Of a stretch of 45,384 bases of DNA, positions 1 through 45,384 are shown one piece after another. Source of the DNA: Gammaproteobacteria bacterium. Lineage in GTDB: Bacteria > Pseudomonadota > Gammaproteobacteria > Pseudomonadales > Pseudohongiellaceae. The notes below the pieces were generated by a model. The model was not told where the DNA came from, ran no database searches, and worked only from the letters and a program-made list of their open reading frames with translations. Location: NCBI GenBank assembly GCA_030654835.1, contig JAURWS010000041.1, forward strand, positions 1 through 45,384, read 5' to 3'. How positions within the stretch are numbered: the first letter of the stretch is position 1; every line of letters begins with the position of its first letter. Made by a program: the position numbers and the translations under genes.

Positions 1-52
1 CCGCGATTGACTCTCAGAGTGAAATTCAATCGCGGGCGGGCCCGCTCCCACA
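1..52. repeat. REP-like inverted pair, cut by the window edge
   Basis: A partial copy (ccgcgattgact) is followed about 17 bases later by an inverted copy (caatcgcgggc then gcccgctccca). The same unit recurs at 7355-7420 and 29702-29726. It lies just beyond the 3' end of lptG, the usual intergenic position of REP elements, where it can form an mRNA 3' hairpin. Confidence 0.75.
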
Positions 53-57
53 ATCAG

Positions 58-1131
58 TCATACCCGCCGCAGCAGAAATATCCCCAGCAACAAACAAATC
101 GCGATCGGCACCAGCACCGCCACCAGTGGGCTGAACCCGTACAGCAGACTCGCCGGCCCCATCATCCGCTGCATGATTGTGAACACCAGCCCGATGCTGA
201 TAGCGACGAATATCCGCGACCCCATGGTAGCGCTGCGCAGCGGCCCAAACACAAAAGAGATCGCCAGCAAGACCAGCGATGCAGTCGCCAGCGGCTGCAA
301 CAACTTCTTCCAGAAGGCGAGATAGTAGCTGCTGCTCTCCAATCCTTCGTTCTCGAAATAGTTGGCAAAGCGGTAAAGACCCGAGATGGACTGTCTCTCC
401 GGCTCCACCAACAACACGCTCAGCAACTCCGGGGACATGTCCACCCGCCAGTCGAAGCTGTCCAGATGGTTGAGGGTAATCGTTTCTTCTCCGAACACCG
501 TCTCCTGGACATCATGGAGACGCCAGTAGCTTTCACCATTAGCGTCGACGTACTCCGCAACGGCGGCGAAACTGCTGCTGGCGACACGGCGATTCTCGTC
601 GAGCACATAGCGGGTCACGCCCTGCAGGCGCGTACCACCCGGCTCGATCACGTTGACGTGGATGAAGACGTCGCCGATCTTGCGCCAGTCACCACCGGTG
701 GAACTCAACGCCAGCCCGCCGCTCTCGATGATGGCGAGATCGCTCTGCGCGCGCTGCTGCAGCCGGGGTGCCACCGACTCACCCAGCACCAGACTGAGCA
801 ACATCACCCCGATCGTCGGCTTCATCACCGCCCAAACGATGCGCCCGGTGCTGATACCCGCCGCCTGCATGACAACCAGTTCGTTGTGCGAGGCGAGAAT
901 GCCAAGCCCGATCAACGCCCCTCCGAGAGCCGTGAAAGGCAACATCTCGTAAATAGAGGTGGGCATGATGCGCAACGTGAAGAACAACGCCTGCCCCGCC
1001 GTGTATGCTTCGACACTGCTGCTCAGTTCATCGGTCAGGGTAAAAATAAAGTCGAGGCTGCCCATCAGCGCCATCACGACCAGCATGGAGAGAACCACTG
1101 TGTTGCGAATATAGGTGTCGATTTTTTTCAT
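58..1131 (-). CDS. lptG: LPS export ABC transporter permease LptG
   Basis: Inner-membrane permease of the LptB2FG complex, which extracts lipopolysaccharide from the inner membrane and passes it to LptC. The 357-residue product begins MKKIDTYIRNTVV, has an N-terminal membrane pair (residues about 12-35 and 55-80), a periplasmic jellyroll domain in the middle and a hydrophobic C-terminal block ending LLGIFLLRRV. E. coli LptG is about 360 residues. The frame is open further upstream, but the ATG at 1131 is chosen because it matches family N-termini and shares one base with the lptF stop (TGATG), which indicates translational coupling. Identification rests on family sequence and the lptF neighbour. 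Confidence 0.95.
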   Translation of the reverse strand: MKKIDTYIRNTVVLSMLVVMALMGSLDFIFTLTDELSSSVEAYTAGQALFFTLRIMPTSIYEMLPFTALGGALIGLGILASHNELVVMQAAGISTGRIVWAVMKPTIGVMLLSLVLGESVAPRLQQRAQSDLAIIESGGLALSSTGGDWRKIGDVFIHVNVIEPGGTRLQGVTRYVLDENRRVASSSFAAVAEYVDANGESYWRLHDVQETVFGEETITLNHLDSFDWRVDMSPELLSVLLVEPERQSISGLYRFANYFENEGLESSSYYLAFWKKLLQPLATASLVLLAISFVFGPLRSATMGSRIFVAISIGLVFTIMQRMMGPASLLYGFSPLVAVLVPIAICLLLGIFLLRRV

Positions 1132-2225
1132 CACGTCCTCCGCCGACGTCCAGGCAGCCCGAACAACAGCACCAGCCCAAACGCAATGAACAGAATGTGT
1201 ACCCACCATAGCCCCACAGTGGCGGGAATTGCCCCCTCGCCCAGTAGATTCATGCCCATCTGCAGTGAGACGTAGTAAACCGCGTACAGGAGCGTCGCCG
1301 GCACCAGTTTGCTGAAGCGCCCTTGACGCGGGTCGACCCGGCTCAAGGGCACAGCGATCAGACCCAGCACTGGAATCAGCAGGATCGCCGAGATGCGCCA
1401 CTGCAACTCGGCCTGGGATTCCGGCTCAGGCGAATTCCACAGCTGGGTAGTCGGCATCGACTTCTCGCGCACCACTTCCTCGATGCGCGTCTGCTCGGGC
1501 ATCAACAATGCCTGCTGTTCGAAACGGGACACTAGATAACCGGCCTGACCGGGAACGCCATCATACAGATAGCCATTTTCCAGCAGCATGAAGCGACGCC
1601 CGCTGTCCTCGTCTATGACCGGGCGAGCCGTGTCCGCAACAATGATGCGCAGCGGGGACTCGCCTTCCGCACTATCTGCCCGCCGCCAGGCCACGAAGGT
1701 CTTGTTGAGCTGGCGTCCCGCCGTGCCTCCCGTAATTGTCTCGGCATAGGTGGTGCGCAGACCGTCGTCGAACTCCTGGAATTGGCCCGCAACGATCAGA
1801 TCAATCTCGGTCAGCTCATCCTGGCTGTTCATCAATTGTTCGGTTCGCGTCAGCCCCCAGGGTGCTATCTGCAAGCTCAGCAACCCCACCACAATCGCCA
1901 CCACGGCAGAGCACATGAGGGTCAACGCCAGCAGTCGCCTCTGGCTCAGACCGCAAGCGCTGAGCACCGTCATTTCGTTATCCGCATACATGCGCCCATA
2001 AGCGAGCAGAATGCCGAGAAACAGAGCGAAAGGAAGAATGACGAGCAGGAACTCCGGCAGCCGGTAGAGCATCAACAACGCCAGGATGTCAGAGGTAATT
2101 TCACCAGCCACTGCCTGACTGAGATAGCCCAGGAAACGACTGATCATCGCTACCACAAGCAGGATAACCGTGACGGCAGCCATCACCTGGAAAATCTGTC
2201 TGCCCAGATAGCGGAATATGATCAC
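1131..2225 (-). CDS. lptF: LPS export ABC transporter permease LptF
   Basis: Second permease of LptB2FG. The 364-residue protein (E. coli 366) starts MIIFRYLGRQIFQVMAAVTV, typical of LptF, with a first membrane helix at about 10-30, the conserved segment YADNEMTVLSACGLS at about 80-95, a periplasmic domain and three C-terminal helices. It overlaps lptG by one base and sits 25 bp behind a small thioesterase on the same strand, so the three are probably one transcript. The block is divergent from pepA, the usual gammaproteobacterial arrangement. Confidence 0.96.
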   Translation of the reverse strand: MIIFRYLGRQIFQVMAAVTVILLVVAMISRFLGYLSQAVAGEITSDILALLMLYRLPEFLLVILPFALFLGILLAYGRMYADNEMTVLSACGLSQRRLLALTLMCSAVVAIVVGLLSLQIAPWGLTRTEQLMNSQDELTEIDLIVAGQFQEFDDGLRTTYAETITGGTAGRQLNKTFVAWRRADSAEGESPLRIIVADTARPVIDEDSGRRFMLLENGYLYDGVPGQAGYLVSRFEQQALLMPEQTRIEEVVREKSMPTTQLWNSPEPESQAELQWRISAILLIPVLGLIAVPLSRVDPRQGRFSKLVPATLLYAVYYVSLQMGMNLLGEGAIPATVGLWWVHILFIAFGLVLLFGLPGRRRRT

Positions 2226-2250
2226 AGGGAAACCTTGGCGCCGACGTTAC

Positions 2251-2691
2251 TCAGAGGGAATCCTCGTTCTGGCCCAGCAATTCGCGGAAGGCCTTGGGGA
2301 CAAGCGCAATCTTGTGCTTGTCGAAATCGAAGAACACCACGCCCATCTTGGCGTTGCAGACGACGCGGTCGAGTGCGGAATTGGTAATTTGAAAACAGAT
2401 GTCGCAACCATAGCGATTGAAGCGACCCACACCAACATCAATGATCAGCAGGTCATTGGCAAACGACTCGGAACGATAGTCCACGGCGAGATCGGTCACG
2501 ACCATGCCCAGACCGAAAATGTTGGCCTCTGTGAAACCCAGGTTAGCCAGAAACTGCAGGCGCGCCTCGTGCACGATGTGCACCATGGCCACACTGTTCA
2601 AGTGCTTGGCATAGTTGAGATCACTGATGCCGACCGGATAACGCATTGTGAACAGGAATTCTTCAGGCATGCTGATTTTGACGCGTGGCAT
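2251..2691 (-). CDS. Acyl-CoA thioesterase of the hotdog (4HBT) family
   Basis: A 146-residue single-domain hotdog protein. The N-terminal part carries YPVGISDLNYAKHLNS, the 4HBT signature in which Asp19 is the expected catalytic residue (family knowledge), followed by the long hotdog helix (VHIVHEARLQFL) and the strands of the sheet. Such enzymes hydrolyse acyl-CoA or hydroxybenzoyl-CoA thioesters; the substrate cannot be read from sequence. The ATG at 2691 is chosen over an upstream in-frame start because homologues begin here. Lying ahead of lptFG, it may take part in lipid handling, but this is only positional inference. Confidence 0.85.
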   Translation of the reverse strand: MPRVKISMPEEFLFTMRYPVGISDLNYAKHLNSVAMVHIVHEARLQFLANLGFTEANIFGLGMVVTDLAVDYRSESFANDLLIIDVGVGRFNRYGCDICFQITNSALDRVVCNAKMGVVFFDFDKHKIALVPKAFRELLGQNEDSL

Positions 2692-2958
2692 ACAGACCCC
2701 ATTGTAAGAGTGAATGGCCCCACAGGGCATGCGGATGGTGTGTGTTGTTGTCAGTTGCCAGACATCGGCAATCCACCCGTCGATAAGGCCGCCAATTCTA
2801 ATCACCGTCGCCTGATAAGTACACTTCTTTACCCTGGAGAGCGCCCGTCCGGCCCTCGTCTATTGCTTAACATACTGAATATCTTTAGGATTGTGACCAA
2901 CCTCCAAGCGCACCCAACGCTGGATTCACCGGCATTCGTCATCAGGGAAATACTTAGC

Positions 2959-4446
2959 ATGAAATACTCATTACAGTCCGGCAGCATTCCTTCCAAAGCC
3001 ACAGACTGCATCGTCGCAGGCGTTTGGACCAAGGGGAAACTCACGGCGCCAGCGGTGGCCCTGGATGCCATGCTGGAAGGCGAATTGACTCGCATCGTAG
3101 CCACGGGTGATGTCAGCGGCAAAGTCGGCGACACCCTGTTTTGTCATCCCAAATCCGATCTGTGCAAACGCGTTCTGCTGGTTGGCTGCGGTGACGAGGG
3201 AACTCTCGATGCCCGCAACTACCGCAAGGTTGCAGGCGCCGCCATCAAAGCTCTGCTGAAAGCGACGGCGAAAGATGCAGCCTTTACGCTGGCAGAGCTA
3301 CCCCTGAAGGATCGCGATGCGGCCTGGGCCGTCACTCAGCTGGTGCAGGCGTGTGACAGCAACGTCTATCAATACGATCACACCAAGAGCAAGAAGAAGC
3401 ACGCTCATCACCTCAAGAGTATCGCCGTGAGCAGCGCTGTGGATGCTAATCGCAAGGCGCTCGGCGAAGCATTGAAGGCCGGTGAGAGCATCGCCAAGGG
3501 CGTGAGTGCCGCGAAAGAACTAGGCAATCTGCCAGGCAATGTATGCACGCCGACTTATCTCGCCGACACCGCCGTGAAGCTGGCCGGACATTACAAGTCT
3601 CTGAGCACCAAGGTGCTGACCGAGAAACAGATGGAGAAGCTCGGCATGGGCTCGCTGCTCTCCGTCAGCCACGGCTCGAAGGAAGAGGCCAAACTAATCG
3701 TCATCGAATACAAAGGCGCCAGCAAAGCCGACAGCAAACCCTATGTGCTGGTGGGCAAAGGTGTCACCTTCGACACTGGCGGCATCAGCCTGAAGCCAGG
3801 ACTGGGCATGGATGAGATGAAGTTCGACATGTGCGGCGCCGCCAGCGTGATCGGCACCATGACCGCTGTAGCGGAGCTGGGCCTGCCGATCAATGTCATC
3901 GGTGTGATCGCCGCCGCCGAGAACATGCCGGGCAATGGTGCCACCAAGCCGGGCGACATCGTCACCAGCATGTCCGGCCTGACCATCGAAATCCTGAATA
4001 CCGACGCGGAAGGCCGTCTGGTGTTGTGTGACGCTCTCACGTATGTGGAACGCTTCAAGCCCAAGACCGTCATCGATATCGCCACATTGACAGGCGCCGC
4101 AGTAGCCACCTTCGCCGATCAGACCAGCGCCCTGCTCAGTACACACCAACCGCTGGCGGATGAGCTGCTGGAGATCGGCCAGCACACGCTCGATTTCGCA
4201 TGGCAACTGCCCCTCTGGGAGGAGTATCAGTCGTTGCTCGACAGCAACTTTGCCGACATCGCCAACATCGGTGGCCCCAAGGCTGGCACTATCACCGCCG
4301 CCTGTTTCCTCTCGCGTTTCACGAAAAAGTATCACTGGGCACACCTGGACATCGCCGGCACCGCCTGGCTCTCTGGCGCCCAGAAAGGCGCCACCGGCCG
4401 CCCGGTGCCGCTGCTGGTGGAATACCTGCGCCGCCAGAAGGCTTAG
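2959..4446 (+). CDS. pepA: Leucyl aminopeptidase (M17), PepA
   Basis: Cytosolic manganese/zinc aminopeptidase removing N-terminal residues; in E. coli it is also a DNA-binding factor in site-specific recombination. The 495-residue product has a variable N-terminal domain (1-160) and a C-terminal M17 catalytic domain. Visible metal and catalytic residues: Lys267 and Asp272 in [10 protein letters not shown], Lys279, Asp290, and Asp349, Glu351 and Arg353 in the signature NTDAEGRL. The frame is open well upstream, but ATG 2959 gives the family N-terminus ([12 protein letters not shown]). It is divergent from the thioesterase-lptFG block, with a 267-bp intergenic region that must hold both promoters. 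holC, often found between pepA and valS, is absent. Confidence 0.95.
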
Positions 4447-4526
4447 TCTTCAACTTATTCCCCCTGTGGGAGCGGGTATACTCCGCACCCAATCCAATTC
4501 ATTTTAATTCACAGTTGCAGCATTCA

Positions 4527-7346
4527 ATGGACAAGACTTACCAACCCAATCAGATCGAAAGTCACTGGTACAAACACTGGGAAGAGAACGGCTACTTCGC
4601 CCCCTCGGGCGACGGTGAGGCCTACTCCATCGTGATCCCGCCGCCGAATGTGACCGGCCGTCTGCACATGGGCCATGGCCTCCAGAACGCGCTCATGGAC
4701 GCTCTGATCCGTTATAACCGCATGCTCGGCAAGAAGACGCTCTGGCAGGTCGGTACCGACCATGCCGGCATCGCCACGCAGATGGTCGTCGAACGCCAGC
4801 TGATGCGACAGAACAAGACCCGCCACGATCTGGGCCGCGAAGCCTTTGTCGAGAAGGTGTGGGAATGGAAGGAAGAATCGGGCAACATCATCACGCAACA
4901 GATTCGCCGTCTCGGCTCTTCCATCGACTGGAGCCGTGAGCGCTTCACCATGGACCCGGAATTCTCCAAGGTCGTCGAGCGCGTCTTCGTCGAACTCTAT
5001 GACCAGAACCTGATCTACCGTGGCAACCGCCTGGTGAACTGGGACCCGAAACTGCACACCGCCGTATCGGATCTGGAAGTGCTCTCCGAAGAGGAGGATG
5101 GCTTCCTGTGGCACTTCCGCTATCCGCTGGCCGATGGTGCGACTACCCGCAAGGGCGACCATTACATCACCATCGCCACGACGCGCCCCGAGACGCTGCT
5201 GGGCGATACCGCCGTGGCCGTGAACCCGAATGATGAGCGCTACCAGGACCTGATCGGCAAATTCGTCGAGCTGCCCCTGTGCGGTCGCCGCATTCCGATC
5301 GTCGCCGATGATTATGTCGATGCAGCCTTCGGCACCGGCTGCGTGAAGATTACCCCCGCGCACGACTTCAACGACTACGAAGTGGGCAAGCGCCATAATC
5401 TGCCCATGATCAACATCATGACCCCGGATGCTGCTATCAACGAGAACGCCCCCGAGGCCTATCGCGGCATGGACCGCTTCGATGCGCGCAAGAAAGTCGT
5501 TACCGACATCGAGGCACTGGGTCTGCTGGAGAAGATCGATCCACACAAACTGAAAGTGCCACGTGGCGACCGCACCAATGCCATCATCGAGCCCTACCTG
5601 ACTAACCAGTGGTATGTGGCCGTGCAGGATCTGGCCGCCCCCGCCATCAAGGCCGTAGAAGACGGTGACATCGAGTTCGTGCCCAAGAACTGGGAGAACA
5701 CTTATTTCGCGTGGATGCGAGACCTGCAGGACTGGTGCATCAGCCGTCAGCTGTGGTGGGGCCACCGCATTCCGGCATACTACGACAGCGAAGGAAAAAT
5801 CTACGTCGGCTACAGCGAGGCCGACGTACGCAGTAAATACAATCTGACCGACGATCTGGCGCTAAGTCGCGACGAGGACGTGCTCGACACCTGGTTCTCC
5901 TCTGCGCTGTGGACCTTCGGCACACTCGGCTGGCCTGACAACAGCGAAGAGATGAAGACCTTCCATCCGACGAGTGTGCTGGTGACAGGTTTCGACATCA
6001 TCTTCTTCTGGGTCGCCCGGATGATCATGATGACGCTGAAGTTCACCGGACAGGTGCCGTTCAAGACAGTGTACATTCACGGCCTGGTGCGCGATGAGAA
6101 TGGCCAGAAGATGTCCAAGTCCAAGGGCAACATTCTGGACCCTATCGATATCATTGACGGCATCGGCGTGGACGATCTGGTCACCAAACGCACCAGCGAT
6201 CTGATGCAACCCCAGCTCGAACAGAAGATTGCGAAAATCACCCGCGCCTCCTTCCCCGATGGCATCACTGCTTACGGTACCGACGCGCTGCGCTTCACAT
6301 TTTACTCGCTCGCCTCCACAGGCCGCGACATCAAGTTCGATCTCAATCGCACCGAAGGCTTCCGCAATTTCTGCAACAAGATCTGGAATGCGTCGCGCTA
6401 TGTGCTGATGAATTCCGAAGAAAAAGGCATCGTCTACCATCAAGCGAAGCAAGAGGCGTTGCGTGAGCGCGACTACTTCAGCCTCGCCGATCGCTGGATC
6501 ATGTCGCGCTTCCAGCGCACCGTGCAGCAGGTGCACGAGCACATGGCAGCCTACCGTTTCGACCTGCTCTCTCAGTCCATCTACGACTTCTTCTGGAACG
6601 AGTATTGCGACTGGTATCTGGAGCTGACCAAGCCGGTTCTGTGGGACGAAGAGAATCATCCCGATCACGCGCAGACCACGCGCCTCACTCTGCTGACTGT
6701 GCTCGAAGGCAGCCTGCGGCTAAGTCATCCGCTGATGCCTTTCATCACCGAAGAAATATGGCAACGCGTGTCCCCACTGCTCGATCTGCGGCAGGAGGGC
6801 GAAGACAAGAGCCTGATGAATCAGCCTTATCCGCAGGCCGATCTGTCGCTGATCAACGAACAGGCCGAGGCCGACATCGACTGGGTCAAGGGCATCATCC
6901 TCGGCATCCGCAACATCCGTGGTGAGATGGACATTGCCCCCGGCAAGGCCATCCCAGTGCTGCTGCGTCATGGCAATGAGGAAGATCGTCGCCGCCTCGA
7001 AGAGAACCGCGTGTTCCTGAGCAAACTCGCCAAGCTCGCCGACATCACAATGCTGGATGCGCACACCGAACCGCCGATGGCGGCCACACAGCTCTACGGC
7101 CACATCGAGATTCTAGTGCCGCTGGCAGGCTTGATTGACAAGGACGCCGAGGCTGCGCGCCTGGAGAAAGAGATCGCCAAGCTGGAAAAGAATCTGGCCG
7201 GCATCGCTGCCAAGCTCAGCAATGCCAAGTTCGTGGACAACGCGCCGAAGGAAATCGTCGACGTGGAGCGTGAACGGCAGCGCGCCAACGAATCCGCGAT
7301 CTGGGCGTTGCAGGAAAAGCTCGGGAAAATCCGCGCACTGAGCTGA
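4527..7346 (+). CDS. valS: Valyl-tRNA synthetase
   Basis: Class I aminoacyl-tRNA synthetase charging tRNA-Val and editing Thr-tRNA-Val. The 939-residue protein (E. coli 951) has the HIGH-type motif HMGH at 47-50 inside [14 protein letters not shown], the editing domain (CP1) at about 180-350, the KMSKS loop at about 527-531, an anticodon-binding domain, and a C-terminal coiled coil rich in Lys and Glu (about 870-935), as in other ValRS. The start is the ATG giving [16 protein letters not shown]. It lies 80 bp after pepA; that gap contains a fragment resembling the local REP unit (ctgtgggagcggg) and a TATACT hexamer at 4477-4482 that could serve as a -10. Confidence 0.97.
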
Positions 7347-7354
7347 TGCCCTCC

Positions 7355-7420
7355 TGTGGGAGCGGGCCTGCCCGCGATTGCTTCTCTACTGCCTTAATCG
7401 CGGGCAGACCCGCTCCCACA
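7355..7420. repeat. REP-like inverted pair after valS
   Basis: Two copies of the local REP unit face each other: tgtgggagcgggcctgcccg at 7355 and its inverse ending cgctcccaca at 7420, separated by about 14 bases. Each arm is itself a hairpin (gcgggc/gcccgc). It is the clearest intact pair in the window and may act as the valS transcript end or RNA-stabilising hairpin. No transposase of the REP type lies in the window. Confidence 0.85.
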
Positions 7421-7545
7421 TCATCGTAGACCCACAATTGCTTTCCCGCACAGTCTCGTGGGATAGTAGCCGCCAATAGTACCTGCCATTAAGAGTGCTG
7501 GCCAAAGGCCACGCGAAAACAACAATAATCAGGAAGCTCCAGACG

Positions 7546-8379
7546 ATGGCACATCTGCGCACTTCGTTTCTTGCTCTTACAGCCACCGTGGCCTTGAGCA
7601 TCGCCAGCCCGCTGTTAAATTTCAACCCCTCTGCATTCGCGGCCGACGCCGACGCCATTCCCCGCACCGCCGATGGCAAGCCCGACTTCAACGGCTTGTG
7701 GCAGGCACTTGGCAATAATCACTGGGGAATCGAACCACGCAATGCCCGCATGGGCCCGGACGCTCAATGGGCGGCAATTGGCGCTATTCCTGCCGGACTC
7801 GGAGTGGTCGAGGGCGGCGAGATTCCCTACACCTCTGAGGCACGGGCGAAGCAGCAGGAGAATCAATCCGACTGGCTGGCCCGGGATCCGGTGGTCAAGT
7901 GCTACATGCCGGGCGTGCCGCGCGCCAACTACATGCCCTTCCCGTTTCAGATCGTTCAGTCTCCTGAACATCTGATCATAGCCTACGAATTCGCCAGCGC
8001 CAGCCGCATCGTCTACATGAATCGACCCGATTTCGCTGCTCCGATTCCCAGCTGGATGGGACACTCCCTCGGCCATTGGGAGGGCGACACGCTGGTGATC
8101 GACGTGACTGAACAGATGCCTGACTCCTGGCTGGATCATTCCGGTAATCACCACACCGAACAGCTCAAAGTGACCGAGCGTTATACGCATCTCGGTCGCG
8201 ATGTTATCCAGTACGAGGTCACCTTCGAAGATCCTGGCGTTTACACCCGCCCCTGGTCGATGAAGATGCCTCTGTACCGACGCATGGAAGAAGACGCTCG
8301 ATTGCTTGAATTCAAATGTGTGGAATTTGCCGAGGAACTGCTGTACGGGCACCTGGTCAAGGGCGCCGAGCAGAATTAA
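7546..8379 (+). CDS. Secreted protein of unknown function (PDFNGLW family)
   Basis: A 277-residue protein with a signal peptide (1 to about 33, ending near SAFA-AD). The mature N-terminus has TADGKPDFNGLW, and the C-terminal half has GDTLVIDVTEQMPDSW, a RYTH segment, a PW motif and LEFKCVEF near the end. The next gene shares the same landmarks, so the two are distant paralogues, probably cotranscribed. I know this type only as frequent hypothetical secreted proteins of proteobacteria and acidobacteria; no function is proposed. The internal ATG at 7546 is preferred over the upstream frame start because it opens the signal peptide and follows an AGGAAG-like ribosome site. Confidence 0.8.
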   Translation: MAHLRTSFLALTATVALSIASPLLNFNPSAFAADADAIPRTADGKPDFNGLWQALGNNHWGIEPRNARMGPDAQWAAIGAIPAGLGVVEGGEIPYTSEARAKQQENQSDWLARDPVVKCYMPGVPRANYMPFPFQIVQSPEHLIIAYEFASASRIVYMNRPDFAAPIPSWMGHSLGHWEGDTLVIDVTEQMPDSWLDHSGNHHTEQLKVTERYTHLGRDVIQYEVTFEDPGVYTRPWSMKMPLYRRMEEDARLLEFKCVEFAEELLYGHLVKGAEQN

Positions 8380-8388
8380 AGAAGAATT

Positions 8389-8432
8389 GGGGTCAGAGTA
8401 AAAATACAGTACTGTATTTTTACTCTGACCCC
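8389..8432. repeat. Perfect 44-bp palindrome, GGGGTCAGAGTA type
   Basis: Two 22-base arms (ggggtcagagtaaaaataca plus gt, then the inverse) meet with no loop. The same element lies at 30369-30423. It is inserted between two genes read in the same direction and could attenuate or terminate transcription (hairpin followed by few Us). From memory, ggggtcagagta palindromes are repeated many times in some gammaproteobacterial genomes, which suggests a small non-autonomous mobile element. Confidence 0.85.
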
Positions 8433-8451
8433 ATCTATAGAGGAACTCGCC

Positions 8452-9471
8452 ATGAAGATTGCACAAACACACCGATCGCGCACAGCGCTTGCCAGCGCCA
8501 TCATGCTCTCGTTATTTGCCCCGCTGGTTGCTGCACAGGGTACTGTTCCGGACGGCTGGATGGTCCCGCGCACTATCGACGGACAGCCGGACCTGCAGGG
8601 GGTGTGGGCAAACAACAGCACGACGCCGCTGCAACGGCCTGATGCATTCGCCGATCGCGCCGAGCTGACTCCTGAAGAATATGAAACTCTGTCGGCCCGT
8701 GTCCGCGAAATCGAACAAGGGAATGGCGATGCCCTCTTCGGTGATGGCTTTTTCTCTGCGGTCATCACCGGTCAGGTGGAATCTTACGATCCCGCAACAG
8801 GGAACTACGACCAGACCTGGATGGCCAATCGCACCTTCGAGAACCGCACCTCCCTGATCGTCGATCCGCCCAATGGCCGTCTGCCGGAAATGCTTCCAGA
8901 GGCACGCGCCCGCATGCAGGAAGAGGCTCGCCTGCGTCGCGAGAATCCATCCGATTCGTACACCTCGCGCCCGCTTCAGGAACGCTGCATCACCTATGGC
9001 ATGCCCTATATGCTCGCGGGCTACAACGCCTATTATCAGGTTGTGCAGAGCGCCACTCACGTCGCCATCCTCCAGGAAATGATCCACGACGTACGCGTCA
9101 TTCCACTGGATAGCGGCCCCCATGTCGATGAAAAGATCCGCCTGTGGCACGGGGACTCGCGCGGCTATTTCGACGGGGACACATTGGTGGTCGAGACCCG
9201 CAATTTTTCCGATGCCAGCGAGTTTCGTGGATCGCGGGGCAACCGCCTGTTCACTGAACGCTTTACCCGCACAGCGCCCGATATCCTCACTTACGAATTC
9301 ACGATTGAAGACCCGGAAACCTGGGTAGCACCATGGACCGCCGTGCTCAACTTCACTCACAGTGAAGACCCGATCTTCGAATACGCCTGCCATGAAGGCA
9401 ACTACGCGCTGGAGGGCATTCTCGCTGGAGCGAGAGCCGAAGAGCGTCAAGCAGCAGAACAGGCTAATTGA
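8452..9471 (+). CDS. Secreted protein of unknown function (PDLQGVW family)
   Basis: A 339-residue protein with a signal peptide (1 to about 25, APLVAAQG) and no membrane anchor. After the signal comes TIDGQPDLQGVWANN, then a charged helical stretch, a centre with RCITYGMPYMLAGYNAYYQ, and a C-terminal half with GDTLVVETRNFSD, NRLFTERFTR, VAPWTAVLNF and FEYACHEGNYALEG. These landmarks match the preceding gene in order, so it is a longer paralogue. The ATG at 8452 follows GAGGAACTCGCC. The conserved single Cys near the end (EYAC/EFKC) occurs in both. Function unknown; the export signal places it in the periplasm. Confidence 0.8.
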   Translation: MKIAQTHRSRTALASAIMLSLFAPLVAAQGTVPDGWMVPRTIDGQPDLQGVWANNSTTPLQRPDAFADRAELTPEEYETLSARVREIEQGNGDALFGDGFFSAVITGQVESYDPATGNYDQTWMANRTFENRTSLIVDPPNGRLPEMLPEARARMQEEARLRRENPSDSYTSRPLQERCITYGMPYMLAGYNAYYQVVQSATHVAILQEMIHDVRVIPLDSGPHVDEKIRLWHGDSRGYFDGDTLVVETRNFSDASEFRGSRGNRLFTERFTRTAPDILTYEFTIEDPETWVAPWTAVLNFTHSEDPIFEYACHEGNYALEGILAGARAEERQAAEQAN

Positions 9472-9529
9472 AGCAGAAAGTCCGCAAGAGGATTGACCTG
9501 GCGCAGTGCGAGGGGAGCCACTGACCGCC

Positions 9530-11050
9530 TCAGCTCTCGGGAATCTGGCTTGAATCCAGAACCCCTTCCAGCGCATGGCAGAGCGTGCTCAGAATCTGCA
9601 CGCGTGCAAACTTCTTGTCGTTACCAGCCACGAGTGTCCACGGCGCGCGCACCGTGCTGGTATGCGCCACCATGTCATTGACGGCGAGTTTGTACTGATT
9701 CCATTTCTCGCGGTTGCGCCAATCCTCATCGGTGATCTTGTATTGCTTGAGCTCGTTGCCCTGACGTTCCTGAAAACGCCTGAGCTGTTCCTCAAAGCTG
9801 ATGTGTACCCAGAATTTCACCACAGCGGTGCCGTGGTTGGCCAGCTGCTCTTCGAAGTGATTGATTTCCTGGTACGAGCGCAACCACTCGATGCGATCCG
9901 CAAATCCCTCTACACGCTCGACCAGCACGCGCCCGTACCATGAGCGGTCATACATGGTCATGTACCCTTCACGGGGCAGGTGGCGCCAGAACCGCCAGAG
10001 ATAGTGATGCGCCTTTTCCTCATCGGTGGGTGCGGCGATGGGAATCACGCGATACAGTCGCGCATCGATGGCGGCGGTGACGCGTCGCAGTGAACTGCCC
10101 TTGCCCGCCGCATCCCAACCCTCGAATACCACGACCGCATTCTTCTTCTGTGCGTGCATGGCCCAGGCCAGCTGATGCAGACGCAACTGCAGTTTCTCCA
10201 AGCGCTTGTCATAGTCCTCGTCACTCAGACTCTGACTCAGATCGACACGGTCCAGCACCGTCAACGTGGCGTCCTCGGAACTCAGCGTTTGCGCCAGCAG
10301 ATCTTCTTCGGCCTGCAAGGCGGCGAGGGCCTTCTTGTCGCGCATGGGCTTGTCCAGCTCCTGCTGCAGAGTGGTGGCGAGGATTTGCCCCACACTGATA
10401 TCGCGATAGCGATCATTGGTGGCCTCGACGATGTGCCATGGAGCGAAACCATTGTCTGTCATGCGGATAGCCCGCTCGGAGACTGCCACAAAAGCATCAT
10501 AGGACTTGGCGTACTCGGCGAGCTGGGGTGATTTCTTGAATTTGGCGATCTTGGGGTCTTGCTTCAGGCGTTCCTGCTGATTCTTATTGGAGAGATGGAA
10601 CCACAGTTTGACGATGATGTTGCCATCCCTCGAGAGCGTGCGCTCCAGCGCCTCAATGCGCTGCATCTCATTGTCGAAGTCATGCTCCGACACCTTCTTG
10701 AAGGCGAGGTCGACAATCGGCTTGGTATACCAAGAGCCAAACATGACACTGATGGTGCCGCGCGCCGGCATCGTGCGCCAGAAGCGCCAGAAGCGCGGAC
10801 GCTGGCGCTCTTCATCGGTCTCGTCCCAGTAGGCATGGGTCTGCACGTCACGGGTATCGAACCAGCGGTTGAGCTTGTCCACCACCTCCCCTTTGCCTGC
10901 GCCTTCAACACCGGACACGATGATGATCAGCGCCTTGCCACTCTGGCGCAGTTTCATCTGCAGGTTCAGCAGGCGCGTGTGCACCTCGGGTTCGGCGTGT
11001 TTGTATTCTTCCTTGGAGAGCGAACGCCCCACTTCTGCCGCTTCGAACAT
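9530..11050 (-). CDS. pap: Polyphosphate:AMP phosphotransferase (double-domain PPK2)
   Basis: Predicted to make ADP from AMP using polyphosphate. The 506-residue protein is a tandem of two PPK2 domains: the first has a Walker A loop GVEGAGKG at 47-54, the second FEGWDAAGKGSS at about 305-316 followed by the lid region and the RSWYGR motif. Two-domain PPK2 proteins of about 500 residues are the class II AMP-phosphorylating type (family knowledge); in these the C-terminal domain is catalytic. A TTG six bases upstream is in frame, but the ATG giving MFEAAEVGRS matches homologues and follows GGGAAATGG. It is convergent with the secreted protein gene and divergent from the NosR-like gene. Confidence 0.9.
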   Translation of the reverse strand: MFEAAEVGRSLSKEEYKHAEPEVHTRLLNLQMKLRQSGKALIIIVSGVEGAGKGEVVDKLNRWFDTRDVQTHAYWDETDEERQRPRFWRFWRTMPARGTISVMFGSWYTKPIVDLAFKKVSEHDFDNEMQRIEALERTLSRDGNIIVKLWFHLSNKNQQERLKQDPKIAKFKKSPQLAEYAKSYDAFVAVSERAIRMTDNGFAPWHIVEATNDRYRDISVGQILATTLQQELDKPMRDKKALAALQAEEDLLAQTLSSEDATLTVLDRVDLSQSLSDEDYDKRLEKLQLRLHQLAWAMHAQKKNAVVVFEGWDAAGKGSSLRRVTAAIDARLYRVIPIAAPTDEEKAHHYLWRFWRHLPREGYMTMYDRSWYGRVLVERVEGFADRIEWLRSYQEINHFEEQLANHGTAVVKFWVHISFEEQLRRFQERQGNELKQYKITDEDWRNREKWNQYKLAVNDMVAHTSTVRAPWTLVAGNDKKFARVQILSTLCHALEGVLDSSQIPES

Positions 11051-11129
11051 ATTCAATTACCATTTCCCGCGCACACGGGACTTGTTGGAGGACATGACTG
11101 CATTAGTTGTAAGGTCTTTCCGCACCATA

Positions 11130-11147
11130 ACCCTTTTCAAAAAGGGT
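11130..11147. promoter_or_regulatory. Perfect inverted repeat ACCCTTTT-N2-AAAAGGGT between divergent genes
   Basis: An 18-bp palindrome sits in the 204-bp divergent intergenic region, 80 bp from the pap start and 107 bp from the NosR-like gene. It could be an operator; its A/T centre and short loop make it a poor terminator. No matching regulator gene is adjacent. Confidence 0.4.
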
Positions 11148-11254
11148 GACAACAACGACACAATCCGGGTAGTTTCCGCGCTGGAGTGCCTTTCCCTCAC
11201 AGGGTATATTAGGCGTCGGCTTCGAATCACCCCAAGCACAGGAATAATAAGAAT

Positions 11255-13267
11255 ATGCGCCGCCTGACTTTCCCTGCAGTACTGCTGGCATGCCTGCTCG
11301 CTCTGTTGACCACCTCCGCTTTCGCCAAAACTCCCTTTACCATGGTTCTCGAACCCGAGTGGTTCAATGAGGTGCTGCCTGACGCCGAAACCTTCTCGGA
11401 AAAAGAGCTGGGAGAGGCGCCTGTGTACCGGGGTTATCGCAAGAATCCCGATACTGGAGAACAAGAGCTGGTCGGTTTTGTATTCCTGACGGACGACTAC
11501 CCGCCAGAGCGTGTGGGCTATGCGGCACCTATAGACCTGCTGGTCGGCATGGATATGGACGGTGTCGTCACCAACATCAAGGTGCTCGACTACTACGAGT
11601 CCTATATGTACTCACGGGGCGACTTCGTCGACAACTCATTCTTCCTCAACCAGTTTCGCCGCAAGCCGATCACGGACGAATTCCGCCTGAACCGTGACAT
11701 TGATGGTTTGACCGCCGCTACAGCCACCAGCAGCGCCATCTCCCGCAGCGTCGGTGAAACCGCGCGTCGTGTCGCCCGCGCCTACCTGGGCTACGGGATG
11801 GGCTCGGAGGAAGAGCAGAACAACAATGCCAACGCGCTGGCCCTGCTGGAGCCACTCACCTGGGGGCAGATGCTCGATCAGGGCATGATCAGTGTGATGA
11901 ATACCCGCAATGCCGAGGGTAGCGAGTTACAGTTGGCCTTTACCTATATCGGCAAACCGGCACTGGGACAATTCTTCATTGGCGAAGCCACCTACAACGC
12001 TGTGGAATCGGATGCGGCATTTCGTGCGGGCGGCGGTGAGTTGATGCTGATCGCGCCGACCGGGCCCGGCGCAGGTGTCTCCTACCGCCAATTCCCGATG
12101 TCAGTACGACAGGGCGAGATCACCCGTCGGGTGGCAGGCAACCGCTTCAGCAACGTCGGACCTGTCCTGGAAGGCGCTATCGTCGGACACGCCAGTTACG
12201 CCGTAGCGATCGCGATGCACCCGGACTTCGATATCACCCAGCCATTCACGCTGATCTATCACGTTCCTGGAGGCGGCGGTGATGCCACGGTTGAATACAG
12301 CCTCAACGGCGTGGGTCTGTCGTTGGCAAAGAACGAGCCGATACTCTCTCAGGAACAGTTGCTGGAAGCGCAACTGGCCAATGCTGGATTCTTCGAACGC
12401 TTGCGAGTGGCACCGCCCTGGGGCGTCACGCCCTGGGTGGATGTCGTACTGCTGGCGATACTGTTTACACTGGTCATGGTCGCGTTCCTGCGCAAGAGCA
12501 GCGCCGTACGCTGGGTCGCATTGACCATGACATTACTCTATCTCGGTTTCTACAAGGCAGGCTTCCTGTCGGTTTCCCATATCACCAGCCTGCTCAAACA
12601 GGGGCCAGAAGTCTTCACCAGCAACCTGCCGACGCTAATGATTGTGACCTTCACCGTGGTCACGACACTGATCTGGGGCCGGGTATTCTGTTCATCACTG
12701 TGCCCGTTCGGAGCACTACAGGATTTCATCGCGCGCTTCGCGCCCAAGCACTGGCGCATCAAGGTGCCGCAGAAGATTCATGACAATGCGCTGTACATCA
12801 AGTACGGAATCCTTGCCGTAATCCTGACCCTGGCGCTGACTAATCCGAATATCAGCGTGTTCCAGTACTTCGAACCCTTTGGAACGGTGTTCTTCTTCAG
12901 CCCCTCCGTGCTGCTGTGGGTGATCCTGCTGGCCATCCTGGCGGGCTGTGTTGTCGTGGAACGCTTCTACTGCCGCTATGTCTGCCCGCTGGGAGCGGCG
13001 CTGGGCGTAATGTCACTGCTTAGTCCTCTGCGCATCAAGCGTGTGCCGCAGTGCACGTTGTGCAAGGTCTGCGAACAGAGCTGTCCAACCGGCGCCATAC
13101 GGCGCGAGAAAATAGACTTCAAGGAATGTGTGCGCTGTGATGTCTGCGAGATCAAGCTGGTTAAAATGGTCGGCACCTGCCGTCATCCGATGGAAGAAAT
13201 TACGCGTCGTCAGAAGGATAAGCACTCAATTCCTGTCATTGATCTTACCCCGGTGACCTCCTCATAA
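11255..13267 (+). CDS. NosR/NirI-like FMN-binding, 4Fe-4S membrane protein
   Basis: A 670-residue membrane redox protein. A signal peptide or first helix (1 to about 24) is followed by a periplasmic FMN-binding domain containing DGLTAATATS at about 150-159, the place of the flavinylation motif (usually D-x-x-T-G-A-T; Ala replaces Gly here). A second extracytoplasmic region leads to five or so membrane helices from about 394 to 590, with CSSLCP at about 478 and CRYVCP at about 572, then two ferredoxin-type clusters (CTLCKVCEQSCP near 599, CVRCDVC near 624). This order is that of NosR, which passes quinol electrons to periplasmic N2O reductase. No nos gene is nearby, so it more likely feeds another periplasmic oxidoreductase, possibly the heme-copper proteins downstream. 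Confidence 0.85.
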   Translation: MRRLTFPAVLLACLLALLTTSAFAKTPFTMVLEPEWFNEVLPDAETFSEKELGEAPVYRGYRKNPDTGEQELVGFVFLTDDYPPERVGYAAPIDLLVGMDMDGVVTNIKVLDYYESYMYSRGDFVDNSFFLNQFRRKPITDEFRLNRDIDGLTAATATSSAISRSVGETARRVARAYLGYGMGSEEEQNNNANALALLEPLTWGQMLDQGMISVMNTRNAEGSELQLAFTYIGKPALGQFFIGEATYNAVESDAAFRAGGGELMLIAPTGPGAGVSYRQFPMSVRQGEITRRVAGNRFSNVGPVLEGAIVGHASYAVAIAMHPDFDITQPFTLIYHVPGGGGDATVEYSLNGVGLSLAKNEPILSQEQLLEAQLANAGFFERLRVAPPWGVTPWVDVVLLAILFTLVMVAFLRKSSAVRWVALTMTLLYLGFYKAGFLSVSHITSLLKQGPEVFTSNLPTLMIVTFTVVTTLIWGRVFCSSLCPFGALQDFIARFAPKHWRIKVPQKIHDNALYIKYGILAVILTLALTNPNISVFQYFEPFGTVFFFSPSVLLWVILLAILAGCVVVERFYCRYVCPLGAALGVMSLLSPLRIKRVPQCTLCKVCEQSCPTGAIRREKIDFKECVRCDVCEIKLVKMVGTCRHPMEEITRRQKDKHSIPVIDLTPVTSS

Positions 13268-13303
13268 AGAGATCACTTGTTTTCAACCACTGGAGTACAC
13301 AAC

Positions 13304-13894
13304 ATGAAAAAATCTGCACTTCTCTCACTGGGGCTGTTGTTTGGCGGCCTCGCCGGCGCTGCCGCGCAGGCTGCGGAAGACGGCTGGACCACACTGATCG
13401 ATGGCGTCAACGGCCTGGAGAACTTCAATGTCGTCGGCGCGGCCAACTGGAGCGCCACTGACGGCACGATTCAAGCTACCGAGGGACCCGGCGCTGCCTT
13501 TCTGGTGACAAAGGAATCATACGGCGACTTCGAGTTGCGCGTGGAATTCTGGGTGAGTGATGATGCCAATAGCGGCATCTATATGCGCTGCCAGGATGTC
13601 GCCACTATCACCGACCGCACCTGCTATGAAGCAAACATCTTCGATCAGCGTCCAGACCTGACCTTTGGGACCGGCGGCATCGTGCACATCGGTCCTGTCG
13701 CCGAGCCATTTCCCAAGGCAGGGGGAAAGTGGAACACCTACGAAATCACGGTGGATGGCACGCATCTGATGGTAACGCTCAATGGTGTGATGACAGCCCA
13801 TGTAGAGGATACCCAATTCGCCAGTGGCCCCATTGCACTGCAGTGGGCACGTGGCACCGTCCGTTTCCGCAACATGCAGATCCGCCCGCTGTAA
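13304..13894 (+). CDS. Secreted DUF1080 (3-keto-disaccharide hydrolase-like) protein
   Basis: A 196-residue exported protein: signal peptide 1 to about 24 (GAAAQAAED), then one jellyroll of the DUF1080/laminin-G-like type, with DGWTTLIDGVNGLENF at the start, YGDFELRVEFWVSDDANSGIYMR in the core, KWNTYEITVDG, and a final strand GTVRFRNMQIRPL. DUF1080 proteins include 3-keto-glycoside hydrolases, but many members are unassigned and no catalytic residues can be confirmed here. The ATG follows ctggag by about eight bases, 36 bp after the NosR-like stop, so the two may be cotranscribed. A strong hairpin terminator follows. Confidence 0.88.
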   Translation: MKKSALLSLGLLFGGLAGAAAQAAEDGWTTLIDGVNGLENFNVVGAANWSATDGTIQATEGPGAAFLVTKESYGDFELRVEFWVSDDANSGIYMRCQDVATITDRTCYEANIFDQRPDLTFGTGGIVHIGPVAEPFPKAGGKWNTYEITVDGTHLMVTLNGVMTAHVEDTQFASGPIALQWARGTVRFRNMQIRPL

Positions 13895-13911
13895 TAAAAG
13901 CGCAGACAAAG

Positions 13912-13950
13912 AAAAAGGGGACGAAGATATAACTCTTCGTCCCCTTCGTT
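13912..13950. terminator. Bidirectional intrinsic terminator
   Basis: A 10-bp stem ggggacgaag/cttcgtcccc with an 8-base loop is flanked by A-rich sequence on the left and T-rich sequence on the right. It lies between convergent genes and should stop transcription from both, with the better U-tract on the minus strand. Confidence 0.85.
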
Positions 13951-13995
13951 TGTTTGGGAGCACCAGACCCAACCTCCGGTGCTCCCCGTCAGAGC

Positions 13996-15381
13996 TTACT
14001 GCGTAGCCACTGAACGCTGTTTGGCCGCTTCACGCTGAGCCACTAGATCGTCATACCCGGCCTGATCGAGGTGAGTGACTGCAATCCAGGCGTGCGTCAT
14101 CTCATCTGCGGTACGGCTACCTTCCACTACCCAGAAATCTGGATCGGGATTGTTCGGGTTGTTGGCAGTGTTGTCGTACCACTGCTTGATCACCAGAACT
14201 GCACCAGTTGGCAACAGTGGAGCAACATCTGGTGAATAAAGGTGGTTGTGGTGCCACGTGGCGCTCCAGTTGGAGATCTGGCTGATCTGCTCAGTACGTC
14301 CAGTCGCTGGGTAGAAGATCTCCAGAGACGCTTGACGCATACGCAGGTGGCCGTGCGGCTGGAAGCTGTCGATACGCACTGGATGGTCGAACGAGTGGAA
14401 GCCCTGGGTCATAGCAGTGCCATGTGGAGGAACAATCATCTCGCCGGCGTTCAGTCTGTACAGCTTCAGATCCTGCTTGTATTTGGCGACTTCTTCGTAA
14501 CCTTCTGGATACAACCAGAGACCGATCTCTACGACGTTGTCTTCAATCATGGTGCCAGGAGCAGTCGCGCCCACACCGCCTGGGAACAGGTGGATATCCC
14601 AGCGCACGCGTGAGTTGGCTGGCAGGGTACGGCACACGCCTTCCGGCATCACTTCGCCCCACTTGCCCATCGCGTATTCGGTCAGCTGACCGTAGGGCTC
14701 GTATTCGCCTTCCGCATTGAGGACTTCCACATCGGAGTTGGCGTGATGCACCACAGCCTTGGCGTTACCTGACGGCTTCACTTGAATCGCCTTGATGCAG
14801 CGGTCAGTGCTCAGGCCAGTCATGACGTAGGGGCGGTGCCACATGTCATTACCCAGTGCAGGAACGTCGATCGGAGAAGAGTCCAGAATCAGATCAGGCT
14901 GCCCCATCTCTGCGGCAAAGTTCCAATCATCTGCCGGTGGCAGATTCGCTACCGGGTGCGAACGGTCACCCCAATCACCTTCCGGTGCGCCTTGCTGAAC
15001 CCACGCAACGATGGTGTCGATCTCACTCTGCTCCAGCCTCCAGTCGCCTTGCAGCTTCTGGATGCCGATGCCGTGGTCGTAGGCGTAAGGGGGCATTTCG
15101 CGGTTTTCAACTCGGTACTGAATCAGCGGAGCCCAGGGACGGATCTGCTCATAATTGGTGAGTTGCATGGGGCCGACACCGCCTTCGCGGTGGCAGACGA
15201 CACAGTTATCAGTGATGATCTGTGCAACGTGATCAGCATAAGTCACTTGACCCTGGTCGATTGACAGGGAAGTGGACTGAGCCTGAGCCTGGGCGCCAAG
15301 CCCCAGAGCAGCAAGGACGGTCAAGCCAAGTATGGCTTTGCCAGTGTTCTGTTTTTGTTTCCGAAACTGCTTTGATGTCAT
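13996..15381 (-). CDS. Secreted cytochrome c / PHM-like copper monooxygenase fusion (copy 1)
   Basis: A 461-residue periplasmic protein. Signal peptide 1 to about 34 (AQAQAQS); a c-type heme domain with CVVCH at 60-64 and a possible axial Met in REMPPYA; then a two-domain copper type II monooxygenase fold. All PHM copper ligands can be placed: the His pair in VVHHANSD and His in WDIHLFP (CuH), PHGH and the Met of TADEM (CuM). YDNTANNPNNPDP is the loop usual in Cu2_monoox_C domains. It probably hydroxylates an unknown substrate with electrons delivered through the heme. ATG 15381 follows AGGAGAGG. Copy 2 on the opposite strand has equal length and near-identical sequence. Confidence 0.8.
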   Translation of the reverse strand: MTSKQFRKQKQNTGKAILGLTVLAALGLGAQAQAQSTSLSIDQGQVTYADHVAQIITDNCVVCHREGGVGPMQLTNYEQIRPWAPLIQYRVENREMPPYAYDHGIGIQKLQGDWRLEQSEIDTIVAWVQQGAPEGDWGDRSHPVANLPPADDWNFAAEMGQPDLILDSSPIDVPALGNDMWHRPYVMTGLSTDRCIKAIQVKPSGNAKAVVHHANSDVEVLNAEGEYEPYGQLTEYAMGKWGEVMPEGVCRTLPANSRVRWDIHLFPGGVGATAPGTMIEDNVVEIGLWLYPEGYEEVAKYKQDLKLYRLNAGEMIVPPHGTAMTQGFHSFDHPVRIDSFQPHGHLRMRQASLEIFYPATGRTEQISQISNWSATWHHNHLYSPDVAPLLPTGAVLVIKQWYDNTANNPNNPDPDFWVVEGSRTADEMTHAWIAVTHLDQAGYDDLVAQREAAKQRSVATQ

Positions 15382-15484
15382 GATCCTCTCCTCGTTATTG
15401 GGTGAGCAGTGGGCGAAATGTAAATCCAGTTCCGGTGGGCTGTCTACTTCGCCCAAGGCAAAAACGCAACAGGTAGAAGATAGT

Positions 15485-15498
15485 TTGATTACGATCAA
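15485..15498. promoter_or_regulatory. FNR/Anr-type box TTGAT-TACG-ATCAA
   Basis: An exact match to the FNR/Anr consensus TTGAT-N4-ATCAA, extended to a 7+4+7 palindrome (GTTTGAT...ATCAAAC, 15483-15500). Its centre is about 110 bp from the minus-strand start and 240 bp from the plus-strand start, so it fits control of copy 1 best. A CRP/FNR-family regulator responding to oxygen or NO is the natural reader; that is inference. Confidence 0.6.
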
Positions 15499-15608
15499 AC
15501 AAATGACACTTTGGCCCGCCTCAAAGGGTACTGCGGCTGGAAATTTCTCTCGCACCTCTCACATAATCCACTAGCATTGACTCCGGGTTGCTGATCTTGC
15601 AGCTCTTG

Positions 15609-15638
15609 ATGATCGGTTGGCAGTCGTCGACCGATCAT
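15609..15638. promoter_or_regulatory. Inverted repeat ATGATCGGT-N12-ACCGATCAT
   Basis: Perfect 9-bp arms separated by 12 bases, 95-124 bp upstream of copy 2. The spacing places the arms two helical turns apart, which suits a dimeric regulator. No regulator gene is adjacent. Confidence 0.45.
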
Positions 15639-15732
15639 GTCTCTATTGCTTATTTTTCTTGAAAAGAGTACACAACTCCTCAGAAGCGGAATTACGTTTC
15701 GACCACTGCTCACCCAATTCGAGGAGAGAATA

Positions 15733-17118
15733 ATGAGAACAATGCAGTGTTGGAGACAGACGCAGCGCACCGGCAAAGCCATTCTTGGCTTGACCGTCCT
15801 TGCTGCTCTGGGGCTTAGCGCCCAGACCCAGGCTCAGTCCACTTCCCTGTCAATCGACCAGGGTCAAGTGACTTATGCTGATCACGTTGCACAGATCATC
15901 ACTGATAACTGTGTCGTCTGCCACCGCGAAGGCGGTGTCGGCCCCATGCAACTCACCAACTATGAGCAGGTCCGTCCCTGGGCTCCGCTGATTCAGTACC
16001 GAGTTGAAAACCGCGAAATGCCCCCCTACGCCTACGACCACGGCATCGGCATCCAGGAGTTGCAAGGCGACTGGAGGCTGGAGCAGAGTGAGATCGACAC
16101 CATCGTTGCATGGGTGCAGCAAGGCGCACCGGAAGGTGATTGGGGTGACCGCTCGCACCCAGTCGCCGACCTGCCACCGGCAGATCAATGGACATTTGCC
16201 GCTCAGTTCGGTGAGCCAAGTCTGATTCTGGACTCCGCACCGATTGATGTCCCAGCGCTGGGTAATGACATGTGGCACCGTCCCTACGTCATGACCGGCC
16301 TGAGCACTGACCGCTGCATCAAAGCGATTCAAGTGAAACCGGCCGGTAACGCCAAGGCTGTGGTGCATCACGCCAACTCCGACGTGGAAATCCTCAATGA
16401 GGACGGCGAATACGAAGACTACGGTCAGCTGACTGAGTACGCGATGGGCAAATGGGGCGAAATCATGCCGGAAGGCGTGTGCCGCACCCTGCCAGCCAAC
16501 TCGCGCGTGCGCTGGGATATCCACCTCTTCCCAGGCGGTGTGGGCGCGACTGCTCCTGGCACCGTGATCGAAGACAATGTCGTAGAGATCGGTATCTGGC
16601 TGCATCCGGAAGGCTACGAAGAAGTGGCCAAGTACAAGCAGGATCTGAAGCTTTACAGATTGGATTCAGGCGAGCTGATTGTTCCTCCGAATGGCACTGC
16701 CATGACTCAGGGCTTCCACTCGTTCGACCATCCAGTGCGTATCGACAGCTTCCAGCCGCACGGCCACCTGCGTATGCGTCAAGCGTCTCTGGAGATCTTC
16801 TACCCAGCAACGGGACGTACCGAGCAGATCAGCCAGGTGTCCAACTGGAGTGCCACCTGGCACCACAGCCACCTGTATGAGCCGGACGTCGCTCCGCTGC
16901 TGCCAACGGGTGCTGTGATGGTCATCAAGCAGTGGTATGACAACACCGCCAACAACCCGAACAATCCTGATCCGGATTTCTGGGTGGTAGGTGGCAGCCG
17001 TACTGCGGACGAAATGACGCATGCCTGGATCGCGATCACTCACCTTGACCAAGCCGGCTACGACGAAATCGTTGCCCAGCGTGAAGCAGCCAAGCAACGT
17101 TCAGTTGCTGCTGAGTAA
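15733..17118 (+). CDS. Secreted cytochrome c / PHM-like copper monooxygenase fusion (copy 2)
   Basis: 461 residues, colinear with copy 1 and differing at scattered positions, mainly in the signal peptide and around residues 150-170. Landmarks: signal peptide to about 35, CVVCH 60-64, His212-His213, His264, His343 and His345 in PHGH, Met428 in TADEM. By analogy with rat PHM these are the CuH (HH, H) and CuM (HxH, M) ligands, so both copper sites look complete. The ATG at 15733 follows gaggagag. A bidirectional terminator follows. The high identity in an inverted pair suggests recent duplication or continuing gene conversion. Confidence 0.8.
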   Translation: MRTMQCWRQTQRTGKAILGLTVLAALGLSAQTQAQSTSLSIDQGQVTYADHVAQIITDNCVVCHREGGVGPMQLTNYEQVRPWAPLIQYRVENREMPPYAYDHGIGIQELQGDWRLEQSEIDTIVAWVQQGAPEGDWGDRSHPVADLPPADQWTFAAQFGEPSLILDSAPIDVPALGNDMWHRPYVMTGLSTDRCIKAIQVKPAGNAKAVVHHANSDVEILNEDGEYEDYGQLTEYAMGKWGEIMPEGVCRTLPANSRVRWDIHLFPGGVGATAPGTVIEDNVVEIGIWLHPEGYEEVAKYKQDLKLYRLDSGELIVPPNGTAMTQGFHSFDHPVRIDSFQPHGHLRMRQASLEIFYPATGRTEQISQVSNWSATWHHSHLYEPDVAPLLPTGAVMVIKQWYDNTANNPNNPDPDFWVVGGSRTADEMTHAWIAITHLDQAGYDEIVAQREAAKQRSVAAE

Positions 17119-17156
17119 GTGCTGAAATTGATTGTCGGATGATAAGTCCGACGATA

Positions 17157-17195
17157 AAAAAAGGGGCGAAGACTACAAATCTTCGCCCCTTTTTC
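17157..17195. terminator. Bidirectional intrinsic terminator
   Basis: Stem ggggcgaag/cttcgcccc with a 9-base loop, seven As on the left and five Ts on the right. It separates copy 2 from the convergent MoaD-like gene. A smaller hairpin (gtcgga/tccgac, 17134-17153) precedes it. Confidence 0.88.
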
Positions 17196-17206
17196 ATTCT
17201 CTAACT

Positions 17207-17491
17207 TTACCCGCCGCTCAATGCTCCGACAATCTGCACGCGCGCGTTCTCGCGCACCGGGGCCTGCAACGTCCGCACCATGGACTCACCAACGAAGATG
17301 GCGATGTGACGACGGATATTGCCCTGCTCATCAATGATGCGAAATGCCAGACCTCGAAAGCGACTCTCCAGTGCGGCGATCACATCGGCAAGCGTTGCTT
17401 CGCCGCCATCGGACATCGGCAAGTCCAGCTCCACTTCACGCAACCGGTCGGTGTAGTCCTCCAGCTGACTGGGGAGAATCACTCGAATCAT
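17207..17491 (-). CDS. MoaD/ThiS-family beta-grasp (ubiquitin-like) protein
   Basis: A 94-residue protein with the MoaD/ThiS fold pattern: opening strand MIRVILPSQL, central helix TLADVIAALESRF, IAIFVGES, and the C-terminal tail VQIVGALSGG ending in the Gly-Gly that is adenylated and thiocarboxylated in sulfur carriers. The start ATG overlaps the stop of the upstream propeller gene (ATGA), so the two are translationally coupled. No moaE, thiG or E1-like gene is near, so a role in molybdopterin or thiamine synthesis is not supported by context; a dedicated sulfur-carrier or modifier role with the propeller partner is possible. Confidence 0.85.
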   Translation of the reverse strand: MIRVILPSQLEDYTDRLREVELDLPMSDGGEATLADVIAALESRFRGLAFRIIDEQGNIRRHIAIFVGESMVRTLQAPVRENARVQIVGALSGG

Positions 17492-18639
17492 GGCAGCGTC
17501 ACGACCTCGACCGAGTATATCTGCGGCAGATTGACGGTGATCGCTTCCCAGTGCAGCCCTTCGTCCCTGCTCACCCAGAGCTGACCGCCTGTGGTGCCAA
17601 GATAGACACCTACCGCTTTCTCGTTGTCCACCGCCAGGCACTGGCGCTTCACGGTCCACCAGGCCTGTTCACGAGGAAATCCCTGATCCTGACGCTCGAA
17701 ACTGGCACCACCATCCTGCGTATGGAATACGGCTGGTCGGCCACCGGGACAGGTACGTGGCCACTGCCCCGAACCATCCATGGGGAAGACCCACGCGGTG
17801 TCCGGATCACGAGGATGCAATACGATGGGGAACCCGATGTCGCCGACATCCTTGGGCAGATTGTCGCCGATACGCTGCCAGCGCTCGCCCTTGCTTCTGT
17901 CCAGCGCATAGAGGCCGCAATGGTTCTGGTGATAGAGGCGATTTGAATGCACGGGGTGCATCACCAGACAATGCGGATCGTGGCCGAACTCGTATTCGCT
18001 GCCATCTTCCTTTGGAGGATAGAAGTCCATGGCAACACCCTTGTTGAGCGGTTTCCAGGTGGCTCCTTCATCCATGCTCTCGAAGATTCCGCCACCAGAC
18101 ATGCCAACAAGCAAGTGCTTCTTGTCGCTGTGATCGACGATCACCGAATGTAATTTGGGGCCATCCGGCGTGCCATCCTTGTCGCCACCGCGCCACTGAA
18201 AACAATCGGGATGGTGATTGAAGCCTTCTACTTCCTGCCACGTGTTGCCGCCATCAAGCGACTTGAAAAGCCCCTGCGGAGACGTGCCCGCGTACCATAC
18301 GTCCGGTTCACTGGCGTGCCCAGGCGTCAGCCAAAAGACATGATCCACACTTCTACCTGGCGCGCCGGGCTCTGCACCAGGAACTGCGGCAAATGCCGGA
18401 GGTTTTTGCGCCTCAGTCCAGGTGGCCCCGGTATCACGGGAGATGAAGACAGAAGGTCCCAGATGCCCGCTTCCCACCGACATCAATTGATACCCAGATC
18501 TGCGTGGATCTGCCACGTAGTGACTGACCACGGCACCGAGATGCATTGGCCCCTTGATCGTCCACGTACTGCGGTCCCCATTCCCTTCCACAATCCAGGC
18601 GCCCTTGCGGGTGCCTACCAGAATCAGATGCCTTGCCAT
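17488..18639 (-). CDS. Asp-box (BNR/VPS10-like) beta-propeller protein
   Basis: A 383-residue cytoplasmic-looking protein (no signal peptide) starting MARHLILVGTRKGAW. Five Asp-box motifs of the S/T-x-D-x-G-x-x-W type are visible: SRDTGATW, SLDGGNTW, SMDEGATW, TQDGGASF and SRDEGLHW, each closing a propeller blade. The centre is His-rich (FNHHPDCF, GHDPHCLVMHP, YHQNHCG), which could bind metal. It is often annotated as a sialidase-like or glycosyl hydrolase protein, but the catalytic Arg triad is not evident and there is no export signal, so the enzyme name is unsupported. ATG 18639 follows GGGAGAATAACTC. It is translationally coupled to the MoaD-like gene. Confidence 0.8.
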   Translation of the reverse strand: MARHLILVGTRKGAWIVEGNGDRSTWTIKGPMHLGAVVSHYVADPRRSGYQLMSVGSGHLGPSVFISRDTGATWTEAQKPPAFAAVPGAEPGAPGRSVDHVFWLTPGHASEPDVWYAGTSPQGLFKSLDGGNTWQEVEGFNHHPDCFQWRGGDKDGTPDGPKLHSVIVDHSDKKHLLVGMSGGGIFESMDEGATWKPLNKGVAMDFYPPKEDGSEYEFGHDPHCLVMHPVHSNRLYHQNHCGLYALDRSKGERWQRIGDNLPKDVGDIGFPIVLHPRDPDTAWVFPMDGSGQWPRTCPGGRPAVFHTQDGGASFERQDQGFPREQAWWTVKRQCLAVDNEKAVGVYLGTTGGQLWVSRDEGLHWEAITVNLPQIYSVEVVTLP

Positions 18640-19037
18640 GAGTTATTCTCCCTGTTGATTGACCGCCCTGCCACAGAACCTCGCGGGTCAGACCCGCGCA
18701 ACACATTGAATAGAAGTAATATTTCACTCAATAAGGCAACTAAAATTTAGTTAGAAGGCAATTTTGTGGGCCAAATCGAATCATTCTGACCAATCGAAAA
18801 CCTCGCGAACCTCGCGGGTCAGACCCGCGCAACCCATTGAATAGAAATAATATTTCACTAAAAAATGCAACTAAAATTTAGTTAGAAGGCAATATTGTGG
18901 GCCAAATCGAATCAGTCTGATCAATCCTAAGCCCCATCACTCTTAAGCAATGGAGCTGCACTCTGTACGCGTTCGAATAACCGCAATGATTTTGCGGCAG
19001 GAATTGATCGTCTAACTTGTTTTTAGGGTTGTATTTT
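18640..19037. other. 398-bp gene-free interval holding a tandem repeat
   Basis: No convincing gene is present. Most of the interval is a two-copy 131-bp direct repeat (18676-18926), followed by about 110 A/T-rich bases before the 3' end of the M48 gene. It holds the promoter of the propeller/MoaD operon near its left edge, but I could not place it. Confidence 0.6.
18676..18926. repeat. 131-bp period direct repeat, two copies, each with a hairpin
   Basis: Copy 1 (18676-18796) and copy 2 (18807-18926) align without gaps at a period of exactly 131 bp and differ at only a few bases. Each copy begins with the hairpin CGCGGGTC-a-GACCCGCG and contains ctaaaatttagttagaaggc, with its own palindrome (ctaaaatttag). 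The unit is unlike the REP units elsewhere in the window and may be a small repeated element. Confidence 0.85.
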
Positions 19038-21029
19038 TCACATAACCCTATTAAAAACAATTAAGTGCGTAGGTCTGACCCACGCAATGGCAGACCCACG
19101 CAATGGCAGCGGGGGTAATGGACAATCCAGCGCGGTAGCAATAGTGCGGAATATCTCCAGTTCCTGAACCGTGGCCACACCGTCCGCGCAGATGGCGGCG
19201 GCACAGGCTTTCAGAAAGGCTGGCTTTTGCAGAGGCTTCAGGGCGAGAAGTGCATCCAACGCAGTATTGACGCTCGCGATGTTCAGATCTCCTGCTGCAG
19301 GCATTGCCAGATCTGGCATCTCCAGCTTCTCGCTTGCCTTGGCAAAGGCAGCGGACTCCCCTCCCTCCGCCTGCCTGCCGACCTGGATCAGGAAACCAAG
19401 CAGCACAGCACACTGCGGCGCCAGCTGCTGAAGGCTGTGATGTGCACGGTGGTGAAAGCGGCTGTGCGGCTGAAACACCCCGTCCAGTTGCTGCAGAACC
19501 ACGCGCTGCAACACCCACTCCCACAGGCTGGTCTTGCCATCGGAGAGTACCAGCGCCTGCAAATTCTGCCGGAACGGCGTGTACTGCTCTGCGCTCAGCT
19601 GCCGCAACACCGGCAGGCACAGGCATACCAGAGGCAGTCGAATGTCCGCACTGATCACTTGCCGCTTCTCAATCAGCCCTTGCAGGGCGGCAAACACAGC
19701 GGCATCGGCATTGCTCTGCAGCCACGCCATCTGTTCAGCAGCGATCCTCGCATCGGTATCCAGCAATAAATAATAGACCAGCGCACGCGCACTGAAGGGA
19801 TCATGCGCAGCATCCAGGAGCACCGGGGGAATGCTCCCGAGCAGCGCTCGCGCCTGCTGAATATCGGACTCCTGCAGATTGCCCGCCCGCGCCAGCAGCG
19901 CGTCAGTCATGAGCAACGCCGACTGCATCCCCGCATGTACACCTCTCGCCAAACCACTGGTGGCTCCAGCGCTCTCTTCCGAAATTCCCTGCCCTGCCGG
20001 CCCCTGCGCTCGCGCAGGCCTCGGCTTCACTTCGAAACTGCCATCCCACTGCGGTTGTATGCGGCGAATACGCTGCTCCAGCGGGGGATGAGTAGAGAAC
20101 AATGAACTGAATGACATCCGCAACCCATTGCTGAACAGCGCATGGCTGATTTCGGACGCACCGGGATTCTCCAGCACCGACCCTTGCGGCGCTCCACCGA
20201 TCCGCTTCAGAGCGTCGGCGATCCCATCGGGATTGCGGGTGTACTGCACGGCAGAGGCATCGGCCAGAAATTCGCGCTGTCGGCTGACGGCTGCCTTGAT
20301 GAGGTTGCCAAAAAAGGTCCCCGCATAGCCGATCACCATCAAACCCAGTGCCACCACGGCGATCTCGCCACCGCCCTTCTTCGAGCGGCGCGTCCTGCCA
20401 GTGCTGCGCAGCAGGTAATAGCCCATCACGCCCAGCACCATGATGCCGTGCAGGATACCGATCAGGCGAATATTCAAACGCATGTCGCCATGCAGGATGT
20501 GGCTGAACTCGTGGGCGATCACGCCCTGCAACTCATCGCGACTCAGGGTTTCGATAGCCCCGCGAGTGATGCCGATGACGGCATCGGCTGGCGTGTAACC
20601 AGCGGCAAAGGCGTTGATGCCTTGCTCCTCCAGCACATAGACCGGCGGCACCGGCGTACCGGACGCTATCGCCATCTCCTCCACCACATTGAGGATTTTC
20701 TGCTCGGAGAGATTGCTGCCACCGGGGATCAACAACTTACCCTGCAACAGTTCGGCGACACGGGCGCCGCCCCCGGCCAGGCTGGCAATCTTGTAGAGAC
20801 TGCCAAACCCCACCACACCGATAATCGCCAGTGAAACCCACAGAAAGAGGCGCCAATCGAAGCGCTGGAAGAGTGGAAGGTTGGCAGGAAGGCTCTCCGC
20901 CACCATGCCCAGTGTGACCATCACCAGCAGATTGGTGATGGCGATGAGACTTAACAGCGCGAGCGCGAACAGGACGACCAGTTTGACCGTGTTGCGACGG
21001 GCAATGTCCTGTGAGCGGAAGAAGTCCAT
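19038..21029 (-). CDS. M48-family membrane metalloprotease (HtpX-like) with long C-terminal region
   Basis: A 663-residue inner-membrane protease. Two N-terminal helices (about 17-42 and 60-85), then the M48 catalytic domain with zinc motif HEFSH at 173-177 and the third ligand Glu253 in QREFLADASA, two further helices (about 190-207 and 222-245), and a C-terminal region of about 300 residues rich in Ala and Leu with no known catalytic motif. It sits six bases after lemA, a frequent pairing. The last residues after LDCPLPPL are encoded by a repeat element and look unrelated to the family, so the original C-terminus has been replaced. Family M48 proteases degrade misfolded membrane proteins. 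Confidence 0.88.
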   Translation of the reverse strand: MDFFRSQDIARRNTVKLVVLFALALLSLIAITNLLVMVTLGMVAESLPANLPLFQRFDWRLFLWVSLAIIGVVGFGSLYKIASLAGGGARVAELLQGKLLIPGGSNLSEQKILNVVEEMAIASGTPVPPVYVLEEQGINAFAAGYTPADAVIGITRGAIETLSRDELQGVIAHEFSHILHGDMRLNIRLIGILHGIMVLGVMGYYLLRSTGRTRRSKKGGGEIAVVALGLMVIGYAGTFFGNLIKAAVSRQREFLADASAVQYTRNPDGIADALKRIGGAPQGSVLENPGASEISHALFSNGLRMSFSSLFSTHPPLEQRIRRIQPQWDGSFEVKPRPARAQGPAGQGISEESAGATSGLARGVHAGMQSALLMTDALLARAGNLQESDIQQARALLGSIPPVLLDAAHDPFSARALVYYLLLDTDARIAAEQMAWLQSNADAAVFAALQGLIEKRQVISADIRLPLVCLCLPVLRQLSAEQYTPFRQNLQALVLSDGKTSLWEWVLQRVVLQQLDGVFQPHSRFHHRAHHSLQQLAPQCAVLLGFLIQVGRQAEGGESAAFAKASEKLEMPDLAMPAAGDLNIASVNTALDALLALKPLQKPAFLKACAAAICADGVATVQELEIFRTIATALDCPLPPLPLRGSAIAWVRPTHLIVFNRVM
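19066..19103. repeat. Hairpin repeat inside the 3' end of the M48 gene
   Basis: A palindrome tgcgt-aggtctgacc-cacgca (19066-19086) is followed by a 16-base direct repeat (cagacccacgcaatgg, second copy ending at 19103). It resembles the GGTCaGACC hairpin of the 131-bp repeat. It lies within the last 20 codons of the M48 gene, so it supplies that protein's present C-terminus. Confidence 0.65.
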
Positions 21030-21035
21030 AGGAGG

Positions 21036-21638
21036 TTAGAACGACACCTTGGGTGCCGCCTGAATCTGAGCGCTATCCTCGAATTTAAGCAGCGTCGCGT
21101 CGGCACCATGACCGAACATCGTGGCGACGACCACCGGCGGGAAGGATTGCTTGTAGGTGTTGTACGCCATCACCTGATCATTGAAGGCCTGCCGTGCAAA
21201 GGCCACTTTGTTCTCCGTGCTGGTGAGTTCCTCGGTCAACTGCATCATGTTCTGGTTGGCCTTCAGATCTGGATACGCTTCCATCACCACACTGAGGCGG
21301 CCAAGTGCAGCGCCCAGTGCGCCTTCCTTACCTGCAAGATCCTGTATAGCGACAGCGCTGCTGGGGTTGGCTGCCGCAGCAGCCAGACCGGAGGCGGCAG
21401 CATTGCGCGCGGCAATCACCGCTTCGAGCGTTTCACGCTCGTGGGACATGTAGGCCTTGGCGGTCTCGACGAGATTGGGGATAAGGTCGTAACGACGCTT
21501 CAGCTGCACTTCAATCTGGGCGAAGGCGTTCTCGAAGCGGTTACGCAGACTGACGAGCTTGTTGAAGATGGAGATCGCGTAAAAGGGGGCTATCGCGATC
21601 AGGGTCAGGGTCAGGATAACAATCGTTACAACTGTCAT
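21036..21638 (-). CDS. lemA: LemA family protein
   Basis: A 200-residue membrane-anchored helical protein: one N-terminal transmembrane segment (5-26), then the LemA signature FNKLVSLRNRFENAFAQIEV and RRYDLIPNLVETAKAYMSHE, and long helices to the C-terminus. Its function is not settled; LemA genes commonly precede M48 proteases or TPM-domain genes, as here. ATG 21638 follows an AGGAGCTGCC ribosome site. It is the first gene of a two-gene operon with the protease. Confidence 0.92.
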   Translation of the reverse strand: MTVVTIVILTLTLIAIAPFYAISIFNKLVSLRNRFENAFAQIEVQLKRRYDLIPNLVETAKAYMSHERETLEAVIAARNAAASGLAAAAANPSSAVAIQDLAGKEGALGAALGRLSVVMEAYPDLKANQNMMQLTEELTSTENKVAFARQAFNDQVMAYNTYKQSFPPVVVATMFGHGADATLLKFEDSAQIQAAPKVSF

Positions 21639-21709
21639 GGCAGCTCCTCTGTCTGTAAAGGCCTGGGCAGGATGCCCGGGTGCAGTCTAGCACCCGAGCG
21701 CGGGGCCTG

Positions 21710-21763
21710 TCGCCTGCGGGGCAGGCTCCCACAGTCACTGTGTGGGAGCTTGCCTGCAAGCGA
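21710..21763. repeat. REP-like inverted pair, second sequence class
   Basis: Facing units tcgcctgcggggcaggctcc (followed by caca) and tgtgggagcttgcctgcaag (followed by cga), seven bases apart. The core differs from the gcgggcctgcccgc class at 7355, so two REP subclasses coexist. It lies between the 3' end of the PQQ enzyme gene and the lemA promoter. A fragment of the same class (ggagcttgcctgca) is at 31733-31746. Confidence 0.8.
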
Positions 21764-21768
21764 TACCG

Positions 21769-23964
21769 CTAAGGCAGCGCCAGCGCCACGATGCGGGCAG
21801 ACTCGCCACGTGAGCTGACAGCCATGACCAGGTACTGCCTGCCTTCATACATATAGGTCATCGGTACACCCGTGACAACCCCCGGCATATCGATCCTGGC
21901 AACGATGTCGCCGGTCGCCTTGTCGTGCGCCCACAGCACTGGATCTCCGCCAACGCCCTCACCGGCAAACAGCAAGGTCTTGGTCAATACCAGACCGGAA
22001 CGCGTCGGCTTGCCAGTGCGGCCTATGTCCACGCCCTGCAACAGCGGATGGTTCTTGATGGCGGCAGGCGTATCACCGTTCACCACTTGCCACACATGCT
22101 CGCCGCTCATCATGTCGATCGCCGTGATGCGGCCATAAGGAGGCTTGACCAGCGGGATGCCATCCACCGACGGCGTGCGACTGCCGCCCTGAATGTAAGC
22201 GACGCTGGAAGCCTCCGGCTCGTGCGTCAGCGACAACACGCTGGTCGCGGTTCGGGACGGCACGTAGATCACACCAGTCTCGGGGTCATAGGCAGAGCCT
22301 TCCCAGTTCGAGCCCCCTGTGGAAGACGGCAGGTGCAGCGTTCCCTCGGTACCATCCTTGGGATCTTGGAACAGCGAGGGCGGCGTAAAGACTGACGTAC
22401 TGAAACGGAACCTGGATGCCGCCTCTTTGGCCTTGGCCAGAATCTCTGGCGTGAAGTCGACCAGATCGTCTTCCTGGAAGCCCTGACGGTCAAATGGCAG
22501 CGGTTTGACCGGGAACGGTTGCGTCAACGCGGTCCACTCACCGGGAACATCGGTACCCGGCACCGGACGCTCCTCCACCGGGAACAGCGGCGTACCTGTG
22601 GCACGATCAAACAGGAACAGGTGCGACTGCTTCAGCGTCTGGATGACAGTCTTGCGACCGTCGGGCAGGTTAGCCAGAATCGGTGCCGAAGGGGTATCCC
22701 AGTCCCAGATGTCGTGGTGAGTCGTCTGGAAGTGCCAGACCTTCTCGCCGGTTTTGTAGTTCAGGGCGACAGTGGAGCTGGAGAACAGATTATTGCCTGG
22801 ACGATCGCCGCCGTAACGGTCACCCGTCGCCGCTTCCACCGGCAGGAACACCAGACCCAGTTCTTCGTCGGCAGACATCGGCGCCCAGACACCGGCGTTG
22901 CCAGTGAAATCGGCTCCCGCCAGCCAGGATTCATAGCCTTCTTCGCCCGGCTCGGGAATGGTCTTGAAGGTCCACAACAGCGCCCCGGTAGTCACATCGA
23001 AGCCACGGATGTCGCCCTTCACATTGCTCGCCGATATGGGGCGCATGCCGACCAGGTGCGCGGCACCGGCAATCACGACACCGTCGACAGCCATGGGCAT
23101 GAAGGACATGCCAATATCCAGGTCTTCACGACCCGGCCCTCGACGCAGCCCTTGCTGCAGATCGACCCAGCCCTTGTCGCCGAAAGACTCGATCTCGCGG
23201 CCAGTGGCGGCATCCAGCGCTACCAGATAATAGCCGGGGGTCATCACATAAATGGTCTTCTGACCGTTGTTGTCGTAATAGGTCAGGCCCTTGCCGGATC
23301 CCTTGCGCGGCGCGGCGTCAAAACGGGCGCCTTCATCGGGACGCCACATCCACAGCATCTGGCCACTGGCCGCCTCCAGTGCCACGACGTTACGCGTCGC
23401 GCCCGCAGTCAGGTATACACGGCCATCGACCATCAAGGGAGTCGTCACGCTGGTATTTTCCGGCTCGGGACCGAAGGGGCCAGTGTCAAAAGACCAGGCC
23501 GGGGTCAACGTGGCGACATTCGCAGCATTGATCTGGTCAAGCGGTGCATAGCGCGTCGCGGCGTTGGAGCCATTGAACACGGCCCACTCGACGGTGTCGC
23601 TGCCAGCAACGGATGCGGCCACTGGCGTAATTGGCAGCGCAGTCAGAGCGTCGGCCGTCAGCGTGCCACCCGCCACTGGAACGCCGCCGTTCTGCAGCAA
23701 ATAGGCCGTCAGGTGCAGATAGTCGTCATTGGTCAGCGAGCCCGGAGTCTCGGCTGGCATAGTCGTGCGAATAAAATTGTAGAGATCCCCGCCAGTGCGG
23801 CCAGTCCAGGTGGCACGCACGCGCGCGTTCATGTCCACTGGCACGTGGCAACGAGAACATTCGGCTTCAAACACTGCCTGGCCACTCTCGACGCTGGCTT
23901 CCTGCCCATAGGTGGAAGCAACACCCATTATGCTGAAAAGCAGGAACAATGAAGATTTTGTCAC
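21769..23964 (-). CDS. Secreted PQQ-dependent dehydrogenase with N-terminal c-type heme
   Basis: A 731-residue periplasmic quinoprotein. After a signal peptide (1 to about 21, ASTYGQ) comes a cytochrome c domain with CSRCH at 36-40, then an eight-bladed PQQ propeller beginning EWAVFNGSNAATRYAPLDQI, with W-motifs such as TGALLWTFKT and the substrate-site segment TTHHDIWDWDTPSAP. This last motif is typical of the glucose/quinate-type quinoproteins rather than methanol dehydrogenases. The heme sits N-terminal, unlike quinohemoprotein alcohol dehydrogenases where it is C-terminal. A GTG start at 23964 is chosen because AGGAG lies seven bases upstream and it opens the signal peptide. No pqq synthesis genes are in the window. 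Confidence 0.88.
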   Translation of the reverse strand: MTKSSLFLLFSIMGVASTYGQEASVESGQAVFEAECSRCHVPVDMNARVRATWTGRTGGDLYNFIRTTMPAETPGSLTNDDYLHLTAYLLQNGGVPVAGGTLTADALTALPITPVAASVAGSDTVEWAVFNGSNAATRYAPLDQINAANVATLTPAWSFDTGPFGPEPENTSVTTPLMVDGRVYLTAGATRNVVALEAASGQMLWMWRPDEGARFDAAPRKGSGKGLTYYDNNGQKTIYVMTPGYYLVALDAATGREIESFGDKGWVDLQQGLRRGPGREDLDIGMSFMPMAVDGVVIAGAAHLVGMRPISASNVKGDIRGFDVTTGALLWTFKTIPEPGEEGYESWLAGADFTGNAGVWAPMSADEELGLVFLPVEAATGDRYGGDRPGNNLFSSSTVALNYKTGEKVWHFQTTHHDIWDWDTPSAPILANLPDGRKTVIQTLKQSHLFLFDRATGTPLFPVEERPVPGTDVPGEWTALTQPFPVKPLPFDRQGFQEDDLVDFTPEILAKAKEAASRFRFSTSVFTPPSLFQDPKDGTEGTLHLPSSTGGSNWEGSAYDPETGVIYVPSRTATSVLSLTHEPEASSVAYIQGGSRTPSVDGIPLVKPPYGRITAIDMMSGEHVWQVVNGDTPAAIKNHPLLQGVDIGRTGKPTRSGLVLTKTLLFAGEGVGGDPVLWAHDKATGDIVARIDMPGVVTGVPMTYMYEGRQYLVMAVSSRGESARIVALALP

Positions 23965-24282
23965 GCGTACACTCCTTCTGGAACCTTCCAAATAATTGGT
24001 GGATCTAAAACGGGCGCCGATACTACCGCTTTTGTTTCTGCCGGAATAGCAACTGCCCCACTCTGTCACGCAAAATCACAGTCTTCCTGCAACCATTTTG
24101 ATGTCTCCCTATTGAAGCCAAATTTACGCTGGGTGGACAGCAAAGACCCGGTTCTGTCAGTATGCCGCCTCTTGAGAATTTGCCTCATGACCAATGACAA
24201 CATACCATTTATTAACAGCGGATTAATGGCGATGGCCGTTGTTGAAAAATAGCGCCACACCGCCAGATAAAGAGGGAAAGTA

Positions 24283-24630
24283 ATGAGTGACCTGCCAAAG
24301 TGCCCACAGTGCGCATCCGAATACACCTATGAGAACGGCGACCTTTACGTCTGCCCCGAGTGCGCCCACGAGTGGCCCATTATCGCTGCCATACCGGCGG
24401 GTAGCGGCGACGAAGCACGCATCATCAAAGACGCCAACGGCAATATCCTGCAGGATGGCGACTCGGTCACCGTGATCAAGGACCTGAAGGTCAAAGGGTC
24501 TTCACTCGTCGTGAAAGTCGGAACAAAAGTGAAGAACATTCGCCTGGTCGACGGCGACCACGACATCGACTGCAAGATCGATGGTATCGGCGCAATGGGG
24601 CTTAAATCGGAGTTCGTCCGCAAGATATGA
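24283..24630 (+). CDS. phnA: PhnA/YjdM family zinc-ribbon protein
   Basis: A 115-residue cytoplasmic protein. An N-terminal zinc ribbon with two CxxC pairs ([21 protein letters not shown]) is followed by a small beta-barrel with [25 protein letters not shown], the YjdM signature. Despite its historic name (PhnA, alkylphosphonate uptake), the E. coli homologue is not needed for phosphonate use and its role is unclear; it is distinct from phosphonoacetate hydrolase PhnA. ATG 24283 follows gagggaaagta. No phn genes are nearby. Confidence 0.93.
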
Positions 24631-24671
24631 ATTAATTCATATCAGTCACAATCACCACGAGTGGCAGCGGC

Positions 24672-25382
24672 ATGGCCTCCGGCAGTCAGCGTTTGGACCG
24701 CTATCTCAGCAGGACGCTTGGCATCAATCGCCGGGAGGTCAAGCCATTACTCGCGCAAGGGCGCATCTTGGTGGATAACCGAAGCGTCAGCGCCGCCGAT
24801 CACCTAATCGATGAGTTCTCCCACATCACTTTCGATGCGCGGGTACTGCAGGCAAAACTGCCCGTCTACCTCATGCTGCACAAGCCCGTCGGGTTTCTCA
24901 GCGCCACTACTGATCCCCAGCACACCACCGTGATCGACCTGCTGCACCGTGCCGACAAGAACGATCTGCACATCGTAGGGCGTCTGGACCGTGGCTCCTC
25001 CGGACTGCTCCTGCTCACCAACGACGGCCGCTGGTCGCGCGCGCTCATGGCGCCGGAGCACGAAGTCCCCAAAGTTTATCTCGTCACCTTGCAGAACCCC
25101 CTGACACCAGACTATGAGAAAGCCTTCGCCGAAGGCATGTACTTCGACTATGAGGACATCACCACCCGCCCTGCCCGACTGGAAATTCTAGAAGAGCGGC
25201 TTGCCCGCGTCACGCTGGTGGAAGGCCGTTACCATCAGATCAAACGCATGTTCGGGCGCTTCCGCAATCCTGTCCTCGCTCTACACCGCACGGCAATCGG
25301 GAATCTGCAGCTGGACCCAGCACTGGCGCCGGGTCAGAGCCGGGAAGTCACAGCCGCCGAGCTGAAAGGATTACAGGGCTAG
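24672..25382 (+). CDS. rsuA: 16S rRNA pseudouridine(516) synthase family, RsuA
   Basis: A 236-residue RNA-modifying enzyme. It has an N-terminal S4-like RNA-binding domain (RLDRYLSRTLGINRREVKPLL, to about residue 60) and a catalytic domain with the motif GRLDRGSSGLLLLTND at about 103-118, whose Asp is the catalytic nucleophile, followed by PKVYLVTL and the RYHQIKRMFG motif. In RsuA the motif is usually GRLDxDTTGL, so GSS in place of DTT is a modest variation. The length fits RsuA (231 in E. coli) rather than RluB or RluF. The start lacks an obvious ribosome site. Confidence 0.88.
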   Translation: MASGSQRLDRYLSRTLGINRREVKPLLAQGRILVDNRSVSAADHLIDEFSHITFDARVLQAKLPVYLMLHKPVGFLSATTDPQHTTVIDLLHRADKNDLHIVGRLDRGSSGLLLLTNDGRWSRALMAPEHEVPKVYLVTLQNPLTPDYEKAFAEGMYFDYEDITTRPARLEILEERLARVTLVEGRYHQIKRMFGRFRNPVLALHRTAIGNLQLDPALAPGQSREVTAAELKGLQG

Positions 25383-25488
25383 GGGCGACGGAAATGCTGG
25401 CCGCCACGCTGATTGTGGGAGTAGAATCCGGCCAGGCTAAAAGTAGTACAAGAAGCGGTATAACAACAAAAACTATAAGGAGACCCTC

Positions 25489-27231
25489 ATGAAAACCAAC
25501 CACTGGAAGCACCTGCTGTGTACCGCGATGCTGTCATTGCTGGCACTTCCCGCCGCCAATGCTGCTGACCGGATCGGCAACTTTGCTCTGCTGGACACCA
25601 CCGGCGATTTCCACCAGCTCAACAAGTACGGTTATCAGAATGCTGTGGTCATCGTGGCGCAGGCCAATGGCTGCGAAGCGAACTACAATCAGCACCACAA
25701 ATACAAGCTGTTGGAAACCACCTGGAAAGAGCAAGGTGTCACCGTCATGATGCTGAACGTGGCCGGCGAAAGCCGTGATGCAGTCAGGGCCGAAGCACAA
25801 GCCTATGATTACAGCTGGCCAGTGCTGCTCGATAGTTCGCAGCTGGTGACCGAGTCGCTGGGAATTACCCGAGCGGGCGAGATCGTAGTACTTGACCCGG
25901 AGCGTCTGCAGATTCTGTACCGTGGTGGTCTCGATGTGATTCCACGCGATCCCGCTGCTCCATCCGTGACGCATCTGGGTGACGCCATTCAAGTGGCCAT
26001 CGCCGATGGCACCCGCGACGCCGAGACCGTGGTGACACAGCCCGACGGTTGCGACATCAACTTCCCTGCCAGAGAGATGCATGCGTCCAACACGCCAGAC
26101 TACGCCGCTGACATTGCGCCTATCCTGAAAGAGAACTGCGTGAATTGTCACCGTGTCGGCGGTATCGCACCGTTCGCCATGGACAGCCACCAAATGGTGA
26201 TGGGCTGGTCCACCATGATCCGCGAGACCCTGCTGACCAAGCGCATGCCCCCGGCGCAGGTCGACCCGGACATCAACCACTTCTCCAACGCCCGCTACAT
26301 CAGCACCGAGAACCTGCAGACGCTGGTGCACTGGATCGATGCTGGCGCACCACGCGGCGCCTCCACCACTGACCCGCTCGAAGGCTTGACCTTCCAGGAA
26401 GGCTGGGAACTGGGCGAGCCGGATCTGGTGGTCTATGCCGAAGACTTTGTGATTCCCGCCACCGGCGTGATCGAATATCGCTACCCGCTCATCGACCTGC
26501 CCTTCGAGGAAGATGTCTGGGTCAAGGCCGTGCAATTCGTCCCGACCGAGCGTTCCGTGGTTCACCACATGATCGCCAGTGTTGTCGAGCCACAGTACAG
26601 CCGCGAGATGGATGCCAGCGAGCGTGGCGAAGTGCGTTTCCTGGAAGGTTATGCTCCCGGCAAGGAACAGGCGACTGTGTTCCCGGAAGGCACCGGTGTA
26701 TTCATTCCGAAGGGCTACAAGATCCGTCTGGACTCCCACTACACCACCATGGGCCGCGAGGTGCGCGACCATACAGCCATCGGGATTTACCTCTCCGACG
26801 AAGTGCCGGAGCATGAGTTCCGCACCTACCGTCTGTCTCATGAAGGCAGAAGCCTGGTGATTCCGCCTGGTGTGAAAGACCACCGCATGTATGCCAGTTA
26901 TGTGTTCAATAAAGAAGTCACCATGTACGCATTCCGTCCGCACATGCACACGCGTGGCAAGGAAATGCGCTTCAAAGTGGTCTACCCGGACAACACCACT
27001 GCTGACCTGCTCAACGTGGCGAACTACAACTTCGGCTGGCAGCCTACGTATCGTCTGACCGAACCAATGGTGTTGCCAGCGGGTTCACGCGTCATGATCG
27101 ACGGCGCCTTCGACAACTCCGAGTACAACCCCGGCGCATGGGACCCGACAGAGGTTTCCAACGGCGGCGAGCAGACCTGGGATGAGATGTTCGCGGGCTA
27201 CCTGACCTACACTTACAACGAAGAGATGTAA
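25489..27231 (+). CDS. Secreted redoxin / cytochrome c / PHM-like copper monooxygenase fusion
   Basis: A 580-residue periplasmic three-part protein. Signal peptide 1 to about 26 (AANAAD); a thioredoxin-fold redoxin domain at about 27-175 with a single Cys62 in NGCEAN and no CxxC; a heme domain with CVNCH at 217-221; then a copper type II monooxygenase pair. Copper ligands visible by comparison with PHM are His359-His360 (VVHHMI), His417 (DSHYTT), His485 and His487 (RPHMH) and Met567 (TWDEM). FDNSEYNPGAW is the Cu2_monoox_C loop. It is a distant relative of the pair at 14-17 kb, sharing heme and copper domains but adding the redoxin. ATG 25489 follows AAGGAGACCCTC. Substrate unknown. Confidence 0.82.
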   Translation: MKTNHWKHLLCTAMLSLLALPAANAADRIGNFALLDTTGDFHQLNKYGYQNAVVIVAQANGCEANYNQHHKYKLLETTWKEQGVTVMMLNVAGESRDAVRAEAQAYDYSWPVLLDSSQLVTESLGITRAGEIVVLDPERLQILYRGGLDVIPRDPAAPSVTHLGDAIQVAIADGTRDAETVVTQPDGCDINFPAREMHASNTPDYAADIAPILKENCVNCHRVGGIAPFAMDSHQMVMGWSTMIRETLLTKRMPPAQVDPDINHFSNARYISTENLQTLVHWIDAGAPRGASTTDPLEGLTFQEGWELGEPDLVVYAEDFVIPATGVIEYRYPLIDLPFEEDVWVKAVQFVPTERSVVHHMIASVVEPQYSREMDASERGEVRFLEGYAPGKEQATVFPEGTGVFIPKGYKIRLDSHYTTMGREVRDHTAIGIYLSDEVPEHEFRTYRLSHEGRSLVIPPGVKDHRMYASYVFNKEVTMYAFRPHMHTRGKEMRFKVVYPDNTTADLLNVANYNFGWQPTYRLTEPMVLPAGSRVMIDGAFDNSEYNPGAWDPTEVSNGGEQTWDEMFAGYLTYTYNEEM

Positions 27232-27267
27232 GCCAAGCTCAGGAGCTGTTGCCGTGTAAACGATCAA

Positions 27268-27306
27268 ACAAAAGGGCCAGTGCAGAGATGCGCTGGCCCT
27301 TTTGTT
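27268..27306. terminator. Bidirectional intrinsic terminator
   Basis: Stem agggccag/ctggccct with a short loop, preceded by aaacaaaa and followed by ttttgtttt. It lies between the copper monooxygenase gene and the convergent sulfur operon. Confidence 0.85.
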
Positions 27307-27329
27307 TTCTGTCTAAAAAGAATTGCGGA

Positions 27330-27524
27330 TCAGGGTTGGGTGCAGTGCGCGCCACTGGGCGCCTGACCCGAACCGACAGCGATCAGGGGCGGCGCATTGA
27401 AGGGGTTGATCGGCGTGGACTCGGCGTTGTCGACTATCAGCAGCACCAGGATGAAACCGAGCGCCAGCATGCCGACGACAGGCCGACCGGGAAGCTGCCC
27501 TTGCAGTTTGATGGGATCATTCAT
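27330..27524 (-). CDS. Small single-pass membrane protein downstream of the thiosulfate transporter
   Basis: A 64-residue protein with one predicted transmembrane helix (about 17-32, VVGMLALGFILVLLIV) and a polar C-terminal tail ending SGAHCTQP with a single Cys. The ATG at 27524 lies inside the 3' end of the YeeE gene (8-bp overlap), the third position in a rhodanese-YeeE-small protein operon. I do not recognise the family. Position and topology suggest an accessory subunit of the transporter; the lone Cys could take part in sulfur handling, but this is a guess. Confidence 0.65.
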   Translation of the reverse strand: MNDPIKLQGQLPGRPVVGMLALGFILVLLIVDNAESTPINPFNAPPLIAVGSGQAPSGAHCTQP

Positions 27525-28668
27525 AGCCACTGCCTCCAGCCGCAGTCTTGATAGCATTGCTTGAAATCAACAGACGTGGCCGCAATCGCAGCCCCACACA
27601 AGAACCACCAAACGCCGCGACAAACCACACCCAGCCATGCACGCTGCCGGTGGAGACGCCACTGAAGAAGGCGCCGACATTGCAGCCCAGCGCCACTCGG
27701 GCGCTGTAGCCCATGATGACTCCCGCCACCAGGACCACAGCCCAGCTGCTGGCACTGAGCGCCGCGATCTGCGGGTCGGGATTGTGCTTCCAGCGCATTG
27801 CCAGAAACGCACCGGCCAGCAGGCCGATATTGGTCAACGAGGTGACGTCCGTCAGCAGACTCTGCTGTAGACGCAGCGCATGGGCAGGCGCAGACCAGAA
27901 TGTGGTCGCAGCCACCTCCATCCCTGCGGCTTGCGCAAACTTGGCCCCCCACAGCCCCAGACCGTAGACCACGCCCCAGGACTGACCGGCGATGACGAGA
28001 TTGAGCGACGCGAACACTGCAATCAGCAATGCCGCCACCCAGAGTCGCCTGGGAATACGGCGCTTGTCCGGTGCCGCTTTCATGTACACCACAGCGCCCA
28101 ATCCTGCCAGACCGGCCAGTGTCACGCCCAGTCCGGCGCCTTCCCCGAAGAGGCCCTGCAAGGTATACACAGGCAGGCTGCCCAGCCCCGTCCACCACGG
28201 CAGGTGCAGCGTGCCGAAGAAGCTGCCGGCGATGAAGCCGAACAGTGCGATGAGCGCGAGAAGATTACCGCTGCCGGCATTGACGAGAGTGCCAGAGCCA
28301 CAACCCATGACGATCTGCATCATGACGCCGAACACGAAGGCCGCAGCTATCATGGCGAAGCCGACGGGCGCATGTGCACCGCTCAATTCATCTGGAAAAC
28401 TGGCAAGGAGAGGAAAGGCAACGAGTGCGGCGAGCCCGATGGCCACAAACTGCGCTAGCAATCCACGACCATCACGCTCGGTGACCATCACCCGCCAGGG
28501 ACCTGCGAAGCCGAAGCGCAGGCCTTCCAGCACCAGCCCCAGACCGAGTCCGACCAGCATCAGGAGGGCAGCGCGCGGCCCGGCGGTGACAAAACTGCCC
28601 AGCACCAGCAACAAGCCCAGCAATACCAAGCCAGTACGACGAACGGGAATCGGCAACGAGGCGCTCAT
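27517..28668 (-). CDS. YeeE/YedE family thiosulfate transporter (TsuA-like)
   Basis: A 383-residue polytopic membrane protein with about ten hydrophobic helices and two internal halves. The YeeE/TsuA cysteines are seen in IVMGCGSGTL (Cys123) and VALGCNVGAFFSG (Cys329); in characterised TsuA such cysteines relay thiosulfate through the pore by hydrogen bonding (family knowledge). It begins three bases after the stop of a secreted sulfurtransferase and overlaps a small membrane protein gene, so thiosulfate or a related sulfur species is the likely cargo. Direction of transport is inferred as import. Confidence 0.88.
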   Translation of the reverse strand: MSASLPIPVRRTGLVLLGLLLVLGSFVTAGPRAALLMLVGLGLGLVLEGLRFGFAGPWRVMVTERDGRGLLAQFVAIGLAALVAFPLLASFPDELSGAHAPVGFAMIAAAFVFGVMMQIVMGCGSGTLVNAGSGNLLALIALFGFIAGSFFGTLHLPWWTGLGSLPVYTLQGLFGEGAGLGVTLAGLAGLGAVVYMKAAPDKRRIPRRLWVAALLIAVFASLNLVIAGQSWGVVYGLGLWGAKFAQAAGMEVAATTFWSAPAHALRLQQSLLTDVTSLTNIGLLAGAFLAMRWKHNPDPQIAALSASSWAVVLVAGVIMGYSARVALGCNVGAFFSGVSTGSVHGWVWFVAAFGGSCVGLRLRPRLLISSNAIKTAAGGSGYE

Positions 28669-28671
28669 CGA

Positions 28672-29646
28672 TCAGGACCCCAGCAGTTCACTGAACCAGC
28701 CCTTGGTCATGTCCCAGTAAATCTTGACGCGGCTGGGCTGGTTATCCATGGGGCGATCGGTCAGTGACCATTCGGCCATGCTCTCGGCGTACAAGCGGGT
28801 ATTGGGGACCCCTTGCAGTTCGCTGAGGACGAACCAGTTGACGGAGGCCTGATGCCCGGTATTGCAGAAGGACACGGTCAGTGGAGCTTCTTGCACCGGG
28901 TAGCTGGAGAGGATGCTGCTCATCTGGGGCAACTCCTTCATGCGATTGCCGTCGAACCAGGATTCGAAATTCAGGTTGCCTGCACCATGGATCGTACCGG
29001 GACGACCTGCCGAGGACTGCAGGCCTTTGAAAAAGCCGTCCGGGCGCGCGTCGATGAGGCGCGCGCTGCCTTCGCTGACCAACGTCTCTACTTCCGCAGT
29101 GGTCACACGCCACTTGTCGCTCCACTGTGGCACGAAAGTGGAGGGGGCAATCTGATCGGCGACGCTGCTGATCGGCAGGCCAGCCTCTGTCCAGGCGGCG
29201 AAGCCACCGTTGACGACGGCCAAGTCAGTGATGCCCAGAGATTTCAGTGTCCAGTACACGCGGGTCGCGGAGCCCATGTCGGCGGGGTTCGTCCCCTGAT
29301 GCACAATGGCGACGGGCGTATCGGCACGGATGCCGAGGCTCTGCACGAGTGCGGTGAGCTTCTCCAAGGCAGGCAGTGAACCGGGATTTGCCTGCGGACC
29401 GCGCCACTGTGGATATGGAGCATTGGCAGCACCGGGTATGTGGCTGGCGGCGAAGTCACCCGTCACATGAATCACGCGCACAGAGCGGGAGCCGCCCATG
29501 ATGGTCGCGAGCTCTGCTGGTTCGAGCAAGGGCTCCCAGCCCGGAGGAGCGGCGTGCACCATCAGTGGCAAACTGGAGAGAAGCAGGCCCGCTGTCAGCA
29601 GCTTGCGGAACAGATAACCGAGGCGAATTCGTATTGAGTTGAACAT
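28672..29646 (-). CDS. Secreted tandem-rhodanese thiosulfate sulfurtransferase
   Basis: A 324-residue periplasmic protein: signal peptide to about residue 32 (LMVHAAP), an N-terminal rhodanese domain (about 38-165) with no active Cys (VAIVHQGTNPAD at the loop position) and a C-terminal rhodanese domain with the active loop CNTGHQAS, Cys261. It should transfer sulfane sulfur from thiosulfate to an acceptor. It leads the operon with the YeeE-type transporter three bases downstream, which suggests processing of sulfur compounds at the outer face of the transporter. ATG 29646 is preceded by a gaagaggtg-like site. Confidence 0.9.
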   Translation of the reverse strand: MFNSIRIRLGYLFRKLLTAGLLLSSLPLMVHAAPPGWEPLLEPAELATIMGGSRSVRVIHVTGDFAASHIPGAANAPYPQWRGPQANPGSLPALEKLTALVQSLGIRADTPVAIVHQGTNPADMGSATRVYWTLKSLGITDLAVVNGGFAAWTEAGLPISSVADQIAPSTFVPQWSDKWRVTTAEVETLVSEGSARLIDARPDGFFKGLQSSAGRPGTIHGAGNLNFESWFDGNRMKELPQMSSILSSYPVQEAPLTVSFCNTGHQASVNWFVLSELQGVPNTRLYAESMAEWSLTDRPMDNQPSRVKIYWDMTKGWFSELLGS

Positions 29647-29701
29647 GGGTGTTTTACACCTCTTCAGGTTGGAGTTCGTAATTATGTGCGCCTTTTGTAT
29701 C

Positions 29702-29726
29702 GTGGGAGCGGGCCTGCCCGCGATTG
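29702..29726. repeat. Single REP-like unit flanked by an imperfect direct repeat
   Basis: One REP unit (gtgggagcgggcctgcccgc then gattg) of the same class as 7355-7420. On both sides lies an imperfect copy of a roughly 22-base sequence (tatgtgcgccttttgtatc ending at 29701, and tatgtgccttgtgtatc ending at 29761), as if the unit had been inserted with or between duplicated target sequence. Confidence 0.7.
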
Positions 29727-29876
29727 ACTTTCAGATGGTCGTTATATGTGCCTTGTGTATCACAGTCCTCGCCCGATGAGAATGCACGCGCACAAACAAA
29801 TCCCCCGTGCCTGCTATGATCACCTCTAGGATCACACCCAGGATGACACCAGACATTGCCATGACGAGAGGCACAA

Positions 29877-30362
29877 ATGATCAGACCCGCCCGCCACGAT
29901 GACGCTCAGCGCATCACTGACATCTACAACCACTACATCCTCAACAGCACGATCACCTTCGAAGAGGCGGCCGTGTCACCCATGGAGATATCCGCACGAC
30001 TGCAGGCGATCGAATCCCGTGGCCTGCCCTGGCTGGTCACCGAAGAAGATGGCGTCGTCATGGGTTTCGCCTACGTCAGCACCTGGAAGGCCCGACCCGC
30101 CTACCGCTTCACCGTCGAGGTCACCATCTACCTCGCCCACGACGCCACTTCCTCCGGCCGTGGGTCGGACCTGTATAAGTCATTGTTTAATAAGCTACGT
30201 GCCCTTCCGGTGCATGCGGCAGTAGCCTGCATAGCCTTGCCAAACCTGCATAGCGTCGCCTTGCACGAGAAATTTGGCATGAAAAAGGTGGCCCATTTCA
30301 GCGAAGTAGGCTTCAAATTCGACCGCTGGCTGGACGTGGGGTATTGGCAGGTCAATCTGTGA
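29877..30362 (+). CDS. GNAT acetyltransferase, phosphinothricin/methionine-sulfone type
   Basis: A 161-residue GNAT enzyme transferring acetyl from acetyl-CoA to an amine. It begins MIRPARHDDAQRITDIYNHY, contains TFEEAAVSP, then VMGFAYVSTWKARPAYRFTVEVTIYLA and the C-terminal FGMKKVAHFSEVGFKFDRWLDVGYWQ, the pattern of the phosphinothricin and methionine sulfoximine/sulfone acetyltransferases. The acetyl-CoA loop is altered: where homologues have roughly QGRGIGSALL the protein has SSGRGSDLY, apparently lacking two or three residues, so activity may be weakened. ATG 29877 follows gagaggcacaa. Single gene, ending in a palindromic element. Confidence 0.85.
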   Translation: MIRPARHDDAQRITDIYNHYILNSTITFEEAAVSPMEISARLQAIESRGLPWLVTEEDGVVMGFAYVSTWKARPAYRFTVEVTIYLAHDATSSGRGSDLYKSLFNKLRALPVHAAVACIALPNLHSVALHEKFGMKKVAHFSEVGFKFDRWLDVGYWQVNL

Positions 30363-30447
30363 ATTTGTAAATTTGGGGTCAGAGTAAAAATACAGGCTGT
30401 ATTTTTACTCTGACCCCAAATTTACTGACCCCAAATTTACAAATTTC
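30361..30447. repeat. Nested palindrome of the GGGGTCAGAGTA class between convergent genes
   Basis: The inner hairpin (30369-30423) matches the 8389-8432 element, with arms aaatttggggtcagagtaaa and the inverse around a short loop. A second inverted copy of the outer arm (ctgaccccaaatttacaaat, 30426-30445) follows, so a larger stem with aatttgtaaatttggggtca at 30362 can also form. It overlaps the 3' ends of both convergent genes and probably acts as a two-way terminator. Confidence 0.8.
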
Positions 30448-31658
30448 TAACGGGGGCCGTTCAGGCGGATGAATTTCTGCACACGGTGGCCAGTCTGCAC
30501 TTCACCGGTAAACAGGTTGCCGTTCGAGTCGAAGTCCATGTTGTGCAGCCAGTCGAACTGGCCGGGTTGACGACCCCCGGTGCCCCATGAGTACACGGGC
30601 TCCAGAGTCTGACGATCCAGAGTCCACACCACATTGTTGGTGCCGTCCGGCACGTACACGAAGCGCTGCTCGGTATCTAGCGGATCGAACTCCATCTCCC
30701 AGGTCGAGCCAGGACCATAAGTCTGCGGACGCAGAATGCTCTCACTCACGTAAGTACCGTCCTTCTGGAAAACCTGAATCCGGTTGCTGGGGCGGTCGCT
30801 GACATACACCAGACCATCATTGGCGATTGCCACCCCATGCACCGGAGTACGCCAGGTTCGGCTCGGCGCTGCATTCGGATCCCATAGCCCGGGGTTATCA
30901 TCGGTAGGACGCTCGCCGTAGGCACCCCAATGACGCTTGTACGCACCGGTGTCGGCATCAAACACGATCAAGCGGCGATTGCCGTAACCATCAGCCACAT
31001 ACAGCTCATCGGTCGTGGGGTCCACTTCCATCACCGCAGAACGGTTCACGGAATCGGTATCGTTGCTGCCCTCGTTCATGCCAACGCCACCAATGGTCAT
31101 GACCAGTTCGCCTTCCTTGGTGAATTTGTGGATCATGTGGTCGTCGGTACCATTGCCGCCCACCCAGACGAAGCCTTTGTAGTCCACATGGATGCCGTGT
31201 TCACTGTTGAACCAGGGATAGGCATTGGTTGCGCTGGCGCCCCACGCATGAATCACTTCTCCCGCAGGGTTGAAAGCCAGAACCGCCGGTGCAGTGGTGC
31301 AGCACTCGGCCTGCAGGACAGCGTGTCCCCAGGTCTGATCGCGAACAGTCTGCAATGGGGTAGAACCGGCGTTGGTGCTTTGCACGGTCCAGGGACGATG
31401 AATGATCCAGACATTGTTGTCGGCATCCACGGCGGTACCGGCCACCTGTCCGATGATCCAGTTGTTCGGCAGCGGCTTCGGCCAGAATGGATCGACGGCG
31501 AACTGCGCCACGCCTTCCGGCACTTCGGGACCGGATGCGTCTTCCGGCATATAAGGAACGGTGAGCGTCTGCGCCATGGCAGTCGTGTGCAGTGCAGCCA
31601 TGACCAACAGGCATCCGCCTGCTGTGACCGTCCGCGCGTGTCTGATGAGCTTTTTCAT
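30447..31658 (-). CDS. Secreted NHL-repeat beta-propeller, amidating-lyase (PAL)-like
   Basis: A 403-residue exported protein: signal peptide 1 to about 30 (TTAMAQT), then six NHL-type blades, e.g. GTAVDADNNVWIIHRP, EHGIHVDYKGFVWVGGNG, ELYVADGYGNRRLIVFDADTG, GLVYVSDRPSNRIQVFQKDG and FDSNGNLFTGEVQTGHRVQKF. The Cys pair in QAECCTTAPAVL is conserved in relatives as I remember them. The fold and repeat sequence resemble the peptidyl-hydroxyglycine alpha-amidating lyase half of eukaryotic PAM. The ATG at 31658 is preferred to a GTG at 31670 because the GTG overlaps the AAGGAG ribosome site. It may partner the PHM-like enzymes in this window; only the fold supports that. Confidence 0.8.
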   Translation of the reverse strand: MKKLIRHARTVTAGGCLLVMAALHTTAMAQTLTVPYMPEDASGPEVPEGVAQFAVDPFWPKPLPNNWIIGQVAGTAVDADNNVWIIHRPWTVQSTNAGSTPLQTVRDQTWGHAVLQAECCTTAPAVLAFNPAGEVIHAWGASATNAYPWFNSEHGIHVDYKGFVWVGGNGTDDHMIHKFTKEGELVMTIGGVGMNEGSNDTDSVNRSAVMEVDPTTDELYVADGYGNRRLIVFDADTGAYKRHWGAYGERPTDDNPGLWDPNAAPSRTWRTPVHGVAIANDGLVYVSDRPSNRIQVFQKDGTYVSESILRPQTYGPGSTWEMEFDPLDTEQRFVYVPDGTNNVVWTLDRQTLEPVYSWGTGGRQPGQFDWLHNMDFDSNGNLFTGEVQTGHRVQKFIRLNGPR

Positions 31659-31946
31659 TGTTGTTATCACTCCTTTCTTATTTTAGACAGCGATTTAGAT
31701 AGCGGTTGAGGGGATAGCGTCAGGGAGTGTAAGGAGCTTGCCTGCAGATGTCCATTGACCGGTGGACTGTCAGTTCTAATACTCCACACGCGCGGGAACC
31801 TTTAGCAGTAACTTGCGTTTATATCTTCAAGAGTCATCCATTTACTGTACGAGGCATCTGCCATCGAAATCGAGCTTCTACTCAAAGCCTGCCGCCGCCA
31901 TGACCCGCTGGCGTGGGAAGCTCTCGTCAGACACTTTCAGGACCGG

Positions 31947-32492
31947 GTGTACGCGCTGTGCTGTTGCTATCTGCACAATAGCGCCGAAGCCGAAGAAGTG
32001 GCGCAAGAGACATTCGTGCAGGTGTTTCGCAACCTGGCACAGTTCAGCGGGCCAGCTGCCGGACTGACACCCTGGCTGCTCACCATCACCCGTCACTGCT
32101 GCATCGATCGCCAACGTCACAACGGTGCGCGAATCTCCACGCAGTCCCTCAGCGACACCGCTGCACAACAGACCAACACAGATGACGCTGAGGACGAAGA
32201 CGCACCGTGGCATTCCAGTGAACTCTCGCCGGAACAGGCACTGGCCAGCCAGCAGGAAACTCGTCTGCTCTACCGGGCACTGCAGCAGACCAGCCCCGAG
32301 ACGCGGGATCTGATTCTGTTGAAAGACATTCACGGGTTGAAGATCGAGGAAGTGGCGCACATTCTGGACCTGCCGGTGGGCACGGTGAAATCGAAATGGC
32401 ATCGCGCCAAACTGGAACTGGCGCAGACAATTGTGCAACTGAGCGCCCCCGGCCAACCGACCGCGCCGCTGCCTGAGGGGGCTGCATCATGA
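31947..32492 (+). CDS. ECF-family RNA polymerase sigma factor (start uncertain)
   Basis: Sigma-70 family factor of the ECF class. Region 2 is visible in HNSAEAEEVAQETFVQVFRNLAQF and region 4 in SPETRDLILLKDIHGLKIEEVAHILDLPVGTVKSKWHRAKLEL. The first ordinary start codon is GTG 31947 (181 residues), but it cuts into region 2.1. In frame upstream the sequence continues with typical sigma residues (LLLKACRRHDPLAWEALVRH, then FQDR) back to about 31845, with no ATG, GTG or TTG before the stop at 31809; CTG 31845 is the only near-cognate candidate. The ORF overlaps the next gene by four bases (ATGA), the usual sigma/anti-sigma coupling. Confidence 0.85.
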   Translation: MYALCCCYLHNSAEAEEVAQETFVQVFRNLAQFSGPAAGLTPWLLTITRHCCIDRQRHNGARISTQSLSDTAAQQTNTDDAEDEDAPWHSSELSPEQALASQQETRLLYRALQQTSPETRDLILLKDIHGLKIEEVAHILDLPVGTVKSKWHRAKLELAQTIVQLSAPGQPTAPLPEGAAS

Positions 32493-33319
32493 GCGAGCAT
32501 CACACTCCTGATCACACTCCCCATCACACCCCCAATCCCGGTCCCACTCCGCCGCCGACCTTCACGCGCGCCGTGCTGGACAGATTGCAACTCGACCCGT
32601 GCATGGCCGCTCTGGAGCAACTGCTGGAAGAACCCGGGGTGGAAGCGGCGCCTCAAAACTCCCAGATGCCACGACCACTGATCGCGCAGCATCTGCAGCA
32701 CTGCGAGTCGTGCCGCACTCTGCGGGCGGCACTGCTGCTGAGCCAGAACGGTTTGCCCGCGCTGCGCACCCGCCCGGCACCCGCCGAACTTCGTCAGCGC
32801 ATCCTGCTCCAGACCACTGGTCGCGCCGCGCCGCAACACCAACGCCAACTGTCGCGGCTGCAGAGCTGGCTGTTGCGCCCCCGTTTTGCACTGGAGAGTG
32901 CCTATCTCGGCAGCCTGCTGTTCGTCCTCGTCTTCGGCCTGCCCGTCAGCAATGCCATCGACCTGCAGCGCATGGAACAGTTCACGACGCGGCTTGCGGA
33001 CCCGCTGCGCCTCAACTCTGCACATCTTGAACAGCATCTTGAACAGCAACTTGAACAGCAGATGGATCAACAGCTGGAGCGCTTGCAACAGTTGATGCAG
33101 CAAGGCGACATCGCTCGGCGTGAAAACCTCTCGCTGCTGGAACGCGCCTACCAGAATAGCCGTGAGCAATGGAGCCGGCTGACACAGGACACCAGGCTCT
33201 GGTTGCAGCAGCGCAGCGACACATTGCTCGACAGCATCAAACCCGATGCAGAGACACCCTTACCCTTACCCTTACCCTTACCCTCATCATCATCAGACCA
33301 ACCAGGAGCACCACGATGA
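32489..33319 (+). CDS. Membrane anti-sigma factor candidate with HxxxCxxC zinc motif
   Basis: A 276-residue protein. A His/Pro-rich N-terminus (HHTPDHTPHHTP) leads to a zinc-binding anti-sigma motif, His68, Cys72 and Cys75 in HLQHCESC, a transmembrane helix at about 131-156 (ALESAYLGSLLFVLVFGLPV), then a Gln/Glu-rich coiled coil (LEQHLEQQLEQQMDQQLERL) in the periplasm and a Leu-Pro repeat tail from a DNA hexamer repeat. The ZAS-type motif and four-base overlap with the sigma gene support an anti-sigma role; the coiled coil could be the sensor. Its stop overlaps the next start (ATGA). Function is inferred from order and motif. Confidence 0.75.
   Translation: MSEHHTPDHTPHHTPNPGPTPPPTFTRAVLDRLQLDPCMAALEQLLEEPGVEAAPQNSQMPRPLIAQHLQHCESCRTLRAALLLSQNGLPALRTRPAPAELRQRILLQTTGRAAPQHQRQLSRLQSWLLRPRFALESAYLGSLLFVLVFGLPVSNAIDLQRMEQFTTRLADPLRLNSAHLEQHLEQQLEQQMDQQLERLQQLMQQGDIARRENLSLLERAYQNSREQWSRLTQDTRLWLQQRSDTLLDSIKPDAETPLPLPLPLPSSSSDQPGAPR
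33256..33285 (+). repeat. ACCCTT hexamer repeat (four full units) in the anti-sigma gene
   Basis: Four consecutive accctt units plus a partial fifth, encoding alternating Leu and Pro, followed directly by four tca (Ser) triplets. Copy-number change would be in frame, so only the length of the tail before the ATGA junction would vary. Confidence 0.85.
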
Positions 33320-33888
33320 ACGACACCAGCCTGCAAGCCGACACGCTCTACCGCGAAGAAGCGCCAACCAATCACGTGGAGGAGCCACGCGCCGTCGCCA
33401 CGCCACGAACCTACCTGCCCAGTGATCCACGCCGCAAGTCACTGTTTCTTACTGGTCTGCTCTCGCTGATGCCCGGGCTTGGGCACATCTATCTGGGTTA
33501 CTACCAGCGCGGTTTCATCCACGTCGCTGTCTTCGGCAGCACGATCTCGCTGGTCGCCGCCGGACAGATCGACGGCCTCGGCCCCCTGCTCGGCACCTTT
33601 ATTTCCTTCTTCTGGTTCTTCAACCAGATCGACGCGCTGCGCCGCGCCACGCTCATCAACCTGACACTGGAGGGCATCGAGAACATGCCGCTGCCCGACG
33701 AGATGCAGGGCCCCTTGCTCGGGGGCAGCACGGTGGCGGGTACGGCACTGCTGGCGGGCGGTGTCATCGCGCTGTCCAATACGCTGTTCAATCTGCCACT
33801 GGACTGGCTCAACGACTGGTGGCCAATAGCGCCAATTGCACTCGGTGCCTATCTGATTTACCGTGCCCGGCAGGATCAACAGTCCTGA
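33316..33888 (+). CDS. Small membrane protein, TM2-like, in the sigma operon
   Basis: A 190-residue inner-membrane protein. A polar N-terminus (about 45 residues) is followed by LFLTGLLSLMPGLGHIYLGYYQRGF, a motif of TM2-domain and related proteins (P-G-x-G-x-x-Y-x-G), two helices, a second helical pair near the C-terminus with WWPIAPIALGAYLIYRAR, and a basic end. ATG 33316 overlaps the previous stop and follows CAGGAGCACCACG. Third gene of the sigma/anti-sigma operon, so it is probably part of the same envelope response. The function of the family is unknown. Confidence 0.8.
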   Translation: MNDTSLQADTLYREEAPTNHVEEPRAVATPRTYLPSDPRRKSLFLTGLLSLMPGLGHIYLGYYQRGFIHVAVFGSTISLVAAGQIDGLGPLLGTFISFFWFFNQIDALRRATLINLTLEGIENMPLPDEMQGPLLGGSTVAGTALLAGGVIALSNTLFNLPLDWLNDWWPIAPIALGAYLIYRARQDQQS

Positions 33889-33899
33889 GCAACCGATCA

Positions 33900-34022
33900 G
33901 CAGACCCATGAGACTTGCCATGACGCCAACAGAACCCTGTGCCGAAGGCGGCTGCGGCGCCGCTACGAGGCGGCGACCGATGAGTTGATCCGCAAAGGCT
34001 ATTGCTGCCCGCGTTCAAGGAA
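33900..34022 (+). pseudogene. Possible C-terminal remnant of a lost gene
   Basis: In one plus-strand frame this short stretch reads RRRLRRRYEAATDELIRKGY followed by CCPRSRKH and a stop. The segment RYEAATDELIRKGY looks like a genuine protein C-terminal helix, but no start or upstream homologous sequence remains. It lies between convergent genes. Weak call based on appearance only. Confidence 0.25.
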
Positions 34023-34048
34023 ACATTGATGGTGATTGCGCGAGGCAA

Positions 34049-35134
34049 TCAAGGCCCATTCTGACTCTGATCGGGCGGCTGACGCGGCAGCTCTTCGCGC
34101 AGCCACTCGCGCCAGATCGACACCAGCAGCGCCATCAGCACCGGGCCGACGAAGAGGCCGATGATGCCCATGGTCTTCACGCCACCGATCAGCCCGAAGA
34201 AGGTCGGCAGGAACGGCAGCTTCACTGGCCCGCCCACCAGCCGTGGACGGATGGTCTTGTCGACCACGAACAACTCGACGCTGCCCCAGATAAACAGCCC
34301 GAGACCCGCACCCGTCTCTCCGGAGCCTAGCAGGTAAATCGAGATCAGACTGAAGATCAGCGGCGCACCGCCGGGAATCAGCGCCATGAACCCAGTCAAC
34401 ACACCGAATGCCACTGGCGACGGCACCCCGGCGATCCAGTAGGCGATGCCCAGAATGATGCCCTCGCCAATCGCGATCACGGTCATGCCCACCACTGTAG
34501 ACGTCACCGTCGCGGGCACGACTCGCGAAAACTGATACCAGCGCTCCGGCAGAATCCGCTCACCCAGCGTGTCCAGCTGTCTGGCAATGATGTGGCCGTC
34601 CTTGTAGAGGAAGAACAAGGTAATCAGCATGAACAGCAGCGTCAGCAACAGGCCCGCAGTGCCCCAGCCGAACACCAGCACCCAGCGCGAAATGCCGCTG
34701 ATCTGGGCGCCGCTCACCAGTGACAACACCTGCCCTAGCTGATGTGGCTCACCCAGATAGATCTCCCACTGCTCCGCGAGCGTCGGCCCCATCATCGGCA
34801 CGGCATTCAACCAAACAGGCACCGGCGCACCATTCTCATTAGCCAAAGTAAGCCAGCGAATCCACTCCCGCACCTCGTCGAGCGCGTAGGAAAACACCAT
34901 CGCCAGTGGAATCACAATGCCCAGCACCATAGCCGACAAAGCCAGAGACGCAGCCCAGGTGGTATTGCCGTCGCAGGCGCGCAGCAGGCGCTGATAGATC
35001 GGCCAGCTGGCGAAACAGATGATCAGGGCAGCCAGCCCCGGGACGAGAAATCCGATGAAGAAGAACAGACCGGCGGCGATGATCGCCACCAGCAAGGCCC
35101 GCAGGATCGCTTCATTACTGACTATGGGACCCAT
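34049..35134 (-). CDS. AI-2E family transporter (YdiK/PerM type)
   Basis: A 361-residue polytopic inner-membrane protein with about eight helices. Family features are the first pair of helices (LLVAIIAAGLFFFIGFLVPGLAAL), the long amphipathic central region, and the conserved C-terminal part with LTGFMALIPGGAPLIFSLISIYLLG, VDKTIRPRLVGGPVKLPFLPTF and GLIGGVKTMGIIGLFVGPVLMAL. Members are named after the AI-2 exporter TqsA, but most export unknown small solutes or act in ion homeostasis. Single gene, convergent with the sigma operon. ATG 35134 lacks a strong ribosome site. Confidence 0.9.
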   Translation of the reverse strand: MGPIVSNEAILRALLVAIIAAGLFFFIGFLVPGLAALIICFASWPIYQRLLRACDGNTTWAASLALSAMVLGIVIPLAMVFSYALDEVREWIRWLTLANENGAPVPVWLNAVPMMGPTLAEQWEIYLGEPHQLGQVLSLVSGAQISGISRWVLVFGWGTAGLLLTLLFMLITLFFLYKDGHIIARQLDTLGERILPERWYQFSRVVPATVTSTVVGMTVIAIGEGIILGIAYWIAGVPSPVAFGVLTGFMALIPGGAPLIFSLISIYLLGSGETGAGLGLFIWGSVELFVVDKTIRPRLVGGPVKLPFLPTFFGLIGGVKTMGIIGLFVGPVLMALLVSIWREWLREELPRQPPDQSQNGP

Positions 35135-35213
35135 CGTGACGCTTACTCCGGTAAATGCACGCGCGGATCGTAATCTGCCGCCCCGGCAGCGTCAAACGGT
35201 CAATTCAATCCCC

Positions 35214-36218
35214 TCAAAATTCCACTGCCCCACCCGACACGACCAAATGCAGCCTGCCATCCACATCCAGCCTCCGCGTCGACACGACGTTCCGATCCGC
35301 ATCCCCAATCAGCGTCTCAAACAGATCCTGCGCAAAATGACGATTGCCAATGTGCCACGAGTGATTGAAAGAGCCGATCTCCTCCCGCTGGTCCCGCTGC
35401 CGCACAACCAGGTCCGAATCCAGAACCGCGAAGTACCCGCTGCAGTCCACGTTTACCGCCTTGATCGGTATCTCGGCAGGCATTCCCACCCGCCCGACAC
35501 GCGGCGCCATCCCCACCCGTTTGGCATTGGAAAGCTTCAGCACGGAGTCGTGCAGATTCGAATAATTGGTCAGCCGCATGCAGTGTCGATACAGCGAATC
35601 CGTGGTCGCATTGTCGCTACGCATCGAGCCCGCCGACACATCCGCACCGATCAACGCAATCTGACTCACCATCCACGAATTGTTCTCCAACCGGGCATCG
35701 TCGGCATCATCGAAGGCCTCGCGAATCACATACGCGCCGGTCGAGTGCCCCAGCAGATGCACGTTGATCGCACAGTCCGGCCGCTGCGCCTTCGACAGCA
35801 GATGAATGCCATCGGACACCAGCTGCATCGAACTGCGCTTCGCGTCGTGTCGATCCTCAAGATAGTTGAGCGCCGTGTCATCACTCGGCCAGTCGTAGGA
35901 CACCACCGCGCCCTTGAAACCAGCCGTATCCAGATCGGACGCCAGCCGATCATGCCGCTTCATCACCGTGTCCTGGTCGTTGTTGTAGCCATGCACGAAG
36001 AAAAGAATGTCCCCGCGCGGCACATCAGCCCCCACCCGCTCATCGGTCCCCCAGGCCGCATCCTCCAGCAGCCCCTTGAGCCACACGTCACGCCTGACGG
36101 CATGCTGCGGCGTCGGCAACACACCGGGTGGAACGACGAGGTACAACGTTTTCCCCGGCTCGGTTGTGAAAGATCCTTTGCTGACTGCACGCGCGCACAT
36201 TACGTATCTATCGGTCAT
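35214..36218 (-). CDS. DUF900-type alpha/beta hydrolase
   Basis: A 334-residue cytoplasmic protein of the alpha/beta hydrolase fold. The oxyanion-hole strand is ILFFVHGYNND (HGYNN 76-80), followed by VVSYDWPSDD and the nucleophile elbow LLGHSTGAYV with Ser159; a C-terminal His in FNHSWHIGNRHF could complete the triad. DUF900 members have this HGYNN and G-H-S-x-G arrangement. Substrate unknown; lipase or esterase activity is plausible. ATG 36218 follows an AGGAGGTTCGCC site. It marks the last core-like gene before the accessory region. Confidence 0.85.
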   Translation of the reverse strand: MTDRYVMCARAVSKGSFTTEPGKTLYLVVPPGVLPTPQHAVRRDVWLKGLLEDAAWGTDERVGADVPRGDILFFVHGYNNDQDTVMKRHDRLASDLDTAGFKGAVVSYDWPSDDTALNYLEDRHDAKRSSMQLVSDGIHLLSKAQRPDCAINVHLLGHSTGAYVIREAFDDADDARLENNSWMVSQIALIGADVSAGSMRSDNATTDSLYRHCMRLTNYSNLHDSVLKLSNAKRVGMAPRVGRVGMPAEIPIKAVNVDCSGYFAVLDSDLVVRQRDQREEIGSFNHSWHIGNRHFAQDLFETLIGDADRNVVSTRRLDVDGRLHLVVSGGAVEF

Positions 36219-36269
36219 GGCGAACCTCCTTGGTAACTTCCAGAACTTTAGTGGATATCGTTGAACACC

Positions 36270-37001
36270 TTACACAGCAACAGACGGAATCATGTCCCAG
36301 ACTTTGCCATCGAGTTGGCGACCGTTGGCCTTCTTGTTGCGATGTATTCCATCAGCTCCCCAGGCGCCCCATTGCTTGAAGAAAAAATCCACACCGGCGC
36401 GGATGCACTGATTGCGGATATCAATGGCCCACTCCGCTTGCATCGGTCTGGCTCCGAAACCGGATTCGCCGCCCACGATGACCCAGTGAATACCTTCCAA
36501 CTCAAGCGAGCCAAGATTTTCCAGTAGAGGCTCGACCGACAGGAATCTCGTTCTCGCGTCGATGTTCGTCAAATCTGCAATGCGCGGCTTGCCATATTTT
36601 CTGTCCTCGACAGAGACACCCAGCCATGCGTTATCAGGCACCAGTCGAGACGAGAAATACTCGCGCATGTTGGCGCTGCGTTTGGTCAGTATCTGGTATG
36701 TGTGCTGTGGCGTCGCACGGATAACGTCCATGACTTGATCAATGAACTCGATTGGCACGCCATCCTGAAACAGGTCGCTCATTGAGTTCACGAAATACAT
36801 CGTCGGCTTGCGGCGCCGCAGCGGTTGCTCCAAGCGCTCAGGAAGGAGGCTGAGCTGGAAACCATTTTCATATCCAGGCGCTCCCATAGCCTGCAAACGT
36901 CTGGCCATGGTCTCCGCATAGCAATGCTTACAACCTGGCGACACTTTGATACATCCGGTCACCGGGTTCCAAGTCTGTTCTGTCCACTCAATTCTGCTCA
37001 T
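36270..37001 (-). CDS. DUF5131 (phage Gp37/Gp68, three-Cys-motif) protein
   Basis: A 243-residue protein with WNPVTGCIKVSPGCKHCYAE near the N-terminus: Cys17, Cys24 and Cys27 form the three-Cys motif that is thought to hold an iron-sulfur cluster in a radical-SAM-like fold (family knowledge). Other family segments are TMYFVNSMSDLFQDGVP, ILTKRSANM, WLGVSVED, FLSVEPLLENLG, WVIVGGESGFGARPM and VDFFFKQWG. The upstream gene is its regular partner TcmP, two bases away. ATG 37001 is chosen over an in-frame TTG at 37007. The pair occurs in phages and mobile regions; the reaction is unknown. Its partner is frameshifted here. Confidence 0.9.
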   Translation of the reverse strand: MSRIEWTEQTWNPVTGCIKVSPGCKHCYAETMARRLQAMGAPGYENGFQLSLLPERLEQPLRRRKPTMYFVNSMSDLFQDGVPIEFIDQVMDVIRATPQHTYQILTKRSANMREYFSSRLVPDNAWLGVSVEDRKYGKPRIADLTNIDARTRFLSVEPLLENLGSLELEGIHWVIVGGESGFGARPMQAEWAIDIRNQCIRAGVDFFFKQWGAWGADGIHRNKKANGRQLDGKVWDMIPSVAV

Positions 37002-37003
37002 GA

Positions 37004-37886
37004 TCAATCATTGCCAATATTGTTTTTGATAATCTGCGATGCCGCCCTCTCCGCGAGCCCCCAGGCACTCTGCTTCCTGTTAGAAACCGCAAAATAAAAC
37101 AAGAACAACGGTTTTCCATTGTTCTTCAATGGTACGGGAAGTGCAACGTAAGGAAACAGCTCTTTCAATCTCGCTGTCACCCACCGCTCAAGCTCATCGG
37201 TGTTCAACCTTTGCGCCTCAGGAGTTGGATCAGTATCTCCAAACAAATCGAGTGTTGCTGGCATGTCGACAGGCTTGTAGAGCGCCGCTTCCCACTCATC
37301 AGTACCGAGGAGCCTGTTCAGCGTCCCTTTCCATTCCGGCCTGACCCGCGACTCATTCTTTGGAGTCATTCTTTGGAGTCATTCTCAAAATGACAGAGAT
37401 GGGAAAGAGCAGCCACAAATCGACCTTCCCCGATTCGGCTACATGCCGAAGGGTAGACCAATCCAGCTGAGTGCTGTACGGATCAAGCAACAAGACAGCA
37501 CGATCATGTCTGCCAAGACTTGCGCAAAACTTTGGAACGAACTGATTGGCGTCCAGCTGATAAACCAGAATCTTCTTGTTGGGATATTCATCCCTGATTC
37601 TCATCAGCTCTCTAACGTGTTCTGGATTCAGGTCATTAAAATGATAACGATGGAAACCTAGCTCCACGTCCAATGCTGTCAGCGCCGAGCCTTTGAAATC
37701 CTCTTGTGCAACCAGCACCGCTTGACCTTCCTCATCAGTAGGAACATGCGAGCCTGCGCCTGAAAACGCATCAGCGTAGTGCAGAGTAAATGGCTGGTTC
37801 TTGAGAGCTGACGCATAAAACTTCAGATAAGCCTCAAGCACCGCTAATTTCTTTCTAGTCCAGATACCGCCAAATACATGTTTCAT
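37004..37886 (-). pseudogene. tcmP: Three-Cys-motif partner protein TcmP, split by a frameshift
   Basis: The N-terminal part (37886 to the stop at 37353) reads MKHVFGGIWTRKKLAVLEAYL, YADAFSGAG and AVLLLDPYSTQLDWSTL, a Rossmann-like TcmP domain; the C-terminal part (37369-37004) runs from RVRPEWKGTLNRLLG to the end. The two frames meet in a 13-bp tandem duplication. Removing one copy restores a continuous frame of about 290 residues reading ILRMTPKNESRVRPEW. So a normal-length gene is broken, or switched, by the duplication. ATG 37886 follows AAGGATGCT; an in-frame TTG lies at 37919. A sequencing error is possible but a 13-bp exact duplication makes it less likely. Confidence 0.85.
37353..37378. 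repeat. 13-bp tandem duplication that shifts the tcmP frame
   Basis: Two exact copies of TCATTCTTTGGAG (37353-37365 and 37366-37378) followed by the first seven bases of a third (TCATTCT). Thirteen is not a multiple of three, so gain or loss of one unit turns the tcmP frame off or on. Confidence 0.95.
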
Positions 37887-37908
37887 AGCATCCTTGCTCC
37901 ACGCGCCA

Positions 37909-37946
37909 ATACTGTACAATAATACAGTATAAATTATTCATGTCCA
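37909..37946 (-). promoter_or_regulatory. tcmP promoter with overlapping operator
   Basis: On the minus strand, a -35 TGGACA (37946-37941), a 16-bp spacer and a -10 TATTAT (37924-37919) precede tcmP. A perfect inverted repeat ATACTGTA-N6-TACAGTAT (37909-37930) covers the -10, a layout expected for a repressor site. The regulator is not identified. Confidence 0.65.
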
Positions 37947-37966
37947 GCGCCCAAAAAACATGTCAG

Positions 37967-38185
37967 CTAAACTGCTTCCATCTCGACAACGCCAGGCAAT
38001 CCGCACAGTGTCAACCTCTGCAAATCGACCTTACGACTGGCATTGTCGATATCGATGCCGGTTAGATTACCGTCCGTGTCATAGTCGAGGACGACTCCCT
38101 CTGAGACCTCAAGACTATCAACCCCCGGCTTGTCGATTAGATCTATATACAGAGAATCTGTTTCTGAAGTGTAGCTGAGTTTCAT
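37967..38185 (-). CDS. DUF2283 family small protein
   Basis: A 72-residue protein starting MKLSYTSETDSLYIDLIDKP, with EGVVLDYDTDGNLTGIDIDNAS, the whole-length DUF2283 pattern. These proteins are often encoded beside DUF4258 or RelE-like partners and in mobile regions; no function is established. ATG 38185 follows GGGAGGTTAAATC. No partner toxin is adjacent here. Confidence 0.85.
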   Translation of the reverse strand: MKLSYTSETDSLYIDLIDKPGVDSLEVSEGVVLDYDTDGNLTGIDIDNASRKVDLQRLTLCGLPGVVEMEAV

Positions 38186-38217
38186 GATTTAACCTCCCGG
38201 CGGCGTGCGTGCACTCA

Positions 38218-38631
38218 TTACGGCGCGTACTTCTCAAACACCTGCGCCTCAGTCAGCGTGTTGGTGCGGTTCGCGAAATCGTAATACGCAGGCTTTTTAT
38301 CGATGAAAATCTGCTCTTTCAATTCCAACCCGGGTTGATCCTGGAACAACCCCGCCGGGACAATGTACTCACTGCCGGGCTTGAGTCGATAGAACAAGTG
38401 CGTGCCGCAGGTCTTGCAGAATCCCCGCTCGGCCCACGCCGATGATGCATATTGCGTGACGTTTTCGACACCGGAAATCTGCACATCGGTGCCACAGTGA
38501 ATCGCGATCAACGGCCCGCCGCCCCACCGACGACACATGCCGCAATGACACACCTCTACATCGGTGGCCGCCTTGGCGACAATGGCGACGGCTCCGCACA
38601 AACATTTTCCTTCCATCGTTTCCTTGTTCAT
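38218..38631 (-). CDS. GFA/CENP-V family zinc protein (1)
   Basis: A 137-residue protein of the glutathione-dependent formaldehyde-activating (GFA) family. Zinc ligands are visible in GKCLCGAV, VCHCGMCRRW and FCKTCGTHLFY. The family binds zinc through these cysteines; a few members catalyse S-hydroxymethylglutathione formation, most are uncharacterised. The ATG at 38631 follows GGGAGACCAA and is preferred to an in-frame start 36 bases upstream that would overlap the preceding gene. It lies 32 bp after a second GFA gene on the same strand, a likely operon. Confidence 0.88.
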   Translation of the reverse strand: MNKETMEGKCLCGAVAIVAKAATDVEVCHCGMCRRWGGGPLIAIHCGTDVQISGVENVTQYASSAWAERGFCKTCGTHLFYRLKPGSEYIVPAGLFQDQPGLELKEQIFIDKKPAYYDFANRTNTLTEAQVFEKYAP

Positions 38632-38663
38632 TTGGTCTCCCTCATCGCACACGTTTGTGATGC

Positions 38664-39098
38664 TCAATTGCCTGCGTCTTTTTTCACAAGAGGAGGCGGC
38701 TGCGTTTCAAATTGCGGCAGGTCCGGGTCCAGCAACGCCCAGTGCGGGGCCGAGCTGGTCCAAATATGAGAATCCAACGCAACATTCTCGGGAGTATCAA
38801 GCGTGCCGACTCTCACAACGACAAGATCGGATCGCTCTTCGGAACCACTCAACACATGAACGCCACAGTTCGGACAAAATCGTCTATGCATGTGGCGACC
38901 ACTGTCAGCGATACTCGGATAGTCTCGCAACTCGCCCGTTATCGTGATCGCTTCGGCGGGAAATACCAGATTCACAGTGGCATTTCCCGATGCCAGATAC
39001 TGACAAACACGGCACCAGCACACCCTCGAAACAATGGGCTCTGCGCTTGCGACATAACGCACCGCGCCACATAAACATCCGCCTTCAATCTTGATCAT
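38664..39098 (-). CDS. GFA/CENP-V family zinc protein (2)
   Basis: A 144-residue GFA protein: GGCLCGAVRY at the N-terminus, VCWCRVCQYLASGNATVNLVFP, then FCPNCGVHVLSG and a C-terminal extension. All Cys pairs of the family are present. It is only distantly similar to the GFA protein just downstream, so the two are not a recent duplication. ATG 39098 follows a caggagtagcaa site. Confidence 0.88.
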   Translation of the reverse strand: MIKIEGGCLCGAVRYVASAEPIVSRVCWCRVCQYLASGNATVNLVFPAEAITITGELRDYPSIADSGRHMHRRFCPNCGVHVLSGSEERSDLVVVRVGTLDTPENVALDSHIWTSSAPHWALLDPDLPQFETQPPPLVKKDAGN

Positions 39099-39141
39099 TT
39101 GCTACTCCTGCTGACGCATGACACTGCTGTTTGAAGACGCC

Positions 39142-39417
39142 CTACCGGTGAAACTCGACGTAGAACCGTACCTTGCCAAGCGGTTTCACCTCATGCAAAA
39201 CAGTGGGCTCCACCACTCCAAAAGTATTACTGTTCAGGACCACAACTTCTGTCTCGGGTCCATTGATTGTGTACTGCAACTCCCCTTCAAGCACCACGAT
39301 TTTTGCCCATACCGACTCCTTGGTCTGGTGCGCATGCAGAAGCCCGCTCGGGACGCTCTCTTCCGTGAACTCGGGCGTTCTTTTGTAGGGGGTAACATTG
39401 TCTGGTAACTGTTTCAT
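39142..39417 (-). CDS. DUF1971 (YeaR/TehB-tail-like) cupin protein
   Basis: A 91-residue single-domain cupin: MKQLPDNVTPYKRTPEFTEE, GLLHAHQTKESVWAKIVVLEGELQYTI and GVVEPTVLHEVKPLGKVRFYVEFHR, which is the complete DUF1971 pattern. The His and Glu in LLHAHQTKESVW and LHEV are candidate metal ligands. Relatives include YeaR of E. coli, induced by nitrate/NO, and a domain of tellurite-resistance TehB proteins. ATG 39417 gives the family N-terminus although the frame extends upstream. It is divergent from the haloacid dehalogenase gene. Confidence 0.9.
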   Translation of the reverse strand: MKQLPDNVTPYKRTPEFTEESVPSGLLHAHQTKESVWAKIVVLEGELQYTINGPETEVVVLNSNTFGVVEPTVLHEVKPLGKVRFYVEFHR

Positions 39418-39518
39418 GCTTTTGTCCAAATAAACTTTTCGTAGTGATAGACTCGCCGCACGAACGTTACAGAAGTGAGCCTGACCAAACAATAATAACC
39501 TGATAAAAGGAGCTGGCC

Positions 39519-40355
39519 ATGCGTGAATCCAAATCGATACAGAATCCGATCTCCCGTCGCACATTCCTCACTCTCGCTGCCTCATCGGCCGTGCTGGCAG
39601 GCGGCTCCCTGCACAGCCTGAGCAGTCTTGCCGCGAATGCCTCCGTCGTGCCCGACGTCAAGGCGCTGGTGTTCGATGTGTTCGGCACGGTGGTGGACTG
39701 GCGTGGCTCGGTCATCCGCGAAGGCCAGCTGCTGGGTGAGCGCAAGGGTTACGACGTCGACTGGGCCGAGTTCGCCGACCGCTGGCGCGCTGGCTACGGC
39801 CCGTCCATGAATCGCGTGCGCAGTGGCGAGCTGCCCTGGACCAAACTCGACGATCTGCACCGCATGGTACTGAACGAGCTGGTCGAGGAATTCAAGCTGA
39901 CCGGAATGACAGAGGAAGAGCTGCAGCATTTCAATTACGCCTGGCACCGCCTGAGCCCCTGGCCCGACGCCATCGCCGGGCTCAGCCGCTTGCGCAACGA
40001 ATACGTGATCGCGCCGCTCTCCAATGGCAATGTCTCGCTGCTGCTGAACATGGCGAAGAATGCGGGATTGCCGTGGGACACCATCCTGTCGGCCGAATTG
40101 TCCCGTCATTACAAGCCCGACCCGGAAGCGTATCTCAAGGCAGCGGAGCTGTTCAGTCTGGAGCCAGAACAGGTGATGCTGGTGGCGGCGCATCCGGGCG
40201 ATCTGCGCAGCGCGGCGGAGGCCGGGCTGAGAACGGGGTATGTGCACCGTCCGCTGGAGCGCGGAGCGGAGAGACCGACGGTGCCGCCGGCGAGAGATGA
40301 GTTCGATGTGTTTGCGGACGACTTTCTGGAATTGGCGGGGCAGTTGGGGGCGTAG
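39519..40355 (+). CDS. Tat-exported haloacid dehalogenase, type II
   Basis: A 278-residue HAD enzyme of the (S)-2-haloacid dehalogenase type. A twin-arginine signal (SRRTFLTLAAS, residues 12-22, hydrophobic to about 40) precedes the HAD core: nucleophile Asp53 in LVFDVFGTVVDW, Arg in VIREGQ, cap domain, SNGNVSLL, Lys in YKPDPEAYLKA, and VAAHPGDLRSAAEAGLRTGYV. The family hydrolyses 2-haloalkanoic acids using the Asp as nucleophile. Most members are cytoplasmic; the Tat signal places this one in the periplasm. ATG 39519 follows AAAGGAGCTGGCC. Single gene. Confidence 0.88.
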   Translation: MRESKSIQNPISRRTFLTLAASSAVLAGGSLHSLSSLAANASVVPDVKALVFDVFGTVVDWRGSVIREGQLLGERKGYDVDWAEFADRWRAGYGPSMNRVRSGELPWTKLDDLHRMVLNELVEEFKLTGMTEEELQHFNYAWHRLSPWPDAIAGLSRLRNEYVIAPLSNGNVSLLLNMAKNAGLPWDTILSAELSRHYKPDPEAYLKAAELFSLEPEQVMLVAAHPGDLRSAAEAGLRTGYVHRPLERGAERPTVPPARDEFDVFADDFLELAGQLGA

Positions 40356-40415
40356 GTCTAGTGTATACGGGAATCTCATCATGCTCAGAGTAGAATTTTG
40401 ATGGCAGCCTGGTGA

Positions 40416-40631
40416 TCACGGTTTCTGATACTGAAACACCTCCTCAAGTGGCAGCTCAAACACAGCCGCGATGCGAAATGCCACTTCGAGAGACGGGGAG
40501 TACTTGCCCAGCTCAATCGCATTCACTGTCTGACGCGTGACGCCGATCTGTTGTGCCAGCGCCAGCTGCGACATATCGCTGTGGGTGGCACGCAATTCCC
40601 GAATTCTATTGTTGATGGGCAACTCTGGCAC
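40416..40631 (-). CDS. Small XRE-family transcriptional regulator
   Basis: A 71-residue helix-turn-helix protein: NNRIRELRATHSDMSQLALAQQIGVTRQTVNAIELGKYSPSLEVAFRIAAVFELPLEEVFQY, a complete Cro/CI-type fold of the YozG kind. The start is GTG 40631, two bases after the stop of the membrane gene upstream and preceded by AAGGGG. Such one-domain regulators commonly pair with a small membrane protein, as here, and probably autoregulate. Confidence 0.9.
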   Translation of the reverse strand: MPELPINNRIRELRATHSDMSQLALAQQIGVTRQTVNAIELGKYSPSLEVAFRIAAVFELPLEEVFQYQKP

Positions 40632-40633
40632 GG

Positions 40634-41056
40634 CTATCCCCTTCGGTACTGGACGATCAGCATGGTGGCTCTAACAATTTCGGCGATGATGATGCTCATG
40701 AGGTAGAGCATACCCCAGCCCCAGTTACGGCCTTCAGTGTGGATCATCGCGAAGGTGATCAGCACCAGCAGAATGATCAGGACTGTATACGCAACGCGGG
40801 CGGCCCGGAACGCGAATAGTTGCTCGCGTTCATCCCTGGGAATGCCGGCATCTTCCGGCGAGAGTCTGCGCGCGATGAAGACGAGCAACAGTTCCAGGAC
40901 CACAAAACTGGTCAAGGCCAGAGCTGCCAGATGGGCCAGCGAAAAGATGTTGGGGTCGGGACGATGATAGGCTTGAACCATGAGGATGTAGTACGGGATA
41001 AACACAATCAGCAGGGCGAAAATGGTGGCCCAGGCTTTTTTCTCACGGAACGGCAT
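40634..41056 (-). CDS. Four-helix membrane protein paired with the XRE regulator
   Basis: A 140-residue integral membrane protein with four predicted helices (about 9-28, 40-62, 86-105, 112-132). It resembles the DUF2178-type membrane proteins that accompany short XRE regulators. The function is unknown. ATG 41056 follows CAGGAGCCAGCC; the gene is directly followed by the regulator in the same operon. Confidence 0.78.
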   Translation of the reverse strand: MPFREKKAWATIFALLIVFIPYYILMVQAYHRPDPNIFSLAHLAALALTSFVVLELLLVFIARRLSPEDAGIPRDEREQLFAFRAARVAYTVLIILLVLITFAMIHTEGRNWGWGMLYLMSIIIAEIVRATMLIVQYRRG

Positions 41057-41113
41057 GGCTGGCTCCTGAATCGATTATCGGGTCGGGTGCAGAGACAAGG
41101 GTAAGGAAGAACA

Positions 41114-41530
41114 TCAGACTGGCCCTATCAAGGCAATGCTGAGGTTCTCACAATTCTCCAGCACGGAGGCGTCCTCGCGAATGATTTGTATCAGTTGCCC
41201 CGGAATGTCCTTGATGTGGTCCACGATCTGCTCGGGCGTCAGCTCGCCAAAGAAGTCGGAAGTTTTCATAAGATCAAAGGTGTCCTGCCGAAACTTTTCC
41301 TCGTCCACCGAGGCTGGGCCATCGGCAAAGGCTTTCACGGTCAGTTGGTAGTACTCCTGGAATACCGGTTCAATACACAGCGAGCCATCCCCCTCGCGTA
41401 TTGATATCGTGACTGGCCCTGATTCCTGACCGTGGACAAGATGATGGCTTTGACGGCCGACATGCAGCCCGAAGAACACAGCGACGAGCACGAACACAGC
41501 AGCAACGGTGATTTTCATGGCGATCTTCAC
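41114..41530 (-). CDS. Exported or membrane-anchored protein, unrecognised
   Basis: A 138-residue protein with an N-terminal signal or anchor (about 5-24, MKITVAAVFVLVAVFFGLHV), then a soluble domain with two Cys (SLCIEP and ENCENL) that could form a disulfide, and helices EEKFRQDTFDLMKTSDFF and PEQIVDHIKDIPGQLIQII. I do not recognise a family. The start is GTG 41530, with AGGAG seven bases upstream; an ATG four codons later lacks that spacing. Confidence 0.65.
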   Translation of the reverse strand: MKIAMKITVAAVFVLVAVFFGLHVGRQSHHLVHGQESGPVTISIREGDGSLCIEPVFQEYYQLTVKAFADGPASVDEEKFRQDTFDLMKTSDFFGELTPEQIVDHIKDIPGQLIQIIREDASVLENCENLSIALIGPV

Positions 41531-41634
41531 GGAGATTCTCCTGCCCGGGTGATGTCAAAGAAATTTGACACAAACTACGACGCCTGACATTCCCATGTCA
41601 AATATTTTTTACACACGGTGGCAAGGAGCAAATC

Positions 41635-41718
41635 ATGAGCATCCTCTACCGATCACTCCGGCGCGGTGGTGCGGTGGTGCGGTGGTGCGGCGGCAGATGC
41701 TGGAACGGCATGTGTTGA
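41635..41718 (+). other. 27-codon frame with 8-bp tandem repeat, possible gene remnant
   Basis: An ATG with a good ribosome site (caaggagcaaatc) opens MSILYRSLRRGGAVVRWCGG and runs seven codons further to a stop. Inside, ggtggtgc is repeated three times (41665-41688). Since eight is not a multiple of three, repeat change would switch frame. No longer frame with a recognisable product emerges, so it is probably a remnant or spurious. Confidence 0.3.
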
Positions 41719-41743
41719 GGGGCAATTGAGGGCATTGTGCGAA

Positions 41744-42634
41744 TCACAACCCCATATCGAACTTGTTTGGCAACTTTCCACTGCCAATCAATGGATTTGA
41801 AATGCTCCTGACCTCTGACTGAACGTAAGCCCAATAGTCGGGATTATCCAGCGTTCGCTCTTTTACCTGCTTCGGAACGAATCTGCTGATCTCCATACTG
41901 AAGTCAGTGCGAACTTCATCATCTTGCATCAGCTTATCTATCTGGATACGAAGCGATTCAACAAACTCCTTCTTATCCTTTCCTCGTGCTTCCAATTTTT
42001 TGTCAACCAGTACTGGTGAAATGTCGATTCCGCGCTGCTTGATCCAGACGATATCCCATACATCGCGCGGCTTGATTCTCCGTGCTCGATACGCCAACGC
42101 AATCAATTTGTCTACCAGTATTTCTTGTAATGACTGAACGGGAATCAGCAAGCCCTCGGTAGGGACGACAATGTTGTAGTGATTCAACAATGCTCGCTTC
42201 TCAACGTCAAAAGAGGGAATGGCGCAAACGTCTATATGCATTTGCTGACGGGGAAAATCAGGTCGATTCGCCTCCTTCACAATGCTGATTTTCCATGAAG
42301 ATGTGTTCCCCTGCTTCTCTTCCGTTGGCTTATTGACCCACACCTCCGTCTCATATTTGTTTTGAATATATTTTTGAATCTCGGTTTCCAGTCCGTCAAA
42401 ATTTGACGGCTTGAAGTCATGCCCTCCGTTGAAATCCAAATCCTCTGATAGGCGAGAGCTGTTGTAGCACAAACGAAGTGAGGTACCTCCAATGAATGTT
42501 AACGACTGCAGTGCCCCATGCTTAATCATGACATCCATGATGTCGTGATGCAGAATTTCCTTTTCAATGACTGGCGTAATTGCCGCGTACTCGGGGTTCG
42601 AATTCACTATTTGTTGAATTTGCTCTTTCAGCAT
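41744..42634 (-). CDS. abiEii: AbiEii-type nucleotidyltransferase toxin
   Basis: A 296-residue toxin of the type IV AbiE system. The nucleotidyltransferase motif is IGGTSLRLCYNSSRLSEDLDF, with GGTS at 49-52 and the acidic pair in SEDLDF at 63-68, followed by MHIDVCAIPSF and LQEILVDKLIALAYRARRIKPRDVWD, the usual AbiEii/AbiGii core. The family modifies nucleic-acid targets (tRNA acceptor ends in a mycobacterial relative). ATG 42634 lies one base after the antitoxin stop with GGAGAG upstream; a second ATG at 42658 would overlap the antitoxin. Base composition is clearly more A/T-rich than the core genes, which fits transfer. Confidence 0.92.
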   Translation of the reverse strand: MLKEQIQQIVNSNPEYAAITPVIEKEILHHDIMDVMIKHGALQSLTFIGGTSLRLCYNSSRLSEDLDFNGGHDFKPSNFDGLETEIQKYIQNKYETEVWVNKPTEEKQGNTSSWKISIVKEANRPDFPRQQMHIDVCAIPSFDVEKRALLNHYNIVVPTEGLLIPVQSLQEILVDKLIALAYRARRIKPRDVWDIVWIKQRGIDISPVLVDKKLEARGKDKKEFVESLRIQIDKLMQDDEVRTDFSMEISRFVPKQVKERTLDNPDYWAYVQSEVRSISNPLIGSGKLPNKFDMGL

Positions 42635-42635
42635 T

Positions 42636-43160
42636 TCAGCTCTCCAGCATGTGAGCATTTCTGTTGCAATCTTTTAGATCTGCGATTGCCTGCGCGGACT
42701 TTGCTCGATACATGTTGATGTCAGCGTCAAAATACAAATTAGGGGCGATCTTGTTGACTGGCTTTTTTGTATGAGTGAACTCGATAACACCATACGGGGT
42801 GGAAAAGGTACCACTGCGCCCTTTTGTCATAACAGTTACCCTACCCATGACAATTTGAGAGATTTCACCCGTATAGCTAAGCTGACTTTCAAGGCTGATG
42901 TAGTTCAACCCCTCTCCACGCAATTTTTTAATTGTCTTGTAAATGGCGGTGGAGGGGTCAGGTGGCGTCAGGGCGCTTTCAAAAACACCGTTAGCGACTC
43001 TCCGCACGATGCCTTTTTTTACACAGTCTGCGAGAAATTTTGTGAATACTGGCGTATAGCGCTCACCCACCATAAAGGCGAGTTCTGGTGCAGTATGGAT
43101 CCCTCCACCTGCTTTAGCAGCTTTCGAGAAAGCGGCAAGCAATTTCTCTGTCTTTGTCAT
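42636..43160 (-). CDS. abiEi: AbiEi-type antitoxin and autoregulator
   Basis: A 174-residue antitoxin: MTKTEKLLAAFSKAAKAGGG and YTPVFTKFLADCVKKGIVRRVANGVFE form the N-terminal winged helix-turn-helix, and the C-terminal part (RSGTFSTPYGVIEFTHTKKP and following) is the domain that neutralises toxicity in characterised relatives. AbiEi proteins repress their own operon. The gene precedes the toxin by one base. ATG 43160 is chosen although no clear ribosome site precedes it; a repeat that looks like an operator occupies that position. Confidence 0.88.
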   Translation of the reverse strand: MTKTEKLLAAFSKAAKAGGGIHTAPELAFMVGERYTPVFTKFLADCVKKGIVRRVANGVFESALTPPDPSTAIYKTIKKLRGEGLNYISLESQLSYTGEISQIVMGRVTVMTKGRSGTFSTPYGVIEFTHTKKPVNKIAPNLYFDADINMYRAKSAQAIADLKDCNRNAHMLES

Positions 43161-43164
43161 AGCA

Positions 43165-43272
43165 AGTCTACAAAAAACAACCAATAACGTAATTTACTGT
43201 AGACCATAATAACAAGAGCACCATCCTTTATGTCAACAAAATATAACCTTATAGGTAATTTTTTGTAGACTC
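43165..43272 (-). promoter_or_regulatory. abiE promoter with three TGTAGAC operator half-sites
   Basis: A -35 TTGACA (43236-43231) and a -10 TATTAT or TTATTA (43211-43206, spacer 18-19) lie on the minus strand. The heptamer TGTAGAC occurs at 43198-43204 and 43265-43271 in direct orientation within gtaattt-N2-tgtagac, and inverted (gtctaca) at 43166-43172 beside the start codon. The sites bracket the promoter, as expected for AbiEi autorepression. Confidence 0.65.
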
Positions 43273-43311
43273 ACCTCCTCCGTCGAGTGCGAACTGAACC
43301 AGTTTTTTTGA

Positions 43312-43593
43312 CTATTGCGGAAGAACTGTCAGCCTGACCCCCAGACCATGCAGCACTTTGACAATAGTCTCGTATCGTGGCTTGGCACCGGGGGCAAGCG
43401 CTTTGTAGAGGCTTTCTCGCCCTAATCCTGTGCTGTTGGCAATAGAGGTCATCCCTCTAGCCTTTGCAACATGAGACACAGCGGCGAGGAAGACCTCCGG
43501 ATTCTCGTCTTCCAGTGCTGCAGACAAATACTCAGCTATCATTTCCTCGCTGCCCAAATAATCCGCTGCGTCAAATCGTTTAAGACCAGTCAT
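43312..43593 (-). CDS. HigA-like addiction-module antitoxin (COG3636 type), orphan
   Basis: A 93-residue protein: FDAADYLGSEEMIAEYLSAALEDENPEVFLAAVSHVAKARGMTSIANSTGLGRESLYKALAPGAKPRYETIVKVLHGLGVRLTVLPQ contains the whole probable addiction-module antidote domain with an HTH (SIANSTGLGRESLYKAL). In such modules the RelE/ParE-like toxin gene comes first and overlaps the antitoxin start. Here only the last 22 codons of the toxin remain, so this antitoxin is orphaned and may be decaying or serve as an anti-toxin against related modules. ATG 43593. Confidence 0.85.
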   Translation of the reverse strand: MTGLKRFDAADYLGSEEMIAEYLSAALEDENPEVFLAAVSHVAKARGMTSIANSTGLGRESLYKALAPGAKPRYETIVKVLHGLGVRLTVLPQ

Positions 43594-43648
43594 CTAGAAA
43601 CTCCTCGTACTTTTTGACCAATGACTTCGCCCGTTCGATATCTTTTCG
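43580..43648 (-). pseudogene. C-terminal remnant of a RelE/ParE-type toxin
   Basis: In the frame overlapping the antitoxin start the minus strand encodes RKDIERAKSLVKKYEEFLDD then WS and a stop; a stop codon (TAG, 43651-43649) directly precedes it. DIERAK near the C-terminus is typical of the toxin partner of this antitoxin family (as in DIARAK). The rest of the toxin is missing. A near-palindrome CGCTAGA-CTTCTAGCG at 43647-43662 marks the break. Confidence 0.7.
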
Positions 43649-43746
43649 CTAGACTTCTAGCGCCATGTCGAAACGTATCCGACTAGATACGAACTGGCAA
43701 GAGAAGGTTTGGCTATGATTTGCTTATGGACGCGGTACTAGACGCC

Positions 43747-43783
43747 TTGCCTGCTATTATTCATGCGCATACTATATGCGCAT
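43747..43783 (+). promoter_or_regulatory. ccdAB promoter and palindromic operator
   Basis: A -35 TTGCCT (43747-43752), 17-bp spacer and -10 TACTAT (43770-43775) precede ccdA. A perfect palindrome ATGCGCATA-N3-TATGCGCAT (43763-43783) covers the -10 and probable start point, the position expected for CcdA/CcdAB autorepression. Confidence 0.75.
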
Positions 43784-43804
43784 AGCAAACCCAGAGATAC
43801 CGCC

Positions 43805-44050
43805 ATGAGCCATGCATACAACATCCAAGCTCCCAAGAAACCGACTAACGTCAGCATCAACAGCGACTTACTTGAAAAAGCCCGGACGCTCGGCATCAAC
43901 TTGTCCGCGACTCTTGAGCAGGCTCTCGCCGAGCAGCTGCGAGTTGAGCAGCGGGCGCAATGGCTGAAGGAAAATGCAGACGCCATCAAGGCTTACAATA
44001 AATTTGTTGAATCCAATGGCACGTTCAGCGACAGCGTAAGGAAGTTCTAA
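43805..44050 (+). CDS. ccdA: CcdA-type antitoxin
   Basis: An 81-residue antitoxin. The N-terminal part (KKPTNVSINSDLLEKARTLGINLSATLEQALAEQL) is a ribbon-helix-helix DNA-binding domain and the tail (WLKENADAIKAYNKFVESNGTFSD) is the intrinsically disordered toxin-binding segment of CcdA. The ATG at 43805 gives the family N-terminus; an upstream in-frame ATG lies within the operator. The stop and the ccdB start share one base (TAATG), the usual coupling. Confidence 0.93.
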   Translation: MSHAYNIQAPKKPTNVSINSDLLEKARTLGINLSATLEQALAEQLRVEQRAQWLKENADAIKAYNKFVESNGTFSDSVRKF

Positions 44051-44367
44051 TGGCGCAATTTTTTGCCTACAAGAACGCCAACCCCATCACTCGAAACCAG
44101 TACCCTTACCTGCTGGATATTCAAAGCGACTTGCTGAGCGACCTGAAAACAACGCTGGTCATACCCCTCTCCCCCGCCAAGATCGCAGCCCCCATGAGCC
44201 TGTCGAGACTGAACCCGTCCTTCGCGCTTGATGGCGAGACATTCTTTGCGATCACTCAAGACATTGCGGGGATTGATCGCAGCCAACTCGGTGCTCAATC
44301 TTATGATCTGTCAGCGCTTCGCTCCGAGATTGTTGCGGCTGTGGATTTTGTGCTGTCGGGGATATAG
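44050..44367 (+). CDS. ccdB: CcdB-type gyrase toxin
   Basis: A 105-residue toxin: MAQFFAYKNANPITRNQYPYLLDIQSDLLSDLKTTLVIPL, the CcdB beta core, then FFAITQDIAGIDRSQLGA and the C-terminal helix SALRSEIVAAVDFVLSGI. In F-plasmid CcdB the end of this helix (Trp99-Gly100-Ile101) contacts gyrase; here the end is Ser-Gly-Ile, so Trp is replaced while Gly-Ile is kept. Length equals the family norm (101-105). Complete module with ccdA and operator. Confidence 0.93.
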   Translation: MAQFFAYKNANPITRNQYPYLLDIQSDLLSDLKTTLVIPLSPAKIAAPMSLSRLNPSFALDGETFFAITQDIAGIDRSQLGAQSYDLSALRSEIVAAVDFVLSGI

Positions 44368-44372
44368 CCAAT

Positions 44373-44519
44373 CATGATAATGAACGAAAGAAACTGGAAG
44401 CCGCTGGTTGGAAGGTCGGTAGCGTTGATGAATTTCTCGGCCAGTCCGAAGAATCGGCATACATTAAAATGAGGCTGGGATTGAATCTTGCTTTTCACCG
44501 CCTGGAAAAAGCAATGCTC
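44373..44519 (+). pseudogene. Decayed XRE-type antitoxin fragment
   Basis: Directly after ccdB one frame reads HDNERKKLEAAGWKVGSVDE then FLGQSEESAYIKMRLGLNLA, which is the N-terminal part of a familiar XRE antitoxin type (KLEAAGWKVGxxxEFLGLSxEExAYIExKLxLxxAL). The start codon is missing, the HTH part is lost and the similarity ends at about 44519. No toxin gene accompanies it. Confidence 0.65.
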
Positions 44520-45011
44520 TATCGCTTTCCATCGGCGGCAGTTGTAAAGAAATCCTTTACAACTGAATCGAGGGAAGTCTCTTGGAGGCCCAGGTGCCGG
44601 AACCTACTTGAGCACCTGGTGATGCATTTACCGCCACACCTCAAATTCATTTCCTATATAGCGCCAGTAGTGTCCTGTTAAATTGATTATGCGGATGCTA
44701 AAGCCCAGTTATGACGCAGCTTTTCAGCCGACTTCATTTGGCGTCGATTTGAAACGCGATGCCTTAAATTGAAGGCACTCGTCAACGCATTGCGCGCCGT
44801 GGCAGCGGGCGAGGAGTACCAATCTCTCATCACTGTTTTTTTTGAACGCATCACTTTTTATGATCTGCGGATTGAGAGCGCTCTGGTCATAATTCGTGAA
44901 ATTATATGTGGATATTTTGCAGCTAAATCATCGAGATAGAGCTATAATATGTATAAATAATCAGTGTTTTTCAGGCGCCCGTTTACGGCCTTTCCAAGGA
45001 GGAATCGTCTC
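44520..45011. other. Intergenic stretch with a candidate promoter
   Basis: No gene is supported in these about 490 bases. An A/T-rich part near the right end holds a perfect -10 hexamer TATAAT (44943-44948) without a good -35, which probably drives the DUF222 gene. The left half may be debris of the decayed antitoxin locus. Confidence 0.5.
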
Positions 45012-45384
45012 ATGTCACAGCTCCCGTCTCTTGCTTTCATCCCTACAGACAACGCCGCGCTCAGCGACGAGATTACCCGTCTCGCCGGGCACATTAACGC
45101 TGCGCAACATCGCTTCCTGACACTACTCGCTGCCCTCATCGAACGCGACGCATGGGAGGGCTTCGGCATCAAATCGCCCGCCCATTGGCTCAACTACCAC
45201 TGCGGCATTGATCTGGGTGCCGCGCGCGAAAAAGTGCGCGTCGCGAAGAGCCTGCAACAACTCCCCGCCATCGACGATGCCTTCCGGTCCGGCACGATCA
45301 GCTACTCCAAAGTGCGCGCCATGACCCGTTCCGCGACGCCGGAAAATGAACAGATGCTGTTGCAGGTGGCGCTGCATGGCACCG
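45012..45384 (+). CDS. DUF222 domain / HNH endonuclease family protein (5' part)
   Basis: The frame opens at ATG 45012 after a strong AAGGAGGAA site and stays open to the window edge (124 codons visible). It reads LSDEITRLAGHINAAQHRF, FGIKSPAHWLNYHCGIDLGA, AREKVRVAKSLQQLPAIDDA and SYSKVRAMTRSATPENEQML, the N-terminal DUF222 (13E12 repeat) domain, which is normally followed by an HNH nuclease domain near the C-terminus. The HNH part lies beyond the window. DUF222-HNH genes are often multicopy and linked to mobile elements. Confidence 0.88.
   Translation, partial: MSQLPSLAFIPTDNAALSDEITRLAGHINAAQHRFLTLLAALIERDAWEGFGIKSPAHWLNYHCGIDLGAAREKVRVAKSLQQLPAIDDAFRSGTISYSKVRAMTRSATPENEQMLLQVALHGT

Follow-up and report, generated by a model that had tools for sequence, protein, structure and literature searches.

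The window analysed here, a 45,384-nucleotide stretch of DNA from a gammaproteobacterium of the Pseudohongiellaceae, harbours two divergent genes, hereafter the twins, that each encode a protein of 461 amino acids. Copy 1 occupies positions 13996-15381 of the reverse strand, its ATG ending at 15381, and copy 2 occupies positions 15733-17118 of the forward strand. These open reading frames bear out the initial annotation, which had described two divergent 461-residue genes and whose residue numbers (C60-H64, H212, H213, H264, H343, H345 and M428) are correct for copy 2. Both proteins have the same predicted architecture: a signal peptide, a heme-c domain and a two-domain copper core resembling that of peptidylglycine hydroxylating monooxygenase (PHM).

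A repeat search placed the genes in an inverted repeat with arms of 1406 nt each (13989-15394 and 15720-17125), 89% complementary and 325 nt apart. The spacer between the arms (15395-15719) contains both divergent leaders, and no repeat of at least 25 nt was found inside it. The likeness that the initial annotation noted for the last bases of the leaders covers some 40 nt before each ATG, interrupted by a one-base indel, and thereby reaches slightly past the repeat arms. At the protein level 417 of 461 aligned columns are identical, the initial Met of copy 1 being excluded from the alignment. The description of the coding regions as nearly identical was nevertheless a slight overstatement, for identity per 60-nt block ranges from 72% to 100%, with two adjacent blocks at 100%. 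Each gene is followed by a strong predicted hairpin of its own (13912-13946, reverse strand, after copy 1; 17158-17192, forward strand, after copy 2; z -6.5 and -6.4), which is likely a terminator. A search of positions 11000-19000 against Rfam at gathering thresholds gave no match, nor did a plasmid search with copy 2 as the query.

Age of the pair and gene conversion

Four of the genomes searched, this one and three others, carry the genes head to head, and the gene order around the pair was confirmed in one of the other three (G009). The four copies 1 group together in the tree with a support of 1.000, which places the duplication before the divergence of these species. An earlier tree included a sequence with an internal stop, probably mis-threaded and on a branch of 1.8 (G12_o34), with which copy 2 of G009 grouped. 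When this sequence was left out, the copies 1 again grouped (1.000), as did three copies 2 (0.952), and copy 2 of G009 was unplaced (0.583 beside the copy 1 clade). Recent duplication, one of the two explanations offered initially for the similarity, was thus rejected. The other, ongoing gene conversion, fared better, if in patches: Fisher tests on six genome pairs gave p values of 0.0005, 0.024, 0.33, 0.63, 0.0013 and 0.083, the pairs being non-independent and the split at 1000 nt having been picked post hoc, after the first tree was seen. Patchy conversion between the twins may therefore have taken place.

The high local identity, with its two adjacent identical blocks, might also suggest an error of assembly, or else that a single unremarkable cytochrome gene was duplicated very recently to give the inverted pair. 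Such an origin is extremely improbable, as the same arrangement recurs in three other genomes and the copies 1 form their own clade, with distinct 3' ends.

Heme domain and putative copper ligands

The heme-c site CVVCH was located by protein alignment at residues 60-64 of copy 2 (15910-15924, forward strand) and at 15190-15204 (reverse strand) in copy 1. The c-type heme domain claimed initially is supported by PF00034 (Cytochrom_C), which scored 23.6 bits in one copy and 22.0 in the other, above the cut-off of 21.3. The proteins thus read as c-type cytochromes in sequence, with a CxxCH heme site and a distal Met within a cytochrome c domain, and the motifs predict periplasmic export and covalent heme attachment. 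CxxCH and MPP are kept in all 16 family members of this genome.

In copy 2 the candidate CuH ligands are H212-H213 (16366-16371) and H264 (16522-16524), and those of CuM are H343 and H345 of an HGH motif (16759-16767), with Gln341 two residues before it, and M428, the Met of DEM (17014-17016), all on the forward strand. These were assigned from conservation and from profile alignments to DBH and PHM, M428 from that to DBH. By family alignment the counterparts in copy 1, on the reverse strand, are the HH pair at 14743-14748, the third CuH His at 14590-14592, the HGH of CuM at 14347-14355 and the Met at 14098-14100. Among 38 aligned relatives the only invariant His are H64, H212, H213, H264, H343 and H345, that is, the one assigned to the heme and the five assigned to copper; M96 and M428 are likewise invariant. 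The same set of His was found in alignment A1, comprising 32 of the 38 relatives with 26-99% identity to copy 2, and every row retains CxxCH, M96, M428 and the five copper His, whether counted over the 38 relatives, the 32 of A1 or the 89 rows without a redoxin domain. That exactly the heme and copper His are invariant indicates a motif set beyond chance. The full PHM ligand set (HH, H, HxH and Met), as read in the first inspection of the sequence, accordingly aligns with DBH and PHM, and the twins would be expected to load copper.

Relation to PHM and DBH

The AlphaFold2 model of copy 2 (pLDDT 85.3) was compared with PDB structures by Foldseek, and the best 31 of the 50 matches listed were all PHM or DBH (E 3e-11 to 7e-9), at 10-14% identity. 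The next match had an E value of 4e-7 and a query TM of 0.23. This ranking upholds the PHM/DBH fold of the predicted model. The copper domains Cu2_monooxygen and Cu2_monoox_C (PF01082 and PF03712), which the initial annotation had expected a domain search to find, were not reported for either twin at E values up to 0.1, and PF03712 matched 3 of the 32 members of A1 at E up to 0.01. The Pfam cut-off is a library threshold and not a biochemical feature.

Profile searches of the PDB gave a graded picture. Profile A2 had human DBH as its best match (E 9e-4), and for profile A6 all 11 matches at E up to 1 were rat PHM (best 0.0035). The HH, H and HxH of the family fell under those of DBH (A2) and PHM (A6), and its Met fell under that of DBH (A2); in the PHM alignment the Met sits in a second segment, which scores 0.1 bits. 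With the narrower profile A1, PHM and DBH were missing from the six matches, all of them unrelated proteins with SMC3 at their head (E 0.0026), and a single-sequence phmmer search of PDB sequences with copy 2 gave no match. Redoxins made up most of the matches of a profile that included redoxin domains (A5), PHM appearing from E 0.03 onwards. As A1 lacks the match that the wider A2 and A6 have, the sequence link depends on the inclusion of distant paralogues. The profile E values to DBH and PHM are modest. Fold and ligands together suggest that the twins are a dicopper core of the PHM/DBH type (copper type II monooxygenase) fused to heme c.

Rat PHM (PDB 1phm, 1opm) shares with the twins the two-subdomain fold and the aligned HH, H and HxH, with the Met aligned weakly, but it differs in sequence (10-13% identity), in the N-terminal heme-c domain of the twins and in having Arg240 and Tyr318 where the twins have Gln341 and Trp432. 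Human DBH (PDB 4zel; 14% identity) shares the fold, the aligned HH, H, HxH and Met, and a Gln two residues before HxH, but is without a c-type heme. The N-terminal domain of DBH is a DOMON domain. Enzymes of this superfamily bind two coppers some 11 angstroms from each other, and a closed form with 4-5 angstroms is reported for one DBH molecule.

Paralogues, neighbouring genes and substrate

The family has 16 matches in this genome, the twins included, and a relative has as many as 19. Among them are bacterial proteins composed of redoxin, heme-c and Cu2_monoox_C domains, which share the heme-c domain and PHM-like core of the twins at 27-31% identity but have an additional redoxin domain and the PHM-type Arg and Tyr. 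One of these long paralogues, identified by domain search and family alignment, is encoded in the window at 25489-27231 (forward strand) and keeps the full copper ligand set. In the long paralogues that adjoin short genes, unlike in the twins, the CuM His are lost in 30 of 31 rows, and the CuH set is kept in 30 of 31.

PHM hydroxylates glycine-extended peptides with ascorbate, and its Arg240 and Tyr318 are the positions that hold the peptide carboxylate. Gln and Trp stand there in the twins and in all 85 short sequences, and Arg and Tyr were found in the long redoxin paralogues. Gln341 and Trp432 make peptidylglycine improbable, and it is hence an unlikely substrate of the twins. The window does encode, at 30450-31670 on the reverse strand, a PAL-like NHL propeller in which all six PAL residues checked are kept; PAL is the enzyme for the second half of peptidylglycine amidation. 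Moreover, of the 16 NHL genes in this genome 4 have a family gene within 4 kb, against 0.52 expected (P 0.0015, post hoc; 2/16, P 0.06 at 3 kb; 4/16, P 0.010 at 8 kb). Together with the PHM fold and ligands, this could be taken to mean that the twins are true peptidylglycine hydroxylases which, with the PAL-like protein, form a bacterial PAM. Such a role is very unlikely given the Gln and Trp of the short proteins, and the Arg/Tyr pair and the proximity to PAL-like genes belong to the long paralogues, two of which, and not the twins, sit 2-3 kb from such genes.

Next to copy 1, on the side of its 3' end, lie a gene for a NosR/NapH-like protein with FMN_bind, Fer4_5 and Fer4 domains (11255-13267, forward strand) and one for a 3-keto-disaccharide hydrolase family protein (PF06439; 13307-13894, forward strand), each from the one match of its kind in the genome and in the order seen in G009. 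The NosR-like neighbour was seen only in these two genomes and is a possible electron donor to the periplasm. Recurrent neighbours in the relatives are an Ig-like partner protein (C1), a redoxin-heme paralogue mostly without the CuM His and, in eight loci, a fructose-dehydrogenase-like (FdhL-like) enzyme. The model of C1 (pLDDT 85.7) matched only assorted beta-sandwich or Ig-like chains, with a query TM of at most 0.27 among the matches listed. All eight loci having Gdh3 show the one-strand order C1, one to four PHM, Gdh3 and FdhL-like GMC dehydrogenase, and no further CxxCH open reading frame of at least 80 aa was found in them. No FdhL-like gene lies beside the twins; PF13618 has two matches in the genome, neither on their contig.

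Cellobiose dehydrogenase feeds lytic polysaccharide monooxygenase (LPMO), whose fold is unrelated to the monooxygenase fold of the twins. The likeness is that in the eight loci a GMC-type dehydrogenase gene adjoins a copper monooxygenase, with heme as the candidate relay. The LPMO system differs in carrying the heme on the dehydrogenase and not on the monooxygenase, and the coupling in the present family is putative.

Proposed function

We consider it fairly probable that each twin is an exported, heme-c-fed copper monooxygenase of the periplasm. A Sec-type signal peptide would precede the c-type cytochrome domain (CVVCH, with Met96 as the likely axial ligand) and the two-subdomain core, in which H212, H213 and H264 would form CuH and H343, H345 and M428 would form CuM. 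Electrons would reach the coppers via the heme, supplied by periplasmic cytochromes, the NosR-like oxidoreductase or a partner dehydrogenase, and CuM would activate O2 and hydroxylate an aliphatic carbon of a substrate other than peptidylglycine. PHM takes its electrons from ascorbate (PMC6123673). That the heme stands in for ascorbate, as first proposed from the sequence, would fit the architecture; both heme-to-copper transfer and hydroxylation are predictions. Counted in favour of this electron supply were the adjoining NosR-like gene and the C1-PHM-Gdh3-FdhL-like order in relatives; counted against the monooxygenase assignment as a whole were the silent Pfam models, the low identity, the modest profile E values with none to PHM or DBH from A1, the weakly aligned Met, the location of FdhL-like genes away from the twins and the NosR-like neighbour's restriction to two genomes. 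The literature searched yielded no experimental data on any family member.

The twins could instead bind heme and copper without hydroxylating anything, as periplasmic electron carriers, copper stores or copper/oxygen sensors on a PHM fold. The loss of CuM in the adjoining long paralogues implies that a non-oxygenase role on this fold is apparently tolerated in the same loci, and the many paralogues could also point that way. We regard this as unlikely, since the short proteins keep both sites in 89/89 rows, CuM His pair and Met included, and a store or carrier has no need for the whole ligand set; the dehydrogenase pairing in some loci suits an oxygenase better, though a carrier is also compatible with it.

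An extension of the monooxygenase assignment, speculative and quite unlikely to hold in all its parts jointly, is that the family works in the periplasm as an oxidation module that pays for itself. In it a C-H bond would be hydroxylated by the heme-PHM, and a partner dehydrogenase, the FdhL-like GMC/Gdh3 enzyme in relatives and perhaps a PQQ enzyme here, would then oxidise the alcohol. The two electrons would return to the coppers by way of the fused heme c, and each turnover would thereby fund the one that follows, with no need for ascorbate. The redoxin-heme partner, whose CuM site is dead, would serve to load copper or to hold the substrate, and a bacterial counterpart of PAM would be made up of the long PHM and the PAL-like propeller of the same genomes.

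Significance

PHM and DBH are ascorbate-fed copper enzymes of animal signalling. A heme-fused PHM was not described in the titles and abstract openings of the literature searched, in which few subscription journals are represented, such that this absence proves little. The standard Pfam copper models are silent on the twins, and such genes are therefore likely left unannotated. The evidence suggests that the twins represent a heme-c-fed variant of an already known kind of copper hydroxylase, that of PHM and DBH. If true, a bacterial branch wired to covalent heme would offer another route of powering this chemistry, without vitamin C, and would provide a soluble system for tracing, by the colour of the heme, how electrons are passed to the coppers. 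Such a branch would also bear on the origin of animal PAM.

Results

The twins are divergent, with copy 1 on the minus strand (13996-15381) and copy 2 on the plus strand (15733-17118), and each encodes 461 residues, with 417 of 461 protein columns identical. Together they make up an inverted repeat whose arms of 1406 nt are 89% complementary and 325 nt apart, and they have in common about 40 nt of leader, with a GAGGAGAG ribosome-binding site. One strong hairpin lies 3' of each gene, and each twin looks like a single-gene unit. The initial annotation had proposed domain searches for heme and copper domains; Pfam found the former, cytochrome c domains being its sole matches in the twins, and reported no copper domain. 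The copper part is instead recognised in three other ways, by conservation, predicted fold and profiles. Only six histidines (copy 2 numbering), H64 of CVVCH, H212, H213 and H264 of the CuH site and H343 and H345 of the CuM site, are invariant in 38 aligned relatives and in the 32 of them retained in the narrower family alignment A1; M96 and M428 are invariant as well. An AlphaFold2 model of copy 2, built from 120 sequences, had a mean pLDDT of 85.3 and a pTM of 0.83, and its first 31 PDB matches were all PHM or DBH (E 3e-11 to 7e-9, target TM 0.37-0.64), followed by a match with E 4e-7 and TM of about 0.23. Profile A1 matched neither DBH nor PHM. The wider profile A2 had human DBH as its best match (E 9e-4), with the DBH HH, H, HTH and EM aligned under the family's ligands, while every one of the 11 sequences that the likewise wider A6 matched at E up to 1 was rat PHM (best E 0.0035), with HH, H and HTH aligned to the family's ligands and DEM in a separate, second segment scoring 0.1 bits. 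The PHM-type ligand set originally proposed is thereby supported, weakly so for DEM in the PHM alignment. PMC6123673 gives the copper-copper spacing of PHM as 11 angstrom.

The likeness of the twins had been ascribed to recent duplication or ongoing gene conversion. The head-to-head pair is also present in three relative genomes (G009, G010 and G012), and in a tree run after removal of one faulty row the four copies 1 cluster together (support 1.000), as do copies 2 of the window's genome (G000), G010 and G012 (0.952), with copy 2 of G009 not firmly placed. The duplication is therefore older than these species and not recent. Divergence between the twins is patchy along the gene. Between G000 and G009, the 200-400 nt bin held 9 sites at which the copies agree within a genome and differ between genomes and 0 of the reverse type, against 0 and 15, respectively, in the last bin. 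This pattern agrees with a heme part that is occasionally converted and a 3' end that diverges freely, so that conversion survives in a restricted form; the contrast between bins was significant in 3 of 6 genome pairs, which are not independent, in a post hoc test.

The window's genome has 16 matches to copy 2; CxxCH and MPP are kept in 16 of its 16 family members and all copper ligands in 13. Among relatives searched, 40 of 95 genomes have a match; these belong to 6 of 44 genera, and the whole sample lies inside the window's family. Counting the window's own genome each time, matches at E 1e-15 occur in 3 of 299 genomes sampled from the phylum, and PF03712 in 4 of 274 sampled from the class. 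The closest named records are metagenome-derived genomes of Gammaproteobacteria whose isolate names, for example Loclat and ErkenSummer, refer to lakes; others are labelled Pseudohongiella (Pseudohongiellaceae, Pseudomonadales), OM182 and SAR86. The window's genome probably belongs to Pseudohongiellaceae as well. The title Klebsiella pneumoniae of two records (L057, L061) is probably a mislabelling of a metagenome bin corresponding to G008, a genome of the window's genus.

Family members are either short (heme and PHM) or long (redoxin, heme and PHM), and short genes in the 76 named loci have two recurrent neighbours: the long paralogue and the Ig-like protein C1. Of 72 loci containing a family ORF, 41 have a long paralogue on the strand opposite to the short genes. 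Among the 31 long rows in A2, 30 carry Arg/Lys and Asn/Ser/Gly in place of the CuM histidines, and 30 retain H213 and 30 retain H264; the sole long row with intact CuM histidines is the window's own 25489-27231. An apparently intact short enzyme thus often lies beside a companion whose oxygen site looks dead. The CuM-less long gene of locus L120 has as its neighbour a protein of unassigned family (cluster 3), and that of L135 a 51% identical relative of this protein. In L123:2885-16671 (G008, contig C22), an array of four heme-PHM genes in tandem has a TonB-dependent receptor on one side and an M16 peptidase on the other.

C1 has about 317 residues, an N-terminal hydrophobic helix and an Ig-like character (example L120:6176-7159), no Pfam family and no match among PDB sequences at E up to 0.1. 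Its 57 members came from 55 of 77 sources clustered, and 49 lie upstream of a family gene on the same strand, no more than 472 nt away, counts biased by the choice of loci for their PHM gene. By a less biased count, C1 is present in 37 of the 95 relative genomes, and each of these 37 also has the PHM family; the three PHM-positive genomes that lack C1 are G040 and, with one weak match each, G014 and G035. Of the five C1 genes in the window's genome, four are next to a short PHM gene and one is not; none lies beside the twins or the copy on contig C8. In L141:6489-12800 (G000, contig C52), C1 is followed by two TonB-dependent receptors, with no PHM gene within the 16 kb retrieved.

In eight of eight relative loci with Gdh3 (PF13618), a single strand carries, in order, C1, one to four PHM genes, Gdh3 and a GMC dehydrogenase, the gaps being 82-183 nt between PHM and Gdh3 and 29-116 nt between Gdh3 and GMC; in a ninth locus (L089), which lacks Gdh3, the GMC gene is on the opposite strand. 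The dehydrogenase is closest to the fructose dehydrogenase large subunit (E 5e-47); the cytochrome c subunit of that enzyme is a distinct polypeptide. Within the nine GMC loci, the only CxxCH ORFs of at least 80 aa are PHM family members, although a cytochrome may be encoded elsewhere in these genomes. Both PF13618 matches of the window's genome are on contigs other than that of the twins. The neighbours of copy 1 are an FMN and iron-sulfur protein resembling NosR/NapH (11255-13267) and, at 13307-13894, a PF06439 protein. Each is matched once in the genome, and their order is conserved in G009. The NosR/NapH-like protein and, in relatives, the GMC dehydrogenase are candidate sources of electrons for the heme. 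The window also encodes a PQQ-type dehydrogenase (21772-24069) that carries a cytochrome c domain of its own close to the N-terminus and has a relative at the same place in G009. A further protein (7495-8379) has no Pfam or NCBIfam match at E 0.01; over 129 residues it is 34% identical to cluster 16, a family present near other heme-PHM loci.

Discussion

PHM binds the peptide carboxylate through Arg240 and Tyr318. At the counterpart positions, read from the A6-PHM alignment, 85 of 85 short sequences have Gln341 and Trp432, four of another short type Glu and Leu, and 31 of 31 long rows Arg and Tyr. The CuM-less long genes L120:8876-10615 and L135:1301-3076 and long partners in L047-L118 also keep this Arg/Tyr. 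Three long genes of the window's genome combine Arg, Tyr and intact copper sites, and two have, at a distance of 2-3 kb, an NHL propeller in which all six compared positions of PAL, the second half-enzyme of peptidylglycine amidation, are retained. One pair is on contig C38; in the other, the redoxin-heme-PHM gene 25489-27231, with PHM-type Arg/Tyr, is 3.2 kb from the propeller 30450-31670. The contig of the third gene (C44) has no NHL match. All six positions are kept in only 4 of 15 aligned NHL genes, the Arg533 column being gappy. The window's link is on one contig in 4 of 14 genus genomes (G000, G010, G011, G012) and that of C38 in 7 of 14 (G000, G001, G003, G005, G007, G011, G013); in the remainder the two genes are on separate contigs or one is unmatched at that identity. 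A PHM-PAL-like pair may thus exist in these bacteria, and since Arg/Tyr and PAL-like neighbours belong to long genes, the twins are not its PHM.

With motifs, conservation and predicted fold demonstrated, the fold and cofactors of the twins are very probably as proposed. It is somewhat less assured, and still the likelier reading, that they are periplasmic dicopper hydroxylases to which heme c would feed electrons; copper content, electron path and hydroxylation are what we infer. No description of such a heme-fused PHM was found in the literature searched, of incomplete coverage. Judged by fold and ligands, the catalytic core is a member of the PHM/DBH superfamily and is therefore not a new kind of enzyme; what is new is the fusion to heme, the recurring partner C1, the companion without CuM histidines and the operon that includes a GMC dehydrogenase.
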